This document shows, in pieces, positions 1 through 38,430 of a stretch of DNA of 38,430 nucleotides. The notes under the pieces are model-generated. The model had not been told where the DNA came from, searched no databases, and saw only the letters and a program-made list of their open reading frames with translations. The stretch's first letter is position 1, and each line of letters starts with the position of its first letter. Source of the DNA: Clostridiales bacterium (GTDB taxonomy: Bacteria; Bacillota; Clostridia; Christensenellales; CAG-138); NCBI GenBank assembly GCA_918244965.1, contig CAKJYC010000017.1, forward strand, positions 1 through 38,430, written 5' to 3'. Position numbers and translations under genes: made by a program.

Positions 1-33
1 CCGTTCCTCTATGGTAAGATGTTTGTAGTTCAT
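1..33 (-). CDS. IS30-family transposase, first 11 residues only
   Basis: The visible residues are MNYKHLTIEER, which matches the conserved start of IS30-family transposases. An AAAGGAGAG ribosome site lies a few bases upstream of the ATG at 33. The rest of the gene, with its helix-turn-helix and DDE catalytic core, lies outside the window, so it is not possible to say whether the element is intact. Confidence 0.7.
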   Translation of the reverse strand, partial: MNYKHLTIEER

Positions 34-138
34 ATGTCTCTCTCCTTTGTAGTTTTGTTGGCAAACTTATTCTACCAGAGATTCATATGAACTTCTATTT
101 TTTCTTTCCTTACTGTTGCACTTGATAGTATAATTCAT
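1..138 (-). mobile_element. End of an IS30-family insertion sequence (partial)
   Basis: This stretch is AT-rich while everything after about base 180 is GC-rich. On the minus strand it holds a ribosome site and the first codons of an IS30-type transposase, whose body lies beyond the left edge. The sequence upstream of that start, roughly 105-138, should contain the terminal inverted repeat, but with only one end visible the exact boundary and any target duplication cannot be fixed. The transposase reads out of the window, so the end seen here is the 5' (left) end of the element. Confidence 0.65.
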
Positions 139-150
139 CGCGGACAAGAG

Positions 151-175
151 ATGCTCGTTTTTCTCAAAAGAGCAT
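151..175 (-). terminator. Hairpin over the stop codon of the last gene of the methyltransferase operon
   Basis: An inverted repeat (ATGCTC ... GAGCAT, extended by TTTT/AAAA) overlaps the stop codon of the gene ending at 164. No long U-run follows on the minus strand; the sequence soon runs into the IS30 end. It may be a weak terminator, or a terminator whose tail was separated by the insertion. Confidence 0.35.
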
Positions 176-655
176 GCAGATCCCGGCAAGCGCGGCGGCG
201 ACGAACGGAAAGACGAGGATGCGGACGATCTGCCCTTTGCGGTTGAAGCCAAACGCATGATAGCCCGCACAGCCCTCGGTTTCCGGATAGAAATGCTGGA
301 AGAAGTGCGATTTGGTCAGCAGCAGCCAGTCGAGACAGACGATGTCGAACGCCTTCCAGAGATACAGCATGACGAGGAAACGCACGAAGAACTGCCAGAA
401 CGAGAAGCCGTTTTCGATCCCGTTCCGGCCGCCGTAGACGAACGTGCCGATCGCAAGGAGCAGGCACAGGATCGCGAGCTTCCAGCCGAGTACGTGCTGA
501 CCGGGGAACCGCTGCGGATGGTCCTTCGCCGCCGCCTGAATGTCCTTCGGCGCGGTCGTAAAGAGTTTTTTGTTCTGGATCAGTCCGACGGCGGCGCAGA
601 GCGCGCCGAAGATCGAAGCGATCAGGATCAGCGAAAGCAAAAGCGTCAGCAGCAT
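164..655 (-). CDS. Four-helix integral membrane protein, paralogue of the protein at 4425-4931
   Basis: This 163-residue protein has hydrophobic segments at about residues 2-24, 55-74, 85-112 and 142-162, so it is probably a four-helix membrane protein. I do not recognise a named family. The ATG at 655 is chosen over the in-frame TTG at 676 because GTGAGG lies just upstream of the ATG and this start avoids overlap with the preceding gene. It aligns by eye with the 168-residue protein at 4425-4931: both have an acidic-aromatic stretch before a [CF]LDW motif in helix 3 (CLDW at 107-110 here), then an aromatic/His segment and a final hydrophobic helix. It is the last gene of the operon starting at 6468. 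Function unknown; a partner or transporter for the small molecule handled by the methyltransferases is conceivable but is only inference. Confidence 0.75.
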   Translation of the reverse strand: MLLTLLLSLILIASIFGALCAAVGLIQNKKLFTTAPKDIQAAAKDHPQRFPGQHVLGWKLAILCLLLAIGTFVYGGRNGIENGFSFWQFFVRFLVMLYLWKAFDIVCLDWLLLTKSHFFQHFYPETEGCAGYHAFGFNRKGQIVRILVFPFVAAALAGICMLF

Positions 656-662
656 AGGCGCC

Positions 663-1286
663 TCACTTCTTCGCAAGCACTGTGATCCACGGCTTTTTCG
701 GGTATCGGTCGACCGTCACGCGCGAAAACCCCGCCGCCTTCAACGCCGTCGAGAGTTCCTCGGCCGTATGGCATTTCATGCCGTCGATGATCTTCTCAAA
801 CTTCCGTCCGGTCTCGTCCGTGCCGTCGGATTCGTTGCAGATGAGAAACGTCCCGCCGGGCTTCAGCACGCGGCAGACCTCCGTAAAGCAGACGGTCAGC
901 CCCGGCCAGAAGTAGACCGTTTCAAATGCGGTCGCAAGCGCGAACGATGCGTCCGCAAGCGGGAGCGCCCTGACGTCGCCCTGCAGCACGACGCAGCGGC
1001 CCGCGGCGATCAGATCCCGGTTATACGCCTTCGTTTTTTCGACCGACAGCGCCGAATAGTCGACCGCAGTGAGCCTTGCGTCCGGATACCGCTTCAAAAG
1101 CGCGTTTGCGTTCCGTCCTCCGCCGCAGCCGAGTTCAACGATGCTGTCGGGCGACATGCGGTCCAGATGCCCCATGCCCCAGTCTGCGAGCTTTGCGTGA
1201 CCGCCGTTCATGCCGCCGATCATCAGCCTGCCCAAAAAGCCCTCAGGCTTTCTCGTTTGATTCACATACGTTTTGAACAATCCCAT
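663..1286 (-). CDS. Class I SAM-dependent methyltransferase
   Basis: A 207-residue soluble Rossmann-fold methyltransferase. Motif I is VELGCGGG, followed by the acidic SAM-ribose residue in AVDYS, a GDVRALP segment for adenine contacts, and the post-motif LKPGG typical of UbiE/Methyltransf_11-like enzymes. The ATG at 1286 is preceded by AAGGA; the upstream in-frame extension to 1340 lacks a ribosome site and would overlap the previous gene. It sits between an aminothiazoline-carboxylate hydrolase-like gene (10-base gap) and the terminal membrane protein gene. The substrate cannot be read from the sequence. It is one of four methyltransferases in the operon, each from a different subgroup, which suggests several different methylations or different substrates instead of recent duplication. 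Confidence 0.88.
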   Translation of the reverse strand: MGLFKTYVNQTRKPEGFLGRLMIGGMNGGHAKLADWGMGHLDRMSPDSIVELGCGGGRNANALLKRYPDARLTAVDYSALSVEKTKAYNRDLIAAGRCVVLQGDVRALPLADASFALATAFETVYFWPGLTVCFTEVCRVLKPGGTFLICNESDGTDETGRKFEKIIDGMKCHTAEELSTALKAAGFSRVTVDRYPKKPWITVLAKK

Positions 1287-1296
1287 TTTACGATCC

Positions 1297-1923
1297 TTAC
1301 TTTTTGTACCCGCAGTCGCAGTACGGTCCGCCGGACGCAAGCGTGTACTCGCGCACGAACGCGTCCGCGCCGCCGAGCGCGCTCATCGTGTAGTCGAGGC
1401 GGCACATGGCGGGAATATAGGCGGCAAGTCCCAGCTCGCCCATCAGCGTGCAGATGCCGCACTTCGTGAACCGCGCCTCATAGCCCGAACCGTCCGCGTA
1501 CGGCAGAAGGTCCATGTTCCACGAATAGCGGTTGCGGTCGGCGGCCTTCATGGCCGCAGTCCTTTGCATGGACGCGATATCCGATCTCGTGAATTTGCGC
1601 CTGCCGCTGCGTCTGCAAAACCATTTCATGGCGGCAGTCGTCATGGATTCGCGATAGTAGTCGGTCATCCGATCGAGCGACGGCCGTTCCCCCATCTCAA
1701 GGCAGAACGACGCGAACAGGGCGCAGTTCACGATATTGACAACAAACCGGTCGCCCTTCTCAAAGCGCGGCAAACCCCCGATGATCTCCCTGTATCTCGG
1801 TTTCGCGCGTCCTGCGACGTTCGCCGCCGCGCGCCGGTCCATGCCGAGCACGTCGGTCAGATTCCTTTGAAACGATCGGCGAAAGAGCATCCGCATACCT
1901 GCGGGAAGTCCGAAATACTGCAT
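1297..1923 (-). CDS. L-2-amino-thiazoline-4-carboxylic acid hydrolase-like protein
   Basis: A 208-residue soluble protein that resembles the PF14196 family (ATC hydrolase), named after a Pseudomonas enzyme that opens 2-amino-thiazoline-4-carboxylate on the way to L-cysteine. The recognisable part is the C-terminal half: a conserved CGICTLMGELG block, a DYTMS segment and a Cys-rich tail (PYCDCGY). The N-terminal part is helical and basic. Many Clostridia carry members of this family in operons with methyltransferases, and their real substrates are generally unknown, so the name should be taken as a family label. The start at 1923 lies 3 bases after the previous stop codon. Its place among methyltransferases hints at a heterocyclic, thioamide or thiourea-like substrate, but nothing here proves it. 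Confidence 0.75.
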   Translation of the reverse strand: MQYFGLPAGMRMLFRRSFQRNLTDVLGMDRRAAANVAGRAKPRYREIIGGLPRFEKGDRFVVNIVNCALFASFCLEMGERPSLDRMTDYYRESMTTAAMKWFCRRSGRRKFTRSDIASMQRTAAMKAADRNRYSWNMDLLPYADGSGYEARFTKCGICTLMGELGLAAYIPAMCRLDYTMSALGGADAFVREYTLASGGPYCDCGYKK

Positions 1924-1926
1924 AGC

Positions 1927-2763
1927 TCACTCCGTAAAGTCCATCCGGACGATCTGCATCTTCATCGACCTGTCGCCGATCTTCGCCATCAGCCGGAACA
2001 GCCTTGGCACGGACGGGTCCCTGAGGTCGTTGTAGCCGAGCATATACCCGCGCGAAGAGACCGCCGCATGCTCCATCCACGGCAAGATATCCGTTTCGAT
2101 GCTGTCCACGCAGAAATAATCGGAAATAGAGATGATTCCTGCTTCCTTCACCCACGTTTTCAGCATGATCTTCACCGCGCGTCTGCCGGCCGTGTCGAAC
2201 ACCAGCCGCCCGCCGGGAAAGCGCCTTGCCATTGCGTTCAAAAGCCTTCTGATCTGCTCCGTTTTGAAATAATAAAACACGCCCGCGGCGAGGAAACAGA
2301 CACCGTTTTTCGCGTCGATCGTGTCGAACCACGCAAGGTCGTTCAGGTCCGCCGCGACAGTTCTGACGCGCTCGCTCTCCGGCAAGAGCGTATTGCGCAC
2401 CGCGATCACGTCCGGCAGATCGAGGTTATAGATCCTGCACGTGCCGTTGTCGCAGTTCTCCGCCGTCTGATCGAGCCCGCAGCCGAGGTTGACAAGCGCT
2501 GCGAAGGGGTGCGATGCAAGGTAGTCCTTCGCCTCGATCATCAGGTCGTTCTCGCGCATGGCGACCTCCAGCGCGCCGAAGCGATACGCCGGGCCTTTGG
2601 AGCGCTTTTCAAGCGCCGAGAAATCATAGTCGATCCTGTCGATCAGCCCGACCGCCCGTTCGTCACGGAACAGGTTCGGAAACCGCTCCGTGCACAGCTT
2701 GCGCCCGAAGAGCGGGATCACAAGCGTTTCCTGCACCGTGTCGGGTTCAATGTGCGCCTTCAT
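1927..2763 (-). CDS. LCM/TcmP-type SAM-dependent O-methyltransferase
   Basis: A 278-residue methyltransferase of the leucine carboxyl methyltransferase-like group (PF04072), which includes polyketide O-methyltransferases such as TcmP. Diagnostic features are an N-terminal FPNLFRDERAVGLID segment, a motif I of the form VNLGCGLDQ at about residues 91-99, the acidic residue in YNLDLPDVI, and AADLNDLAW. Members of this group usually methylate carboxylates or hydroxyls. A GGGAGG ribosome site precedes the ATG at 2763, and only 3 bases separate it from the upstream gene, so translation is probably coupled. Carboxyl methylation of an amino-acid-like compound would fit the neighbouring thiazoline-carboxylate hydrolase-like gene, but this is inference. 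Confidence 0.82.
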   Translation of the reverse strand: MKAHIEPDTVQETLVIPLFGRKLCTERFPNLFRDERAVGLIDRIDYDFSALEKRSKGPAYRFGALEVAMRENDLMIEAKDYLASHPFAALVNLGCGLDQTAENCDNGTCRIYNLDLPDVIAVRNTLLPESERVRTVAADLNDLAWFDTIDAKNGVCFLAAGVFYYFKTEQIRRLLNAMARRFPGGRLVFDTAGRRAVKIMLKTWVKEAGIISISDYFCVDSIETDILPWMEHAAVSSRGYMLGYNDLRDPSVPRLFRLMAKIGDRSMKMQIVRMDFTE

Positions 2764-2766
2764 GCC

Positions 2767-3552
2767 TTACTTCCTCCCGACCAGAAGCGCGGAGCCCTTC
2801 AGCTCCATCCATACCGCCTCGCCTTTGCGGATGAACGTCCCGTCGTCCGTGGGGATCAGGCGAACGTCCGCATAGCCCATGCCCTTCAGCTGTTCGACAA
2901 ACGACTGCATGTCGCCGTATCTGTGCTTCGAGAAGATGTCGTGGATCGCGAACGTGCCGCCCTTTTTCAGCGTGCGCAGCGTTTCCAGAAGAAACGCCTG
3001 CTTATCGCCGGGGATGTTGTGATACACATAGTTGCTCGTGACCGCGTCGAAGGTCCCGTCCGCAAGGTCGAGCCGCGTCGCGTCGCCGCGCCGGAACGCG
3101 ACGTTTTTGACGCCCTCCGCCCATGCGTTGTTCTCGCACAGCGGCTTGTTGTAGGAGGCGTACTCCTTGCCCCAGCGGTCGATCCCGATGAACGACGCGT
3201 TCGGATTGCGCTTTGCGCAGGCGATCGTGAGCGCCCCGCTGCCGCAGCCGACGTCCAATCCCGTCCCGCCGTCCGGCAGCTTCACATGGTCCGCAATGCC
3301 CTCGATGATGCTTTTTGACATCTGCCGCCTGCCGTTGTACGAAAACGCACGGTACAGCAGAAGCATCCAGACGGTCACGCAAAGCGCGATCAGCGTCAGC
3401 GCGAGGAACACGACAAACAGCACGGTTTTCGCCGTGCCGGACACGAGTCCCGTGAGTCCCAGCACGATCCAAAGGATCAGAAACAGCGCGGTCGCCGCAG
3501 CCCCGGTTAGGATCATGCCCTTCGGCATCCAGTTCTTATAATCCGGTTTCAT
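2767..3552 (-). CDS. Membrane-anchored class I SAM-dependent methyltransferase
   Basis: 261 residues. Two hydrophobic helices (about residues 12-34 and 42-68) anchor the protein, followed by a cytoplasmic Rossmann methyltransferase domain with motif I LDVGCGSG, an acidic residue in GIDRWGKEY, RRGDATRLDL and the post-motif LKKGGTF. The stop codon of the upstream MBL-fold gene overlaps this ATG by four bases (ATGA), which shows translational coupling. The membrane anchor suggests a lipid-like substrate or one handed over from a membrane protein, and the operon encodes two such membrane proteins. Similar anchored methyltransferases are common in Clostridia and uncharacterised. Confidence 0.85.
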   Translation of the reverse strand: MKPDYKNWMPKGMILTGAAATALFLILWIVLGLTGLVSGTAKTVLFVVFLALTLIALCVTVWMLLLYRAFSYNGRRQMSKSIIEGIADHVKLPDGGTGLDVGCGSGALTIACAKRNPNASFIGIDRWGKEYASYNKPLCENNAWAEGVKNVAFRRGDATRLDLADGTFDAVTSNYVYHNIPGDKQAFLLETLRTLKKGGTFAIHDIFSKHRYGDMQSFVEQLKGMGYADVRLIPTDDGTFIRKGEAVWMELKGSALLVGRK

Positions 3553-4415
3553 TTTGTCCCTACCTTTCCGAGCGGGCGCGTCCTTGCGCCCTCCTCCGTG
3601 TCGTCGTCCTCCACATAGCCGTCATACGGCGCGGAAGGATCGACGTATTTCTTCGCAAACGGCTTGCACAGCTCGTCCCGATGCAGAAACGCAAAATCAA
3701 GATCGTCCGTCCAGCCGGTGTGTCCGGTGATGATCTTCAGCGGCCTGTTCCTTGCGTGGAGGTTCTTTTCCAGCGCTTCTAGCGATCGGATCGCAAGCTT
3801 ATTGTCCTCGGCGAGCGTCGAAAGGAAGCTGTAGCCGCCGTCCGCGCCGAACCACATCGTGTCGCCGGTGAACAGGTATTCGTCGTCGACGAGGTACACC
3901 ATGTGTCCCCAGGTGTGCCCCGGCACAAGCAGACATTCGATTTTGATCCCGTCGATGTGCAGGATCTGCCCGTCCTTCAGCAGCACGCGTTCGTTGTTCA
4001 TCTTCACCGGCGGCAGCTTATACAGCTTGTGCATGACCCGCCGCCGCACTTCGCCGGTCAGGTACCGGTTTTCGATCTCGCCGATATAGACCGTCGCGTT
4101 CCTGAACAGCTGCTCGCTGTCAAGTTCGAGCGCGCCGACGTGGTCGGTGTCCTGATGCGTGATAAAGATGTGTTTGATCGACGCCGGGTCGATGTCGAGC
4201 CAGTCCATCTTCTCCTTGAGCCGCGCATAGTTGTAGCCCGCGTCGATCATGACCGTCATGCCGTTCTTTGTGTAAAAAAAGATGTTTGCGACCCACTCGC
4301 GCACGCACGCGACGCGTTCGTCGATCCGTCCCGTGTTCAGCGGCTTGAAGATCGCCTTGCCGCGAAACAGCAGGCTCATGGACTTTTTCTGATGCTCCGA
4401 ATCCTTCCTTGCCAT
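3549..4415 (-). CDS. MBL-fold metallo-hydrolase
   Basis: A 288-residue metallo-beta-lactamase-fold hydrolase. The metal-binding motif is HQDTDH at residues 87-92, so Asp replaces the usual second His of HxHxDH. The other ligands are in place: H167 in VPGHTWGH, D185 in FTGDT, and a His in ITGHTGW. The HxDxDH variant is found in several Firmicutes subfamilies and does not by itself mean loss of metal. The C-terminal 30 residues are acidic and look disordered. The enzyme is probably cytosolic, since no signal peptide is present. Possible reactions include thioester, lactone or phosphoester hydrolysis; the sequence does not choose between them. It overlaps the following methyltransferase gene by four bases. 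Confidence 0.87.
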   Translation of the reverse strand: MARKDSEHQKKSMSLLFRGKAIFKPLNTGRIDERVACVREWVANIFFYTKNGMTVMIDAGYNYARLKEKMDWLDIDPASIKHIFITHQDTDHVGALELDSEQLFRNATVYIGEIENRYLTGEVRRRVMHKLYKLPPVKMNNERVLLKDGQILHIDGIKIECLLVPGHTWGHMVYLVDDEYLFTGDTMWFGADGGYSFLSTLAEDNKLAIRSLEALEKNLHARNRPLKIITGHTGWTDDLDFAFLHRDELCKPFAKKYVDPSAPYDGYVEDDDTEEGARTRPLGKVGTK

Positions 4416-4424
4416 AACGCCATC

Positions 4425-4931
4425 CTATCGAATGATCATGATCAGCAGCCCCACCAGCGCTGCGGGGATCAGGCCGAATACGATGCCCGGAAACAGCATG
4501 CCCTTCAAATGGAACCACTTCTGGTGATACGCCTTGTCCATGTGCTCGGTACCCTCCAGGCGGAACCGCCTGAGGTTTGCAAACAGCACCCAGTCCAGAA
4601 AGAACGTATCGTACGCGCCGATCCACACCATCAGTCCGAACGTCAGAAGGAAGCCCTCCCAAAACGTTTTCGCCCCCGCAAGCAGTGCGCAGACGAACAG
4701 GATCCCCGTAAAGATCACGATGCCGAGGCCCTTTGTGAAGAACACGCGCTTCGATTTGATCGAGACGTCGACCCGCTCGTGCGTCTTGAAGTATTCCTCC
4801 CGAATGTCCGGCGGATAGTTGTGGATCGCCTCCGGGGTGTATATTTTGTCCCCGCGATACGCCGAAAAGATGATCACCGTGAAGATCGCCGCAAACGCGG
4901 CCGCTTCCAGAAGGATCACCCACCAGGTCAT
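4425..4931 (-). CDS. Four-helix integral membrane protein, paralogue of the protein at 164-655
   Basis: 168 residues with hydrophobic segments near residues 4-24, 68-88, 92-116 and 146-166. The start at 4931 (MTWWVILLE) leaves an 11-base gap after the HMA gene; the longer open frame upstream overlaps that gene in another frame and is not used. The FLDW motif at 111-114 in helix 3, the YHQKWFHLKG segment and the last helix correspond to CLDW, YHAFGFNRKG and the last helix of the protein at 164-655. The family is not one I can name. Two diverged copies in one operon could form a heteromeric complex, perhaps a carrier or anchor for the methyltransferases; this is inference. Confidence 0.78.
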   Translation of the reverse strand: MTWWVILLEAAAFAAIFTVIIFSAYRGDKIYTPEAIHNYPPDIREEYFKTHERVDVSIKSKRVFFTKGLGIVIFTGILFVCALLAGAKTFWEGFLLTFGLMVWIGAYDTFFLDWVLFANLRRFRLEGTEHMDKAYHQKWFHLKGMLFPGIVFGLIPAALVGLLIMIIR

Positions 4932-4942
4932 GCCGCGTCCCC

Positions 4943-5194
4943 TTATCTCCCGAACAGACCGCGCTTTGCGTACGGCTCGACCGAGACCGAAACGAACGTG
5001 TAGCCGGTGGCTTCGATCGTTTGCTTCAGCTTTTCGCCGTCGATCTCCCGCTCCGAAAGGAACGTCGCCTCGCCGTGCTTTCTCGACGCGCTCACCTTTT
5101 TCGCATCGGGGAACGCCCTGCGGATCGCATCCGCAACATGCGCCTCGCACATGCCGCACATCATGCCGTCGATTTTCACCGTTGTCTTTACCAT
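4943..5194 (-). CDS. Small HMA-domain (heavy-metal-associated) protein
   Basis: An 83-residue single HMA domain with the metal-binding motif GMMCGMC at residues 10-16, the ferredoxin-like beta-alpha-beta-beta-alpha-beta pattern, and a short basic tail (KRGLFGR). HMA domains of this type bind Cu(I), Zn(II) or similar soft metals and act as cytosolic chaperones such as CopZ. A GGGAGGG ribosome site precedes the ATG. It is not in the csoR-copA operon next door but in the methyltransferase operon, between a methyltransferase and a membrane protein. That suggests the operon product or substrate involves a thiophilic metal. The alternative, that this is a copper chaperone captured by the operon, cannot be excluded. 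Confidence 0.85.
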   Translation of the reverse strand: MVKTTVKIDGMMCGMCEAHVADAIRRAFPDAKKVSASRKHGEATFLSEREIDGEKLKQTIEATGYTFVSVSVEPYAKRGLFGR

Positions 5195-5215
5195 ATTGCC
5201 CTCCCGATTCTCTCC

Positions 5216-5896
5216 TCACTTGATGCAGCAGAACACGCCCTCGGCCCGGACCGGAGAAACGCGCACCTCTTGATACAATGCCTGCAGCCGCTTTTCGAGC
5301 GTTTCCTTCGTCTCAAACGGCGGTGTGAAAAAGCCCTTCGGCTCGTACATGTGCCTGACGAACCAATCGGTCCGTTTGTATTCCCCCGCAATATAAAAGC
5401 AGCCGCAGAAAGTCCCGCCCTTTTTCAGCACGCGCCATGTCTCGGAAAACGCGGCGTCCTTGTCGGGAAACGCGTGAAAACCGTTCAGCGAAAGCACGAC
5501 GTCAAAGCTCCCGTCTTTGAACGGCAGCGCGCCGACGTCGCCCTGCACGAATGATACGTTCTTCACCGCAAGCGCCTCCGCGCGCCGTTCGGCGTTTTGC
5601 ATCATCTCCGCGGAATAGTCAAGGCAGGTGATCTGCGCTTCCGGCAAGCCCTGATAGACGGGAACGGTCAGAACGCCGGTCCCGACCGGAACCTCCAGAA
5701 GCGTTCCCGAAAAATCGTCCGGGATCGGCGCAAGCGCGTCGTTGATCCACCTTGCCGCGCGCTCCGCGTTCAGTCCCCAAACCAGACTGTCCATCAGCCT
5801 GCCGATCGGCGTGGACCGCGTGATGATCCCGTCGTACAGGCTTGCAAATCCGCCGAGCTTTTGATAGGACGCTTTGATCTGTTCGTGCCTGTTCAT
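5216..5896 (-). CDS. Class I SAM-dependent methyltransferase (UbiE-like)
   Basis: 226 residues, soluble. Motif I reads LLEVPVGTGVLT, in which Val-Pro replaces the common xGxG start; this variant occurs in a Firmicutes subgroup of Methyltransf_11 proteins and is unlikely to abolish SAM binding. Further motifs are CLDYSAEM, GDVGALPF and LKKGGTF. The start at 5896 has a strong GAGGAGG ribosome site, and the stop codon of the DUF3793 gene overlaps it (ATGA), so the upstream in-frame extension is not used. It is the second gene of the operon. The substrate is unknown. Confidence 0.88.
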   Translation of the reverse strand: MNRHEQIKASYQKLGGFASLYDGIITRSTPIGRLMDSLVWGLNAERAARWINDALAPIPDDFSGTLLEVPVGTGVLTVPVYQGLPEAQITCLDYSAEMMQNAERRAEALAVKNVSFVQGDVGALPFKDGSFDVVLSLNGFHAFPDKDAAFSETWRVLKKGGTFCGCFYIAGEYKRTDWFVRHMYEPKGFFTPPFETKETLEKRLQALYQEVRVSPVRAEGVFCCIK

Positions 5897-6468
5897 CGAT
5901 TCCTCCTCGATTCCGTATGCTCCGCCACGGTCAGCCGTTCGATCGGCGTGCCGTTTTGAAAGCGCTGCCGGTAGAGCGCGCTGCATTTCCGAAGCAGGCG
6001 AAATGTCTTCTGCGCCGCCGCTTCGTCCCCGTAGACCTTCCAGCAGCCGACGCATTTTACGTCGCAGTCCCGATGCTCGATGAAGCCTTTCACGTCCTCC
6101 GGCGGATAGCCTAAAAACAGCCCGATCTCATGCGGGAAATCTTCGTTGGCTCGGATCCGCTTTGCAAGGCAGCAAAGGCAGCGCGCAGGCGAGCCGCCGC
6201 AGTAGCCGCAGTTGGACAGGATCGCGTTTGCGGCGGCGTCGGACAGATCGCGGGAAAGCCTTTGGGGGCGGTACAGATACAAAAGCGCCTTGTTGTTTTC
6301 AAAGGTCAGCGGAATGACCCGCAGCCCCTTCCCGGAAAATCGCCGGTTCCATTCCCGCAGCGATGTGCGCATCGCCTCCGCGCTCTCATACGTACTGCGA
6401 AACAGGCTTCCCGTTTTGATCCCCGCCAGCGTCGGCGCGCCGTGCAGGATGACCGCTTCTTCCGACAT
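5893..6468 (-). CDS. DUF3793 family protein
   Basis: 191 residues. The FPHEIGLFLGYPPEDVKGFIEH block followed by KCVGCWKVYGDE and a Phe/Cys-rich helix is the signature of DUF3793 (PF12672), a family known almost only from Clostridia and without an experimentally assigned activity. A CGYCGG...CLCC cluster near residues 92-104 could bind a metal or iron-sulfur cluster, but this is only suggested by spacing. It is the first gene of the ten-gene operon; AAAGGAG lies 6 bases before the ATG at 6468, and one of the two operator palindromes lies immediately upstream of that ribosome site. Confidence 0.82.
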   Translation of the reverse strand: MSEEAVILHGAPTLAGIKTGSLFRSTYESAEAMRTSLREWNRRFSGKGLRVIPLTFENNKALLYLYRPQRLSRDLSDAAANAILSNCGYCGGSPARCLCCLAKRIRANEDFPHEIGLFLGYPPEDVKGFIEHRDCDVKCVGCWKVYGDEAAAQKTFRLLRKCSALYRQRFQNGTPIERLTVAEHTESRRNR

Positions 6469-6483
6469 TCGTTTCTCCTTTCA

Positions 6484-6499
6484 GTTAGTCCACGCTAAC
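6484..6499. promoter_or_regulatory. Second GTTAG-N6-CTAAC palindrome, next to the first ribosome site
   Basis: GTTAG-TCCACG-CTAAC is the same 5-6-5 palindrome as the site at 6551-6568. It lies just upstream of the AAAGGAG of the first gene of the operon. Two copies of the same spaced palindrome in one leader point to a dimeric repressor, perhaps looping or roadblocking. The protein is not encoded beside it. Confidence 0.6.
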
Positions 6500-6509
6500 C
6501 AGTTCCCCG

Positions 6510-6536
6510 AAAAAAGATGCTTTTCTGCAAAAGCAT
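6510..6536 (-). terminator. Leader terminator (attenuator) of the methyltransferase operon
   Basis: On the minus strand a perfect 8-bp stem, ATGCTTTT / AAAAGCAT, with a 4-base loop is followed by CTTTTTT. It lies between the promoter and the first start codon, so a large share of transcripts may stop here unless something intervenes. No obvious antiterminator or leader peptide is seen. Confidence 0.6.
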
Positions 6537-6550
6537 GTGTATTCTCCATC

Positions 6551-6568
6551 GGTTAGCGCTTGCTAACC
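6551..6568. promoter_or_regulatory. Operator palindrome at the transcription start of the methyltransferase operon
   Basis: GGTTAGCGCTTGCTAACC is a palindrome with GGTTAG/CTAACC arms around CGCTTG. It starts about 7 bases downstream of the -10 box, a classic place for repressor binding. TetR-type dimers use sites of this shape. The GGTTAG half-site also resembles DtxR/IdeR boxes, but the spacing is 5 bases longer than in those. Confidence 0.65.
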
Positions 6569-6574
6569 GCTATT

Positions 6575-6602
6575 ATCTTATCACTTTTTTCGCGGTTGTC
6601 AA
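6575..6602 (-). promoter_or_regulatory. Promoter of the ten-gene methyltransferase operon
   Basis: Minus-strand -35 TTGACA (6597-6602), 16-base spacer, -10 TAAGAT (6575-6580). The match is close to consensus for a housekeeping sigma factor. It drives transcription towards the gene starting at 6468; the untranslated leader would be about 100 bases. Confidence 0.7.
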
Positions 6603-6666
6603 GTGGAGAATGCCGGATGCGTCCCACTGTGTTTCCCCTGTGCGGCGCGGCGCTCCGACAGCGTGC
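6603..6666. other. Short intergenic remainder, nothing recognised
   Basis: This piece lies between the -35 box of the methyltransferase operon and the terminator of copA. No gene, repeat or further regulatory signal is visible in it. Confidence 0.5.
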
Positions 6667-6710
6667 AAAGGGGCTGCTCAGATCCCTCTTTCGATGATCC
6701 GGGCAGCCCC
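6667..6710 (-). terminator. Terminator of the csoR-copA operon
   Basis: GGGGCTGC ... GCAGCCCC arms (6670-6677 and 6703-6710) enclose a 25-base loop that can itself pair weakly. On the minus strand the stem is followed by a short TTT. It lies about 60 bases after the copA stop codon. Confidence 0.55.
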
Positions 6711-6772
6711 GTTCTGCAATTCGTTCCGGTTCGCACAGTATCCCGCGGGACCGCCGTGCGATCCCGTCCGGT

Positions 6773-6982
6773 TTACTCCACGCCGAGGACCTTGTACTCC
6801 TGTGCTTCGACGGCGGCGGTCAGGACCTCGTCCGCAACAGGCGCGTTCAGGGTAACGACGGCCGTGCCGAGCTTGTGGTCCGCGACCGCGCTTTCCACGC
6901 CGGGGATCGCTTCCAGTGTCTTTTTGACGCGCGCCTCGCAGTGCGGGCACATCATGCCTTCTACCTTCAGAGTCTTTGTCAT
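6773..6982 (-). CDS. Possible separate CopZ-like chaperone from an internal start in copA
   Basis: An in-frame ATG at 6982 encodes MTKTLKVEGMMC and 57 more residues, a complete 69-residue HMA domain with the CPHC copper site. Immediately upstream, at 6991-6999, lies AAAAGGAGG, 8 bases from the ATG, as good as any ribosome site in the window. Either this is a former copZ gene whose upstream stop codon was lost, fusing it to copA, or both products are made. In Escherichia coli a free CopA(Z) chaperone is made from copA by programmed frameshifting, so the dual-product principle has a precedent. Whether internal initiation happens here is inference. Confidence 0.5.
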   Translation of the reverse strand: MTKTLKVEGMMCPHCEARVKKTLEAIPGVESAVADHKLGTAVVTLNAPVADEVLTAAVEAQEYKVLGVE

Positions 6983-9310
6983 GGTCGGTTCCTCCTTTTG
7001 GATTTCTTTTGCTATCACAGATTCCAGCGCATCTGCGGGAATCGGTTTTACGGATTTGTCGTGTGCGCTGTCGTGCGGTCGAACCAGATTCAGCCGCAGC
7101 GCGTTCATGCAGACGAAAAAGCTTGAAAGCGCCATTGCCGCAGCGCCGTACATCGGCTTCATTTCGATGCCGTAGAGCCCGATGGCAAGCGGGATGCAGA
7201 TCACGTTATAGAAGAACGCCCAGAAGAGATTCTGGTGAATGTTCCGGATCGTCCTGCGGCTTAATCGGATCGCCGCCGTCACGTCCGAAAGACGGCTTTT
7301 CATCACCACGATGTCCGCCGCGTCGATCGCAACATCCGTGCCCGCGCCGATCGCAATGCCGTTGTCCGCCACCGTGAGCGCCGGCGCGTCGTTGATGCCG
7401 TCACCGACCATCGCGACCTTGCCGAGCGACTTGAGTTTTGTGATGACGTCGGCCTTTTGGTCCGGCAGTACGCCCGCCACGACCTGATCCACGCCCGCCT
7501 GCTTTGCGATCGCCTTTGCCGTGCGCTCGTTGTCGCCGGTCAGAAGAACGGTCCGCACGCCCATGCCGTGCAGTTCTTTGATTGCCTGCGCCGAATCCGC
7601 CTTGATCGGGTCCGCCACGGCGATCATGCCGATCAGCCTGCCGTCGTACGCGAACAGCAGCAGCGTTTTGCCCTGTTCGGCAAGCGCGTTCGCCTGCTCC
7701 TCCACGGCCCTGTCGACAAGGCCCATCGTGCGCAGATACCGGAGACTGCCGCCCACAAGCGCTTTGCCGTTCAGCATTGCGCGCAAGCCGTTGCCCGGCA
7801 GCGCTTCAAATTCTGTGACCTCAAAGATCTGCAGTCCCTCCGCGGCGGCGGCGACCGCCTTGGAAAGCGGATGCTCGCTGTTCTTCTCCAAAGACGCGGC
7901 AAGCCGCAAAAGCTCCTCCCGTTCCGTGCCGAACGGCAGAATGTCGGTGACCTTGGGTTCGCCCTCGGTGACGGTGCCGGTCTTGTCCAGTGCGACGATC
8001 TGTGTCCGTCCCGCGCCCTCCAGCGCCGCCGCGGTCTTGTACAGCACGCCGGTTTTCGCACCGACGCCGCTGCCGACCATGATCGCAACCGGCGTCGCAA
8101 GGCCGAGCGCACACGGGCAGCTGATGACGAGCACGGAGATCCCGCGCGCGATCGCGAACGAGAACGGACGTCCGGCGATCAGCCAGCCGATCAGCGTACA
8201 AAGCGCGATCCCGATCACCGCCGGCACGAACACGCCGGAGACCCTGTCCGCAATGCGGGCAAGCGGCGCCTTCGTCGCCGCCGCGTCGGAAACGGTGCGG
8301 ATGATCTGCGCCAGCGTCGTGTCCTCGCCGACGCGCGTCGCGCGGCACACAATGTACCCGTGCTGGTTCATCGTCGCTGCGGAAACCGTGTCGCCCTCGC
8401 CCTTGTCGACCGGGATGCTCTCGCCGGTCAGCGCGGATTCGTTGACCGCGGCCGACCCCTTCAGAATGACGCCGTCCACCGGGATCTGCTCGCCGGGGCG
8501 AACAGCAAAGACGTCGCCCTTCTGCACCTGTTCGATGCCGACCTCCGTTTCAACGCCGTCTTTCAGCAGCACCGCAGTCTTCGGCGCGAGCTTCATCAGC
8601 CCCTTCAGCGCGTCCGTCGTGCGGCCCTTGGACCTGGCTTCGAGCATCTTTCCGACCGTGATCAGCGTTGGGATCATTGCAGCCGATTCAAAGTACAGGT
8701 TCATGCCGTGTTTCATCACGACGTCCGTCTGACCCTCGCCCTGCGCAAGGATCATCAGAAACAGCGACGCCAGCGAGTAGCCGAACGAAGCCGTCGAGCC
8801 CAGCGCAACGAGCGTGTCCATATTCGGCGCGCCGCGCATCAGTGAGGAAAAGCCGGAGGTGAAGAACTTGCCGTTGATGACCATCACGGCCACGGCGAGC
8901 AGCAGCTCAAAGAGCCCTAAAAATACATGGTTGTCAAACGCCTTCGGCGCAGGCCAGCCCCACATCATGTGCCCCATCGAAAAGTACATGAGAACGAGCA
9001 GGATCGGCACGGAGAACAGCAGCCGACGCACGAGCTTCGGCGTTTCGCGGTCCTTCAGCGCTTCCGCGTCCGCCCATGAAGGCGCGCTGCCGGACGCCGT
9101 CCTGTCCTCCCCTCCCTTGACCGATGCGCCGTATCCGGCTTTTTCGACGGCTCGGATGACCGCTTCCGGCGAGGCGGTCCCCTCGACGCCCATGGAATTG
9201 GTCAACAGGCTGACCGAACAGGCGGTCACGCCTTCTACGCCGGACACCGCCTTTTCGACCCGCGCGGAGCATGCCGCGCAGCTCATGCCGGTCACATTGT
9301 ATTGCTTCAT
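6773..9310 (-). CDS. copA: Copper-exporting P1B-type ATPase with a fused C-terminal CopZ-like domain
   Basis: 845 residues; pumps Cu(I) out of the cytoplasm using ATP. Domain order: N-terminal HMA with CAAC at residues 11-14; membrane helices with the CPC metal site (398-400) in SCPCALG; phosphorylation Asp442 in DKTGT; the SEHP loop at 478-481 of the nucleotide-binding domain; GDGINDAP near 636-643; last helices with YN and MxxSS motifs; then a second HMA domain (777-845) with CPHC at 788-791. A C-terminal HMA is unusual, because CopA enzymes normally carry theirs at the N-terminus and CopZ is a separate gene. The linker encodes an in-frame AAAAGGAGG followed 8 bases later by ATG (Met777), so the same mRNA can probably also make a free CopZ-like chaperone. 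The start follows csoR by 13 bases, and CsoR should control expression in response to copper. Confidence 0.95.
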   Translation of the reverse strand: MKQYNVTGMSCAACSARVEKAVSGVEGVTACSVSLLTNSMGVEGTASPEAVIRAVEKAGYGASVKGGEDRTASGSAPSWADAEALKDRETPKLVRRLLFSVPILLVLMYFSMGHMMWGWPAPKAFDNHVFLGLFELLLAVAVMVINGKFFTSGFSSLMRGAPNMDTLVALGSTASFGYSLASLFLMILAQGEGQTDVVMKHGMNLYFESAAMIPTLITVGKMLEARSKGRTTDALKGLMKLAPKTAVLLKDGVETEVGIEQVQKGDVFAVRPGEQIPVDGVILKGSAAVNESALTGESIPVDKGEGDTVSAATMNQHGYIVCRATRVGEDTTLAQIIRTVSDAAATKAPLARIADRVSGVFVPAVIGIALCTLIGWLIAGRPFSFAIARGISVLVISCPCALGLATPVAIMVGSGVGAKTGVLYKTAAALEGAGRTQIVALDKTGTVTEGEPKVTDILPFGTEREELLRLAASLEKNSEHPLSKAVAAAAEGLQIFEVTEFEALPGNGLRAMLNGKALVGGSLRYLRTMGLVDRAVEEQANALAEQGKTLLLFAYDGRLIGMIAVADPIKADSAQAIKELHGMGVRTVLLTGDNERTAKAIAKQAGVDQVVAGVLPDQKADVITKLKSLGKVAMVGDGINDAPALTVADNGIAIGAGTDVAIDAADIVVMKSRLSDVTAAIRLSRRTIRNIHQNLFWAFFYNVICIPLAIGLYGIEMKPMYGAAAMALSSFFVCMNALRLNLVRPHDSAHDKSVKPIPADALESVIAKEIQKEEPTMTKTLKVEGMMCPHCEARVKKTLEAIPGVESAVADHKLGTAVVTLNAPVADEVLTAAVEAQEYKVLGVE
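6991..6999 (-). promoter_or_regulatory. Internal Shine-Dalgarno inside copA
   Basis: AAAAGGAGG on the minus strand encodes Gln-Lys-Glu-Glu in the copA frame and sits 8 bases before Met777. Its strength and spacing match a true translation start. Confidence 0.55.
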
Positions 9311-9323
9311 GTCCGACCTCCGC

Positions 9324-9635
9324 TCACTTCATCAGCTTCTTCAGCGTTTCCATCAGCTCGTCGACCGCGTCCTCGCGTCCGTTTCGGATGTCCTCGGTCA
9401 CGCAGGTATGCAAATGATTTGCAAGCAGTGTTCTCGAAAAGCTGTTCAGCGCCGAATTGACCGCCGACGCCTGCACCAGAATGTCCGGGCAGTAGGTGTC
9501 CTCCTCCAGCATGCGCTCTAACCCGCGCACCTGTCCCTCGATCCGCTTCAGCCGGTTCATCAGATCGCGTTTCTCCTGTTCGCTGCGGACCTTTTTCCGC
9601 CCCTGCGTTTCGTTTGTTTGGCAACAGTTTTCCAT
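9324..9635 (-). CDS. csoR: CsoR-family copper-sensing transcriptional repressor
   Basis: 103 residues, all-helical CsoR/RcnR family (PF02583). The Cu(I) ligand set Cys-His-Cys is present: C49 in DTYCPDIL, H74 and C78 in NHLHTCV, with the typical H-x3-C spacing. An extra Cys pair (CC at 4-5) lies in the N-terminal tail. The first helix carries RLKRIEGQVRGLERM, the DNA-contacting signature. Cu(I) binding releases the DNA and turns on copA. The ATG at 9635 follows AAAGGGG. Two G/C-rich operators in its own promoter show autoregulation, and csoR and copA (13-base gap) form one operon. Confidence 0.93.
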   Translation of the reverse strand: MENCCQTNETQGRKKVRSEQEKRDLMNRLKRIEGQVRGLERMLEEDTYCPDILVQASAVNSALNSFSRTLLANHLHTCVTEDIRNGREDAVDELMETLKKLMK

Positions 9636-9650
9636 AGAAAGCCCCTTTCA

Positions 9651-9667
9651 ATACCCCTGCCGGGTAT
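9651..9667. promoter_or_regulatory. CsoR operator, downstream copy
   Basis: ATACCCCTGCCGGGTAT is a near-palindrome with ATACCC/GGGTAT arms, the usual shape of CsoR sites. It lies between the -10 box and the csoR ribosome site, about 33 bases from the first operator. Confidence 0.75.
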
Positions 9668-9678
9668 TTTGTGCTTTC

Positions 9679-9707
9679 ATTTTATACCCCTATAGGGTAT
9701 TTGTCAA
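9679..9707 (-). promoter_or_regulatory. csoR-copA promoter
   Basis: Minus-strand -35 TTGACA (9702-9707), 17-base spacer, -10 TAAAAT (9679-9684). The first CsoR operator fills the spacer completely, so bound repressor would block RNA polymerase. Confidence 0.8.
9684..9700. promoter_or_regulatory. CsoR operator inside the promoter spacer
   Basis: ATACCCCTATAGGGTAT, a palindrome with ATACCC/GGGTAT arms, fits the consensus of known CsoR operators. It occupies the space between the -35 and -10 boxes. Confidence 0.85.
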
Positions 9708-9736
9708 TGGGTGTCGACAGTATATTTTGCTGCAAA

Positions 9737-9752
9737 GGACGTGTAAACATCC
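9737..9752 (-). terminator. Possible weak terminator at the end of the cobalamin operon
   Basis: A GGATGT / ACGTCC stem with a 4-base loop is followed on the minus strand by TTTGC. A second hairpin with GACCCG/CGGGTC arms overlaps the stop codon of the last gene (about 9802-9828) but has no U-run. Neither is strong, so some read-through into csoR-copA is possible. Confidence 0.3.
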
Positions 9753-9824
9753 GTTCTTTCGCCGTTGTCATGGGAGCGGCGGCGGATGGGGATCCCGTGT
9801 TCAGACCCGTCCGGCCGTGCCGGG

Positions 9825-10085
9825 TCAGTCCCTTTTCCGTGCGGCCTCGGCGATGTCGGGCCAGCGTTTGAGAATGTACTGCACCGCGTTCCGGCTATGC
9901 GGAACCATGCAGTCCGTACAGTTCTTGATCCCCGCTTCCGTATAGGTGAAATTGCCGCCGCATTTGTCGCCGAGCAGGTACAGCGGACAGTAGCAGAACA
10001 GGCAGTTGAAATCCTCCGGATGCGCGGTCTTGTGGCACGGAAAATACCTGCAGTCGGTGTTGTTGATGAACGAATCGCTGTTCAT
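9825..10085 (-). CDS. Cysteine-rich small-domain protein at the end of the cobalamin operon
   Basis: 86 residues with at least nine Cys, matching the 'cysteine-rich small domain' (PF04071): CRYFPCH near the start, FNCLFCYCPLY, KCGGNF, KNCTDC and a final PH. The arrangement suggests binding of a metal or iron-sulfur cluster. Genes with this domain are often found in anaerobic cobalamin gene clusters, but no activity has been established that I know of. The ATG at 10085 overlaps the cbiC stop codon by four bases (ATGA); an upstream in-frame extension to 10139 lies inside cbiC and is not used. Possible roles are cobalt delivery or a redox step of cobalt-corrin intermediates; both are guesses. 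Confidence 0.8.
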   Translation of the reverse strand: MNSDSFINNTDCRYFPCHKTAHPEDFNCLFCYCPLYLLGDKCGGNFTYTEAGIKNCTDCMVPHSRNAVQYILKRWPDIAEAARKRD

Positions 10086-10726
10086 TGCTTTGCTCCTCTC
10101 GTTTCGTCGATCCGGTACAGCAGCGCGTTGACGATGCACGCGGCGACGTTGCTGCCGCCCTTTCGTCCGCGCGCGACGATGTGCGGCACATCGGTTTCCA
10201 GGATCAGCTCCTTCGACGCGACGACGTTCACAAACCCCACCGGCACGCCGATGATCAGCCTGGGCCGGTAGCCCGCGTCGATGTGCTCGCGGAGCCGGAT
10301 CAGCGCCGTCGGCGCGTTGCCGATCGCATAGATCACATTCTCCCCCATCCGCACCGCCTTGTCCATGCTGACGCGCGCGCGGGTCACGCCCTGCGCCTTC
10401 GCCTCCTCGGCCACGTCCCCGTCCGCCATAAAGCAGACCGCGCGGCCGCCGAGCTTCTCCAGCGTACGCTTATTGATCCCCGCAAGTGCCATCTGCGTAT
10501 CGGTCACGACCGTCGCGCCGCCTTTCAGAGCGTCGAGCGCAAGCCGCACGGCGCCCGGCGAAAAGATCAGGCTGTCGACGTAATCGAAATCCGCGGTGGT
10601 ATGGATCACGCGCTTGATGATCGGCGCCTGTTCGGGATCGAGGACCCGATTTCCCAATTCCTCCGTGATGATGCGAAAGCTCTCGCGCTCGATCTCCATC
10701 GGCGCGATCTTCAGGATCTCCGTCAT
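10082..10726 (-). CDS. cbiC: Cobalt-precorrin-8 methylmutase
   Basis: 214 residues, CbiC/CobH family (PF02570). The enzyme moves the C-11 methyl group to C-12, turning cobalt-precorrin-8 into cobyrinic acid. The catalytic His corresponds to H42 in [10 protein letters not shown]. Further family blocks are [28 protein letters not shown] and RGRKGGSN. Length is normal for the family. It overlaps cbiP upstream and the Cys-rich gene downstream by four bases each. Confidence 0.95.
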
Positions 10727-12222
10727 ACGCCCTCCCTCAAAATGCGGTATACCGCGTCCATGTCCATGTGGTTCCGGATCGTTTCGGCCAGCAGATCGTA
10801 CTGACGCTGCTTGTGCGCTTCGCCGGACACCCTGCCGAGCTGCGCCGGATCGACGCCCTTCCGTTCGGCAAGCGCGCGCACGAGCGCTCCCGCGACCGCG
10901 TCGCCGTCCAGCACGCCGTGTACATACGTTCCGCAGACGTTCCCGTCGATCGCGCCGTCCGTTTTCGACGTCCCCGTGACCGCATCCGTAACGGCTGCGA
11001 CCGGCGCGTCCGACGCCGTTTCGCCCATATGGATCTCATAGCCCTCAAACGGCAGTTCCGACAGCGCCGAGAACGTGCCGCAAAGCGTGCCGAACGCGCC
11101 CGTTACGCGGGTGCGCGTCTTTTGTCCGGCAAACGTCGTATCGACCGGCAAAAGTCCCATGCCGCGCAAGGCGCCGCCGTGCTCCACGCCGTGCGGATCG
11201 CGGATCGTCCGTCCGAGCATCTGGAAGCCCCCGCAGATGCCGAGCACCGCCCCGCCGCCGTCCGCAAACCGCAGGACCTTCGCTTCGAGCCCGCTTTGCC
11301 GCAGCCATAAAAGGTCCGCCATCGTATTTTTCGTGCCGGGCAGGATCACAAGGTCCGGCTCGCCGAATTCGCGCGGCGAGGACACATAGCGCACGGACAC
11401 GCCGTCGATCGCCTCCAGCGTACGGAAATCGGTGAAATTGCTGATCCGCGGCAGCCGCATGACCGCGATATCGACCAGCGCGGCGGGCCTGTTTTCAAGC
11501 CGTTCGGACAGCGAATCCTCGTCGTCGATATCCAGATGCACATACGGCACGACGCCGATGACCGGGATTCCCAGAAGGTCCTCAAGCTGTTTGATGCCGG
11601 GCGTCAGAATGCTTTCGTCGCCGCGGAATTTGTTGATGACGACGCCCTTCACGAGCGCGCGCTCGTCCGGATCCAGAAGCGCGACCGTGCCGTACAGCTG
11701 TGCGAACACGCCGCCGCGGTCGATGTCGCCGACCAGCAGCACCGGCGCTTTCGCTGCCTTCGCCATTCCCATGTTCACGAACACGTCCGCGTCCTTCAGG
11801 TTGATCTCGGCAGGACTGCCCGCGCCTTCGATCACGATCACGTCGTTTTCGGCGGACAGCTTGCCGTACGCCTTCATGACCTCCGGCATCAGCGTTTTCT
11901 TGATCGCAAAATAGTCGCGCGCGCTCATCTGCGCCCACACCTCGCCGTTCACGATGACCTGCGACCCCATGTCGCTCGTGGGCTTTAAGAGGATCGGATT
12001 CATCAGCACCGACGGCTCGACGCCCGCGGCCTCGGCCTGCACGACCTGCGCGCGGCCCATCTCCAGCCCTTCCTTCGTGATGAACGAGTTCAGCGCCATA
12101 TTCTGCGCCTTAAACGGCGCGACCTTATATCCGTCCTGCCGGAATACGCGGCAGAGTCCCGCCGCGATCAGGCTCTTGCCCGCGTTGGACATCGTGCCCT
12201 GAATCATGATCGCGTTTGCCAT
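10723..12222 (-). CDS. cbiP: Cobyric acid synthase (glutamine-hydrolysing)
   Basis: 499 residues. Amidates side chains b, d, e and g of adenosyl-cobyrinic a,c-diamide using ATP and glutamine. N-terminal dethiobiotin-synthetase-like ATPase domain with the modified P-loop GTMSNAGKS (9-17), then [11 protein letters not shown]-terminal class I glutamine amidotransferase domain with nucleophile C330 in [11 protein letters not shown] and catalytic H435 in GTYVHGVLD. Length and order are typical for CobQ/CbiP. Its stop codon overlaps the cbiC start, and it begins directly after the cbiA stop codon. Confidence 0.96.
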
Positions 12223-13572
12223 TCAGACCTCCTTTGCCGCGGCGCGCAAAAAGCGCTCGACCGGCTTCGGGTTGGATGTAAAGAAGAGATGCGGAAACCC
12301 CGCAAGCAGGTTTCCCTGCGCATGCATGCACGTCCATGCGCGGCCGTTCGGCTTGACTGCGGAAAACGCCGTGCCGGGATCGCCGGTTTCAAAATAATGG
12401 AATTCGTGCGCGCGGATCGTTTCGCCCGCCCGGAAGAACGCCGAATCCGCATTCGCCGACAGCGTGATATAGCCGAAGCGGCCGAGCGTTTTTGTGCGGT
12501 ACGCGTCCGTTCGGATCACGCCGCACATCGGGTGCGGACGACCTTCCATATCGGAAAGCGTATCGCAAAGATACAGGAATCCCCCGCATTCCGCAAGGCA
12601 CGGCATGCCCGCTTCGATCGCGTTCCGGATCGCCTGCCGCATCGCAGCGTTTTCGGACAGCCGCTCTGCGTACAGCTCCGGATAGCCGCCGGGCAGATAC
12701 AGCCCCTGCGTCCCTTCCGGCAGCGCCGCGTCGGAAAGCGGTGAGAAGAACCGAAGCGCTGCGCCGTACCGTTCGAGCAGCGCAAGGTTGTCGCGGTAGA
12801 GGAAGCAGAACGCCTCGTCCCGCGCGATCGCGATCACGGTCCCCGGCATATCGGGCGCGGCGGGCGGCTCCGGCACGGAAAGCTCCGGCGCGGACTGCAT
12901 CAAGGCAAGCAGCGCGTCAAAGTCGAGCGTCCGCTCCAAAAGCGCCGCAAGCGCGTCAAGCTTTTCGGAAAGGCCGTGTATCTCGTCCGGCGTAACGAGT
13001 CCCAGATGGCGGCTTTCGAGCGTCAGCGCGTCGGATCTCGGAACATACCCGATCGGCACGAGGCCCATCGCCTCGACCGCGGGCTTGAGCGCCGCATACA
13101 CATGCTCGCTCATGCGGTTGAAGATCACGCCCCGCACGCCGCTGTCCGGGCGAAAGTCCGTGAAACCCTTTAGCGTCGCAAGCGCGGAGAGCGATTGTCC
13201 CCTCGCGTCGACGATCAGCACGACCGGCGCTTTGAGTGCCTTTGCGACGGCATAGGTGCTCGCCTGCTCGCTTGCCGCCGACAGTCCGTCGTAATAGCCC
13301 ATCACGCCCTCGATCACGGCGCAGTCTGCGCCTTCGGCGTTTTGCGCGTACAGGCGTCTGAGCGTATCTTCGTCGGAGAAAAACAGGTCCAGCGTGCCGG
13401 ATCTGACGCCGACCACGCGCTCGTGGAACAGCGGGTCGATGTAGTCCGGTCCGCACTTGAACGCCGAGACGGTCCCGCCGCGATTCTTGAGCGCGCGCAG
13501 AACGCCGCAGACGACCGTGGTTTTGCCGCTGCCGGAGGACGGCGCGGCGAACAGCACGCGCGGGCTACGCAT
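12223..13572 (-). CDS. cbiA: Cobyrinate a,c-diamide synthase
   Basis: 449 residues. Amidates the a and c carboxylates of cobyrinic acid with glutamine and ATP. The P-loop SSGSGKTT (12-19) is followed by FKCGPDYIDPLFH, the metal/substrate segment of CbiA; the C-terminal triad-type glutaminase has nucleophile C329 in LAECGGFLYL and a final His in HEFHYFE. The start overlaps the end of the triple-fusion gene upstream by eight bases. Normal family length. Confidence 0.96.
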   Translation of the reverse strand: MRSPRVLFAAPSSGSGKTTVVCGVLRALKNRGGTVSAFKCGPDYIDPLFHERVVGVRSGTLDLFFSDEDTLRRLYAQNAEGADCAVIEGVMGYYDGLSAASEQASTYAVAKALKAPVVLIVDARGQSLSALATLKGFTDFRPDSGVRGVIFNRMSEHVYAALKPAVEAMGLVPIGYVPRSDALTLESRHLGLVTPDEIHGLSEKLDALAALLERTLDFDALLALMQSAPELSVPEPPAAPDMPGTVIAIARDEAFCFLYRDNLALLERYGAALRFFSPLSDAALPEGTQGLYLPGGYPELYAERLSENAAMRQAIRNAIEAGMPCLAECGGFLYLCDTLSDMEGRPHPMCGVIRTDAYRTKTLGRFGYITLSANADSAFFRAGETIRAHEFHYFETGDPGTAFSAVKPNGRAWTCMHAQGNLLAGFPHLFFTSNPKPVERFLRAAAKEV

Positions 13573-15535
13573 CCTCTCCGCCTCCCTCGCAGGAAATGAT
13601 ACAGACCGGATTCTGCGCGGTCATCATATGATACACGCCGACCCGTCTTGCGCGCGAGACGTTCAACTCGGCGATCTCCTCGTTGATCAGATGCAGGTCG
13701 CGGATCGCCGCCGTCGCCTCCGCAAAGGTCTCCGCCGTCACCGTATTCAGCACGATGCGCACGCGCGGATCCTTCAAAAGCGCGGCTTCGATGATCTCCC
13801 GGAGATTGCCGCCGCTGCCGCCGATAAACACATGCGTGGGCGCGGGCAGCGCCGCAAGCGCGTCCGGCGCGGTTCCTTCGACGACCGTGACGTTTGATAC
13901 GCCGAGATGCCGCTTGTTGCGTTCGATCAGCGCGCAGGCGTCCGCGTTCCGCTCGATCGCGTAGACCGTTCCGTTCTCCGCCGCCTCCGCCATCTCGATC
14001 GACACCGAGCCGGTGCCCGCGCCGACGTCCCAGCAGACGGCGTCCTTTGTGAGCATGAGCTTCGACAGCGTCACCGCGCGGACCTCGGCCTTGGTCATCG
14101 GCACCTCGGTGCGCAGAAAATCGCCGTCCGGTCGGCCGTGCGTGACGATCGCGCGGTCCGCGTCCGGGTTTTCGATGCAAAGGATCGCAAGCGGCGAAAA
14201 CGTTCTTTCCTTCAGCGTCTCCGCCGTGCCGCGTTCGATCGCTTCGTCCGCGTTGCCGAGGTCGGTCCCGACCGCAGCGGAAACGCCGCCGAGCCCGTTT
14301 TCGCACAGCGAAGCGAGCAGGTCACGCACGCCGTGCTCCCCGCCCGCCAGCACAAACGTGCGGGCGTGCGTCCTGACCTTCGCGGGCAGATTGAGTGCGC
14401 GGCCGTGCGCGGACACAAGCGCCGCGTCGTGATACGAAACGCCGAGCTTCGCCGCAAAATACGAGACGGATGAGATCCCCGGCAGGACCGTCGGACATAG
14501 ATCCCCGATCAGCGGCAGCAGCTTCTTCGTGCCGCTGTAAAAGCCGGTGTCGCCCGACATGGCGACAACGATGCGGGACGCGTCGGATGCGCGCAGGATC
14601 GTTTCGATCTCCTTCGGCATGATCGCGATCGCTGCGGGTTTACGGAACCGGCTCAGCGCGTCGGTCACACGCTTTGCGCCGACGAGCAGCTCCGCCTGTT
14701 CGCACGCGCGCACGGCGTCCGCCGTCAGCGTCCGGTCGCCGTCCATGCCGATCCCGATCACCGTGATCTGTTTTTTGCGGCCGATCCCGAACCGCTTCGC
14801 AAGCAGCGCAAGGCAGTCCGCTTCGGAAACGCCCCGCTCGTCGTCCGGACGGCGGATCACCACCGGCACGGCGCCGCACGCCTTTGCCGCACGGATCTTT
14901 TCCGCAAAGCCGCCCGCCGTCCCCGTGTCCTTGGTCACGAGGTATTTCGCGTCGATCGCCTTGATCGTCGCCGCGTTTATCGTCTCGGAGAACGGGCCCT
15001 GCATGCAGATCAGGTTCTTTCCCGAAAGTCCCAGCGCAAACGCCGCGTCGGCCGATTCCTTCACCGGCAGGATGCGGGCGTAGATCCGCGACGCAAAGCC
15101 GTTCACCGCCGTATAGCGGGCAAGCTCCTTGCTGCCGACGGTCAGAAACACGTTGCCCTGCGTCCCGTTGAGAAACGCGATCGCCGCGTCGGTGTCGTCG
15201 ACGAACACGCAGCCGTCGGCGGTCTCCGATCCGCGCGTCACGCGAAGATACTCCGTTCCGGTACGCTCCGCAACGGCCTTCAGCGTCCTTGTGACCTCGA
15301 CCGCATACGGATGCGTGGCGTCGATCAGAAGCGCCGCCTGCGTTTCGCGGATCAGCGCTTCGATCTGTTCCGCGTTCTTTCTGCCGTGCAGGACCGTGAT
15401 GTTGTCGGCCGGCGCGATCAGCGTCTCGCCGTACTCGGTGGCGACGCTGACAAAAAGCGAAACGGGTTGATTGCGGCACGCCTCGGCGATCTCGCGGCCC
15501 TCGGTCGTGCCGGCGAACAAAAGGATGTTATTCAT
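13565..15535 (-). CDS. cbiJ-cbiE-cbiT: Triple fusion: cobalt-precorrin-6A reductase, precorrin-7 C5-methyltransferase and precorrin-6B C15-methyltransferase
   Basis: 656 residues combining three successive or near-successive steps. Residues 1-252 are CbiJ/CobK (FAGTTEGRE at 7-15, IDATHPYA, VGSKEL, TKDTGTAGG), which reduces the macrocycle with NAD(P)H. Residues 256-455 are CbiE (VIGIGMDG, VGAKR, MSGDTGFYSG, LPGISSVSYF). Residues 470-656 are CbiT, a class I methyltransferase with motif I DVGAGTGSVS and IGGSGGN, which methylates C15 and decarboxylates. CbiE-CbiT fusions (CobL) are well known; adding CbiJ at the N-terminus is rarer. No internal ribosome site is apparent at the domain joints, so a single polypeptide is expected. 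It overlaps cbiH upstream by eight bases. The fusion could channel unstable intermediates. Confidence 0.93.
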   Translation of the reverse strand: MNNILLFAGTTEGREIAEACRNQPVSLFVSVATEYGETLIAPADNITVLHGRKNAEQIEALIRETQAALLIDATHPYAVEVTRTLKAVAERTGTEYLRVTRGSETADGCVFVDDTDAAIAFLNGTQGNVFLTVGSKELARYTAVNGFASRIYARILPVKESADAAFALGLSGKNLICMQGPFSETINAATIKAIDAKYLVTKDTGTAGGFAEKIRAAKACGAVPVVIRRPDDERGVSEADCLALLAKRFGIGRKKQITVIGIGMDGDRTLTADAVRACEQAELLVGAKRVTDALSRFRKPAAIAIMPKEIETILRASDASRIVVAMSGDTGFYSGTKKLLPLIGDLCPTVLPGISSVSYFAAKLGVSYHDAALVSAHGRALNLPAKVRTHARTFVLAGGEHGVRDLLASLCENGLGGVSAAVGTDLGNADEAIERGTAETLKERTFSPLAILCIENPDADRAIVTHGRPDGDFLRTEVPMTKAEVRAVTLSKLMLTKDAVCWDVGAGTGSVSIEMAEAAENGTVYAIERNADACALIERNKRHLGVSNVTVVEGTAPDALAALPAPTHVFIGGSGGNLREIIEAALLKDPRVRIVLNTVTAETFAEATAAIRDLHLINEEIAELNVSRARRVGVYHMMTAQNPVCIISCEGGGEDA

Positions 15536-16259
15536 ACAGGTACCCTCTCGGCGTGACCATTTTCCCGTTGATCACCCTCGTTTCGGAATTGCCGATGAAC
15601 ACGGACGAGAACATGTCGACCTCGGCGTTTTTCAGCGCTTCAAGCGTCAGCACCTGCGTCTGTTCGCCCTCCCTGCCGATGTTCCTTGCAATGCCGCAGA
15701 CGGTTTCGGGCGAGGCATAGCGCAGCACGAGCTCGCACGCGCGGGCAAGGGAGTCGCGGCGCTTATGGCTTGCCGGGTTGTAAAGACAGATCACGAAGTC
15801 CGCCTGCGCGGCGGCCAGAAGCCGTTTTTCGATCTTTTCCCACGGCGTCAGAAGGTCGGACAGCGAGATCACCGCAAAGTCGTGCATCAGCGGCGCGCCC
15901 AGGATCGCCGCGCCCGACAGCACGGCGGACACGCCGGGGACCGTCTCAAGCGTCACGCCCGGATACTGCGCAAGCAGCTCCTCGCACAGTCCGCTCATGC
16001 CGTACACGCCCGCGTCGCCGCTGCATATCATCGCAACGGTCTTGCCCTGCGCGGCGGTTTCGAGCGCAAGGCGCACGCGGTCGACCTCCCTGCGCATCGG
16101 CGTCGACAGGAATTCCTTGTCCGGAAACTGTGCGCGGACAAGGTCGATATAGACCGTGTAGCCCACGATCACATCGCTCGCTTCGAGCGCGTTTTTCGCA
16201 CGGACCGTCATGCCGTCCGCGCCGCCGGGGCCGAGCCCCACCACATACAGCTTATGCAA
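15528..16259 (-). CDS. cbiH: Cobalt-precorrin-3 C17-methyltransferase (ring contraction)
   Basis: 243 residues, tetrapyrrole methylase fold (PF00590), CbiH/CobJ subgroup. Recognised by YVVGLGPGG at the start, the ICSGDAGVYGMSG SAM loop, VPGVSAV, and the ISLSDLLTPWE segment specific to this subgroup. It methylates C17 and contracts the ring to give the corrin skeleton; the delta-lactone formed is opened by CbiG, whose gene is next door. No fused ferredoxin or nitrite-reductase-like domain is present. It overlaps cbiG by eight bases. Confidence 0.94.
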   Translation of the reverse strand: MHKLYVVGLGPGGADGMTVRAKNALEASDVIVGYTVYIDLVRAQFPDKEFLSTPMRREVDRVRLALETAAQGKTVAMICSGDAGVYGMSGLCEELLAQYPGVTLETVPGVSAVLSGAAILGAPLMHDFAVISLSDLLTPWEKIEKRLLAAAQADFVICLYNPASHKRRDSLARACELVLRYASPETVCGIARNIGREGEQTQVLTLEALKNAEVDMFSSVFIGNSETRVINGKMVTPRGYLYE

Positions 16260-17280
16260 ACGAGATCCCCTCCTTTGATCGGGCCAGCGCGAAGGTCATG
16301 CCGTCCTCCGCGATCTTTTTTACGGTCAGTTCGCCGCCGGATGCAAGCAGCGCCGCGCGCTCGGACACGCAGTCCGTGCCGGTCGTCTCCTTCACGAACG
16401 CCGAGCCGGAGAATTCTCCCGGAACCGCGTTCAGCTCGTCGGCGGAATAGGTATCGAACGGCAGACCGTTCGTCTCCGCAAACCGGCGTATGGCCGGTTC
16501 GTCCTTCTTCAGATCGATGCTTGCAACGCAGAAGAGCGCTTCAAGCGGAACGCCGTGCGCCGAAAGCTCCCTGCGGACAAACGCGTCAAAGGCGTCCGGG
16601 TCCTTTCCCCGTCTGCAGCCGACGCCGAGCGCGACGCGCTTCGGGATCAGGCGCAGCGTTTTCGCATACGGTACGGCTTCGGACGTGCCGACGTATACGC
16701 CGATGGACGCGTCGCCCGTCGTAAGCCCCTTCGGAAGATCGCCGACCGTCGGCAGATCGGACGAAAAGCCCACCGGCTCGCCCGCAAGCAGCGCGGCGGA
16801 GACCGCCTTGGCAAGCGCCATATCCGTGATCGTCAGGCGGTTGCGCACCGCGAACACGTCCACGGCGAACAGGTCGTTGAGATCGGTCGCCGTCGTGACG
16901 ACCGGCGCCGCGCCGAGCGCGGATGCAAGCAGGAGCGCAAGCGCGTTCGCCCCGCCGATATGCCCGGACAGCAGCGGGATCGCAAACCGCGCCCCCTCGT
17001 CGAGCACGAGCACGGCGGGATCGGTCGTTTTGTCCCTGACCCACGGCGCGATCGCGCGCACCGCAATGCCCGCGGCGCAGACAAAGATCAGCGCGTCGGC
17101 CTCAAGAAAGCCGTCCCCCGCCCATTGCGCGGCGGACGAAAGCAAGGGCTCGTCGCCCGGCTTTAAATACTTCGGCAGTGCAAAGCGACGGCATTCGTGC
17201 CCCCTTGCCTCCAGCGCGTCCGAGACACGGCGCGCGGTTTCTCCCCCCTTTGCGGTGTAGGAAACGGTCCAAACCTCCAT
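16252..17280 (-). CDS. cbiG: Cobalt-precorrin-5A hydrolase
   Basis: 342 residues. Opens the delta-lactone of cobalt-precorrin-5A, releasing acetaldehyde from the extruded C20. N-terminal CbiG domain with FVCAAGIAVRAIAP and LSGHIGGAN, central domain, and C-terminal domain with GVGCRRGKD, SIDLKKDE and VKETTGTDCVSE. All are hallmark segments, and length is typical. It lies between cbiF (3-base gap) and cbiH (8-base overlap), matching the order of the chemistry. Confidence 0.94.
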   Translation of the reverse strand: MEVWTVSYTAKGGETARRVSDALEARGHECRRFALPKYLKPGDEPLLSSAAQWAGDGFLEADALIFVCAAGIAVRAIAPWVRDKTTDPAVLVLDEGARFAIPLLSGHIGGANALALLLASALGAAPVVTTATDLNDLFAVDVFAVRNRLTITDMALAKAVSAALLAGEPVGFSSDLPTVGDLPKGLTTGDASIGVYVGTSEAVPYAKTLRLIPKRVALGVGCRRGKDPDAFDAFVRRELSAHGVPLEALFCVASIDLKKDEPAIRRFAETNGLPFDTYSADELNAVPGEFSGSAFVKETTGTDCVSERAALLASGGELTVKKIAEDGMTFALARSKEGISFA

Positions 17281-17283
17281 ACG

Positions 17284-18042
17284 TCACTCCTTCGCCGGGC
17301 GGAATTCGGTCGCAAACGCCGGATCGTACAGCTGTGAGCGCGCATAGCCGCTCTGACGCACCGTCTCGCCGACGATGATCAGCGCGGTCTTTTTGACGGC
17401 GTTCTCCCTTGCGCACTGTGCCAGCGTGCCGACCGTGCAGAGGAACGTGCGCTCGTCCGGCCACGTCGCCTTATAGACGATCGCGGCGGGCGTATCGGGT
17501 TCGTACCCGCCCGCAATCAGCTCCGCCTGCGTTTTTTCCAGCAGTCCCGTGCTCAAGAACAGTACCATCGTCGCCTTGTGCGCCGCAAACGCGCGGACGC
17601 TTTCGCGCTCCGGCACCGGCGTTCTGCCCGCCATGCGCGTGATGACGACGCTCTGCGAAACGTTCGGCAGCGTATACTCCATATTGAGCGCCGCCGCCGC
17701 GCCGCAAAACGCGCTGACGCCCGGCGTGTAATCGTAGCGGATGCCCTTCGCGTCCAGCGCGTCCATCTGCTCGCGGATCGCGCCGTACAGACACGGATCG
17801 CCGGTGTGCAGACGCACGGTGTCAAGCCCGTTGCTCTCGGCTTCAAACATCACGTCCAGCACCTCTTCCAGCGTCATCTCCGCGCTGTTATAGATTTTCG
17901 CGTCCGGTCCGGCATACGTCAAAAGGTCCGGATTCACCAGCGAACCGGCGTAAATGACGACGTCGGCCTCCGAAACGAGCCGCTGCCCGCGCACCGTAAT
18001 GAGATCGGCTGCGCCGCAGCCTGCGCCCACAAAATGGATCAT
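17284..18042 (-). CDS. cbiF: Cobalt-precorrin-4 C11-methyltransferase
   Basis: 252 residues, tetrapyrrole methylase, CbiF/CobM subgroup. Motifs: FVGAGCGAADLIT, IYAGSLVNPDLL, the SAM loop HTGDPCLYGAI, TPGVSAFCGAAA and TRMAGRTPVPE. It adds the C11 methyl group. The ATG at 18042 overlaps the cbiL stop codon by four bases; the long in-frame extension upstream lies inside cbiL and is not used. Confidence 0.95.
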   Translation of the reverse strand: MIHFVGAGCGAADLITVRGQRLVSEADVVIYAGSLVNPDLLTYAGPDAKIYNSAEMTLEEVLDVMFEAESNGLDTVRLHTGDPCLYGAIREQMDALDAKGIRYDYTPGVSAFCGAAAALNMEYTLPNVSQSVVITRMAGRTPVPERESVRAFAAHKATMVLFLSTGLLEKTQAELIAGGYEPDTPAAIVYKATWPDERTFLCTVGTLAQCARENAVKKTALIIVGETVRQSGYARSQLYDPAFATEFRPAKE

Positions 18043-18722
18043 GCGTCCCTCTCCTTTACAATCGTCACAAGATAGTAGCCGGCGTCCCTCGGAATGTCCT
18101 GCCGGTCCCGATACACGCGTTCGTTTTCCGTGCTGCAGTTCTCCACCGCCTGCGCCGTTTCCCCGCATGCCTCGATCGCGTCCAGCAGCGGTCCGAGCTC
18201 GCCCTTCATAAACACCTTTGTGCCGGGATACGCAAGCGCGCGTCCCGCATGCCCGCTGCCGGGGATCAGATGCAGCTCCTCGCGGTCGGTGCACAGCGGC
18301 GTCTTCAGTCCGGCTGCAGCCGCGCAGAACGAGGGCACGCCGGGGACCCATTCGACCGGATGCCCCGTCTTTTCCACCCGTTCCGCAAGATACGCAAACG
18401 TCGAATAGACCGACGGATCGCCGAGCGTGATGAACACGACGGTTTTGCCCGCATCGAGCGCCTGCGCGATCGCGTTTGCGCCCGTTTCGTACGCCGCCTC
18501 CCGTGCCGCACGGTCGTGCGTCATCGGCATGTCGATGCACAGCTTCGGCTTTGCGCAAATCTCCGGGACCGCGCCGCGCGCGATCCTGTATGCGAAGCAT
18601 TGTTCGGGATCCCTGTGCGGGATCGCCAGCACGTCGCATGCGCAGATCAGCCGCGCCGCCTTCCGCGTCAGAAGCTCCGGATCGCCGGGACCGACGCCGA
18701 CGCCGTACAAAATGCCGCTCAT
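18039..18722 (-). CDS. cbiL: Cobalt-factor II C20-methyltransferase
   Basis: 227 residues, tetrapyrrole methylase, CbiL/CobI subgroup. GVGVGPGDPELLT at the start, TLGDPSVYSTF as SAM loop and VPGVPSFCAAAA are diagnostic. It methylates C20 of cobalt-sirohydrochlorin (factor II), the first methylation after cobalt insertion by CbiK. The start at 18722 overlaps the cbiD stop codon by four bases. Confidence 0.95.
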   Translation of the reverse strand: MSGILYGVGVGPGDPELLTRKAARLICACDVLAIPHRDPEQCFAYRIARGAVPEICAKPKLCIDMPMTHDRAAREAAYETGANAIAQALDAGKTVVFITLGDPSVYSTFAYLAERVEKTGHPVEWVPGVPSFCAAAAGLKTPLCTDREELHLIPGSGHAGRALAYPGTKVFMKGELGPLLDAIEACGETAQAVENCSTENERVYRDRQDIPRDAGYYLVTIVKERDA

Positions 18723-19858
18723 ATGCCCTCCTCCGTCCAGTTTCCTGCTGTTTCGTTTCGGAACAGTTCCCTGTTCCCGGTCGTAAACACGATCACGCCG
18801 ACCGTAAGCGATCCGAACCGTTCCCGGATCGCCGCGTCGATGCGCAGCCTCAGCGCGTCCAGAGTGCCGGGCAGCAGGCCCCTTTCGTCGAGGACGCGCA
18901 GCATTTCGTCGGTCGTGACGCAATCGAACATCGCATTTTGTATTGTTTCGTCCGCGCCCGCCGCCTTCGCCGCCGCCGCCATCAGCTCCGCGCGGTGATC
19001 GCCGAGCTTCGAGTGCGTGTTGAAGATCCCGCCGGACAGCTTGATGAGCTTGCCGATGTGTCCCGTAAGCAGGACCTTCGAAAACCCCGTTTCAGCCGCC
19101 GTGTCCAGCGCGTCGCCGATGTAGTTCGAGCATTTGACGATCCGCTCGTCCGCGACGCCGTACTGTTCCTTCAGAAAATCCGCGCCGTAATTGCCGGGCG
19201 TCAGGATCAGAAGCGTGTCGCCGAGCGCTTTGCGCTGTTTGATCTCCAGCGCAATGCTGTCCTTCAGCGCGTCCTCGCTCATGGGCTCCACGATGCCGGA
19301 CGTGCCGAGGATCGAGATCCCTCCCTCGATACCGAGGCGCGGATTGAACGTCTTTTCCGCAAGCGCAACGCCCATAGGGATCGAGATCACGACCGAGAGG
19401 CCGTTTGCGCATTCGTATTCCTCCGCGATCTCCTCGACCGCCTGCCGGATCATCCCGCGCGGGACGGGATTGATCGCCGCTTCGCCGATCGCCTGCTTCA
19501 ATCCCGGCTTGGTCACCCGCCCGACGCCGATCCCGCCGTCGATGCGAATCCCCGGCTTCGGATCGAACATGACGCGCGCATAGACCAGCACGCCGTTCGT
19601 GACGTCCGGATCGTCGCCGGAATCCTTTTGAATCGCGCAGGATGCAAAGCCGTCCCCCGCGACCGGCTCCAGTACCGAAAGTGTGAGGTCGATCCCCTTC
19701 GGCGTATGGATCGGAACCGTTTCGGGCGCTTTTCCCGTAAACAGCAGGATCGCCGCCGCCTTTGCCGCCGCCGCGGCGCAGGTGCCGGTCGTGTAGCCGA
19801 AGCGCAGCCGCTTGCCGTCCTTCTCGATATAATGCTCTTCGATGCCGGTCTTACCCAT
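18719..19858 (-). CDS. cbiD: Cobalt-precorrin-5B C1-methyltransferase
   Basis: 379 residues, CbiD family (PF01888), specific to the anaerobic pathway and unrelated in fold to the other corrin methylases. Signature segments: RFGYTTGTCAAAAAKAA near the N-terminus, GDDPDVTNG, GIGVGRVTKPGL, GISILGTSGIVEPMS and TGHIGKLIKLS. The start at 19858 is inside the end of the cobD gene (8-base overlap). It confirms that this is the cobalt-early route. Confidence 0.95.
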   Translation of the reverse strand: MGKTGIEEHYIEKDGKRLRFGYTTGTCAAAAAKAAAILLFTGKAPETVPIHTPKGIDLTLSVLEPVAGDGFASCAIQKDSGDDPDVTNGVLVYARVMFDPKPGIRIDGGIGVGRVTKPGLKQAIGEAAINPVPRGMIRQAVEEIAEEYECANGLSVVISIPMGVALAEKTFNPRLGIEGGISILGTSGIVEPMSEDALKDSIALEIKQRKALGDTLLILTPGNYGADFLKEQYGVADERIVKCSNYIGDALDTAAETGFSKVLLTGHIGKLIKLSGGIFNTHSKLGDHRAELMAAAAKAAGADETIQNAMFDCVTTDEMLRVLDERGLLPGTLDALRLRIDAAIRERFGSLTVGVIVFTTGNRELFRNETAGNWTEEGI

Positions 19859-20900
19859 GCAGCGCCTCCGCGATCGCCGCGACCAGCGCGGCGTTTTCCT
19901 CATGCGTGCGCACCGCAATGCGCACGTCCCCCCGTTCGAGCCCGCGGTAATTGCCGCAGTCACGGACAAGGATCCCCTTCTCCAGAAGCCGTTCGTACAG
20001 CCCCGGCACGCCGGACAGCAGCAGATAGTTCGCGTCGCCCGGCAGCACGGACACGCCGAGCGCGGTCAGCGCGCGCGTCAGATACGCCTTCTCCGTTTTG
20101 AACAGCGCCCGCGCCTGTCTCGCCCAGTCCCGGCATTCCAGCGCCGCAAGTCCCGCCTGCTGCGCGACGGTCGAAACGTTCCACGGCTGCGTTGCTTCGG
20201 ACATGGCCGAAAGCAGTCCGCCGTGCTTCGAGATCGCATAGCCGAGCCGCACGCCCGCCATGCCGTAGGTCTTGGTAAACGCCCGGAGGATCAGCACGCG
20301 ATCCTCTTCCCGCAGCGCGCCGATCAGCGAAAACGCCTTGTCCCCGTCGGTCAGATCCTGAAAGCATTCGTCCAGAAAGAGCCATGTGCCGGTCTCCCGG
20401 CAGCGATCGAGGATGCGAAGCAGCAGACCTTTTTCGACGCTGCGTCCGGTCGGGTTGTTCGGCGAACAGAGCAGCAGAACGCCCGTGTCCGCCGTGATCG
20501 CGCCGAGGACGTCCTCCGTGAGCGCAAAGCCGTTCTCCCGAAGGAGCGGATAAAACGTCGGCGCGACGCCCGCGGCGCAAAGTGCAGTCTCATACTCGGC
20601 AAACGACGGCACAGGCAGCAGCGCGGTCTTCGGGCGAAGCGCCGAAGCGAACGAAAAGATCAGTTCCGCCGCGCCGTTGCCGCAGAGGATCGCATCCGGC
20701 GAAACGCCGTACAGCGCCGAAAGCCGCTCCCGCAGCTGCAGGCAGTACGGGTCCGGATAGCGTGAAACAGCCTCCGCCGCAGCGCGGATCGCCGCCTTGA
20801 CCGGCTCCGGCGTGCCGAACGGATTGACGTTTGCGGAAAAGTCGAGCGTCACGCGGTTTTTGTAGACGTCGCCGCCGTGGACATAGTTCTTCAGGATCAT
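19851..20900 (-). CDS. cobD: Threonine-phosphate decarboxylase (PLP-dependent)
   Basis: 349 residues, class I/II aminotransferase fold closely related to histidinol-phosphate aminotransferase (HisC). The start region HGGDVYKN, DFSANVNPFG and SRYPDPYC are typical of CobD (Salmonella naming). PLP Lys is K210 in AFTKTYGMAGVRLGY; SPNNPTG binds the cofactor. It makes (R)-1-amino-2-propanol phosphate for the nucleotide-loop arm, attached by CbiB, whose gene overlaps directly upstream. HisC is a formal alternative, but context and motifs favour CobD. Confidence 0.92.
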   Translation of the reverse strand: MILKNYVHGGDVYKNRVTLDFSANVNPFGTPEPVKAAIRAAAEAVSRYPDPYCLQLRERLSALYGVSPDAILCGNGAAELIFSFASALRPKTALLPVPSFAEYETALCAAGVAPTFYPLLRENGFALTEDVLGAITADTGVLLLCSPNNPTGRSVEKGLLLRILDRCRETGTWLFLDECFQDLTDGDKAFSLIGALREEDRVLILRAFTKTYGMAGVRLGYAISKHGGLLSAMSEATQPWNVSTVAQQAGLAALECRDWARQARALFKTEKAYLTRALTALGVSVLPGDANYLLLSGVPGLYERLLEKGILVRDCGNYRGLERGDVRIAVRTHEENAALVAAIAEALHG

Positions 20901-21886
20901 AGGCCGAGCCCTCCGAACAGTGCAAGCGGCAAAAGGATCGCCTCGAAAAGCAGCAGCAACAGGATGCTTGCGCCGTACATCAGTGCATTGGTGCGTCCGA
21001 CGTCCGTTCGTTCGATCGGGCGGTCGCCGTCGCCGAGCGTCGGTTTCTCTACGACCTTGCCGAAATAGCTTGCCGGTCCCGCAAGCGCGATGTGCAGCGC
21101 GCCCGCCGCGACCGATTCGGTCTGCGCGGAATTCGGGCTTGCGTGCTTTCGGCGGTCGCGTCTCCAGATGCGAAACGCGTGTCTGCCGTCCAGCCGCACG
21201 ATCGGGCAGACGGCGATCATGGCAAGCGCGGACAGCCTTGCGGGAATGAAGTTCGCGGCGTCGTCAAGCTTTGCCGCGGCGCGTCCGAACCAGAGATAGC
21301 GGTCGTTTTTATAGCCGACCATCGAATCCATCGTGTTGATCGCCTTATAGAAAAACCCGCCGACCGCGCCGAACAGGACCATGAAAAGCATCGGCGCGAT
21401 CACGCCGTCCGACGTGTTCTCCGCCACGGTCTCCACCGTCGCCTTCAGGACCTGCTCTTCGGAAAGCTGCTCGGTATCGCGCCCGACAAGCATGGCGATC
21501 TGTTTGCGTCCGGCCTCGACCCCGCCTATCTTCAGCGCCTTTACGACCTTGTTCGCCTCCTTTGCAAGGCAGCGCGCCGCAAAGCACTGCCAGCACATGA
21601 TGCTGCTGCCCGCAAAATATGCCCACGGATGGAGCTTGTACAGTCCGAACAGGATGCCGAAACTCACGCCCGCAGACAGCACCGGTACGAGGATCGCCAT
21701 GACAAGCCCCGCCGAGAATGCGCCGCGATCGGTCTTCGGAAACGCTCTGCGCAATGTTTTTTCAAGAAAGGAAATCAGCTTTCCGATCAGCACTACCGGG
21801 TGCAAAAGCCACGCGGGATCGCCGAGCACGCAGTCGATCAGAAAGCCCGCAAGAACGGAAAGAAGGGTCAGCTGCCAAAGCGTCAC
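20897..21886 (-). CDS. cbiB: Adenosylcobinamide-phosphate synthase
   Basis: 329 residues, integral membrane protein, CbiB/CobD family (PF03186). Joins aminopropanol phosphate to cobyric acid. Signature segments: DCVLGDPAWLLHPVVLIG near residues 19-36, ARCLAKEANKV, VGRDTEQLSEE, VETVAENTSDGVIAPM and INTMDSMVGYKN. Several hydrophobic helices and a hydrophobic C-terminus. It overlaps cobD and the ABC ATPase gene by four bases each. Confidence 0.95.
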   Translation of the reverse strand: MTLWQLTLLSVLAGFLIDCVLGDPAWLLHPVVLIGKLISFLEKTLRRAFPKTDRGAFSAGLVMAILVPVLSAGVSFGILFGLYKLHPWAYFAGSSIMCWQCFAARCLAKEANKVVKALKIGGVEAGRKQIAMLVGRDTEQLSEEQVLKATVETVAENTSDGVIAPMLFMVLFGAVGGFFYKAINTMDSMVGYKNDRYLWFGRAAAKLDDAANFIPARLSALAMIAVCPIVRLDGRHAFRIWRRDRRKHASPNSAQTESVAAGALHIALAGPASYFGKVVEKPTLGDGDRPIERTDVGRTNALMYGASILLLLLFEAILLPLALFGGLGL

Positions 21887-23013
21887 GGTTCGACCCCCTT
21901 CAAAAGCGCGTCAATGCCGACGAGAATCCCCGCCGCCTGCGCCGCATCGTATAATTGTCGGTTGGCCGCGTTGGTCTCGCCGAAGGCGGAAACGGTGCAG
22001 ACGGCCCTGCCGATCGCCATCATGCGCTTTGCCGCCGCTTCGGTCTGCGCCGCCGTCGGCAGGCCGAACGCGGGCACGGAAAACAGCTCAGCCGCAAGCG
22101 CGTTCGCGACCGGATAATCGAGATCGCTTTCCGGCAGAATCCCCGCCGCAAACGGAACGTCCGCCCGCTGCAGCGCGCGGTAAGCCGGAATACCGCTGCC
22201 CCCGCCGCCGATCACAAAGACCTGCGGATCGCCCTCGGTCTTCGGAAGCTCCGCACTGCCGAACAGCGCGTTGAAGCTGCCGGTTTCGATGCCGTACAGC
22301 GTCCGGATGTATTCGTCCGTAAAGATGTGCTCCGGCGTGCCGCAGCGGTCGATGCGTCCTTCTGCCACACAGACCACGCGATCGGAGATCTTCTCCGCGA
22401 GGTCGAGCTCGTGCAGCGACACGATGATCGCGACCTGCTTTTCACGCACCATGCTTTTCAGGATGTCTAAAAGCTCCAGCTTGTGCCGAACGTCGAGGAA
22501 CGACGTCGGCTCGTCAAGCACGATGATCTCCGGCTGCTGTGCGATCGCGCGGGCGAGAAGGATACGCTGGCGCTGTCCGTCCGAGATCGCGGAAAACGGC
22601 CGGTCGGCAAAGTCTTTTGCATGGACCGTTTCGAGCGCTGCATCGACGATTCGGCGGTCCTCCCTTGCGAGCAGGCCGAGCCGCCCGGTATACGGATAGC
22701 GGCCCGTCGCAACGATGTCCCGGCAGGTCATGAGCTCACCCTTGATGCGCTCGGTCATAACGATCGCAAGCTTTTTGGCGATGTCACGCTCTTTGAGCTT
22801 TGCCATGTCGCGCCCGTCGAGCACGACGGTACCCGCAATCAGCCGGAGTTGCCGGATGATGCTTTTCAGGATCGTCGATTTGCCGGAGCCGTTCGGGCCG
22901 ATCAGCGTCAGGATCTCGCCGCGCCGGACGCCGATGTTGATGTTTTCGATCAGCGGCCTGCCGTCGTAGCCGACGGTCATCTTCTCCGCGGAAATGTAAT
23001 ACGTGCCGCTCAC
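21883..23013 (-). CDS. FecE/BtuD-type ABC transporter ATPase with an extra C-terminal domain
   Basis: 376 residues. Residues 1-250 form a standard ABC ATPase: Walker A GPNGSGKST (39-47), signature SDGQRQR in place of SGGQ (144-150), Walker B IIVLDEPTS and H201 switch. Residues 262-376 are an additional domain with a Rossmann-like start (VFVIGGGGSGIPAYRAL) that I cannot name; FecE/BtuD proteins normally end near 260. The start is GTG at 23013, overlapping the permease stop codon (GTGA) and preceded by AAGGAGG. With the permease and binding lipoprotein next to it, it imports a corrinoid, other tetrapyrrole or iron complex; position inside the B12 operon favours corrinoids. Confidence 0.88.
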   Translation of the reverse strand: MSGTYYISAEKMTVGYDGRPLIENINIGVRRGEILTLIGPNGSGKSTILKSIIRQLRLIAGTVVLDGRDMAKLKERDIAKKLAIVMTERIKGELMTCRDIVATGRYPYTGRLGLLAREDRRIVDAALETVHAKDFADRPFSAISDGQRQRILLARAIAQQPEIIVLDEPTSFLDVRHKLELLDILKSMVREKQVAIIVSLHELDLAEKISDRVVCVAEGRIDRCGTPEHIFTDEYIRTLYGIETGSFNALFGSAELPKTEGDPQVFVIGGGGSGIPAYRALQRADVPFAAGILPESDLDYPVANALAAELFSVPAFGLPTAAQTEAAAKRMMAIGRAVCTVSAFGETNAANRQLYDAAQAAGILVGIDALLKGVEP

Positions 23014-24077
23014 CGTTCGTCCTCCTTCTTCCGCCGGATCATCACAAGGATGACGATCGGCGCACCGAAGATCGCCGTGACCGAGCTGATGGAAAGCTCG
23101 GTCGTCAGCGCCGTGCGGGCAATGAGGTCGCAGGCAAGACAGAACACCGCCCCGCCCAGGGCGCATGCGGGGATCATGACGATCGGCTTTGCAGTCCTGA
23201 ACAGCCGCCGCATCAGATGCGGTACGGCGACGCCGACGAAACTGATCGGTCCCGCAAACGCCGTCACGCATGCGGAAAGGATGCCTGACAGCAGGATCAG
23301 CGCGATCCGGAACAGCCGGATATTGACGCCCATGTTCTGCGCGTACGTTTCGCCGAGCTGATACGCGCCCATCGGCTTTGAAAGCAGAAACGTCAGAACC
23401 AGCGCCGGGATCACGACCGCCGCGATGACGATCACCTGATTCCACCAGATGCCCCCGAAGCCGCCCTGTGTCCAGTGATGCTGTTTGATGATGTTGGATT
23501 CGTCGATGAACTGGAGCAAAAACTCCGTGACCGCCGAACAGATATAGCCGATCATGACGCCGCAGATGACGAGCATCGACACACGCTTGACCTTATTGGA
23601 GATCGCAAGCACAAATCCGATCGAAAGCATTGCGCCAAGAAACGACGCGACGATCTGCACGATCGAGTTTCCGCCGCCCCGGCTGAAGAACAGGGCCGCG
23701 GTGATCGTGATCATGAGCTTTGCGCCGGACGAGATGCCGAGGATGAACGGTCCCGCGATCGGATTGGCAAAAAAGGTTTGCAGAAGGAAGCCGGACAGCG
23801 CCAGCGCGCCGCCCAGAAGGATCGCCGAAACAATGCGCACCAAACGCACGTTTATCATGATATCGCGGTCGGGACTGTTCACGTTGAACAGACCGTCGAG
23901 CACCCGGTGCATCGGGAGTTTGCCGACCGCAAGACTCAGGATCGCAAACGCGATCAGCAGAATGCCGAGCGCAGCGAATCCGATCGGCAGACGGCGACGG
24001 TCCAAAAAGCGGCGTAGCGCCGAAAGGACGGCTCCGATCCGTCCGAAAAAGCCTGTCTTCCGTTCGCCGCCTTTCAT
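23010..24077 (-). CDS. FecCD/BtuC-type ABC transporter permease
   Basis: 355 residues, FecCD family (PF01032) with about ten membrane helices. LPMHRVLDGLFNVNSPDRDI, LRLVR-like NVRLVRIVSAILLGGALALSG, NPIAGPFILGISSGA and GPISFVGVAVPHLMRR are family landmarks. The GGAGG ribosome site directly touches an ATG at 24083, too close to be used; the ATG two codons later at 24077 (MKGGERK) has the right 6-base spacing and is chosen. It lies between the ATPase and the binding lipoprotein and should form the BtuC2D2-type core complex. Confidence 0.92.
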   Translation of the reverse strand: MKGGERKTGFFGRIGAVLSALRRFLDRRRLPIGFAALGILLIAFAILSLAVGKLPMHRVLDGLFNVNSPDRDIMINVRLVRIVSAILLGGALALSGFLLQTFFANPIAGPFILGISSGAKLMITITAALFFSRGGGNSIVQIVASFLGAMLSIGFVLAISNKVKRVSMLVICGVMIGYICSAVTEFLLQFIDESNIIKQHHWTQGGFGGIWWNQVIVIAAVVIPALVLTFLLSKPMGAYQLGETYAQNMGVNIRLFRIALILLSGILSACVTAFAGPISFVGVAVPHLMRRLFRTAKPIVMIPACALGGAVFCLACDLIARTALTTELSISSVTAIFGAPIVILVMIRRKKEDER

Positions 24078-24089
24078 ATGCATCCTCCG

Positions 24090-25241
24090 TTATCCGACCT
24101 TGTGCAAATACACGAGTTCGTCGGTCCCCTCGCCCGACAGCACCCGATAGAAATCGCCGATGAGCTTGCCGAGCCCCATCGGCTCCTGAAACAGATTCTT
24201 GCCCGTACACCAGACGTTGCCGTTCTTGACCGCCTTGAAGCTTGCGAACAGCGGGCTTCTGTCCAGCAGCTCGGAGATCGTATAGATCTCCCCGTCGATG
24301 GTGCTGTTGTAGATCAGCACATCCGCATCCACCGCGCCCTCGTAAAATCGTTCCATCGTCATATTGACCGTGGACAGCGCATTGCCGCTGTCAAGCCCGG
24401 AGAACGCGTACGTGCCGCCCGCCGTTTCGATCATCTTCACAACGTAGTCCGTGCTCTTGCGGACGTTCACGCTGCCCGTGCCGGTGACGTAGAAGAACGC
24501 GACGGTCTTTCCGTTCTTCGGAAGGCTGCCGATCGCCTCGACCGATGCGACCTCCGCATCAAACAGCGCCGCCGCGGTCTCTTCCTTCCCAAGCAGCGCG
24601 CCGTACACCTTGATCCATTCCATCCGTCCGAGCGGATCCTCCTCGTAGCTCGACCGTTCGATCAGCACGGGAATGCCGAGCTTTTGCAGCTTTTCGCTGA
24701 CCGCGGGCGAATGGTAGATCATCGTCGATTCAATCGCAAGGCTGCAGTGTTCGGTCAGGATCAGCTCGTAATCGGGCGCATTGTACTTGCCCGCAAACAG
24801 CATATCGCCGCGTTCCATCGCATCCCTTGCCGCCGGGATCGACCATCCGTTTGCCTTTGTGCCGGAGAGCCGCACCGCACCGATCCCGTCCAGCGCGCGG
24901 AAGAAGTCCATTGCGCTCGTCGCCGCAAGGTAGATGCGGTCGACCGGCCGATACAGCACCGTGATGTCGTCGGGGAGATTTGCGGGCGCTCCCATGCCCT
25001 CCGGCACCAGCAGCAGCCTGCCCGTCGCGGGGACCGTGATCAGCTCGTAGCCGTCCGTGTACTGCGTGATCGAAAACTCGGTCGCATAGCGCACCGACGT
25101 CTCGCCGACCGGTTCGAGCGCGCTCCAGTCGGGCCCCTCCGGCCGGTCCTCGCTCTGTTTTGTGCCGGAGCAGCCGACCGAAAGAATGCAAAGAACGGCG
25201 CAGAGAAGCAGCGCCGTCAGTTGTGCAGGTTTGCGCGTCAT
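24090..25241 (-). CDS. Substrate-binding lipoprotein of the BtuF/FepB type
   Basis: 383 residues. Lipoprotein signal peptide ending in LSVGC (lipid on C24), then a class III binding protein (PF01497-like) with two lobes. Segments such as ITVLYRPVDRIYLAATSAMDF, ERSSYEEDPLGRMEWIKVYG and DVLIYNSTIDG fit this family. It should sit on the outer face of the membrane and deliver the ligand to the FecCD permease. The ligand is not determined; the B12 operon context favours a corrinoid or cobalt-tetrapyrrole. It overlaps the small lipoprotein gene upstream by four bases. Confidence 0.88.
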   Translation of the reverse strand: MTRKPAQLTALLLCAVLCILSVGCSGTKQSEDRPEGPDWSALEPVGETSVRYATEFSITQYTDGYELITVPATGRLLLVPEGMGAPANLPDDITVLYRPVDRIYLAATSAMDFFRALDGIGAVRLSGTKANGWSIPAARDAMERGDMLFAGKYNAPDYELILTEHCSLAIESTMIYHSPAVSEKLQKLGIPVLIERSSYEEDPLGRMEWIKVYGALLGKEETAAALFDAEVASVEAIGSLPKNGKTVAFFYVTGTGSVNVRKSTDYVVKMIETAGGTYAFSGLDSGNALSTVNMTMERFYEGAVDADVLIYNSTIDGEIYTISELLDRSPLFASFKAVKNGNVWCTGKNLFQEPMGLGKLIGDFYRVLSGEGTDELVYLHKVG

Positions 25242-25639
25242 GACGCGGGTTTGAGCGACGCGGCGTCGAACGTGATCGTGTATTCGACCTCGTGCGGCTT
25301 GCTCATCGCCGTGGTGTCCGCCGTCACGGACAGCGGCTTGTCAAGTGTTTTGACCGGGACCGCGAACACGGAATGCCCGTCGATGTATTCGGGCAGCAGC
25401 TTTTCGCCGCCGACCAGCATATAGTCGTACTTGTCGCTGCTCCATTTGACGGTCAGCGTCATGCTTCCGTCCTTCACGGAAAGCGCTGCGGGCGATTCGA
25501 TCGACGCGCGTCCGCTGCCGCCCTCCAGCGTGACGTTCACGGTATATGCGCCGTCCTGCACGGCAGCCGTCTTTGCGCCGCAGGCGGCAAAGATGAGCAG
25601 CATCGCCGCAAGCAGCCCCCAAACAATGATTCGTTTCAT
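25238..25639 (-). CDS. Small lipoprotein, NEAT-like beta-sandwich (tentative)
   Basis: 133 residues: lipobox ending in FAAC (C20), then an all-beta region of about 110 residues starting with DGAYTVNVTLEGGSG and containing alternating SMTLTVKWSSDKYDYMLVG-type strands. The pattern recalls haem-binding NEAT domains, but I see no diagnostic Tyr/Ser haem motif that settles it. It shares a layout (DGxYT..., LxVxDG..., ..VPV..) with the lipoprotein at 25746-26216, which looks like a diverged paralogue. It precedes the binding lipoprotein of the ABC transporter, with a four-base overlap. A surface receptor passing a ligand to that transporter is a plausible role, inferred from context. Confidence 0.7.
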   Translation of the reverse strand: MKRIIVWGLLAAMLLIFAACGAKTAAVQDGAYTVNVTLEGGSGRASIESPAALSVKDGSMTLTVKWSSDKYDYMLVGGEKLLPEYIDGHSVFAVPVKTLDKPLSVTADTTAMSKPHEVEYTITFDAASLKPAS

Positions 25640-25656
25640 ACGCTCCTCCGAAACAG

Positions 25657-25698
25657 AAAACGGCGGCGCGGCATTCCGTGCGGATCCGCCGTGCCGCC
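25657..25698 (-). terminator. Hairpin with U-tract between the two small lipoprotein genes
   Basis: GGCGGCaCGGC pairs with GCCGcGCCGCC (one mismatch, 15-base loop), followed on the minus strand by GTTTT. It can terminate transcripts coming from the riboswitch. It lies downstream of an internal promoter, so it would also be in the leader of that promoter's transcript and act as an attenuator. Confidence 0.6.
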
Positions 25699-25713
25699 TG
25701 TCTCTTTTATCCT

Positions 25714-25742
25714 ATTGTACACGTCTTTTTCGCGGTCCGCAA
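25714..25742 (-). promoter_or_regulatory. Internal promoter in front of the transporter and cbi genes
   Basis: Minus-strand -35 TTGCGG (25737-25742), 17-base spacer, -10 TACAAT (25714-25719). It starts just after the stop codon of the upstream lipoprotein gene and is followed by the hairpin at 25657-25698. It would allow expression of the sixteen downstream genes without passing the cobalamin riboswitch. Confidence 0.5.
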
Positions 25743-25745
25743 GCG

Positions 25746-26216
25746 TCAGTTTTGCGGGACCGGATCGCTGACGACAACCTTGTGGTCGTACCACTTGCCC
25801 TTTTTGCCGATCAGTGCAAGGTCGAATTCCTCGCCGATCACCGGAACGGGCACATCGAAGCCGTAAACCTCTTCGCTCGTGCCGTCGTCATAGGTAACGG
25901 TATCGATCGTCGGCTCAAGCAGCACCGCGCCGTCCTTCTGCGCATCCTCGGCAAGGCCGGGATAGAGGTTCAGGATCGACTTGCCGACAAGACTGATGTG
26001 GATGGTCGCCTTGCCGTCCCTGACGGTCAGAACGCCCTTTCCATTGTTCGCCTCGTTGACGTGGAACATCGAGCTGTCGGTTTTGAACGAAGCCGTGTAC
26101 ACGCCGTCCGGAAGGTCGATCTTCGACGTCGGCTGTTCCCCCGTTTTCGTACCGCAGGCGACGGCAAACGCCGCAAGCAGCAGGAGTGTCAGCATCAAAG
26201 CAAGTGTTTTTTTCAT
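25746..26216 (-). CDS. Small lipoprotein, NEAT-like beta-sandwich (tentative)
   Basis: 156 residues with a signal peptide ending in AVAC (C21) and an all-beta mature part: DGVYTASFKTDSSMFHVNEA, GVLTVRDGKATIHISLVGKS, then a Tyr/Asp-rich segment and VYGFDVPVPVIGEEFDLALI. Strand pattern and motif spacing match the 133-residue lipoprotein downstream, though this copy has an insertion in the middle. A SxxxxLNLYPG segment could bind a planar ligand such as haem, as in NEAT domains; this is tentative. It follows cbiK by 21 bases in the riboswitch-controlled transcript and has an AAAGGGAT ribosome site. Confidence 0.7.
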   Translation of the reverse strand: MKKTLALMLTLLLLAAFAVACGTKTGEQPTSKIDLPDGVYTASFKTDSSMFHVNEANNGKGVLTVRDGKATIHISLVGKSILNLYPGLAEDAQKDGAVLLEPTIDTVTYDDGTSEEVYGFDVPVPVIGEEFDLALIGKKGKWYDHKVVVSDPVPQN

Positions 26217-26237
26217 AGGATCCCTTTCCGATTCATA

Positions 26238-27458
26238 TTATTCGGCGTTGATGACCGCGCCGGTATGTGCCACATAGAGCGCCTGCACGTCCGCAATGCG
26301 GCCGAGGCCTGCGATCTGGCAGGTGATCTCAAAGAACAGGCCCGCGTCCTTGAACTGCGAATACCAGGATTCCGGATCGTCCGGATCCGCCATATCGTTG
26401 TTCGCGTGATCGCCCGCAACGACCATCAGGGGCCGCAGAACGACCTTGTCGTAGCCTGCCGCATGGACCGCCTCGATGACCGCTTCGCATGCGGTCTCCT
26501 CCGGCTCGCCCTCAACGGTGCCGATGAACACGTTCTTGTAGCCGAGCGTCTGCATCATGGTCTGCATCTGGGTATAGGTGACCTTCGCGTTGTGCGAGGT
26601 GCCGTGGCCCATGAACACGAACGCAACGCCGTTCGCTTCCGCATCCTCGATCGTCTCGTAGCCCGCGTCCGCTACCGCTGCCGCCGTGACCGCCTTTGCA
26701 ACCGCTTCCTTGTCCGCGTTGGTCTCTGCGCCGTCTGCGCCGACCTTGCCCAGAAGCGGCAGCGCGACCTTTACGGATTCAAACTTGTCCTGATACTTCG
26801 CAACCGCTTCGCAAAGCTCGTCGTATTCCGCGCCCTGCATCAGGTGCGTCGGCTGCACCACGAGGTTCTTGACGCCGTTTGCGACCGCGCGCTCCAGCGC
26901 CTGGTCCATGTTGTCGATGAACTCGCCGTCACGTGCCTGCACATGATTGATGATGATCTGCGCGGTGAACGCACGTCTCACAGACCAGTCCGGGTATGCC
27001 GCAGCAAGCGCCGTCTCGATGCCGCCGACGTCCTCGGCGCGGCTGTCGTTGAACGACGTGCCGAAGCTCACGACCAGCAGCTCGTTTTCACCGATGCCGT
27101 CAGCGTTTCTCGGATCGTCCTTCGACGCGTCGCCGGTGTCTCTGCCGAAGTAGTCGGGATCGGCTTCCTCACCCTCGACCAGTTCCTTCTGCGCGTCGGT
27201 GAGCGCATCCCACGCCGCCTTTGCGGCTGCGCACTGCGCGTCGGTGTTCTCATTGCGCTCCTGCACATAGATCGCATCGATCAGAGCCGCGCATTCTGCT
27301 GCGAGCTCCGCATCCGTCTTGCCCGCGGGCGCAGGCTCGGCGGATTCCGCGACGGGCGCTGCCGTCGGGTCCGCCTTGGGGGTGTCGCCGCCCTTGCAGG
27401 CGAGCGCCATTGCCGCAAGCATTCCGATCGCAAGGATCATTGCAATTGTCTTTTTCAT
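26238..27458 (-). CDS. cbiK: Sirohydrochlorin cobaltochelatase, lipoprotein form
   Basis: 406 residues. Inserts Co2+ into sirohydrochlorin, starting the anaerobic corrin pathway. Residues 1-21 are a lipoprotein signal peptide with lipidated C21; 22-120 are a low-complexity Ala/Glu-rich linker plus a short helical domain; 125-406 are the CbiK domain (PF06180): LLVVSFGTSF at 127-136, QPTHLMQGAEYDE with catalytic H205, FMGHGTSHN (H285, H289), GTVEGEP and VVAGDHANND with H351. The active-site His residues are present, so it should bind metal. The usual CbiK is cytosolic and about 265 residues; a periplasmic form (CbiK-P) is known from Desulfovibrio. Here the protein would sit outside the cell, which is hard to square with cytosolic corrin synthesis. 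It is the first gene after the cobalamin riboswitch, with GGAGG 8 bases before the ATG. Confidence 0.92.
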   Translation of the reverse strand: MKKTIAMILAIGMLAAMALACKGGDTPKADPTAAPVAESAEPAPAGKTDAELAAECAALIDAIYVQERNENTDAQCAAAKAAWDALTDAQKELVEGEEADPDYFGRDTGDASKDDPRNADGIGENELLVVSFGTSFNDSRAEDVGGIETALAAAYPDWSVRRAFTAQIIINHVQARDGEFIDNMDQALERAVANGVKNLVVQPTHLMQGAEYDELCEAVAKYQDKFESVKVALPLLGKVGADGAETNADKEAVAKAVTAAAVADAGYETIEDAEANGVAFVFMGHGTSHNAKVTYTQMQTMMQTLGYKNVFIGTVEGEPEETACEAVIEAVHAAGYDKVVLRPLMVVAGDHANNDMADPDDPESWYSQFKDAGLFFEITCQIAGLGRIADVQALYVAHTGAVINAE

Positions 27459-27480
27459 GTTGTTTCCTCCTTCTTTCTCC

Positions 27481-27495
27481 GGGACGTTTCGTCCC
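27481..27495 (-). other. Small hairpin just upstream of the cbiK ribosome site
   Basis: GGGACG-AAA-CGTCCC forms a compact stem in the leader close to the GGAGG of cbiK. It might affect mRNA stability or initiation; no partner sequence was found. Confidence 0.3.
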
Positions 27496-27538
27496 CCCGA
27501 TGTATTTGATGCTTTACATCAGCACATTCAGCGGCACG

Positions 27539-27570
27539 AAAAAAGCCCCTTACCGAACCGGTAAAGAGAC
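27539..27570 (-). terminator. Intrinsic terminator, expression platform of the cobalamin riboswitch
   Basis: On the minus strand CTCTTTACCG pairs with CGGTAAGGGG (two G-U pairs) around GTT, followed by CTTTTTT. It sits about 85 bases after the aptamer and 80 bases before the cbiK start. Cobalamin binding should favour this stem and stop transcription. Confidence 0.8.
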
Positions 27571-27653
27571 TGCGTACATAGAGCGCTCCGGAACCCGCAG
27601 CATGGTACACAATCAATCCCTCGTGATTTGGAAAACACCTTTTCCGTACCCAA

Positions 27654-27815
27654 CAATCGGCAGGTTTCCCGGCTCGCGGTACAAGATGCTGTCGCCTTCC
27701 CGATCGCTCAGTGGCTGCAAATGCCTGACAGCATCGACCCGCATACGGTGACGAGTTCGCACAGGCGTTTCACCTGTTTCCCTATTATCCGACGCCAAAG
27801 CGCCGGCACCGACTG
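27654..27815 (-). ncRNA. Cobalamin (adenosylcobalamin-type) riboswitch aptamer
   Basis: The minus strand shows the conserved elements in order: closing stem P1 (CAGTCGG at 27809-27815 with CCGATTG at 27654-27660), AATAGGGAA followed by CAGGTGAAACGCCTG, the B12-box core GCCACTG at 27709-27715 followed by the GGGAAGGC element, and the final GCCGGGAAACCTGCC. These match the RF00174 class. When cobalamin is bound, the downstream terminator should form and shut off cbiK and probably the rest of the operon. Confidence 0.93.
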
Positions 27816-27833
27816 CTTTATTCAATTATGGAC

Positions 27834-27863
27834 ATTATATCCCCGATCCGAGACCCTTGTCAA
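27834..27863 (-). promoter_or_regulatory. Promoter of the cobalamin operon
   Basis: Minus-strand -35 TTGACA (27858-27863), 18-base spacer, -10 TATAAT (27834-27839): both hexamers are perfect consensus. Transcription would begin near 27827, about 12 bases before the riboswitch P1 stem. Confidence 0.85.
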
Positions 27864-27913
27864 GATGCTGCGGCAGAGATTCCCGCATCCGTATGCGGCA
27901 TGCCGCGGCGTCG
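27864..27913. other. Palindrome-rich gap between the EFR1 gene and the cobalamin promoter
   Basis: Contains GCGGCATGCCGC and CCGCAT-ACGG-ATGCGG back to back. Either could form a hairpin after the EFR1 stop codon, but there is no U-run, so it is not called as a terminator. Confidence 0.3.
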
Positions 27914-28750
27914 TCAATCCTCCTCTTCAAAGTAGCGTTCATATGCCTTTCTGCAGTAACGCCCGATGCGGGCGGACGCGGGGTCGCGGGAGAAATCGTA
28001 GGGACCGTTGACCCGCATGAAGTCGATCAGCCCGATGCGGATCGCGCCGGTCGGGCAGTTGAACGAACAGCGCGCGCAGCCGATGCAGGCTTTGCCGAAG
28101 CGAAACCTGCCGTCCGAATATGTGATGTTCTTCGTCGGGCAGCGTTTCACGCAGCTCAGGCAATGCACGCATTTCTTTTCGTCTATGCGGAACAGCCGGC
28201 CGTTTTTCGGATAGAACCAATGCTCGATGCGGCAGAGCGCGGAGACGAGCTTTGCCGAAAGCGGCGCGGCGATCGGCGTTTCCGTCCCCTCCGCGATCCT
28301 GTTTGCCGCATCGGGGATCCGCTCTTGCGCCGTCCGCCACATCAGCGAAGCCAGCTCGTCCGTGTGCCGGAAGACCATGTTGTATGGCATGATGTAATGG
28401 AATTCGCCCTTGATCGCGTACCCTTTCTTCTTGAGAATGCGGATCATCTGCGCGGAGGAATTGTCGTTCAGATGCAGCGGCTCGCCGGAGGTTTTCAAAA
28501 ACCAGACGTTCCCGCCTCCGAGCTGATGGCGGCAGAACGCCTTGAGGATGCGGGGCATATTGAAGCCGTAGACCGGATAGCAGATCACAAGATCGCGCTC
28601 CGGCGCCGTCTCCGAACCGTCCGCGATCGTATGAAGGTTGGCCGAAACGCCCTGTTCCGTCAGCGCATCCTGCAGCGCCTTTGCGCATTTTTCGGTGTTT
28701 CCCGTTCCCGAAAAGACCCAGATCCCGATCTGCTTTGCCGTCTGCTCCAT
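27914..28750 (-). CDS. EFR1-type flavodoxin/ferredoxin fusion protein
   Basis: 278 residues from the ATG at 28750, which has AGGGG just upstream; longer in-frame starts (28783, 28813) lack a ribosome site. Residues 5-150 are a flavodoxin-like domain with the FMN phosphate loop FSGTGNTEKCA; the C-terminal part has two 4Fe-4S motifs, CVHCLSCVKRCP and CIGCARCSFNCP. Proteins of this 'EFR1 family ferrodoxin' type are common in Clostridia and probably move electrons between flavin and iron-sulfur centres in the cytosol; partners are unknown. It is divergent from a TetR gene and just upstream of the B12 operon; a link to reduction of cobalt-corrins is possible but unproven. Confidence 0.9.
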   Translation of the reverse strand: MEQTAKQIGIWVFSGTGNTEKCAKALQDALTEQGVSANLHTIADGSETAPERDLVICYPVYGFNMPRILKAFCRHQLGGGNVWFLKTSGEPLHLNDNSSAQMIRILKKKGYAIKGEFHYIMPYNMVFRHTDELASLMWRTAQERIPDAANRIAEGTETPIAAPLSAKLVSALCRIEHWFYPKNGRLFRIDEKKCVHCLSCVKRCPTKNITYSDGRFRFGKACIGCARCSFNCPTGAIRIGLIDFMRVNGPYDFSRDPASARIGRYCRKAYERYFEEED

Positions 28751-28814
28751 TGCCCCTGCTGTCCCTGCCCCGATTGATGGCATCAGTTTACCATATCCCG
28801 CCCGCCGACGCAAG

Positions 28815-28844
28815 AAAAAGCCGAAGCACGCAATGCGCTTCGGC
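28815..28844 (-). terminator. Intrinsic terminator upstream of the EFR1 gene
   Basis: GCCGAAGC / GCTTCGGC stem with a 9-base loop, followed on the minus strand by TTTTTC. There is no minus-strand gene immediately before it (the TetR gene runs the other way), so it probably lies in the EFR1 leader as an attenuator, or blocks antisense read-through from rhaD. Confidence 0.65.
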
Positions 28845-28937
28845 CCGGCTTGTTATACGTCCCGTTCCGTGACTTCGACATTCGGATCGGATCTGTTGAA
28901 ATCGGGACGATTCAAACGAAATTGGCGGGAGGAAGAA

Positions 28938-29483
28938 ATGGCAGTCAAAAACAACCGGCGCGCGCAGATGACGCGCCTGCTTCTGAAAACGGCTTTGATC
29001 GAGCTGATGGAGAAAAAGCCGTTCAATGAAATTACGATCAAGGAGATCTGCGAACAGGCGGATCTGAACCGGACGACCTTTTATCTGCATTATACCGACC
29101 AGTTCGCCCTGCTCTCGGACGTGGAAAACGAGGTGTATCAAAAGACGCTGGAGACCCTGAAAAACGTCACGCCCGACGCAGATGCGCCGGGCATGATCGA
29201 AATGTTTTTGCAATATATCAAGAGCAACGCGTCCCTGTTCCGCATTCTGCTGTTCGATGCGGGCAGCGAAGGCTTCCGCAGCCGGTTTATACAGAACATG
29301 CTGCAAAGCCTTCGGGTCAATATTCCCCTCTCCTGCGCCGCCGAGGAGGAGCCGTATCTCCTTTGCTTTCTCATGCAGGGCAGCGTTCATATGATCATGG
29401 AATGGATCGATCGCGCGTTCGACATGGAACCCAGACAGCTTACCCTGCTGATCTTCCGTGCCTGCAACCGCGTCGCGCCGTGA
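28938..29483 (+). CDS. TetR/AcrR-family transcriptional regulator
   Basis: 181 residues; the only plus-strand gene in the window. The N-terminal helix-turn-helix reads FNEITIKEICEQADLNRTTFYLHY, typical of TetR, and the C-terminal half matches the PF14278-type ligand/dimer domain of Clostridia. GGGAGG lies 5 bases before the ATG. It is divergent from the EFR1 gene and most likely controls it and itself. A widely spaced inverted repeat CGTCCCG ... CGGGACG (28858-28864 and 28905-28911) lies in the shared intergenic space and may belong to the operator. The gene ends 28 bases from the rhaD stop codon, in convergent orientation. Confidence 0.92.
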   Translation: MAVKNNRRAQMTRLLLKTALIELMEKKPFNEITIKEICEQADLNRTTFYLHYTDQFALLSDVENEVYQKTLETLKNVTPDADAPGMIEMFLQYIKSNASLFRILLFDAGSEGFRSRFIQNMLQSLRVNIPLSCAAEEEPYLLCFLMQGSVHMIMEWIDRAFDMEPRQLTLLIFRACNRVAP

Positions 29484-29511
29484 CGCGCCCGAATCCGGTC
29501 CTTTCGCGCGA

Positions 29512-30324
29512 TCAGTCGAGATAACCGTCCCGCGCGTGCACGCCGAAGCGGGCTTCCAATTCGTGCATCTGCGCGTCGGTGATCGTGTTGACGAGCGGCA
29601 GATGCGCGATCTTCATCCAGATCTCGGCGGCCTTTTCGGCGGTCTCGATGAGCCCGAAGGTCTCGTCCAGATCGCGTCCCGCGCCGTAGACGCCGTGCTG
29701 CGCCCACACGCAAAGCCTTGCCGTCTCCATCTTCTTTGCGGTCGCTTCGCCGATCTCGTTGGTGCCGCAGAGCATCCACGGCAGCACGTTCACGCCGTCC
29801 GGAAAGACCACGATGCACTCGGTGCACATCTGCCAGAGCGTGCGCGTGAAGGCGCGTTCGTCGAGGTCGTGCACATAGGTCATGGCAAGAAGATTCGCCG
29901 GATGGCAGTGCATGACGATGCGGTTTTCGGGATCGACCTTCCTGCGCGCGATATGGCTCATCATATGCGCCGGAAACTCCGACGTGAATTTGCCGCCGTC
30001 CGAAAAGCCCCAAAGCACCTCGGCTTCGGTGCCGTTCTTTGCGAGCCGGACGATGCCGAGATTCTTCGCCGGATCATACTGCACATTCTTGAAATACTTG
30101 CCCGTACCGGTGACGAGGAAGAGTTTGCCGGAGAGCTCCGGCGCGGAAAAGCCCGTCGGGATCGTGCGGACGATCGCGGGAAACGTCAGGTATTTGCGCA
30201 CCTCTTCATCGTCCAGCAGCATGGAAATGTTGCCGCCGTTGCGCTCGTCCCAGCCGTGGTTGTACATGTTCGTCGCGGTGCGGATCATTTCGATCAGAAA
30301 CGGTGCGTTCAGGATATCCTTCAT
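29512..30324 (-). CDS. rhaD: Rhamnulose-1-phosphate aldolase
   Basis: 270 residues, class II aldolase/adducin fold (PF00596). Splits L-rhamnulose 1-phosphate into dihydroxyacetone phosphate and L-lactaldehyde. Zn ligands: HCH at 139-141 in MHCHPANL and H210 in WAQHGVYG; E116 in TSEFPAH is the catalytic acid. N-terminal GWDERNGGNIS is typical for RhaD. The start at 30324 has TTGGAGG and overlaps the rhaA stop codon (ATGA). Last gene of the rhamnoside operon; no clear terminator was found after it. Confidence 0.95.
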   Translation of the reverse strand: MKDILNAPFLIEMIRTATNMYNHGWDERNGGNISMLLDDEEVRKYLTFPAIVRTIPTGFSAPELSGKLFLVTGTGKYFKNVQYDPAKNLGIVRLAKNGTEAEVLWGFSDGGKFTSEFPAHMMSHIARRKVDPENRIVMHCHPANLLAMTYVHDLDERAFTRTLWQMCTECIVVFPDGVNVLPWMLCGTNEIGEATAKKMETARLCVWAQHGVYGAGRDLDETFGLIETAEKAAEIWMKIAHLPLVNTITDAQMHELEARFGVHARDGYLD

Positions 30325-31571
30325 GCTCTTGCCTCCAAAACTTCTTTTTCGTATGCTTCGATTTGCCGATACCATTCGCCGTCAACGGGCTTCCTGCAGC
30401 GGCGGCAGTATTCGTTCCAGACTTCGCCGAACGGCAGGGTCTTGAGCTCCTCCTGCAGCGCCATGAGCTTACTGAAATTGCCGCGATCCTGCAGCGCCTT
30501 CAAGTCCTCGTTCGGCTGCAGCAGTGCAAACAGCAGCGCCTTCTGCACGTTGCGATAGCCCGTCACCCACGCGGAAATGCGATTGATGCTGGCGTCGAAA
30601 TAGTCAAGCGCAATATGCACGCGGTCGAGGCCGCAGCGCACGATCTCACGCGCGATCTCCCGCGTCTCGTCGTCGAACAGCACCACATGATCGGAATCCC
30701 AGCGGATCGGCCGCGTCACGTGCAGCGCGATCTCCGGAAAGAACGCCAGCAGCGCGGGGATCTTGTCGCTGACCACCTCGGTCGGGTGATAGTGGCCGTT
30801 GTCCATCAGCGGGATGCACTTGTCCCGGTTCATCGCGGCATAGGAGAGCGCGAACTCGCCGCTGCCGACCGTGTACGCCTCGACGCCGATGCCGAAGACC
30901 TTCGACTCGATGCAAGGCTTGACCTTGGTAAAATCATACGGCTCTTTGAGGATTTCGTCAATGCTTTCTTTATAGCGCACGCGCGGTCCCATGCGGTCGG
31001 CCGGGATATCCTTGAAGCCGTCGCCGGTCCAGATGTTCATCACGCACAGCTCGCCTAAGTTTTCCGCAAGATAGGACGAGATACGGATGCACGCCTTTCC
31101 GTGCTCGATCCAGAAGCGGCGCGTGTCCGCATTCGGGCTGGACAGCGTCAGCGGGTCGCAGTTCGGATGGGAGAAGAACGTCGGGTTGAAGTCGCAGCCG
31201 AGACCCCGGTCCTTACAGAATTGCATCCATTTTGCAAAGTGCTTCGGCTCCAGCTTGTCGCGGTCCGCCCAGTCGCCGTCCTCAAAGATCGCATAGCTTG
31301 CGTGCAGATTCATCTTCGGCCTGCCGGGGATCAGCGACAGCACCTTGTCGATGTCCTGCATCAGCTCGTCGGGCGTTCTTGCCCGGCCGGGATAGTTGCC
31401 GGTCGTCTGAATGCCGCCGGTCAGCGGTTTGTTCGGGTCGGTGTCGAAGCCGCGCACGTCGTCGCCCTGCCAGCAGTGCAGGGACACCGGCACGGTCATC
31501 AGTCGTTCGATCGCCTGTTCGACGTCCACGCCGTATGCGGCGTATGCTGCCTTTGCTTCCTGAAATGACAT
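30321..31571 (-). CDS. rhaA: L-rhamnose isomerase
   Basis: 416 residues, close to the ~419 of the E. coli enzyme. Converts L-rhamnose to L-rhamnulose with a divalent metal. Recognised by PVSLHCWQGDDVRGFD, GGIQTTGNYPGRARTP, NLHASYAI, DFNPTFFSHP and DNGHYHPTEVVSDK. The ATG at 31571 has AAAGGAGG 7 bases upstream; the TTG two codons earlier is less likely. It overlaps the end of the kinase gene only slightly. Confidence 0.96.
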   Translation of the reverse strand: MSFQEAKAAYAAYGVDVEQAIERLMTVPVSLHCWQGDDVRGFDTDPNKPLTGGIQTTGNYPGRARTPDELMQDIDKVLSLIPGRPKMNLHASYAIFEDGDWADRDKLEPKHFAKWMQFCKDRGLGCDFNPTFFSHPNCDPLTLSSPNADTRRFWIEHGKACIRISSYLAENLGELCVMNIWTGDGFKDIPADRMGPRVRYKESIDEILKEPYDFTKVKPCIESKVFGIGVEAYTVGSGEFALSYAAMNRDKCIPLMDNGHYHPTEVVSDKIPALLAFFPEIALHVTRPIRWDSDHVVLFDDETREIAREIVRCGLDRVHIALDYFDASINRISAWVTGYRNVQKALLFALLQPNEDLKALQDRGNFSKLMALQEELKTLPFGEVWNEYCRRCRKPVDGEWYRQIEAYEKEVLEARA

Positions 31572-31573
31572 AT

Positions 31574-32875
31574 TCAATCCTCCTTTTGCGGGGTGCCGGG
31601 GACGTCGCCCCCTACAATTTGTGCTTTGAGATTGCCGAGCGCCGTTGCCTCGATCGGCAGGGCGATCACGTGCTTGCCGGCGGCTTCTTCGGTCAGGCGG
31701 TTCAAGAACGCGTTCTTCGCGCCGCCGCCGACGATGTACAGCTTGTCATAGGTCTTTTGGGTATTGCGCTCCAATTCTTCAATCGCCTGCCGGTAGGACA
31801 GCGCAAGGGACCGGTACGCGCAGCGGAAATAATCGCCCGCGGTCTGCGGCTTTTCGGTCAGCGCGGCGTCAAACGCGGCCCGCATGGAGTCCGGGGCCAG
31901 GAACACATCGGCGTTTGCGTCGACCGTTTCCCCGAACGCGCTTGCCTCCGCCTCCGCCGTGATCTCGCTCCACGGTTTGTCCGGACACAGCTCGGCGCGC
32001 AGCCGGTTAGGGAGCCACATGCCCATGATGTTCTTCTGGTAGCGGTTGTAGCCCGTGCCGCCCTCGTTGGACCAGTTGGCGCGCTCGCTTGCCGCGTCCG
32101 TGATCGGTTTCTCCGTTTTCAAGCCCAGCAGGGACCATGTGCCGGAGGAGATATACGGCGCGTTTCCGTCCATTGGAATGCCCTCGACCGCGCTGCCGGT
32201 GTCGTGCGTGGCGCACAGGCACACCCGGATCCCCTCATATGCGCCGATCGGCGTCCCCGGCCTCTCAAGGGGATGAAACAGACGCTTCGGCAGGCCGAGC
32301 GCCGCAACGATCTGCGGATCGTACTCGCCCGTCACGGCGTTCACCATGCCGGTGGTCGTCGCATTGGTGTACTCGTGACTTTTGACCCCGGTGAGCCGGT
32401 ACAGCAGGTATTCCGGGATCATCAGAAACTCCGTCGCGCGATCGAGCCGTCCCGCTTCCTTGTCCGCATACAGCTGATAGATCGTATTGAACGGCTGAAA
32501 CTGAATGCCGGTGCGGCGGTAGAGCTCCGAAAAAGCCATCCTCTCATGCACCTTCGGAATGACCGCTTCCGTGCGATGATCGCGGTAGGCGTACACCGGA
32601 TAAACGGTCGCGTCGCCGTTCAGCAGCACATAGTCCACGCCCCATGTGTCGACGGACAGGCTGTCGATGTGCGGATACCGTTCCTTTGCAAGCGCAATGC
32701 CTTTTTTTACATGATCGAGCAGCGTGTCGACGTCCCAAGTCAAGTGTCCGCCGCGCTCCCGAACGCCGTTTGGAAAGCGGTACACCTCGTCGGTTTTCCA
32801 CTGTCCGTTTTCGACCCATCCGACGATATGCCGGCCGCTCGACGCGCCGATGTCGATCGCAAGAAACCGCTTCAT
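31574..32875 (-). CDS. rhaB: Rhamnulokinase
   Basis: 433 residues, FGGY kinase family. Phosphorylates L-rhamnulose at O-1. Start MKRFLAIDIGASSGRH is the ATP-binding phosphate loop of RhaB; VDTWGVDY, THDTGSAV and IVGGGAKN are further landmarks. The start at 32875 overlaps the rhamnosidase stop codon by four bases; the longer open frame upstream lies inside that gene. The order B-A-D is the usual one for rhamnose catabolism. Confidence 0.95.
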   Translation of the reverse strand: MKRFLAIDIGASSGRHIVGWVENGQWKTDEVYRFPNGVRERGGHLTWDVDTLLDHVKKGIALAKERYPHIDSLSVDTWGVDYVLLNGDATVYPVYAYRDHRTEAVIPKVHERMAFSELYRRTGIQFQPFNTIYQLYADKEAGRLDRATEFLMIPEYLLYRLTGVKSHEYTNATTTGMVNAVTGEYDPQIVAALGLPKRLFHPLERPGTPIGAYEGIRVCLCATHDTGSAVEGIPMDGNAPYISSGTWSLLGLKTEKPITDAASERANWSNEGGTGYNRYQKNIMGMWLPNRLRAELCPDKPWSEITAEAEASAFGETVDANADVFLAPDSMRAAFDAALTEKPQTAGDYFRCAYRSLALSYRQAIEELERNTQKTYDKLYIVGGGAKNAFLNRLTEEAAGKHVIALPIEATALGNLKAQIVGGDVPGTPQKED

Positions 32876-35415
32876 GCTTCCTCCGTATAGACGTGCCGCC
32901 CCGCGCCGACGGTTTCGGTTCTGCCGGAGGGCAACGTGATCCTTGCCTCGCAGTTTGCCGGGACGTCGACCGTGTAGGTCGTTTTGCCGTCCGTTCTCTC
33001 CCACTTGCTTACGATCCTGCCGAACACGCTGTTGTACGACGCCCCGGCATGCGTGAAGTGTCCGCCGGGCACAGGCGCGACCGTGAACCGGTTCTCACCG
33101 TCGACGCGGATCCCGCACATGGCGGAAAACAGCCATTCGACGACCGCGCCCTTGGAATAGTGATTCAGCGAACCGATGCCGCCGTTGGCCGTGTTCGGGC
33201 CTTCCCATGCCTCCCAGATCGTTGTCGCGCCGTTCTTCGGCATCGAAAGCCATCCGGGGATCTCTTCGTTTTCGAGCAGCCGGTATGCCGCTTCGATATC
33301 GTACGACGCGAGCACGTACAGGATCAGCGGCGTCGACAGAAAGCCCGTGCCGAGCCGCCAGCCGTAATGCGCCAGCGCTTCGATCAGACGCTTCCTTGCG
33401 TACGCCGTCTGCTCCTCATCCAAAAGATCGAAGAACAGGCCGCGCACCAGCTGCGCCTGCCGGTCGGTGTCAAGCGAATACTCCTTCGACCGCATCAGTT
33501 CGCGGTACGTGTCTTTGACGTGCGCCGCAAACGTCCTGTAGCCTTCCGCCTTCTCCGGCTCGCCCAGCGCGTCCGCCATCTCCGCCATCAGCCGCATGGT
33601 ATAGGCGGTATACGCCGTCGCCGTCTCCGGGTGCGTGATCACGCAGGTTTTCCACGTCTGCGGATTGACGTCCTGCGGCTCCGCCCATTCTCCGTATGCC
33701 TGACCGCAGTTGTTCAGATATTTGCGAGCAGCTGCGGAGATCGTGACCTTCTTCGCCGTCGGATACGGCTTGCCGCAGCGGTTTTGCTGAAACGCGGCAT
33801 ATTTCTGCATGCCGTTCCAAAAGCGCTTCAGAACGGCGGCGTCGCCGCTGTGCTTCCACAGCACGTAGGGCATGATGATCCCGGCGTCCGCCCAGCCGAC
33901 GCACCCGTCCATGGCCCGCATGTAGAAGTCGGTCCCGCCCTCCGGGGCGATCTGCGGCAGCTTGCCGTTGCGCTTCTGCCAGTCATACACGTCGGTCAGA
34001 TACTTTTTCGCAAACGGAAGATAGTCGAACAGATAGCTTGCCGTGCCGCAGAAGATCTGCGCGTCGCCGGTCCAGCCGTGCCGCTCGCGCGTCGGACAGT
34101 CGGTCGGGATATCGAGGTGGTTGCCCTTTGCGGACCAGAGCGTGGCTTCAAACAGGCGATCCAGCAGCGGGTTCGAGGAGGAAAAACCGCCGGTGCGCTC
34201 CAGATCGGAATAGACCGCGATCGCCTCGACGGATTCCGGATCGAGCGCAAGGTCCGTTTCGACCTCGGCATACCGAAAGCCGAACACCGCAAAGGTCGTT
34301 TTGTATGCGTTTTGCCCTTCGCCGCATGTGTAGTCGATCCGCTGCAGCGGCGTCGTATATTTCTTATGGGAAAGCTGAATGTTCTTCTGCGTGAGGTTTC
34401 CGGTCTCGTCGAGCATCTCGCCGAAGCGCCACACCATCCGCTGCCCGACGCGCGCATGTACGGAAAACGCGACATAGCCTGCGATATTCTGCCCGAAATC
34501 CAGAAGCGTTTTCCCGTTCGGCGCGGTCGTGATGACCGGACGCAGCCGTTCATGCTCGGTGACCGGCACGTTGTTCGACGCCGTCGGCACAACGGAATGG
34601 CTCGTTTCCTTTGCGTGACCGGTGTACATTGGCGTACGGAACGCCTCGACGATCTCGCCGTCCTTGTTGTCCGCAAGGCGGATCGGGCCGTCGTTCGACC
34701 ACTGCCACGAACGGTCGGTGCAGACCGTCTCCTGCGTGCCGTCCTGATAGACGATCTCCAGCTGAAGAAGCAGCTTCGTCTCCGTGCCGTACTGGTTTTT
34801 GCGGCCCCACGCGCCGCAGCTGCCGCGATACCAGCCGTCGGCAAGCTGCGCACTGAGCTCGTTTTCACCCGCGTGCAGCAGCGCCGTCACGTCATAGGTC
34901 TGGTACTGCACGCGCTTGCGGTAGTCCGTATAGCCCGGCGCAAAGCAGAAATTGCCGATCCGTTTGCCGTCGAGCCGCGCTTCATACAGCCCGCACGCCG
35001 TCGCGTACAGCCGCGCGGACGCCACCGGCTTCTCGATTCTTACGACCTTTTTGAAGCAATCGACCGGATAGCGCTCCTTCTTGTTCGGCACGTAATCGCC
35101 GGTGATCCACTTCGCCTGCCAGTCGGTCGCGTTCAGAAGTCCCGTCTCGAAGAACGCTGCGCTCCATGCGCCGGGTTCACCTTTCTCGTCGTACAGGCGC
35201 ACCCGCCAGTTCACACGCTCGCGGGACGCAAGCAGCAGCGGGTATTCGGCGTGCATCGCGGCGCTTACGACCCGGCCGCTGTTCCACTTTTCACATTCGA
35301 TCTCATAGGCGGTCTGCTTTTTGCCGCCCTCGCAGTTCCACGAAAGCCGCGGGTTTGGGACGTCGATCCCGATCGGATCGAACAGATGCTCTGTTTTCAG
35401 TCGGATCGCGTTCAT
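32872..35415 (-). CDS. Alpha-L-rhamnosidase, GH78, apparently cytoplasmic
   Basis: 847 residues. Releases terminal L-rhamnose from rhamnosides by inversion. Layout: Ig-like N-terminal domain with the conserved LFDPIGIDVPNPRLSW start, the carbohydrate-binding-like Bac_rhamnosid_N region (about 105-290), the concanavalin-like segment (LLDFGQNIAGY at 304-314), the (alpha/alpha)6 catalytic barrel with DIPTDCPTRERHGWTGDAQ at 435-453 and IWEAWEGPNTA, and a beta-sandwich C-terminus (HFTHAGASYNSVFG). The Glu in RER (E444) is a catalytic candidate. There is no signal peptide, so the enzyme should act in the cytoplasm on imported substrate. It lies 3 bases after the symporter gene and overlaps rhaB. 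Confidence 0.95.
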   Translation of the reverse strand: MNAIRLKTEHLFDPIGIDVPNPRLSWNCEGGKKQTAYEIECEKWNSGRVVSAAMHAEYPLLLASRERVNWRVRLYDEKGEPGAWSAAFFETGLLNATDWQAKWITGDYVPNKKERYPVDCFKKVVRIEKPVASARLYATACGLYEARLDGKRIGNFCFAPGYTDYRKRVQYQTYDVTALLHAGENELSAQLADGWYRGSCGAWGRKNQYGTETKLLLQLEIVYQDGTQETVCTDRSWQWSNDGPIRLADNKDGEIVEAFRTPMYTGHAKETSHSVVPTASNNVPVTEHERLRPVITTAPNGKTLLDFGQNIAGYVAFSVHARVGQRMVWRFGEMLDETGNLTQKNIQLSHKKYTTPLQRIDYTCGEGQNAYKTTFAVFGFRYAEVETDLALDPESVEAIAVYSDLERTGGFSSSNPLLDRLFEATLWSAKGNHLDIPTDCPTRERHGWTGDAQIFCGTASYLFDYLPFAKKYLTDVYDWQKRNGKLPQIAPEGGTDFYMRAMDGCVGWADAGIIMPYVLWKHSGDAAVLKRFWNGMQKYAAFQQNRCGKPYPTAKKVTISAAARKYLNNCGQAYGEWAEPQDVNPQTWKTCVITHPETATAYTAYTMRLMAEMADALGEPEKAEGYRTFAAHVKDTYRELMRSKEYSLDTDRQAQLVRGLFFDLLDEEQTAYARKRLIEALAHYGWRLGTGFLSTPLILYVLASYDIEAAYRLLENEEIPGWLSMPKNGATTIWEAWEGPNTANGGIGSLNHYSKGAVVEWLFSAMCGIRVDGENRFTVAPVPGGHFTHAGASYNSVFGRIVSKWERTDGKTTYTVDVPANCEARITLPSGRTETVGAGRHVYTEEA

Positions 35416-35418
35416 CGC

Positions 35419-37035
35419 TCATACCTCTTCCTGTTTCGGTTCGTTCTTCGCCTCGTGCCGCGCCTTGATCTCGGCCTGCTTCTTCGGCAGATCCTTTTCG
35501 ACGTTCAAAAACAGCAGGATCGCAACGAGCGCAATGCCCGTGAACACCTCAAGCCCGACGAAAGCGAATGAGATCATGCCGTTGACGCCGCCCGACTGCT
35601 GCATGGCGACCGTCACGATCTTGGCGGGCTGCAGACTTTCCACCGGGATCTGCGGGATCAGGCCGTTCGCGGAAAGGAACGCGCTCGCTTCGGCGCGCAG
35701 ATCAAACACCGGCTGCAGCCATGAATGGATGTGCGTGCCGATGTTCGAGAAGAAGTCCGGCGCGCTCGGAAGAACGATCTGCGGCGCCGCCATCTTGAAC
35801 TCGGTCGGCGCGATATAGCCGGAGCCGGACAGCATCCAGTTGAACACGCCGGTCATGATGCCGACCATGGCGACCGCAATGATGTTGTAGATTGACATCG
35901 CCGCGCCGTCGAGGCGCACGTCCGTCTTCCATTCGACATGGTCGAGACAGTCCGCAAACAGCGCCATGAACACGTATGCGCACGGCAGGCCGCCGATGTT
36001 CTTGATAAACTGGCCGATCAGCACCATCACGAGGTTCGATCGGAAGATCCAGCAGATCAGCGACCCCGCCGCGTACAGGATGAAGCCGACCATGGTCACG
36101 TTGCGCTTGCCGAACCGCTTGGCGAGCGGCCAGACCGCAAAGATGCCGATGCCCATCGGAATGCCGCCGATCACCGAAACCAGCATCTGTGTGATGCCGT
36201 CGTTGTACGTGCCGAGCACATAGTTGCAGTAGTAGACGAGACCGATGTTCTTGAGCGTCGTGCCGACCGTGTATAGGAGGAAGTACGCATACATGAGGAG
36301 CATGTATCTGTCGGTGAACAGGATCTTCATCTGCCGGAGGAACGGCAGCTTGGTCTCCTCGCCCGCCTGCGTCGTTTCCTCGGTGACGCGCTCCTTCGTG
36401 AAGAAATACTCCAGAAGCGTCAGCGGCAGCGCGACGATCGAGATGATGCACATCAGCGTGATCCACTTGCCCTTGTCGACGCCGATCGCGGGCATGATGA
36501 GCATCGGGAAGATCAGCGCGACCAGGATGCCGCTCATCATGATCGTGGTGATCTGGTTGAACACCGAAAGCCCTCCGCGGTCGGTCGAGTTGCGGGTCGA
36601 GAGCGGGACCATCAGCCCGTGGCTCATGTTGAAGATCGTGTATGCGAACGAATAGAACAGGTTGTAGGAGACCATGATCCAGATCGCCTTCACGGTTTCG
36701 TTCGATTCGGGCACGGTGAAGAGCAGGATGCCGGTGATCGGCACAAGGAACGCCGACAGCAGCAGCCACGGACGCGCCTTGCCCTCCTTGGTGCGCGTGC
36801 GGTCGATGACCTGTCCCATGATGACGTTGGTGATCGCGTCGATCACCTTCGAGATCATCGGGAAGACGACGATGAACGCGCCCGTCAGCTTCAGCACGTC
36901 GGTGTAATAGACGTTCAGGTACGTCGCAAGCACCGCATTCAGAAGCAGCGCGCCGGCGGGACCCAAAAGGTATCCGAGCCACTTTTCCTTTTTGGTGACG
37001 TTCGGGGAATTGACAAGACTCTTGGGCAGCTTCAT
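35419..37035 (-). CDS. GPH-family sugar:cation symporter
   Basis: 538 residues, twelve predicted membrane helices, glycoside-pentoside-hexuronide:cation symporter family (MelB-like, PF13347). Landmarks: [26 protein letters not shown] in helix 1, [25 protein letters not shown] in the first loop, and [15 protein letters not shown]. It is longer than the usual 450-480 residues because of a roughly 90-residue insertion before the last helix (about 405-490), which may be an extracellular lid. It probably imports a rhamnoside together with H+ or Na+. The gene overlaps the GH3 gene upstream by four bases and has an acidic, highly charged C-terminus. Confidence 0.92.
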
Positions 37036-38430
37036 GCGTTTTGTTCCTCCTTCGGCAGCTTCGGTACCTTGATCTTTTTCAGAAAACAGCGGATCCCTTT
37101 GAACAGGTGTCCGTTGGTGAGTTCCACAAAGGCTTCGGCAAAGTTATACGGGAACTGCCTGCCCGCGCACATGGACAGCGCGCGCGGCGAATTGCTGTCG
37201 ATCGTGCGCGCCATGAAGTACGCGGCCTTGATCGCGTTGTCGCGTTCGGGACCGGCCGGCAGCTTCTCCGCCTTCTTCATCTGCTTTTTCGGCACCGAAA
37301 GCACCGCGTTGTACAGGATGCGGCCCATGAAGCTCTGCCTAAGGTCGGTGAAGCGCGATTCGAGCGTCACCGGATAGGTCGGCTGCTCTTCGGGCACGGT
37401 GTACGCGTCGGAATACGCCGTTTCCGGCTCGTCCTCGACCGTGATCGTGACCGTTCTGCTTTCGCCGGGGTTCAGGTAGACCTTTTCAAAGCCCCTGAGC
37501 TCGCCGTCGACGAACAGCGCGGAAACCTCGCCGCCGAATCTGTCGCCCGTGTTGGTCACGGTCTCGGTGTACACATTGCCGTTCTTTGTCCATTCGGAAT
37601 GCGCAAACGTCGTGTAGGACAGTCCGAAGCCGAACGGGAACCGCACGGGGATACTGTGCTTGTTGTAATAGCGATAGCCGACCTCGGTCCCCTCGGCGTA
37701 GACCTCGCGGATGCCCTTGCCGAAGGTCTCATGCCCCGGCACGTCCTCATAGCGCATCGGCCACGTCTCCGCGAGCTTGCCGGACGGATTCCTGACGCCG
37801 AACAGCAGATCGTACACCGCCGTGCCGCCGTTCTGTCCCGGCAGATACATGTTGAGGATCGCGTCGACCTTCTCGCAGAACGGAAGCTCGACCGGCGAAC
37901 CGCCGAACAGGACCACGACCGTCCTCTTGCCGCTTGCCGCAAGCGTGTCGATCTCCCGCAGCTGCTCCTCCGGCAGACGCATGTCCTCGCGGTCGATCCC
38001 CTCGGATTCGTACATGTCGGTCAGCCCCGCAAAGATCAGCACCGTGTCGCTGTCGGAAAGCGCATACGTCTTTACGCCGTGCGCATCGAACGCGTCCTTC
38101 GGCGAGGTGACCTTTGTCGGCCGGATCATCGAGCTGCCCGCGCCCTGATAGCGCATGTTGGCAAAGAGCTCGCCCGCAATGTGCAGCTTTTCCGTGCCGG
38201 AAAGCGGCAGCACGCCGTTGTTTTTCAAAAGCACCGCGCAGTCCGCGGCGATCTCGCCCGCAAGCGCGTGATGCGCGTCCCAGTCCACCGGCTTCGGATC
38301 GGCGGGCTGCACGTATCGGTCGACCCAGCGGAGGATGTTCCGGCAGGCGTTGTCGAGGGCCTCCGCGGGCAGCGAGCCGTCCCTGATCCCGTCGAGGATC
38401 CACCGGCGGCAGATCGCCGTATCGCCCGGC
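37032..38430 (-). CDS. GH3 family glycoside hydrolase, 5' end outside the window
   Basis: The reading frame is open to the right edge; the visible 465 residues begin at the end of the GH3 TIM-barrel domain ([27 protein letters not shown]) and include the (alpha/beta)6 sandwich ([51 protein letters not shown]) and a fibronectin III-like domain ([14 protein letters not shown]). The last ~120 residues are a charged helical extension seen in clostridial GH3 enzymes. The catalytic Asp of the barrel is not visible. Likely a beta-glucosidase-type enzyme that removes glucose or another sugar from the imported rhamnoside. It overlaps the symporter gene by four bases. The internal GTG at 38312 is not the true start. 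Confidence 0.93.

Follow-up and report, generated by a model that had tools for sequence, protein, structure and literature searches.

Iron operons controlled by DtxR-family repressors are a known type of regulon. The classical DtxR box spans 19 bp, and proteins of the DtxR family are also able to sense manganese. In the expression data cited here for Faecalibacterium duncaniae A2-165, a relative of F. prausnitzii, ferrous sulfate represses feoAABC, and flavodoxin expression rises together with that of feoAABC (PMC10781979). Beyond Feo, the means by which abundant gut Clostridia compete for iron are poorly understood. A ten-gene operon (the island) from a Clostridiales bacterium provides a sequence-defined, iron-linked set of enzymes with which this competition can be approached. 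Because the operon has the same predicted switch as the ferrous-iron importer, and because its relatives lie beside iron-uptake genes, it probably belongs, as a part so far undescribed, to the means by which these cells withstand iron shortage. In the open PMC literature, no paper was found that places DUF3793, PF14196 or DUF6796 in such a role, nor any account of the island content as such. A preliminary description had named the locus its main candidate for an undescribed system, a status that the locus keeps.

Gene content and layout of the operon

The 38,430 nucleotides of the window make up an entire contig (C17) from a genome of 2.33 Mb that is 95% complete. Genes were called with our own codon-trained model, as calls based on the longest open reading frame are misleading in GC-rich DNA. 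Ten minus-strand open reading frames run from 6468 down to 164, and their families follow the order set out in the preliminary description, beginning with a DUF3793 protein. The genes and the features upstream of them are as follows.

6575..6602, minus: promoter TTGACA-16-TAAGAT, just upstream of g1
6551..6568, no strand: predicted operator 1, GGTTAGC-N4-GCTAACC, just downstream of the -10 element
6510..6536, minus: leader hairpin ATGCTTTT..AAAAGCAT followed by six T, between both operators
6484..6499, no strand: predicted operator 2, GTTAG-N6-CTAAC, just upstream of the g1 ribosome-binding site
5893..6468, minus: g1, DUF3793 protein, 191 aa (PF12672, 5.5e-55)
5216..5896, minus: g2 (MT1), UbiE-like class I methyltransferase, 226 aa
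4943..5194, minus: g3, HMA metallochaperone-like protein, 83 aa, invariant C13 and C16
4425..4931, minus: g4, helical membrane protein of about 165 aa from a family with many paralogs, invariant D108 and D113
3549..4415, minus: g5, MBL-fold protein, invariant H87-x-D89-x-D91-H92, H167, D185 and H232
2767..3552, minus: g6 (MT2tm), membrane-anchored class I methyltransferase, 261 aa
1927..2763, minus: g7, LCM/TcmP-type methyltransferase, 278 aa (PF04072, 3e-10)
1297..1923, minus: g8 (ATCa), PF14196 protein, 208 aa, invariant C155, C174, D177, R191, T194 and C202
663..1286, minus: g9 (MT4), class I methyltransferase, 207 aa
164..655, minus: g10, membrane protein of about 165 aa, g4 family

The 4-base overlaps at g1/g2 and g5/g6, the gaps of 21, 11, 9, 3, 3, 10 and 7 bases between the other genes, and the fact that TTGACA-16-TAAGAT is the sole minus-strand sigma-70-like site within positions 1-9500 bear out the tight packing behind one promoter that had been proposed. 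Against the orthologous cluster of one congener, dN/dS is 0.08-0.27 in every gene, which indicates that all ten are maintained under purifying selection. CsoR-CopA copper genes lie directly upstream of the operon. Past g10, the contig ends in what appears by eye to be the start of an IS30-type transposase.

Predicted operators and a probable iron regulon

The promoter is kept in the leaders of congeners, and both operators are kept in relatives. The hairpin with its T-run, a possible attenuator, is conserved among six leaders, with energies between -6.6 and -7.5 kcal/mol. In the whole 2.33-Mb genome, GTTAG-N6-CTAAC occurs at five sites: two at the island promoter and three in a feoA-feoA-feoB operon on another contig (C53); the reversed control pattern has no match in the genome. 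The feo operon is adjoined by a divergently transcribed DtxR-family gene (C53:2178-2552; PF02742 and PF01325) with the metal-ligand stretch DACKMEH. Neither a second DtxR-family gene nor a Fur gene was found in the 95%-complete genome. Among the DtxR homologs of island relatives, the C98/E101/H102 ligand set is invariant, and the best NCBIfam matches are to MntR, below cut-off. These sequence features support the prediction that the island operon and feoA-feoA-feoB form one regulon, and likewise support the DtxR-family repressor encoded beside feo as its predicted controller. Iron/DtxR control of the island is, on this evidence, very probable.

The motif was surveyed in 85 island-locus sequences (1.25 Mb), where it occurs 114 times, whereas half-sites permuted at constant composition occur 0.48 times on average. 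No alternative spacing from 1 to 13 gives more than one match, and spacing 0 gives 8. All but one of the sites (113/114) are intergenic, and they adjoin or precede island genes, feo, flavodoxin, DUF3793, an FTR1 iron permease and YbtPQ/IrtAB-like importers. Comparison of coordinates places a motif some 500 bases or less from the DtxR gene in at least 16 of the relatives' genomes. TetR was considered as the regulator that recognizes the palindrome and was rejected, since only some of the loci have TetR genes, next to their ABC pairs. Over 41 genomes, presence of the motif and presence of DtxR show a modest association (Fisher p = 0.03), with five of the 41 carrying a DtxR gene and no strict site. 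In G051, the genome with the minimal island, neither the motif nor a DtxR gene was found.

The surroundings of the motif in relatives point to iron as well. In congeners, a reduced or decaying island copy lies directly beside feoB-feoA-feoA and DtxR, with CsoR-CopA in between in one case. Elsewhere, the motif drives or adjoins a DUF3793-flavodoxin unit and an FTR1 iron permease that is divergent from a ZIP-g8 unit. The motif-linked ABC pairs have YbtPQ and IrtAB as their best matches among solved half-transporters; an ortholog of the YbtPQ-like importer was not found in the source genome, where the best relative has 34% identity. In F. prausnitzii APC923/61-1, the motif is found at DUF3793-feoA-feoA-feoB, flavodoxin, HMA, the g8 island and ABC2-ABC1, as well as at an MT4-LCM pair located elsewhere. 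Parts of the set are thus scattered over the genome under one common switch. These sites were read in F. prausnitzii APC923/61-1, and the expression data mentioned above come from F. duncaniae A2-165. In F. prausnitzii, the operator is also found at a gene that by eye looks like pyruvate formate-lyase. In genomes without annotation, the motif itself delineates the regulon.

Distribution and protein families of the island

Besides the source genome, full-length g8 orthologs are present in six of the 22 congeners searched; within the same family, 18 of 103 genomes have a g8 match, of which 16 are full length. The cluster can be recognized in six congeners and in two relatives further removed, in some cases on short contigs. 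The furthest of them, G051 from another family, has a five-gene form consisting of LCM, g8, ZIP, MT2tm and MT4. A GTDB scan with the g8 alignment returned 437 relatives, one of them in F. prausnitzii, a cultivable human commensal. The 80 loci retained from these come mainly from records labelled rumen or gut Clostridia, labels that may be wrong for metagenome-assembled genomes. In 82 usable loci, g8 operons also carry the small membrane family (36), LCM (34), MT1 (32), MBL (30), HMA (28), further PF14196 paralogs (23), MT4 (21), MT2tm (21), two groups of alpha/beta hydrolases (17 and 16), ZIP (16) and DUF6796 (15). The counts are minimum values, since short contigs are common among the loci. 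Counted by locus, the MT1 family is present in 36 of the 82. The YbtPQ/IrtAB-like ABC pair is present in 15-16 of the 82, in some with the same operator. Near nine of the islands, though not in the window, there is a P1B6-ATPase with DUF6110, a putative ferrosome-like pair. Five or more island families are found in 27 of the 82 g8 operons and no other island family in 13. Content and order vary widely between loci, and decaying remnants occur. One related island has an ApbA-type reductase naturally fused to an MT1-like domain, some contain a PEMT/ICMT-type protein, and some are adjoined by proteins that by eye resemble FMN-binding ones. The preliminary description would have been refuted had its genes not co-occurred in other genomes; they do co-occur, as a modular island of gut and rumen Clostridia.

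The methyltransferases were thought to belong to different subgroups, and this holds in part. They are distinct ortholog groups, and g7 (LCM type) stands apart from the others, but g2, g6 and g9 are mutually about 30-40% identical over their SAM domains and are thus old relatives and not unrelated subgroups. SAM motif I is retained in the island methyltransferases, and none matches a named function above cut-off. For instance, the best NCBIfam matches of MT1 are MenG/UbiE, far below cut-off. Arsenite methylation was rejected, as the ArsM scores (58.7 and 57.4 bits) fall well under the cut-off of 263. A sequence search of the PDB gave no useful relative of g7.

The membrane proteins g4 and g10 form one divergent family (22% identity) with D108 and D113 invariant; the helical model for the g4 family is fairly confident (pLDDT 85.7), and no known PDB fold matches it. 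Across 31 orthologs of g5, HxDxDH is invariant, together with H167, D185 and H232, and the canonical MBL motif HxHxDH is absent. In di-iron ODP/flavodiiron proteins, a carboxylate takes the place of the second histidine. The pattern in g5 is reminiscent of these proteins, and the second Pfam match of g5 is the di-iron ODP family.

The PF14196 protein g8 matches its family at 73.9 bits (cut-off 28.1), and no useful PDB relative was found by sequence. Its AlphaFold2 model (pLDDT 95.6) retrieves H-NOX, Bet3/TRAPP and MopR/PoxR/DmpR domains from the PDB by Foldseek at E 0.006-0.1 and TM-scores of 0.24-0.39, with no match below E 0.001. C155, C174, D177, R191, T194 and C202 are invariant across 65 divergent sequences. 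The cysteine-rich C-terminus can be aligned with one V4R protein (hhalign E 7e-4, with a probability of only 26%), and a second V4R protein gave no hhalign alignment. The predicted fold is read as V4R-like and ligand-binding, a reading short of proof. No histidine is invariant in the 65 sequences, so an H-NOX heme ligand is lacking and a role as heme sensor was rejected. Heterocycle hydrolysis had been proposed for g8; PF14196, however, is named after one enzyme, and the predicted fold and invariant residues of g8 resemble V4R/MopR-type domains, and that proposal is not supported. Proteins labelled "thiazoline hydrolase" may instead bind or convert ligands in iron metabolism. TolI, from the cluster for the tetrapyrrole tolyporphin, is annotated with the family name of g8, which is a lead only.

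Candidate functions and known systems

The best explanation as a whole, to which we give roughly even probability, is that the island answers iron starvation through a membrane-associated iron-ligand pathway. That it has a role in iron supply is rather likely. That its proteins make or remodel a small, probably hydrophobic iron ligand at the membrane is plausible, if somewhat short of even, and a more tentative proposal is that such DtxR-controlled biosynthesis or remodelling, independent of NRPS and NIS and reliant on small membrane proteins, V4R-like PF14196 proteins and modular methyltransferases, is a previously unknown pathway that is widespread in gut and rumen Clostridia including F. 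prausnitzii. The iron-bound repressor would occupy the pair of GTTAG-N6-CTAAC operators that lie around the transcription start, and its departure at low iron would allow the ten genes to be made. With less certainty, the methyltransferases and the MBL protein may modify a small iron-binding molecule at the membrane, which the V4R-like PF14196 protein might bind or convert and the g4/g10 family might hold or move. The metal would be handled by the HMA protein and, in relatives, by ZIP, FeoB or YbtPQ-like importers. Hints of a hydrophobic ligand are the many membrane paralogs, the Bet3/MopR/H-NOX-like fold of PF14196 and the PEMT/ICMT-type protein of some islands.

Among the island families scanned, no siderophore synthetase (NRPS or NIS) was found, which would leave a newly built metallophore with no obvious start. 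The operon also lacks an opine dehydrogenase and a nicotianamine-synthase-like enzyme, and a protein of the ApbA superfamily occurs only in some relatives. The missing scaffold synthetase, together with the YbtPQ/IrtAB-matching ABC pairs that some islands carry under the same operator, leaves room for iron piracy, in which an imported foreign chelate (a xenosiderophore, plant chelator or tetrapyrrole) is broken down or methylated, so that its affinity falls and iron is released. This is unlikely yet well worth weighing: hydrolases dominate (MBL, two alpha/beta-hydrolase groups, PF14196) and the variable content fits diverse substrates, but the source genome and most g8 operons have no such importer, and four or more methyltransferases would be unusual in a purely catabolic route. 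The number of methyltransferases favors synthesis or remodelling of a ligand.

A different use of the same enzymes would be iron sparing or redox remodelling, in which a quinone-like or other membrane cofactor is altered so that less iron is needed or Fe(III) is reduced for Feo. The flavodoxin in the regulon, the putative pyruvate formate-lyase gene, the MenG/UbiE resemblance of MT1 and the FMN-binding-like neighbors agree with it, but the HMA, ZIP, P1B6 and FTR1 partners indicate iron handling instead and the island has no quinone core gene, which makes it improbable. The variability of order and content, the remnants and the g8 operons that stand without other island families could also reflect a hot spot where unrelated accessory genes gather behind a useful iron-regulated promoter. 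Conversely, the families recur in combination, separate pieces in one genome each have the operator, and ApbA is fused to an MT1-like domain, and a hot spot of this kind is considered quite improbable. Most doubtful is the pathway first suggested, methyl transfer and heterocycle hydrolysis for the production or detoxification of a thiophilic or soft-metal compound. The CxxC of the HMA protein and the neighboring CsoR-CopA genes speak for it and a link to metal does stand, but the operator is common to feo and not copA, the hydrolase role of the V4R-like PF14196 protein is putative, and regulation, neighbors and co-regulated genes (DtxR, FTR1, Feo, flavodoxin) all indicate iron. A soft-metal or copper pathway was rejected on the grounds that copA has no operator and copA-csoR is a separate unit.

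AtcB, the L-2-amino-thiazoline-4-carboxylate hydrolase that is the namesake of PF14196, resembles g8 by the above-cut-off Pfam match, but the context of g8 is an iron regulon with several paralogs per island, and L-ATC hydrolysis is a transfer of name only. V4R, H-NOX, Bet3 and MopR domains show some similarity to the predicted overall fold of g8 by Foldseek, and one V4R protein may resemble it in its C-terminal cysteine pattern, although TM-scores are only 0.24-0.39 and g8 has no invariant histidine. YbtPQ/IrtAB siderophore importers are the closest solved half-transporters to the island-linked ABC pair, whereas the source genome has no such importer and no known siderophore biosynthesis genes lie nearby. 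Although the operator here is GTTAG-N6-CTAAC and not the classical 19-bp box, and the methyltransferase/PF14196 island is no described member of DtxR/IdeR-type iron regulons with feoAB, it shares with them a C/E/H-ligand repressor, palindromic operators, feoAAB, and flavodoxin and FTR1 as members.

Ends of the operon

Between the two operators of the operon lies a conserved hairpin, which is possibly an attenuator:

6510–6536, leader hairpin with T-run, candidate attenuator

At the other end, roughly 130 bases beyond the final gene of the operon, the contig terminates in the apparent opening codons of a transposase gene of the IS30 type (MNYKHLTIEER; positions 1–30). In close relatives, the last gene of the operon is a second, shorter DtxR-family gene (L018:6994–7371, L019:435–854, and L020:3052–3411); the operon in the window is without this gene, and the contig breaks at that place.

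Copper and cobalamin genes near the operon

The operon is immediately preceded, on its own strand, by genes for a CopA-type copper ATPase and CsoR (6773–9635), and the motif GTTAG-N6-CTAAC is absent from them. In the congener G016, the same CsoR–CopA pair lies between the feo-linked DtxR gene and the island (the modular relative of the operon). The window also carries a long operon for anaerobic cobalamin synthesis (10082–25241) encoding CbiC, CbiA, a CobQ-like protein, CbiJ, tetrapyrrole methylases, CbiG, and CbiD, followed by genes for an ABC ATPase and a Peripla_BP_2 protein. A CbiC-family homolog adjoins feo in the congener G010 (L149), and homologs of window positions 9825–10726 lie close to the island in L060.

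Variant genes and iron-linked neighbors of related islands

In L076 (8339–9988) and L067, an ApbA-type reductase is fused to a domain resembling MT1, the UbiE-like methyltransferase family (Pfam checked in L076), and the fusion gene lies directly behind an operator. In G010, the MBL gene is split into two frames, and an MFS transporter gene is inserted beside it (L019:4258–6399). In Faecalibacterium prausnitzii C13 (L169), the iron operator motif lies a short distance ahead of a gene assigned by eye to pyruvate formate-lyase; on that identity, its control by the operator would be an iron-sparing step. Genes encoding a P1B6-type ATPase and/or DUF6110 adjoin islands in L047, L049, L052, L059, L081, L084, L090, and L092, and we take these to resemble ferrosome-type gene pairs.

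Follow-up and report, generated by a model that had tools for sequence, protein, structure and literature searches.

Transcription is known to be controlled both by roadblock repression and by intrinsic termination, and the regulatory region described here has its closest counterparts among these and in the DtxR family of metal-dependent repressors. The canonical DtxR box, TTAGGTTAGSCTAACCTAA, is built from GTTAG half-sites arranged as GTTAG-N1-CTAAC in a 19-bp core that is taken by two interleaved dimers. In the related regulator MntR of B. subtilis the metal ligands are Asp8 and Glu99. Classical attenuators, including trp, riboswitches and T-boxes, place a terminator in the leader ahead of the first gene. 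According to the available parts of a review and a study of roadblocks formed by CcpA, CodY and LacI, a repressor bound to DNA past the promoter blocks the elongating polymerase, and Mfd is named as the main factor that frees the stalled enzyme; these parts describe no pairing of an operator with a terminator (PMC4132739, PMC10310618). The position at which such a block acts has been mapped for EcoRI(Gln111), which halts polymerase 14 nt upstream of its site (PMC5499547).

The locus analysed here shares features with each of these systems and departs from each. Its candidate regulator resembles DtxR and IdeR in possessing both Pfam domains and the Met and Cys ligands of the iron type, and the operators share the GTTAG/CTAAC half-site and iron-uptake targets. 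It differs in its length of 124 aa and in lacking the SH3-like third domain, as does MntR, in an operator of the form GTTAG-N6-CTAAC, and in operators that also lie after terminators and within operons. The two-domain size and sequence similarity recall MntR of B. subtilis and E. coli; however, the regulator carries the DtxR-type residues Met9 and Cys99, and its targets include feoAB. As at the CcpA, CodY and LacI sites, we propose that a bound repressor obstructs elongating polymerase, but here the expected polymerase stop coincides with a U-tract, in many cases accompanied by a hairpin, so that release could be intrinsic. A leader terminator ahead of the first gene is shared with the classical attenuators, whereas the proposed effector binds DNA, and since neither a competing fold nor an Rfam element was found in the leader, a classical RNA switch is unlikely.

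Results

Two rare and conserved palindromes flank the leader hairpin of the operon. The window, by which we mean the whole 38,430-nt stretch of DNA that was analysed, contains GTTAG-N6-CTAAC exactly twice, and no match appeared across 100 dinucleotide-preserving shuffles. Box 1 (GTTAGCAAGCGCTAAC; 6552-6567, minus strand) lies at the predicted transcription start and is conserved in the genus; box 2 (GTTAGCGTGGACTAAC; 6484-6499, minus strand), the proposed roadblock operator, lies directly before the ribosome site. Both are exact palindromes and are placed as an earlier note on this DNA had described them. That note made its reading depend on the palindrome being neither frequent at random nor confined to one genome, and on both counts the result favours it. 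The 2.33-Mb genome has 5 exact copies and none of the reversed control pattern, and conservation in relatives is very strong: the box precedes the corresponding genes in members of the genus, of the family and, more broadly, of Clostridia, and it occurs in 92 of 103 genomes of the family. Two one-mismatch matches, one upstream of a lipoprotein-like ORF (C12:25080) and one apparently within a coding region (C68:700), were dismissed as indistinguishable from chance because at that stringency the reversed control gave 21 matches and the box 8.

The box consensus is RGTTAGC-N4-GCTAACY. A half-site separation of 6 bp is common to both window boxes and to the 264 sites of a collection that was gathered by this spacing. 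Conservation across these 264 sites does not extend to the outer TTA/TAA arms known from the canonical DtxR box, and the window boxes have neither the 1-bp separation nor the 19-bp core. The half-site centres are 11 bp apart, about one helical turn, a distance that on general grounds would suit one dimer per box. The earlier observation of a DtxR-like half-site with altered spacing is therefore borne out, and the 6-bp separation with half-sites one turn apart points to a variant site rather than to a different protein family.

The predicted promoter (6575-6602, minus strand) consists of a −35 element TTGACA at 6602-6597, a 16-nt spacer and a −10 element TAAGAT at 6580-6575. It matches the consensus at 10 of 12 positions where 0.1 such sites would be expected, and both hexamer blocks are conserved across 9 genus members. 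As this is the best promoter-like site, box 1 falls at the predicted start, and box 2 begins about 70 bp downstream of it, in the transcribed region, as a roadblock operator should. Between the boxes is a hairpin, ATGCTTTT-GCAG-AAAAGCAT (6517-6536, minus strand), with an 8-bp stem, the loop GCAG and a predicted energy of −6.8 kcal/mol. It is followed by C and then by the U-tract TTTTTT (6510-6515, minus strand), which is read directly from the sequence, conserved in the genus and reflected in a family-wide T-profile. A spacer of 10 nt (6500-6509, minus strand), which measures 9-10 nt in the genus and 8-11 nt in most other modules, separates the U-tract from box 2. The end of box 2 is 15 nt from the ATG of the DUF3793 gene, and between them comes the Shine-Dalgarno sequence AAGGAG (6475-6480, minus strand), of which AGGAG is invariant among the 9 genus members.

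In the 9-member genus alignment the −35 and −10 elements, both boxes, the stem TGCTTT/AAAGCA, the U-tract and AGGAG are invariant, and the loops and box centres vary. The distance between the boxes ranges from 65 to 68 bp, whereas the gap from U-tract to box 2 holds at 9-10 nt. The leader terminator reported earlier, an 8-bp stem plus U-tract between the boxes, is thus present in all 9 genus members as a predicted intrinsic terminator. With 2 G-C pairs the stem falls short of a strong G+C-rich one and the terminator is predicted to be weak. A consensus terminator scan of the window did not flag the leader hairpin because its rule requires at least 3 G-C pairs; the sole match of the scan was the box-1 palindrome on the opposite strand. 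A short A+U-rich stem fits a terminator that works only while polymerase is held.

The operon encodes, all on the minus strand, a DUF3793 protein of 191 aa (gene 1, 5893-6468, with its ATG at 6468; PF12672, E 5.5e-55), a class I methyltransferase (gene 2, 5216-5896), a small heavy-metal-associated (HMA) domain protein (gene 3, 4943-5194; PF00403), a membrane protein with no Pfam match (gene 4, 4425-4931), a metallo-beta-lactamase-fold hydrolase (gene 5, 3549-4415; PF00753), a second class I methyltransferase (gene 6, 2767-3552), a leucine carboxyl methyltransferase-like protein (gene 7, 1927-2763; PF04072), an L-2-amino-thiazoline-4-carboxylic acid hydrolase-like protein (gene 8, 1297-1923; PF14196) and a third class I methyltransferase (gene 9, 663-1340), for which the listed start is TTG and the true start may be internal. 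Homologues of genes 2, 4, 6 and 8 occur directly behind boxes in other genomes: that of gene 2 in L056 behind the same leader, and those of genes 4 (L092, 58% identity), 6 (L120, 57%) and 8 (L153, 59%) behind boxes of their own. The operon thus belongs to the box regulon whatever the gene order. In L056 (1986-2790, genome G061) the DUF3793 gene is cut to its first codons, and the leader with its boxes, hairpin and U-tract stands intact before the methyltransferase gene. A search of open-access papers returned none relevant to DUF3793. Elsewhere in the window are a metal P-type ATPase gene with two HMA stretches, with a CsoR-type metal repressor gene ahead of it, just upstream of the operon (6773-9635, minus strand), genes for the cobalamin-synthesis proteins CbiC and a CobB/CobQ-type amidotransferase (10082-12222), and a Cobalamin riboswitch (27642-27828, minus strand; 97.7 bits).

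A DtxR-family protein is the likely binder of the boxes. The genome-wide search for GTTAG-N6-CTAAC that the earlier note had proposed places the other three exact copies in the feo operon on contig C53: a pair precedes the first feoA, and a single copy separates the second feoA from feoB. There is also a one-mismatch box, a fourth copy, between the −35 and −10 elements of the feo promoter. The feoB box lies inside the operon and, like box 2, in the transcribed region, where a roadblock operator would be expected. The gene divergent from feoA-feoA-feoB encodes the 124-aa protein, with both domains scoring over their cut-offs (PF01325, E 1.9e-9; PF02742, E 4.1e-16); its best NCBIfam match is MntR, below the cut-off of that model, and its end at 124 aa leaves no room for the C-terminal domain that MntR-type members also lack. 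Alignment with IdeR and DtxR assigns Met9, Cys99, Glu102 and His103 to the primary metal site and His78 to the second site, and all five are invariant across 30 homologues. They align with DtxR Met10, Cys102, Glu105, His106 and His79, the ligands of the iron type, and from this set the protein is likely an iron-type DtxR relative with iron as its ligand.

It is the only DtxR-family gene in the genome, and its position beside exact boxes at feo makes this iron-type repressor the likely protein that binds them. A Fur-family protein was looked for in the genome and not found, which speaks against Fur as the binder. The dimeric repressor proposed earlier is supported, and the regulator is indeed not adjacent to the operon in this genome. 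The suggestion of a TetR-type protein finds no support, since the sole DtxR/IdeR-family gene adjoins the operon that carries the other boxes. No relatives of the regulator were found in viral contigs.

The association of box, regulator and target genes extends across relatives, in a survey of genomes that are largely drafts or metagenome-derived. In the genus the box adjoins the regulator gene and the feo genes, and it adjoins the regulator in other genera as well. In G074 the feo genes, the regulator gene and the DUF3793 operon sit together, with the regulator directly beside the DUF3793 gene. The box stands upstream of DUF3793 in most of 80 named loci, which come from Clostridia of the rumen and gut. 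Among 297 genomes of the order, a close homologue of the regulator is present in 63 of 69 with a strict box and in 136 of 228 that are box-negative. The regulon and the leader architecture are well supported by these data. No paper on this box in Clostridia was found among the open-access literature.

A T-tract lies at a fixed distance before boxes that precede ribosome sites. For boxes just before a ribosome site, T makes up 43-77% of the bases at −18 to −10 before the box, compared with about 22% around, and the opposite side of the box has no comparable peak. The profile is centred near −14, which coincides with the EcoRI(Gln111) stop position, a geometry established for E. coli polymerase and an unrelated protein (PMC5499547). 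When similar sequences are removed from the boxes near ribosome sites, 49 of the remaining 80 have a T-tract ending 7-13 nt upstream (feoB, 25 of 26; DUF3793, 18 of 33; others, 6 of 21), in contrast to 15 of 440 control genes (3.4%), and a general feature before ribosome sites is thereby ruled out. The gap from tract to box is 8-11 nt in nearly all cases, the feoB modules included. A strong promoter accompanies none of the 49 boxes with a tract but 12 of the 31 without, which indicates two operator classes, those with tracts and those overlapping promoters, and excludes the tract as part of a promoter.

Spacing and orientation were also surveyed by pattern. A T-tract and box separated by 8-12 nt occur in 81 of the 297 genomes of the order, and with a gap of 22-26 nt in only 23. 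With a stricter pattern, 31 of 391 genomes of the class gave a match, and 1 genome matched the reversed control. Among 53 pattern-found modules from outside the family of the window, 36 have a ribosome site and start downstream when read from T-tract to box, and 4 when read the other way. Hairpins ending at the tract are commoner than in shuffles and average −7.4 kcal/mol compared with −3.5 there (p 4e-7, a value that ignores kinship), and their sequences differ between genes and lineages. Many of the counted modules, such as DUF3793 leaders and feoA-feoB gaps, are homologous, so the p values overstate independence. In distant lineages 42% fall below −5 kcal/mol compared with 27% of control T-runs (p 0.007), a weak excess which suggests that the hairpin may be less important than the U-tract. 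Four modules (L166, L170, L198 and L207) combine U-tract and box with no evident strong hairpin, and in these the U-tract may act alone. In L093 (6483-6518) and L097 (6934-6970) tandem boxes lie about 35 bp apart, and the palindrome of the first serves as the hairpin for the second.

Discussion

The model that we favour, with a probability of roughly 0.6, is one in which DtxR-family operators control the operon at two points and the second acts through a weak terminator. Iron-loaded repressor would occupy the two boxes, blocking initiation from box 1, which overlies the predicted start, and forming a roadblock at box 2. Any polymerase that had escaped would halt there just past the weak hairpin, the 3′ end of its transcript lying in the U-tract. 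The weak hybrid and the nascent hairpin would then favour release, leading to termination before the DUF3793/methyltransferase operon. Under iron shortage the boxes would be vacated and polymerase would pass the weak terminator. A module of the same kind separates feoA from feoB within the feo operon, and many other Clostridia carry it too.

This arrangement could also result from plain two-operator repression by a DtxR-family protein. Box 2 would then be a simple roadblock or auxiliary operator, with the hairpin and U-tract lowering basal expression independently of it as a weak constitutive terminator. Box 1, over the start site, would be enough for repression, and the review describes roadblock repression with Mfd-dependent release for CcpA, CodY and LacI (PMC4132739). 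We regard this explanation as doubtful, for it does not account for the constancy of the 8-11-nt gap across unrelated genes whose hairpins are likewise unrelated, for the drop from 81 to 23 of 297 genomes on altered spacing, or for the orientation bias. Control at the RNA level by a terminator/antiterminator switch, perhaps with the palindromes acting as RNA hairpins or through an RNA-binding protein, gains something from a leader that folds better than shuffles (z −3.8), with box-1 RNA pairing with box-2 RNA around the hairpin, and from leaders such as L093 and L097 in which box 1 itself gives a hairpin. Nevertheless, the best predicted fold leaves the terminator hairpin intact, so that an antiterminator, the second fold of a riboswitch or attenuator, is not seen; the Rfam search of the leader gave no family, and one feo-promoter box lies between −35 and −10 and hence is untranscribed. 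Mismatches are frequent at positions 6 and 11, in the inner part of the box (among them C/A in 33, A/G in 18 and T/G in 16 of 264 sites), which implies conservation of sequence rather than pairing, and covariation of the box arms as RNA was ruled out for the same poor pairing. We consider RNA-level attenuation very improbable. Where the earlier note proposed dual control by a repressor and attenuation, two-point control and the leader terminator stand, and a switch made of RNA alone has no visible second conformation. The data point to a terminator linked to box 2 at the DNA level, which that note did not contain.

The U-tract might have some other role, either as a DNA feature (A-tract bending) or as an S1-type translation enhancer, and so aid repressor binding or ribosome loading. 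Several distant modules do have a T-tract with no clear hairpin, but bending beside a symmetric box would be expected on either side and the other side has no such peak. The tract is rare in control genes with ribosome sites (3.4%), and in the family of the window hairpins abut it; the chance that either role explains the module is slim. There is similarly little prospect that a regulator other than the DtxR-family protein binds the boxes, even though no close homologue passed the cut-off in 6 of 69 box-positive genomes, given a single DtxR-family gene and no Fur found in this genome, boxes beside the regulator gene in many genera, and GTTAG being the half-site of the canonical DtxR box.

Returning to the model of a repressor that gates a weak terminator, the odds seem to us about even that it represents a device widespread in Clostridia in which a DNA-bound metal sensor switches on an intrinsic terminator, with the operator 8-11 bp past the U-tract so that bound repressor would hold polymerase right at the point of transcript release, both in leaders and between operon genes (feoA-feoB), thereby providing iron-dependent termination without an RNA switch. 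The open-access literature yielded no paper describing a repressor-gated intrinsic terminator and no described case of operators set systematically at a fixed distance behind terminators. If the model is correct, repressors that bind DNA can determine at which place an intrinsic terminator acts and whether it acts at all, even inside operons, and 5′-leader operators across Clostridia are open to rereading. The spacing rule makes the question of roadblock termination directly testable. The boxes also outline a probable iron regulon for bacteria of the gut and rumen like this one, whose genome yielded no Fur, and tie the uncharacterised DUF3793 proteins and their associated methyltransferases to iron supply.

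Two further groups of genes lie behind the same box. In L103 (6005), L108 (6006) and L145 (6508) boxes precede proteins that have signal-like N-termini and share the motif YGTMxIPY; this uncharacterised family may be part of the iron regulon. In L120 (8144-8557) and L110 (8140) the box precedes a second, different DtxR-family gene (PF01325, PF02742), in L120 with a strong hairpin and U-tract accompanying the box, and a regulator cascade is possible in these two.
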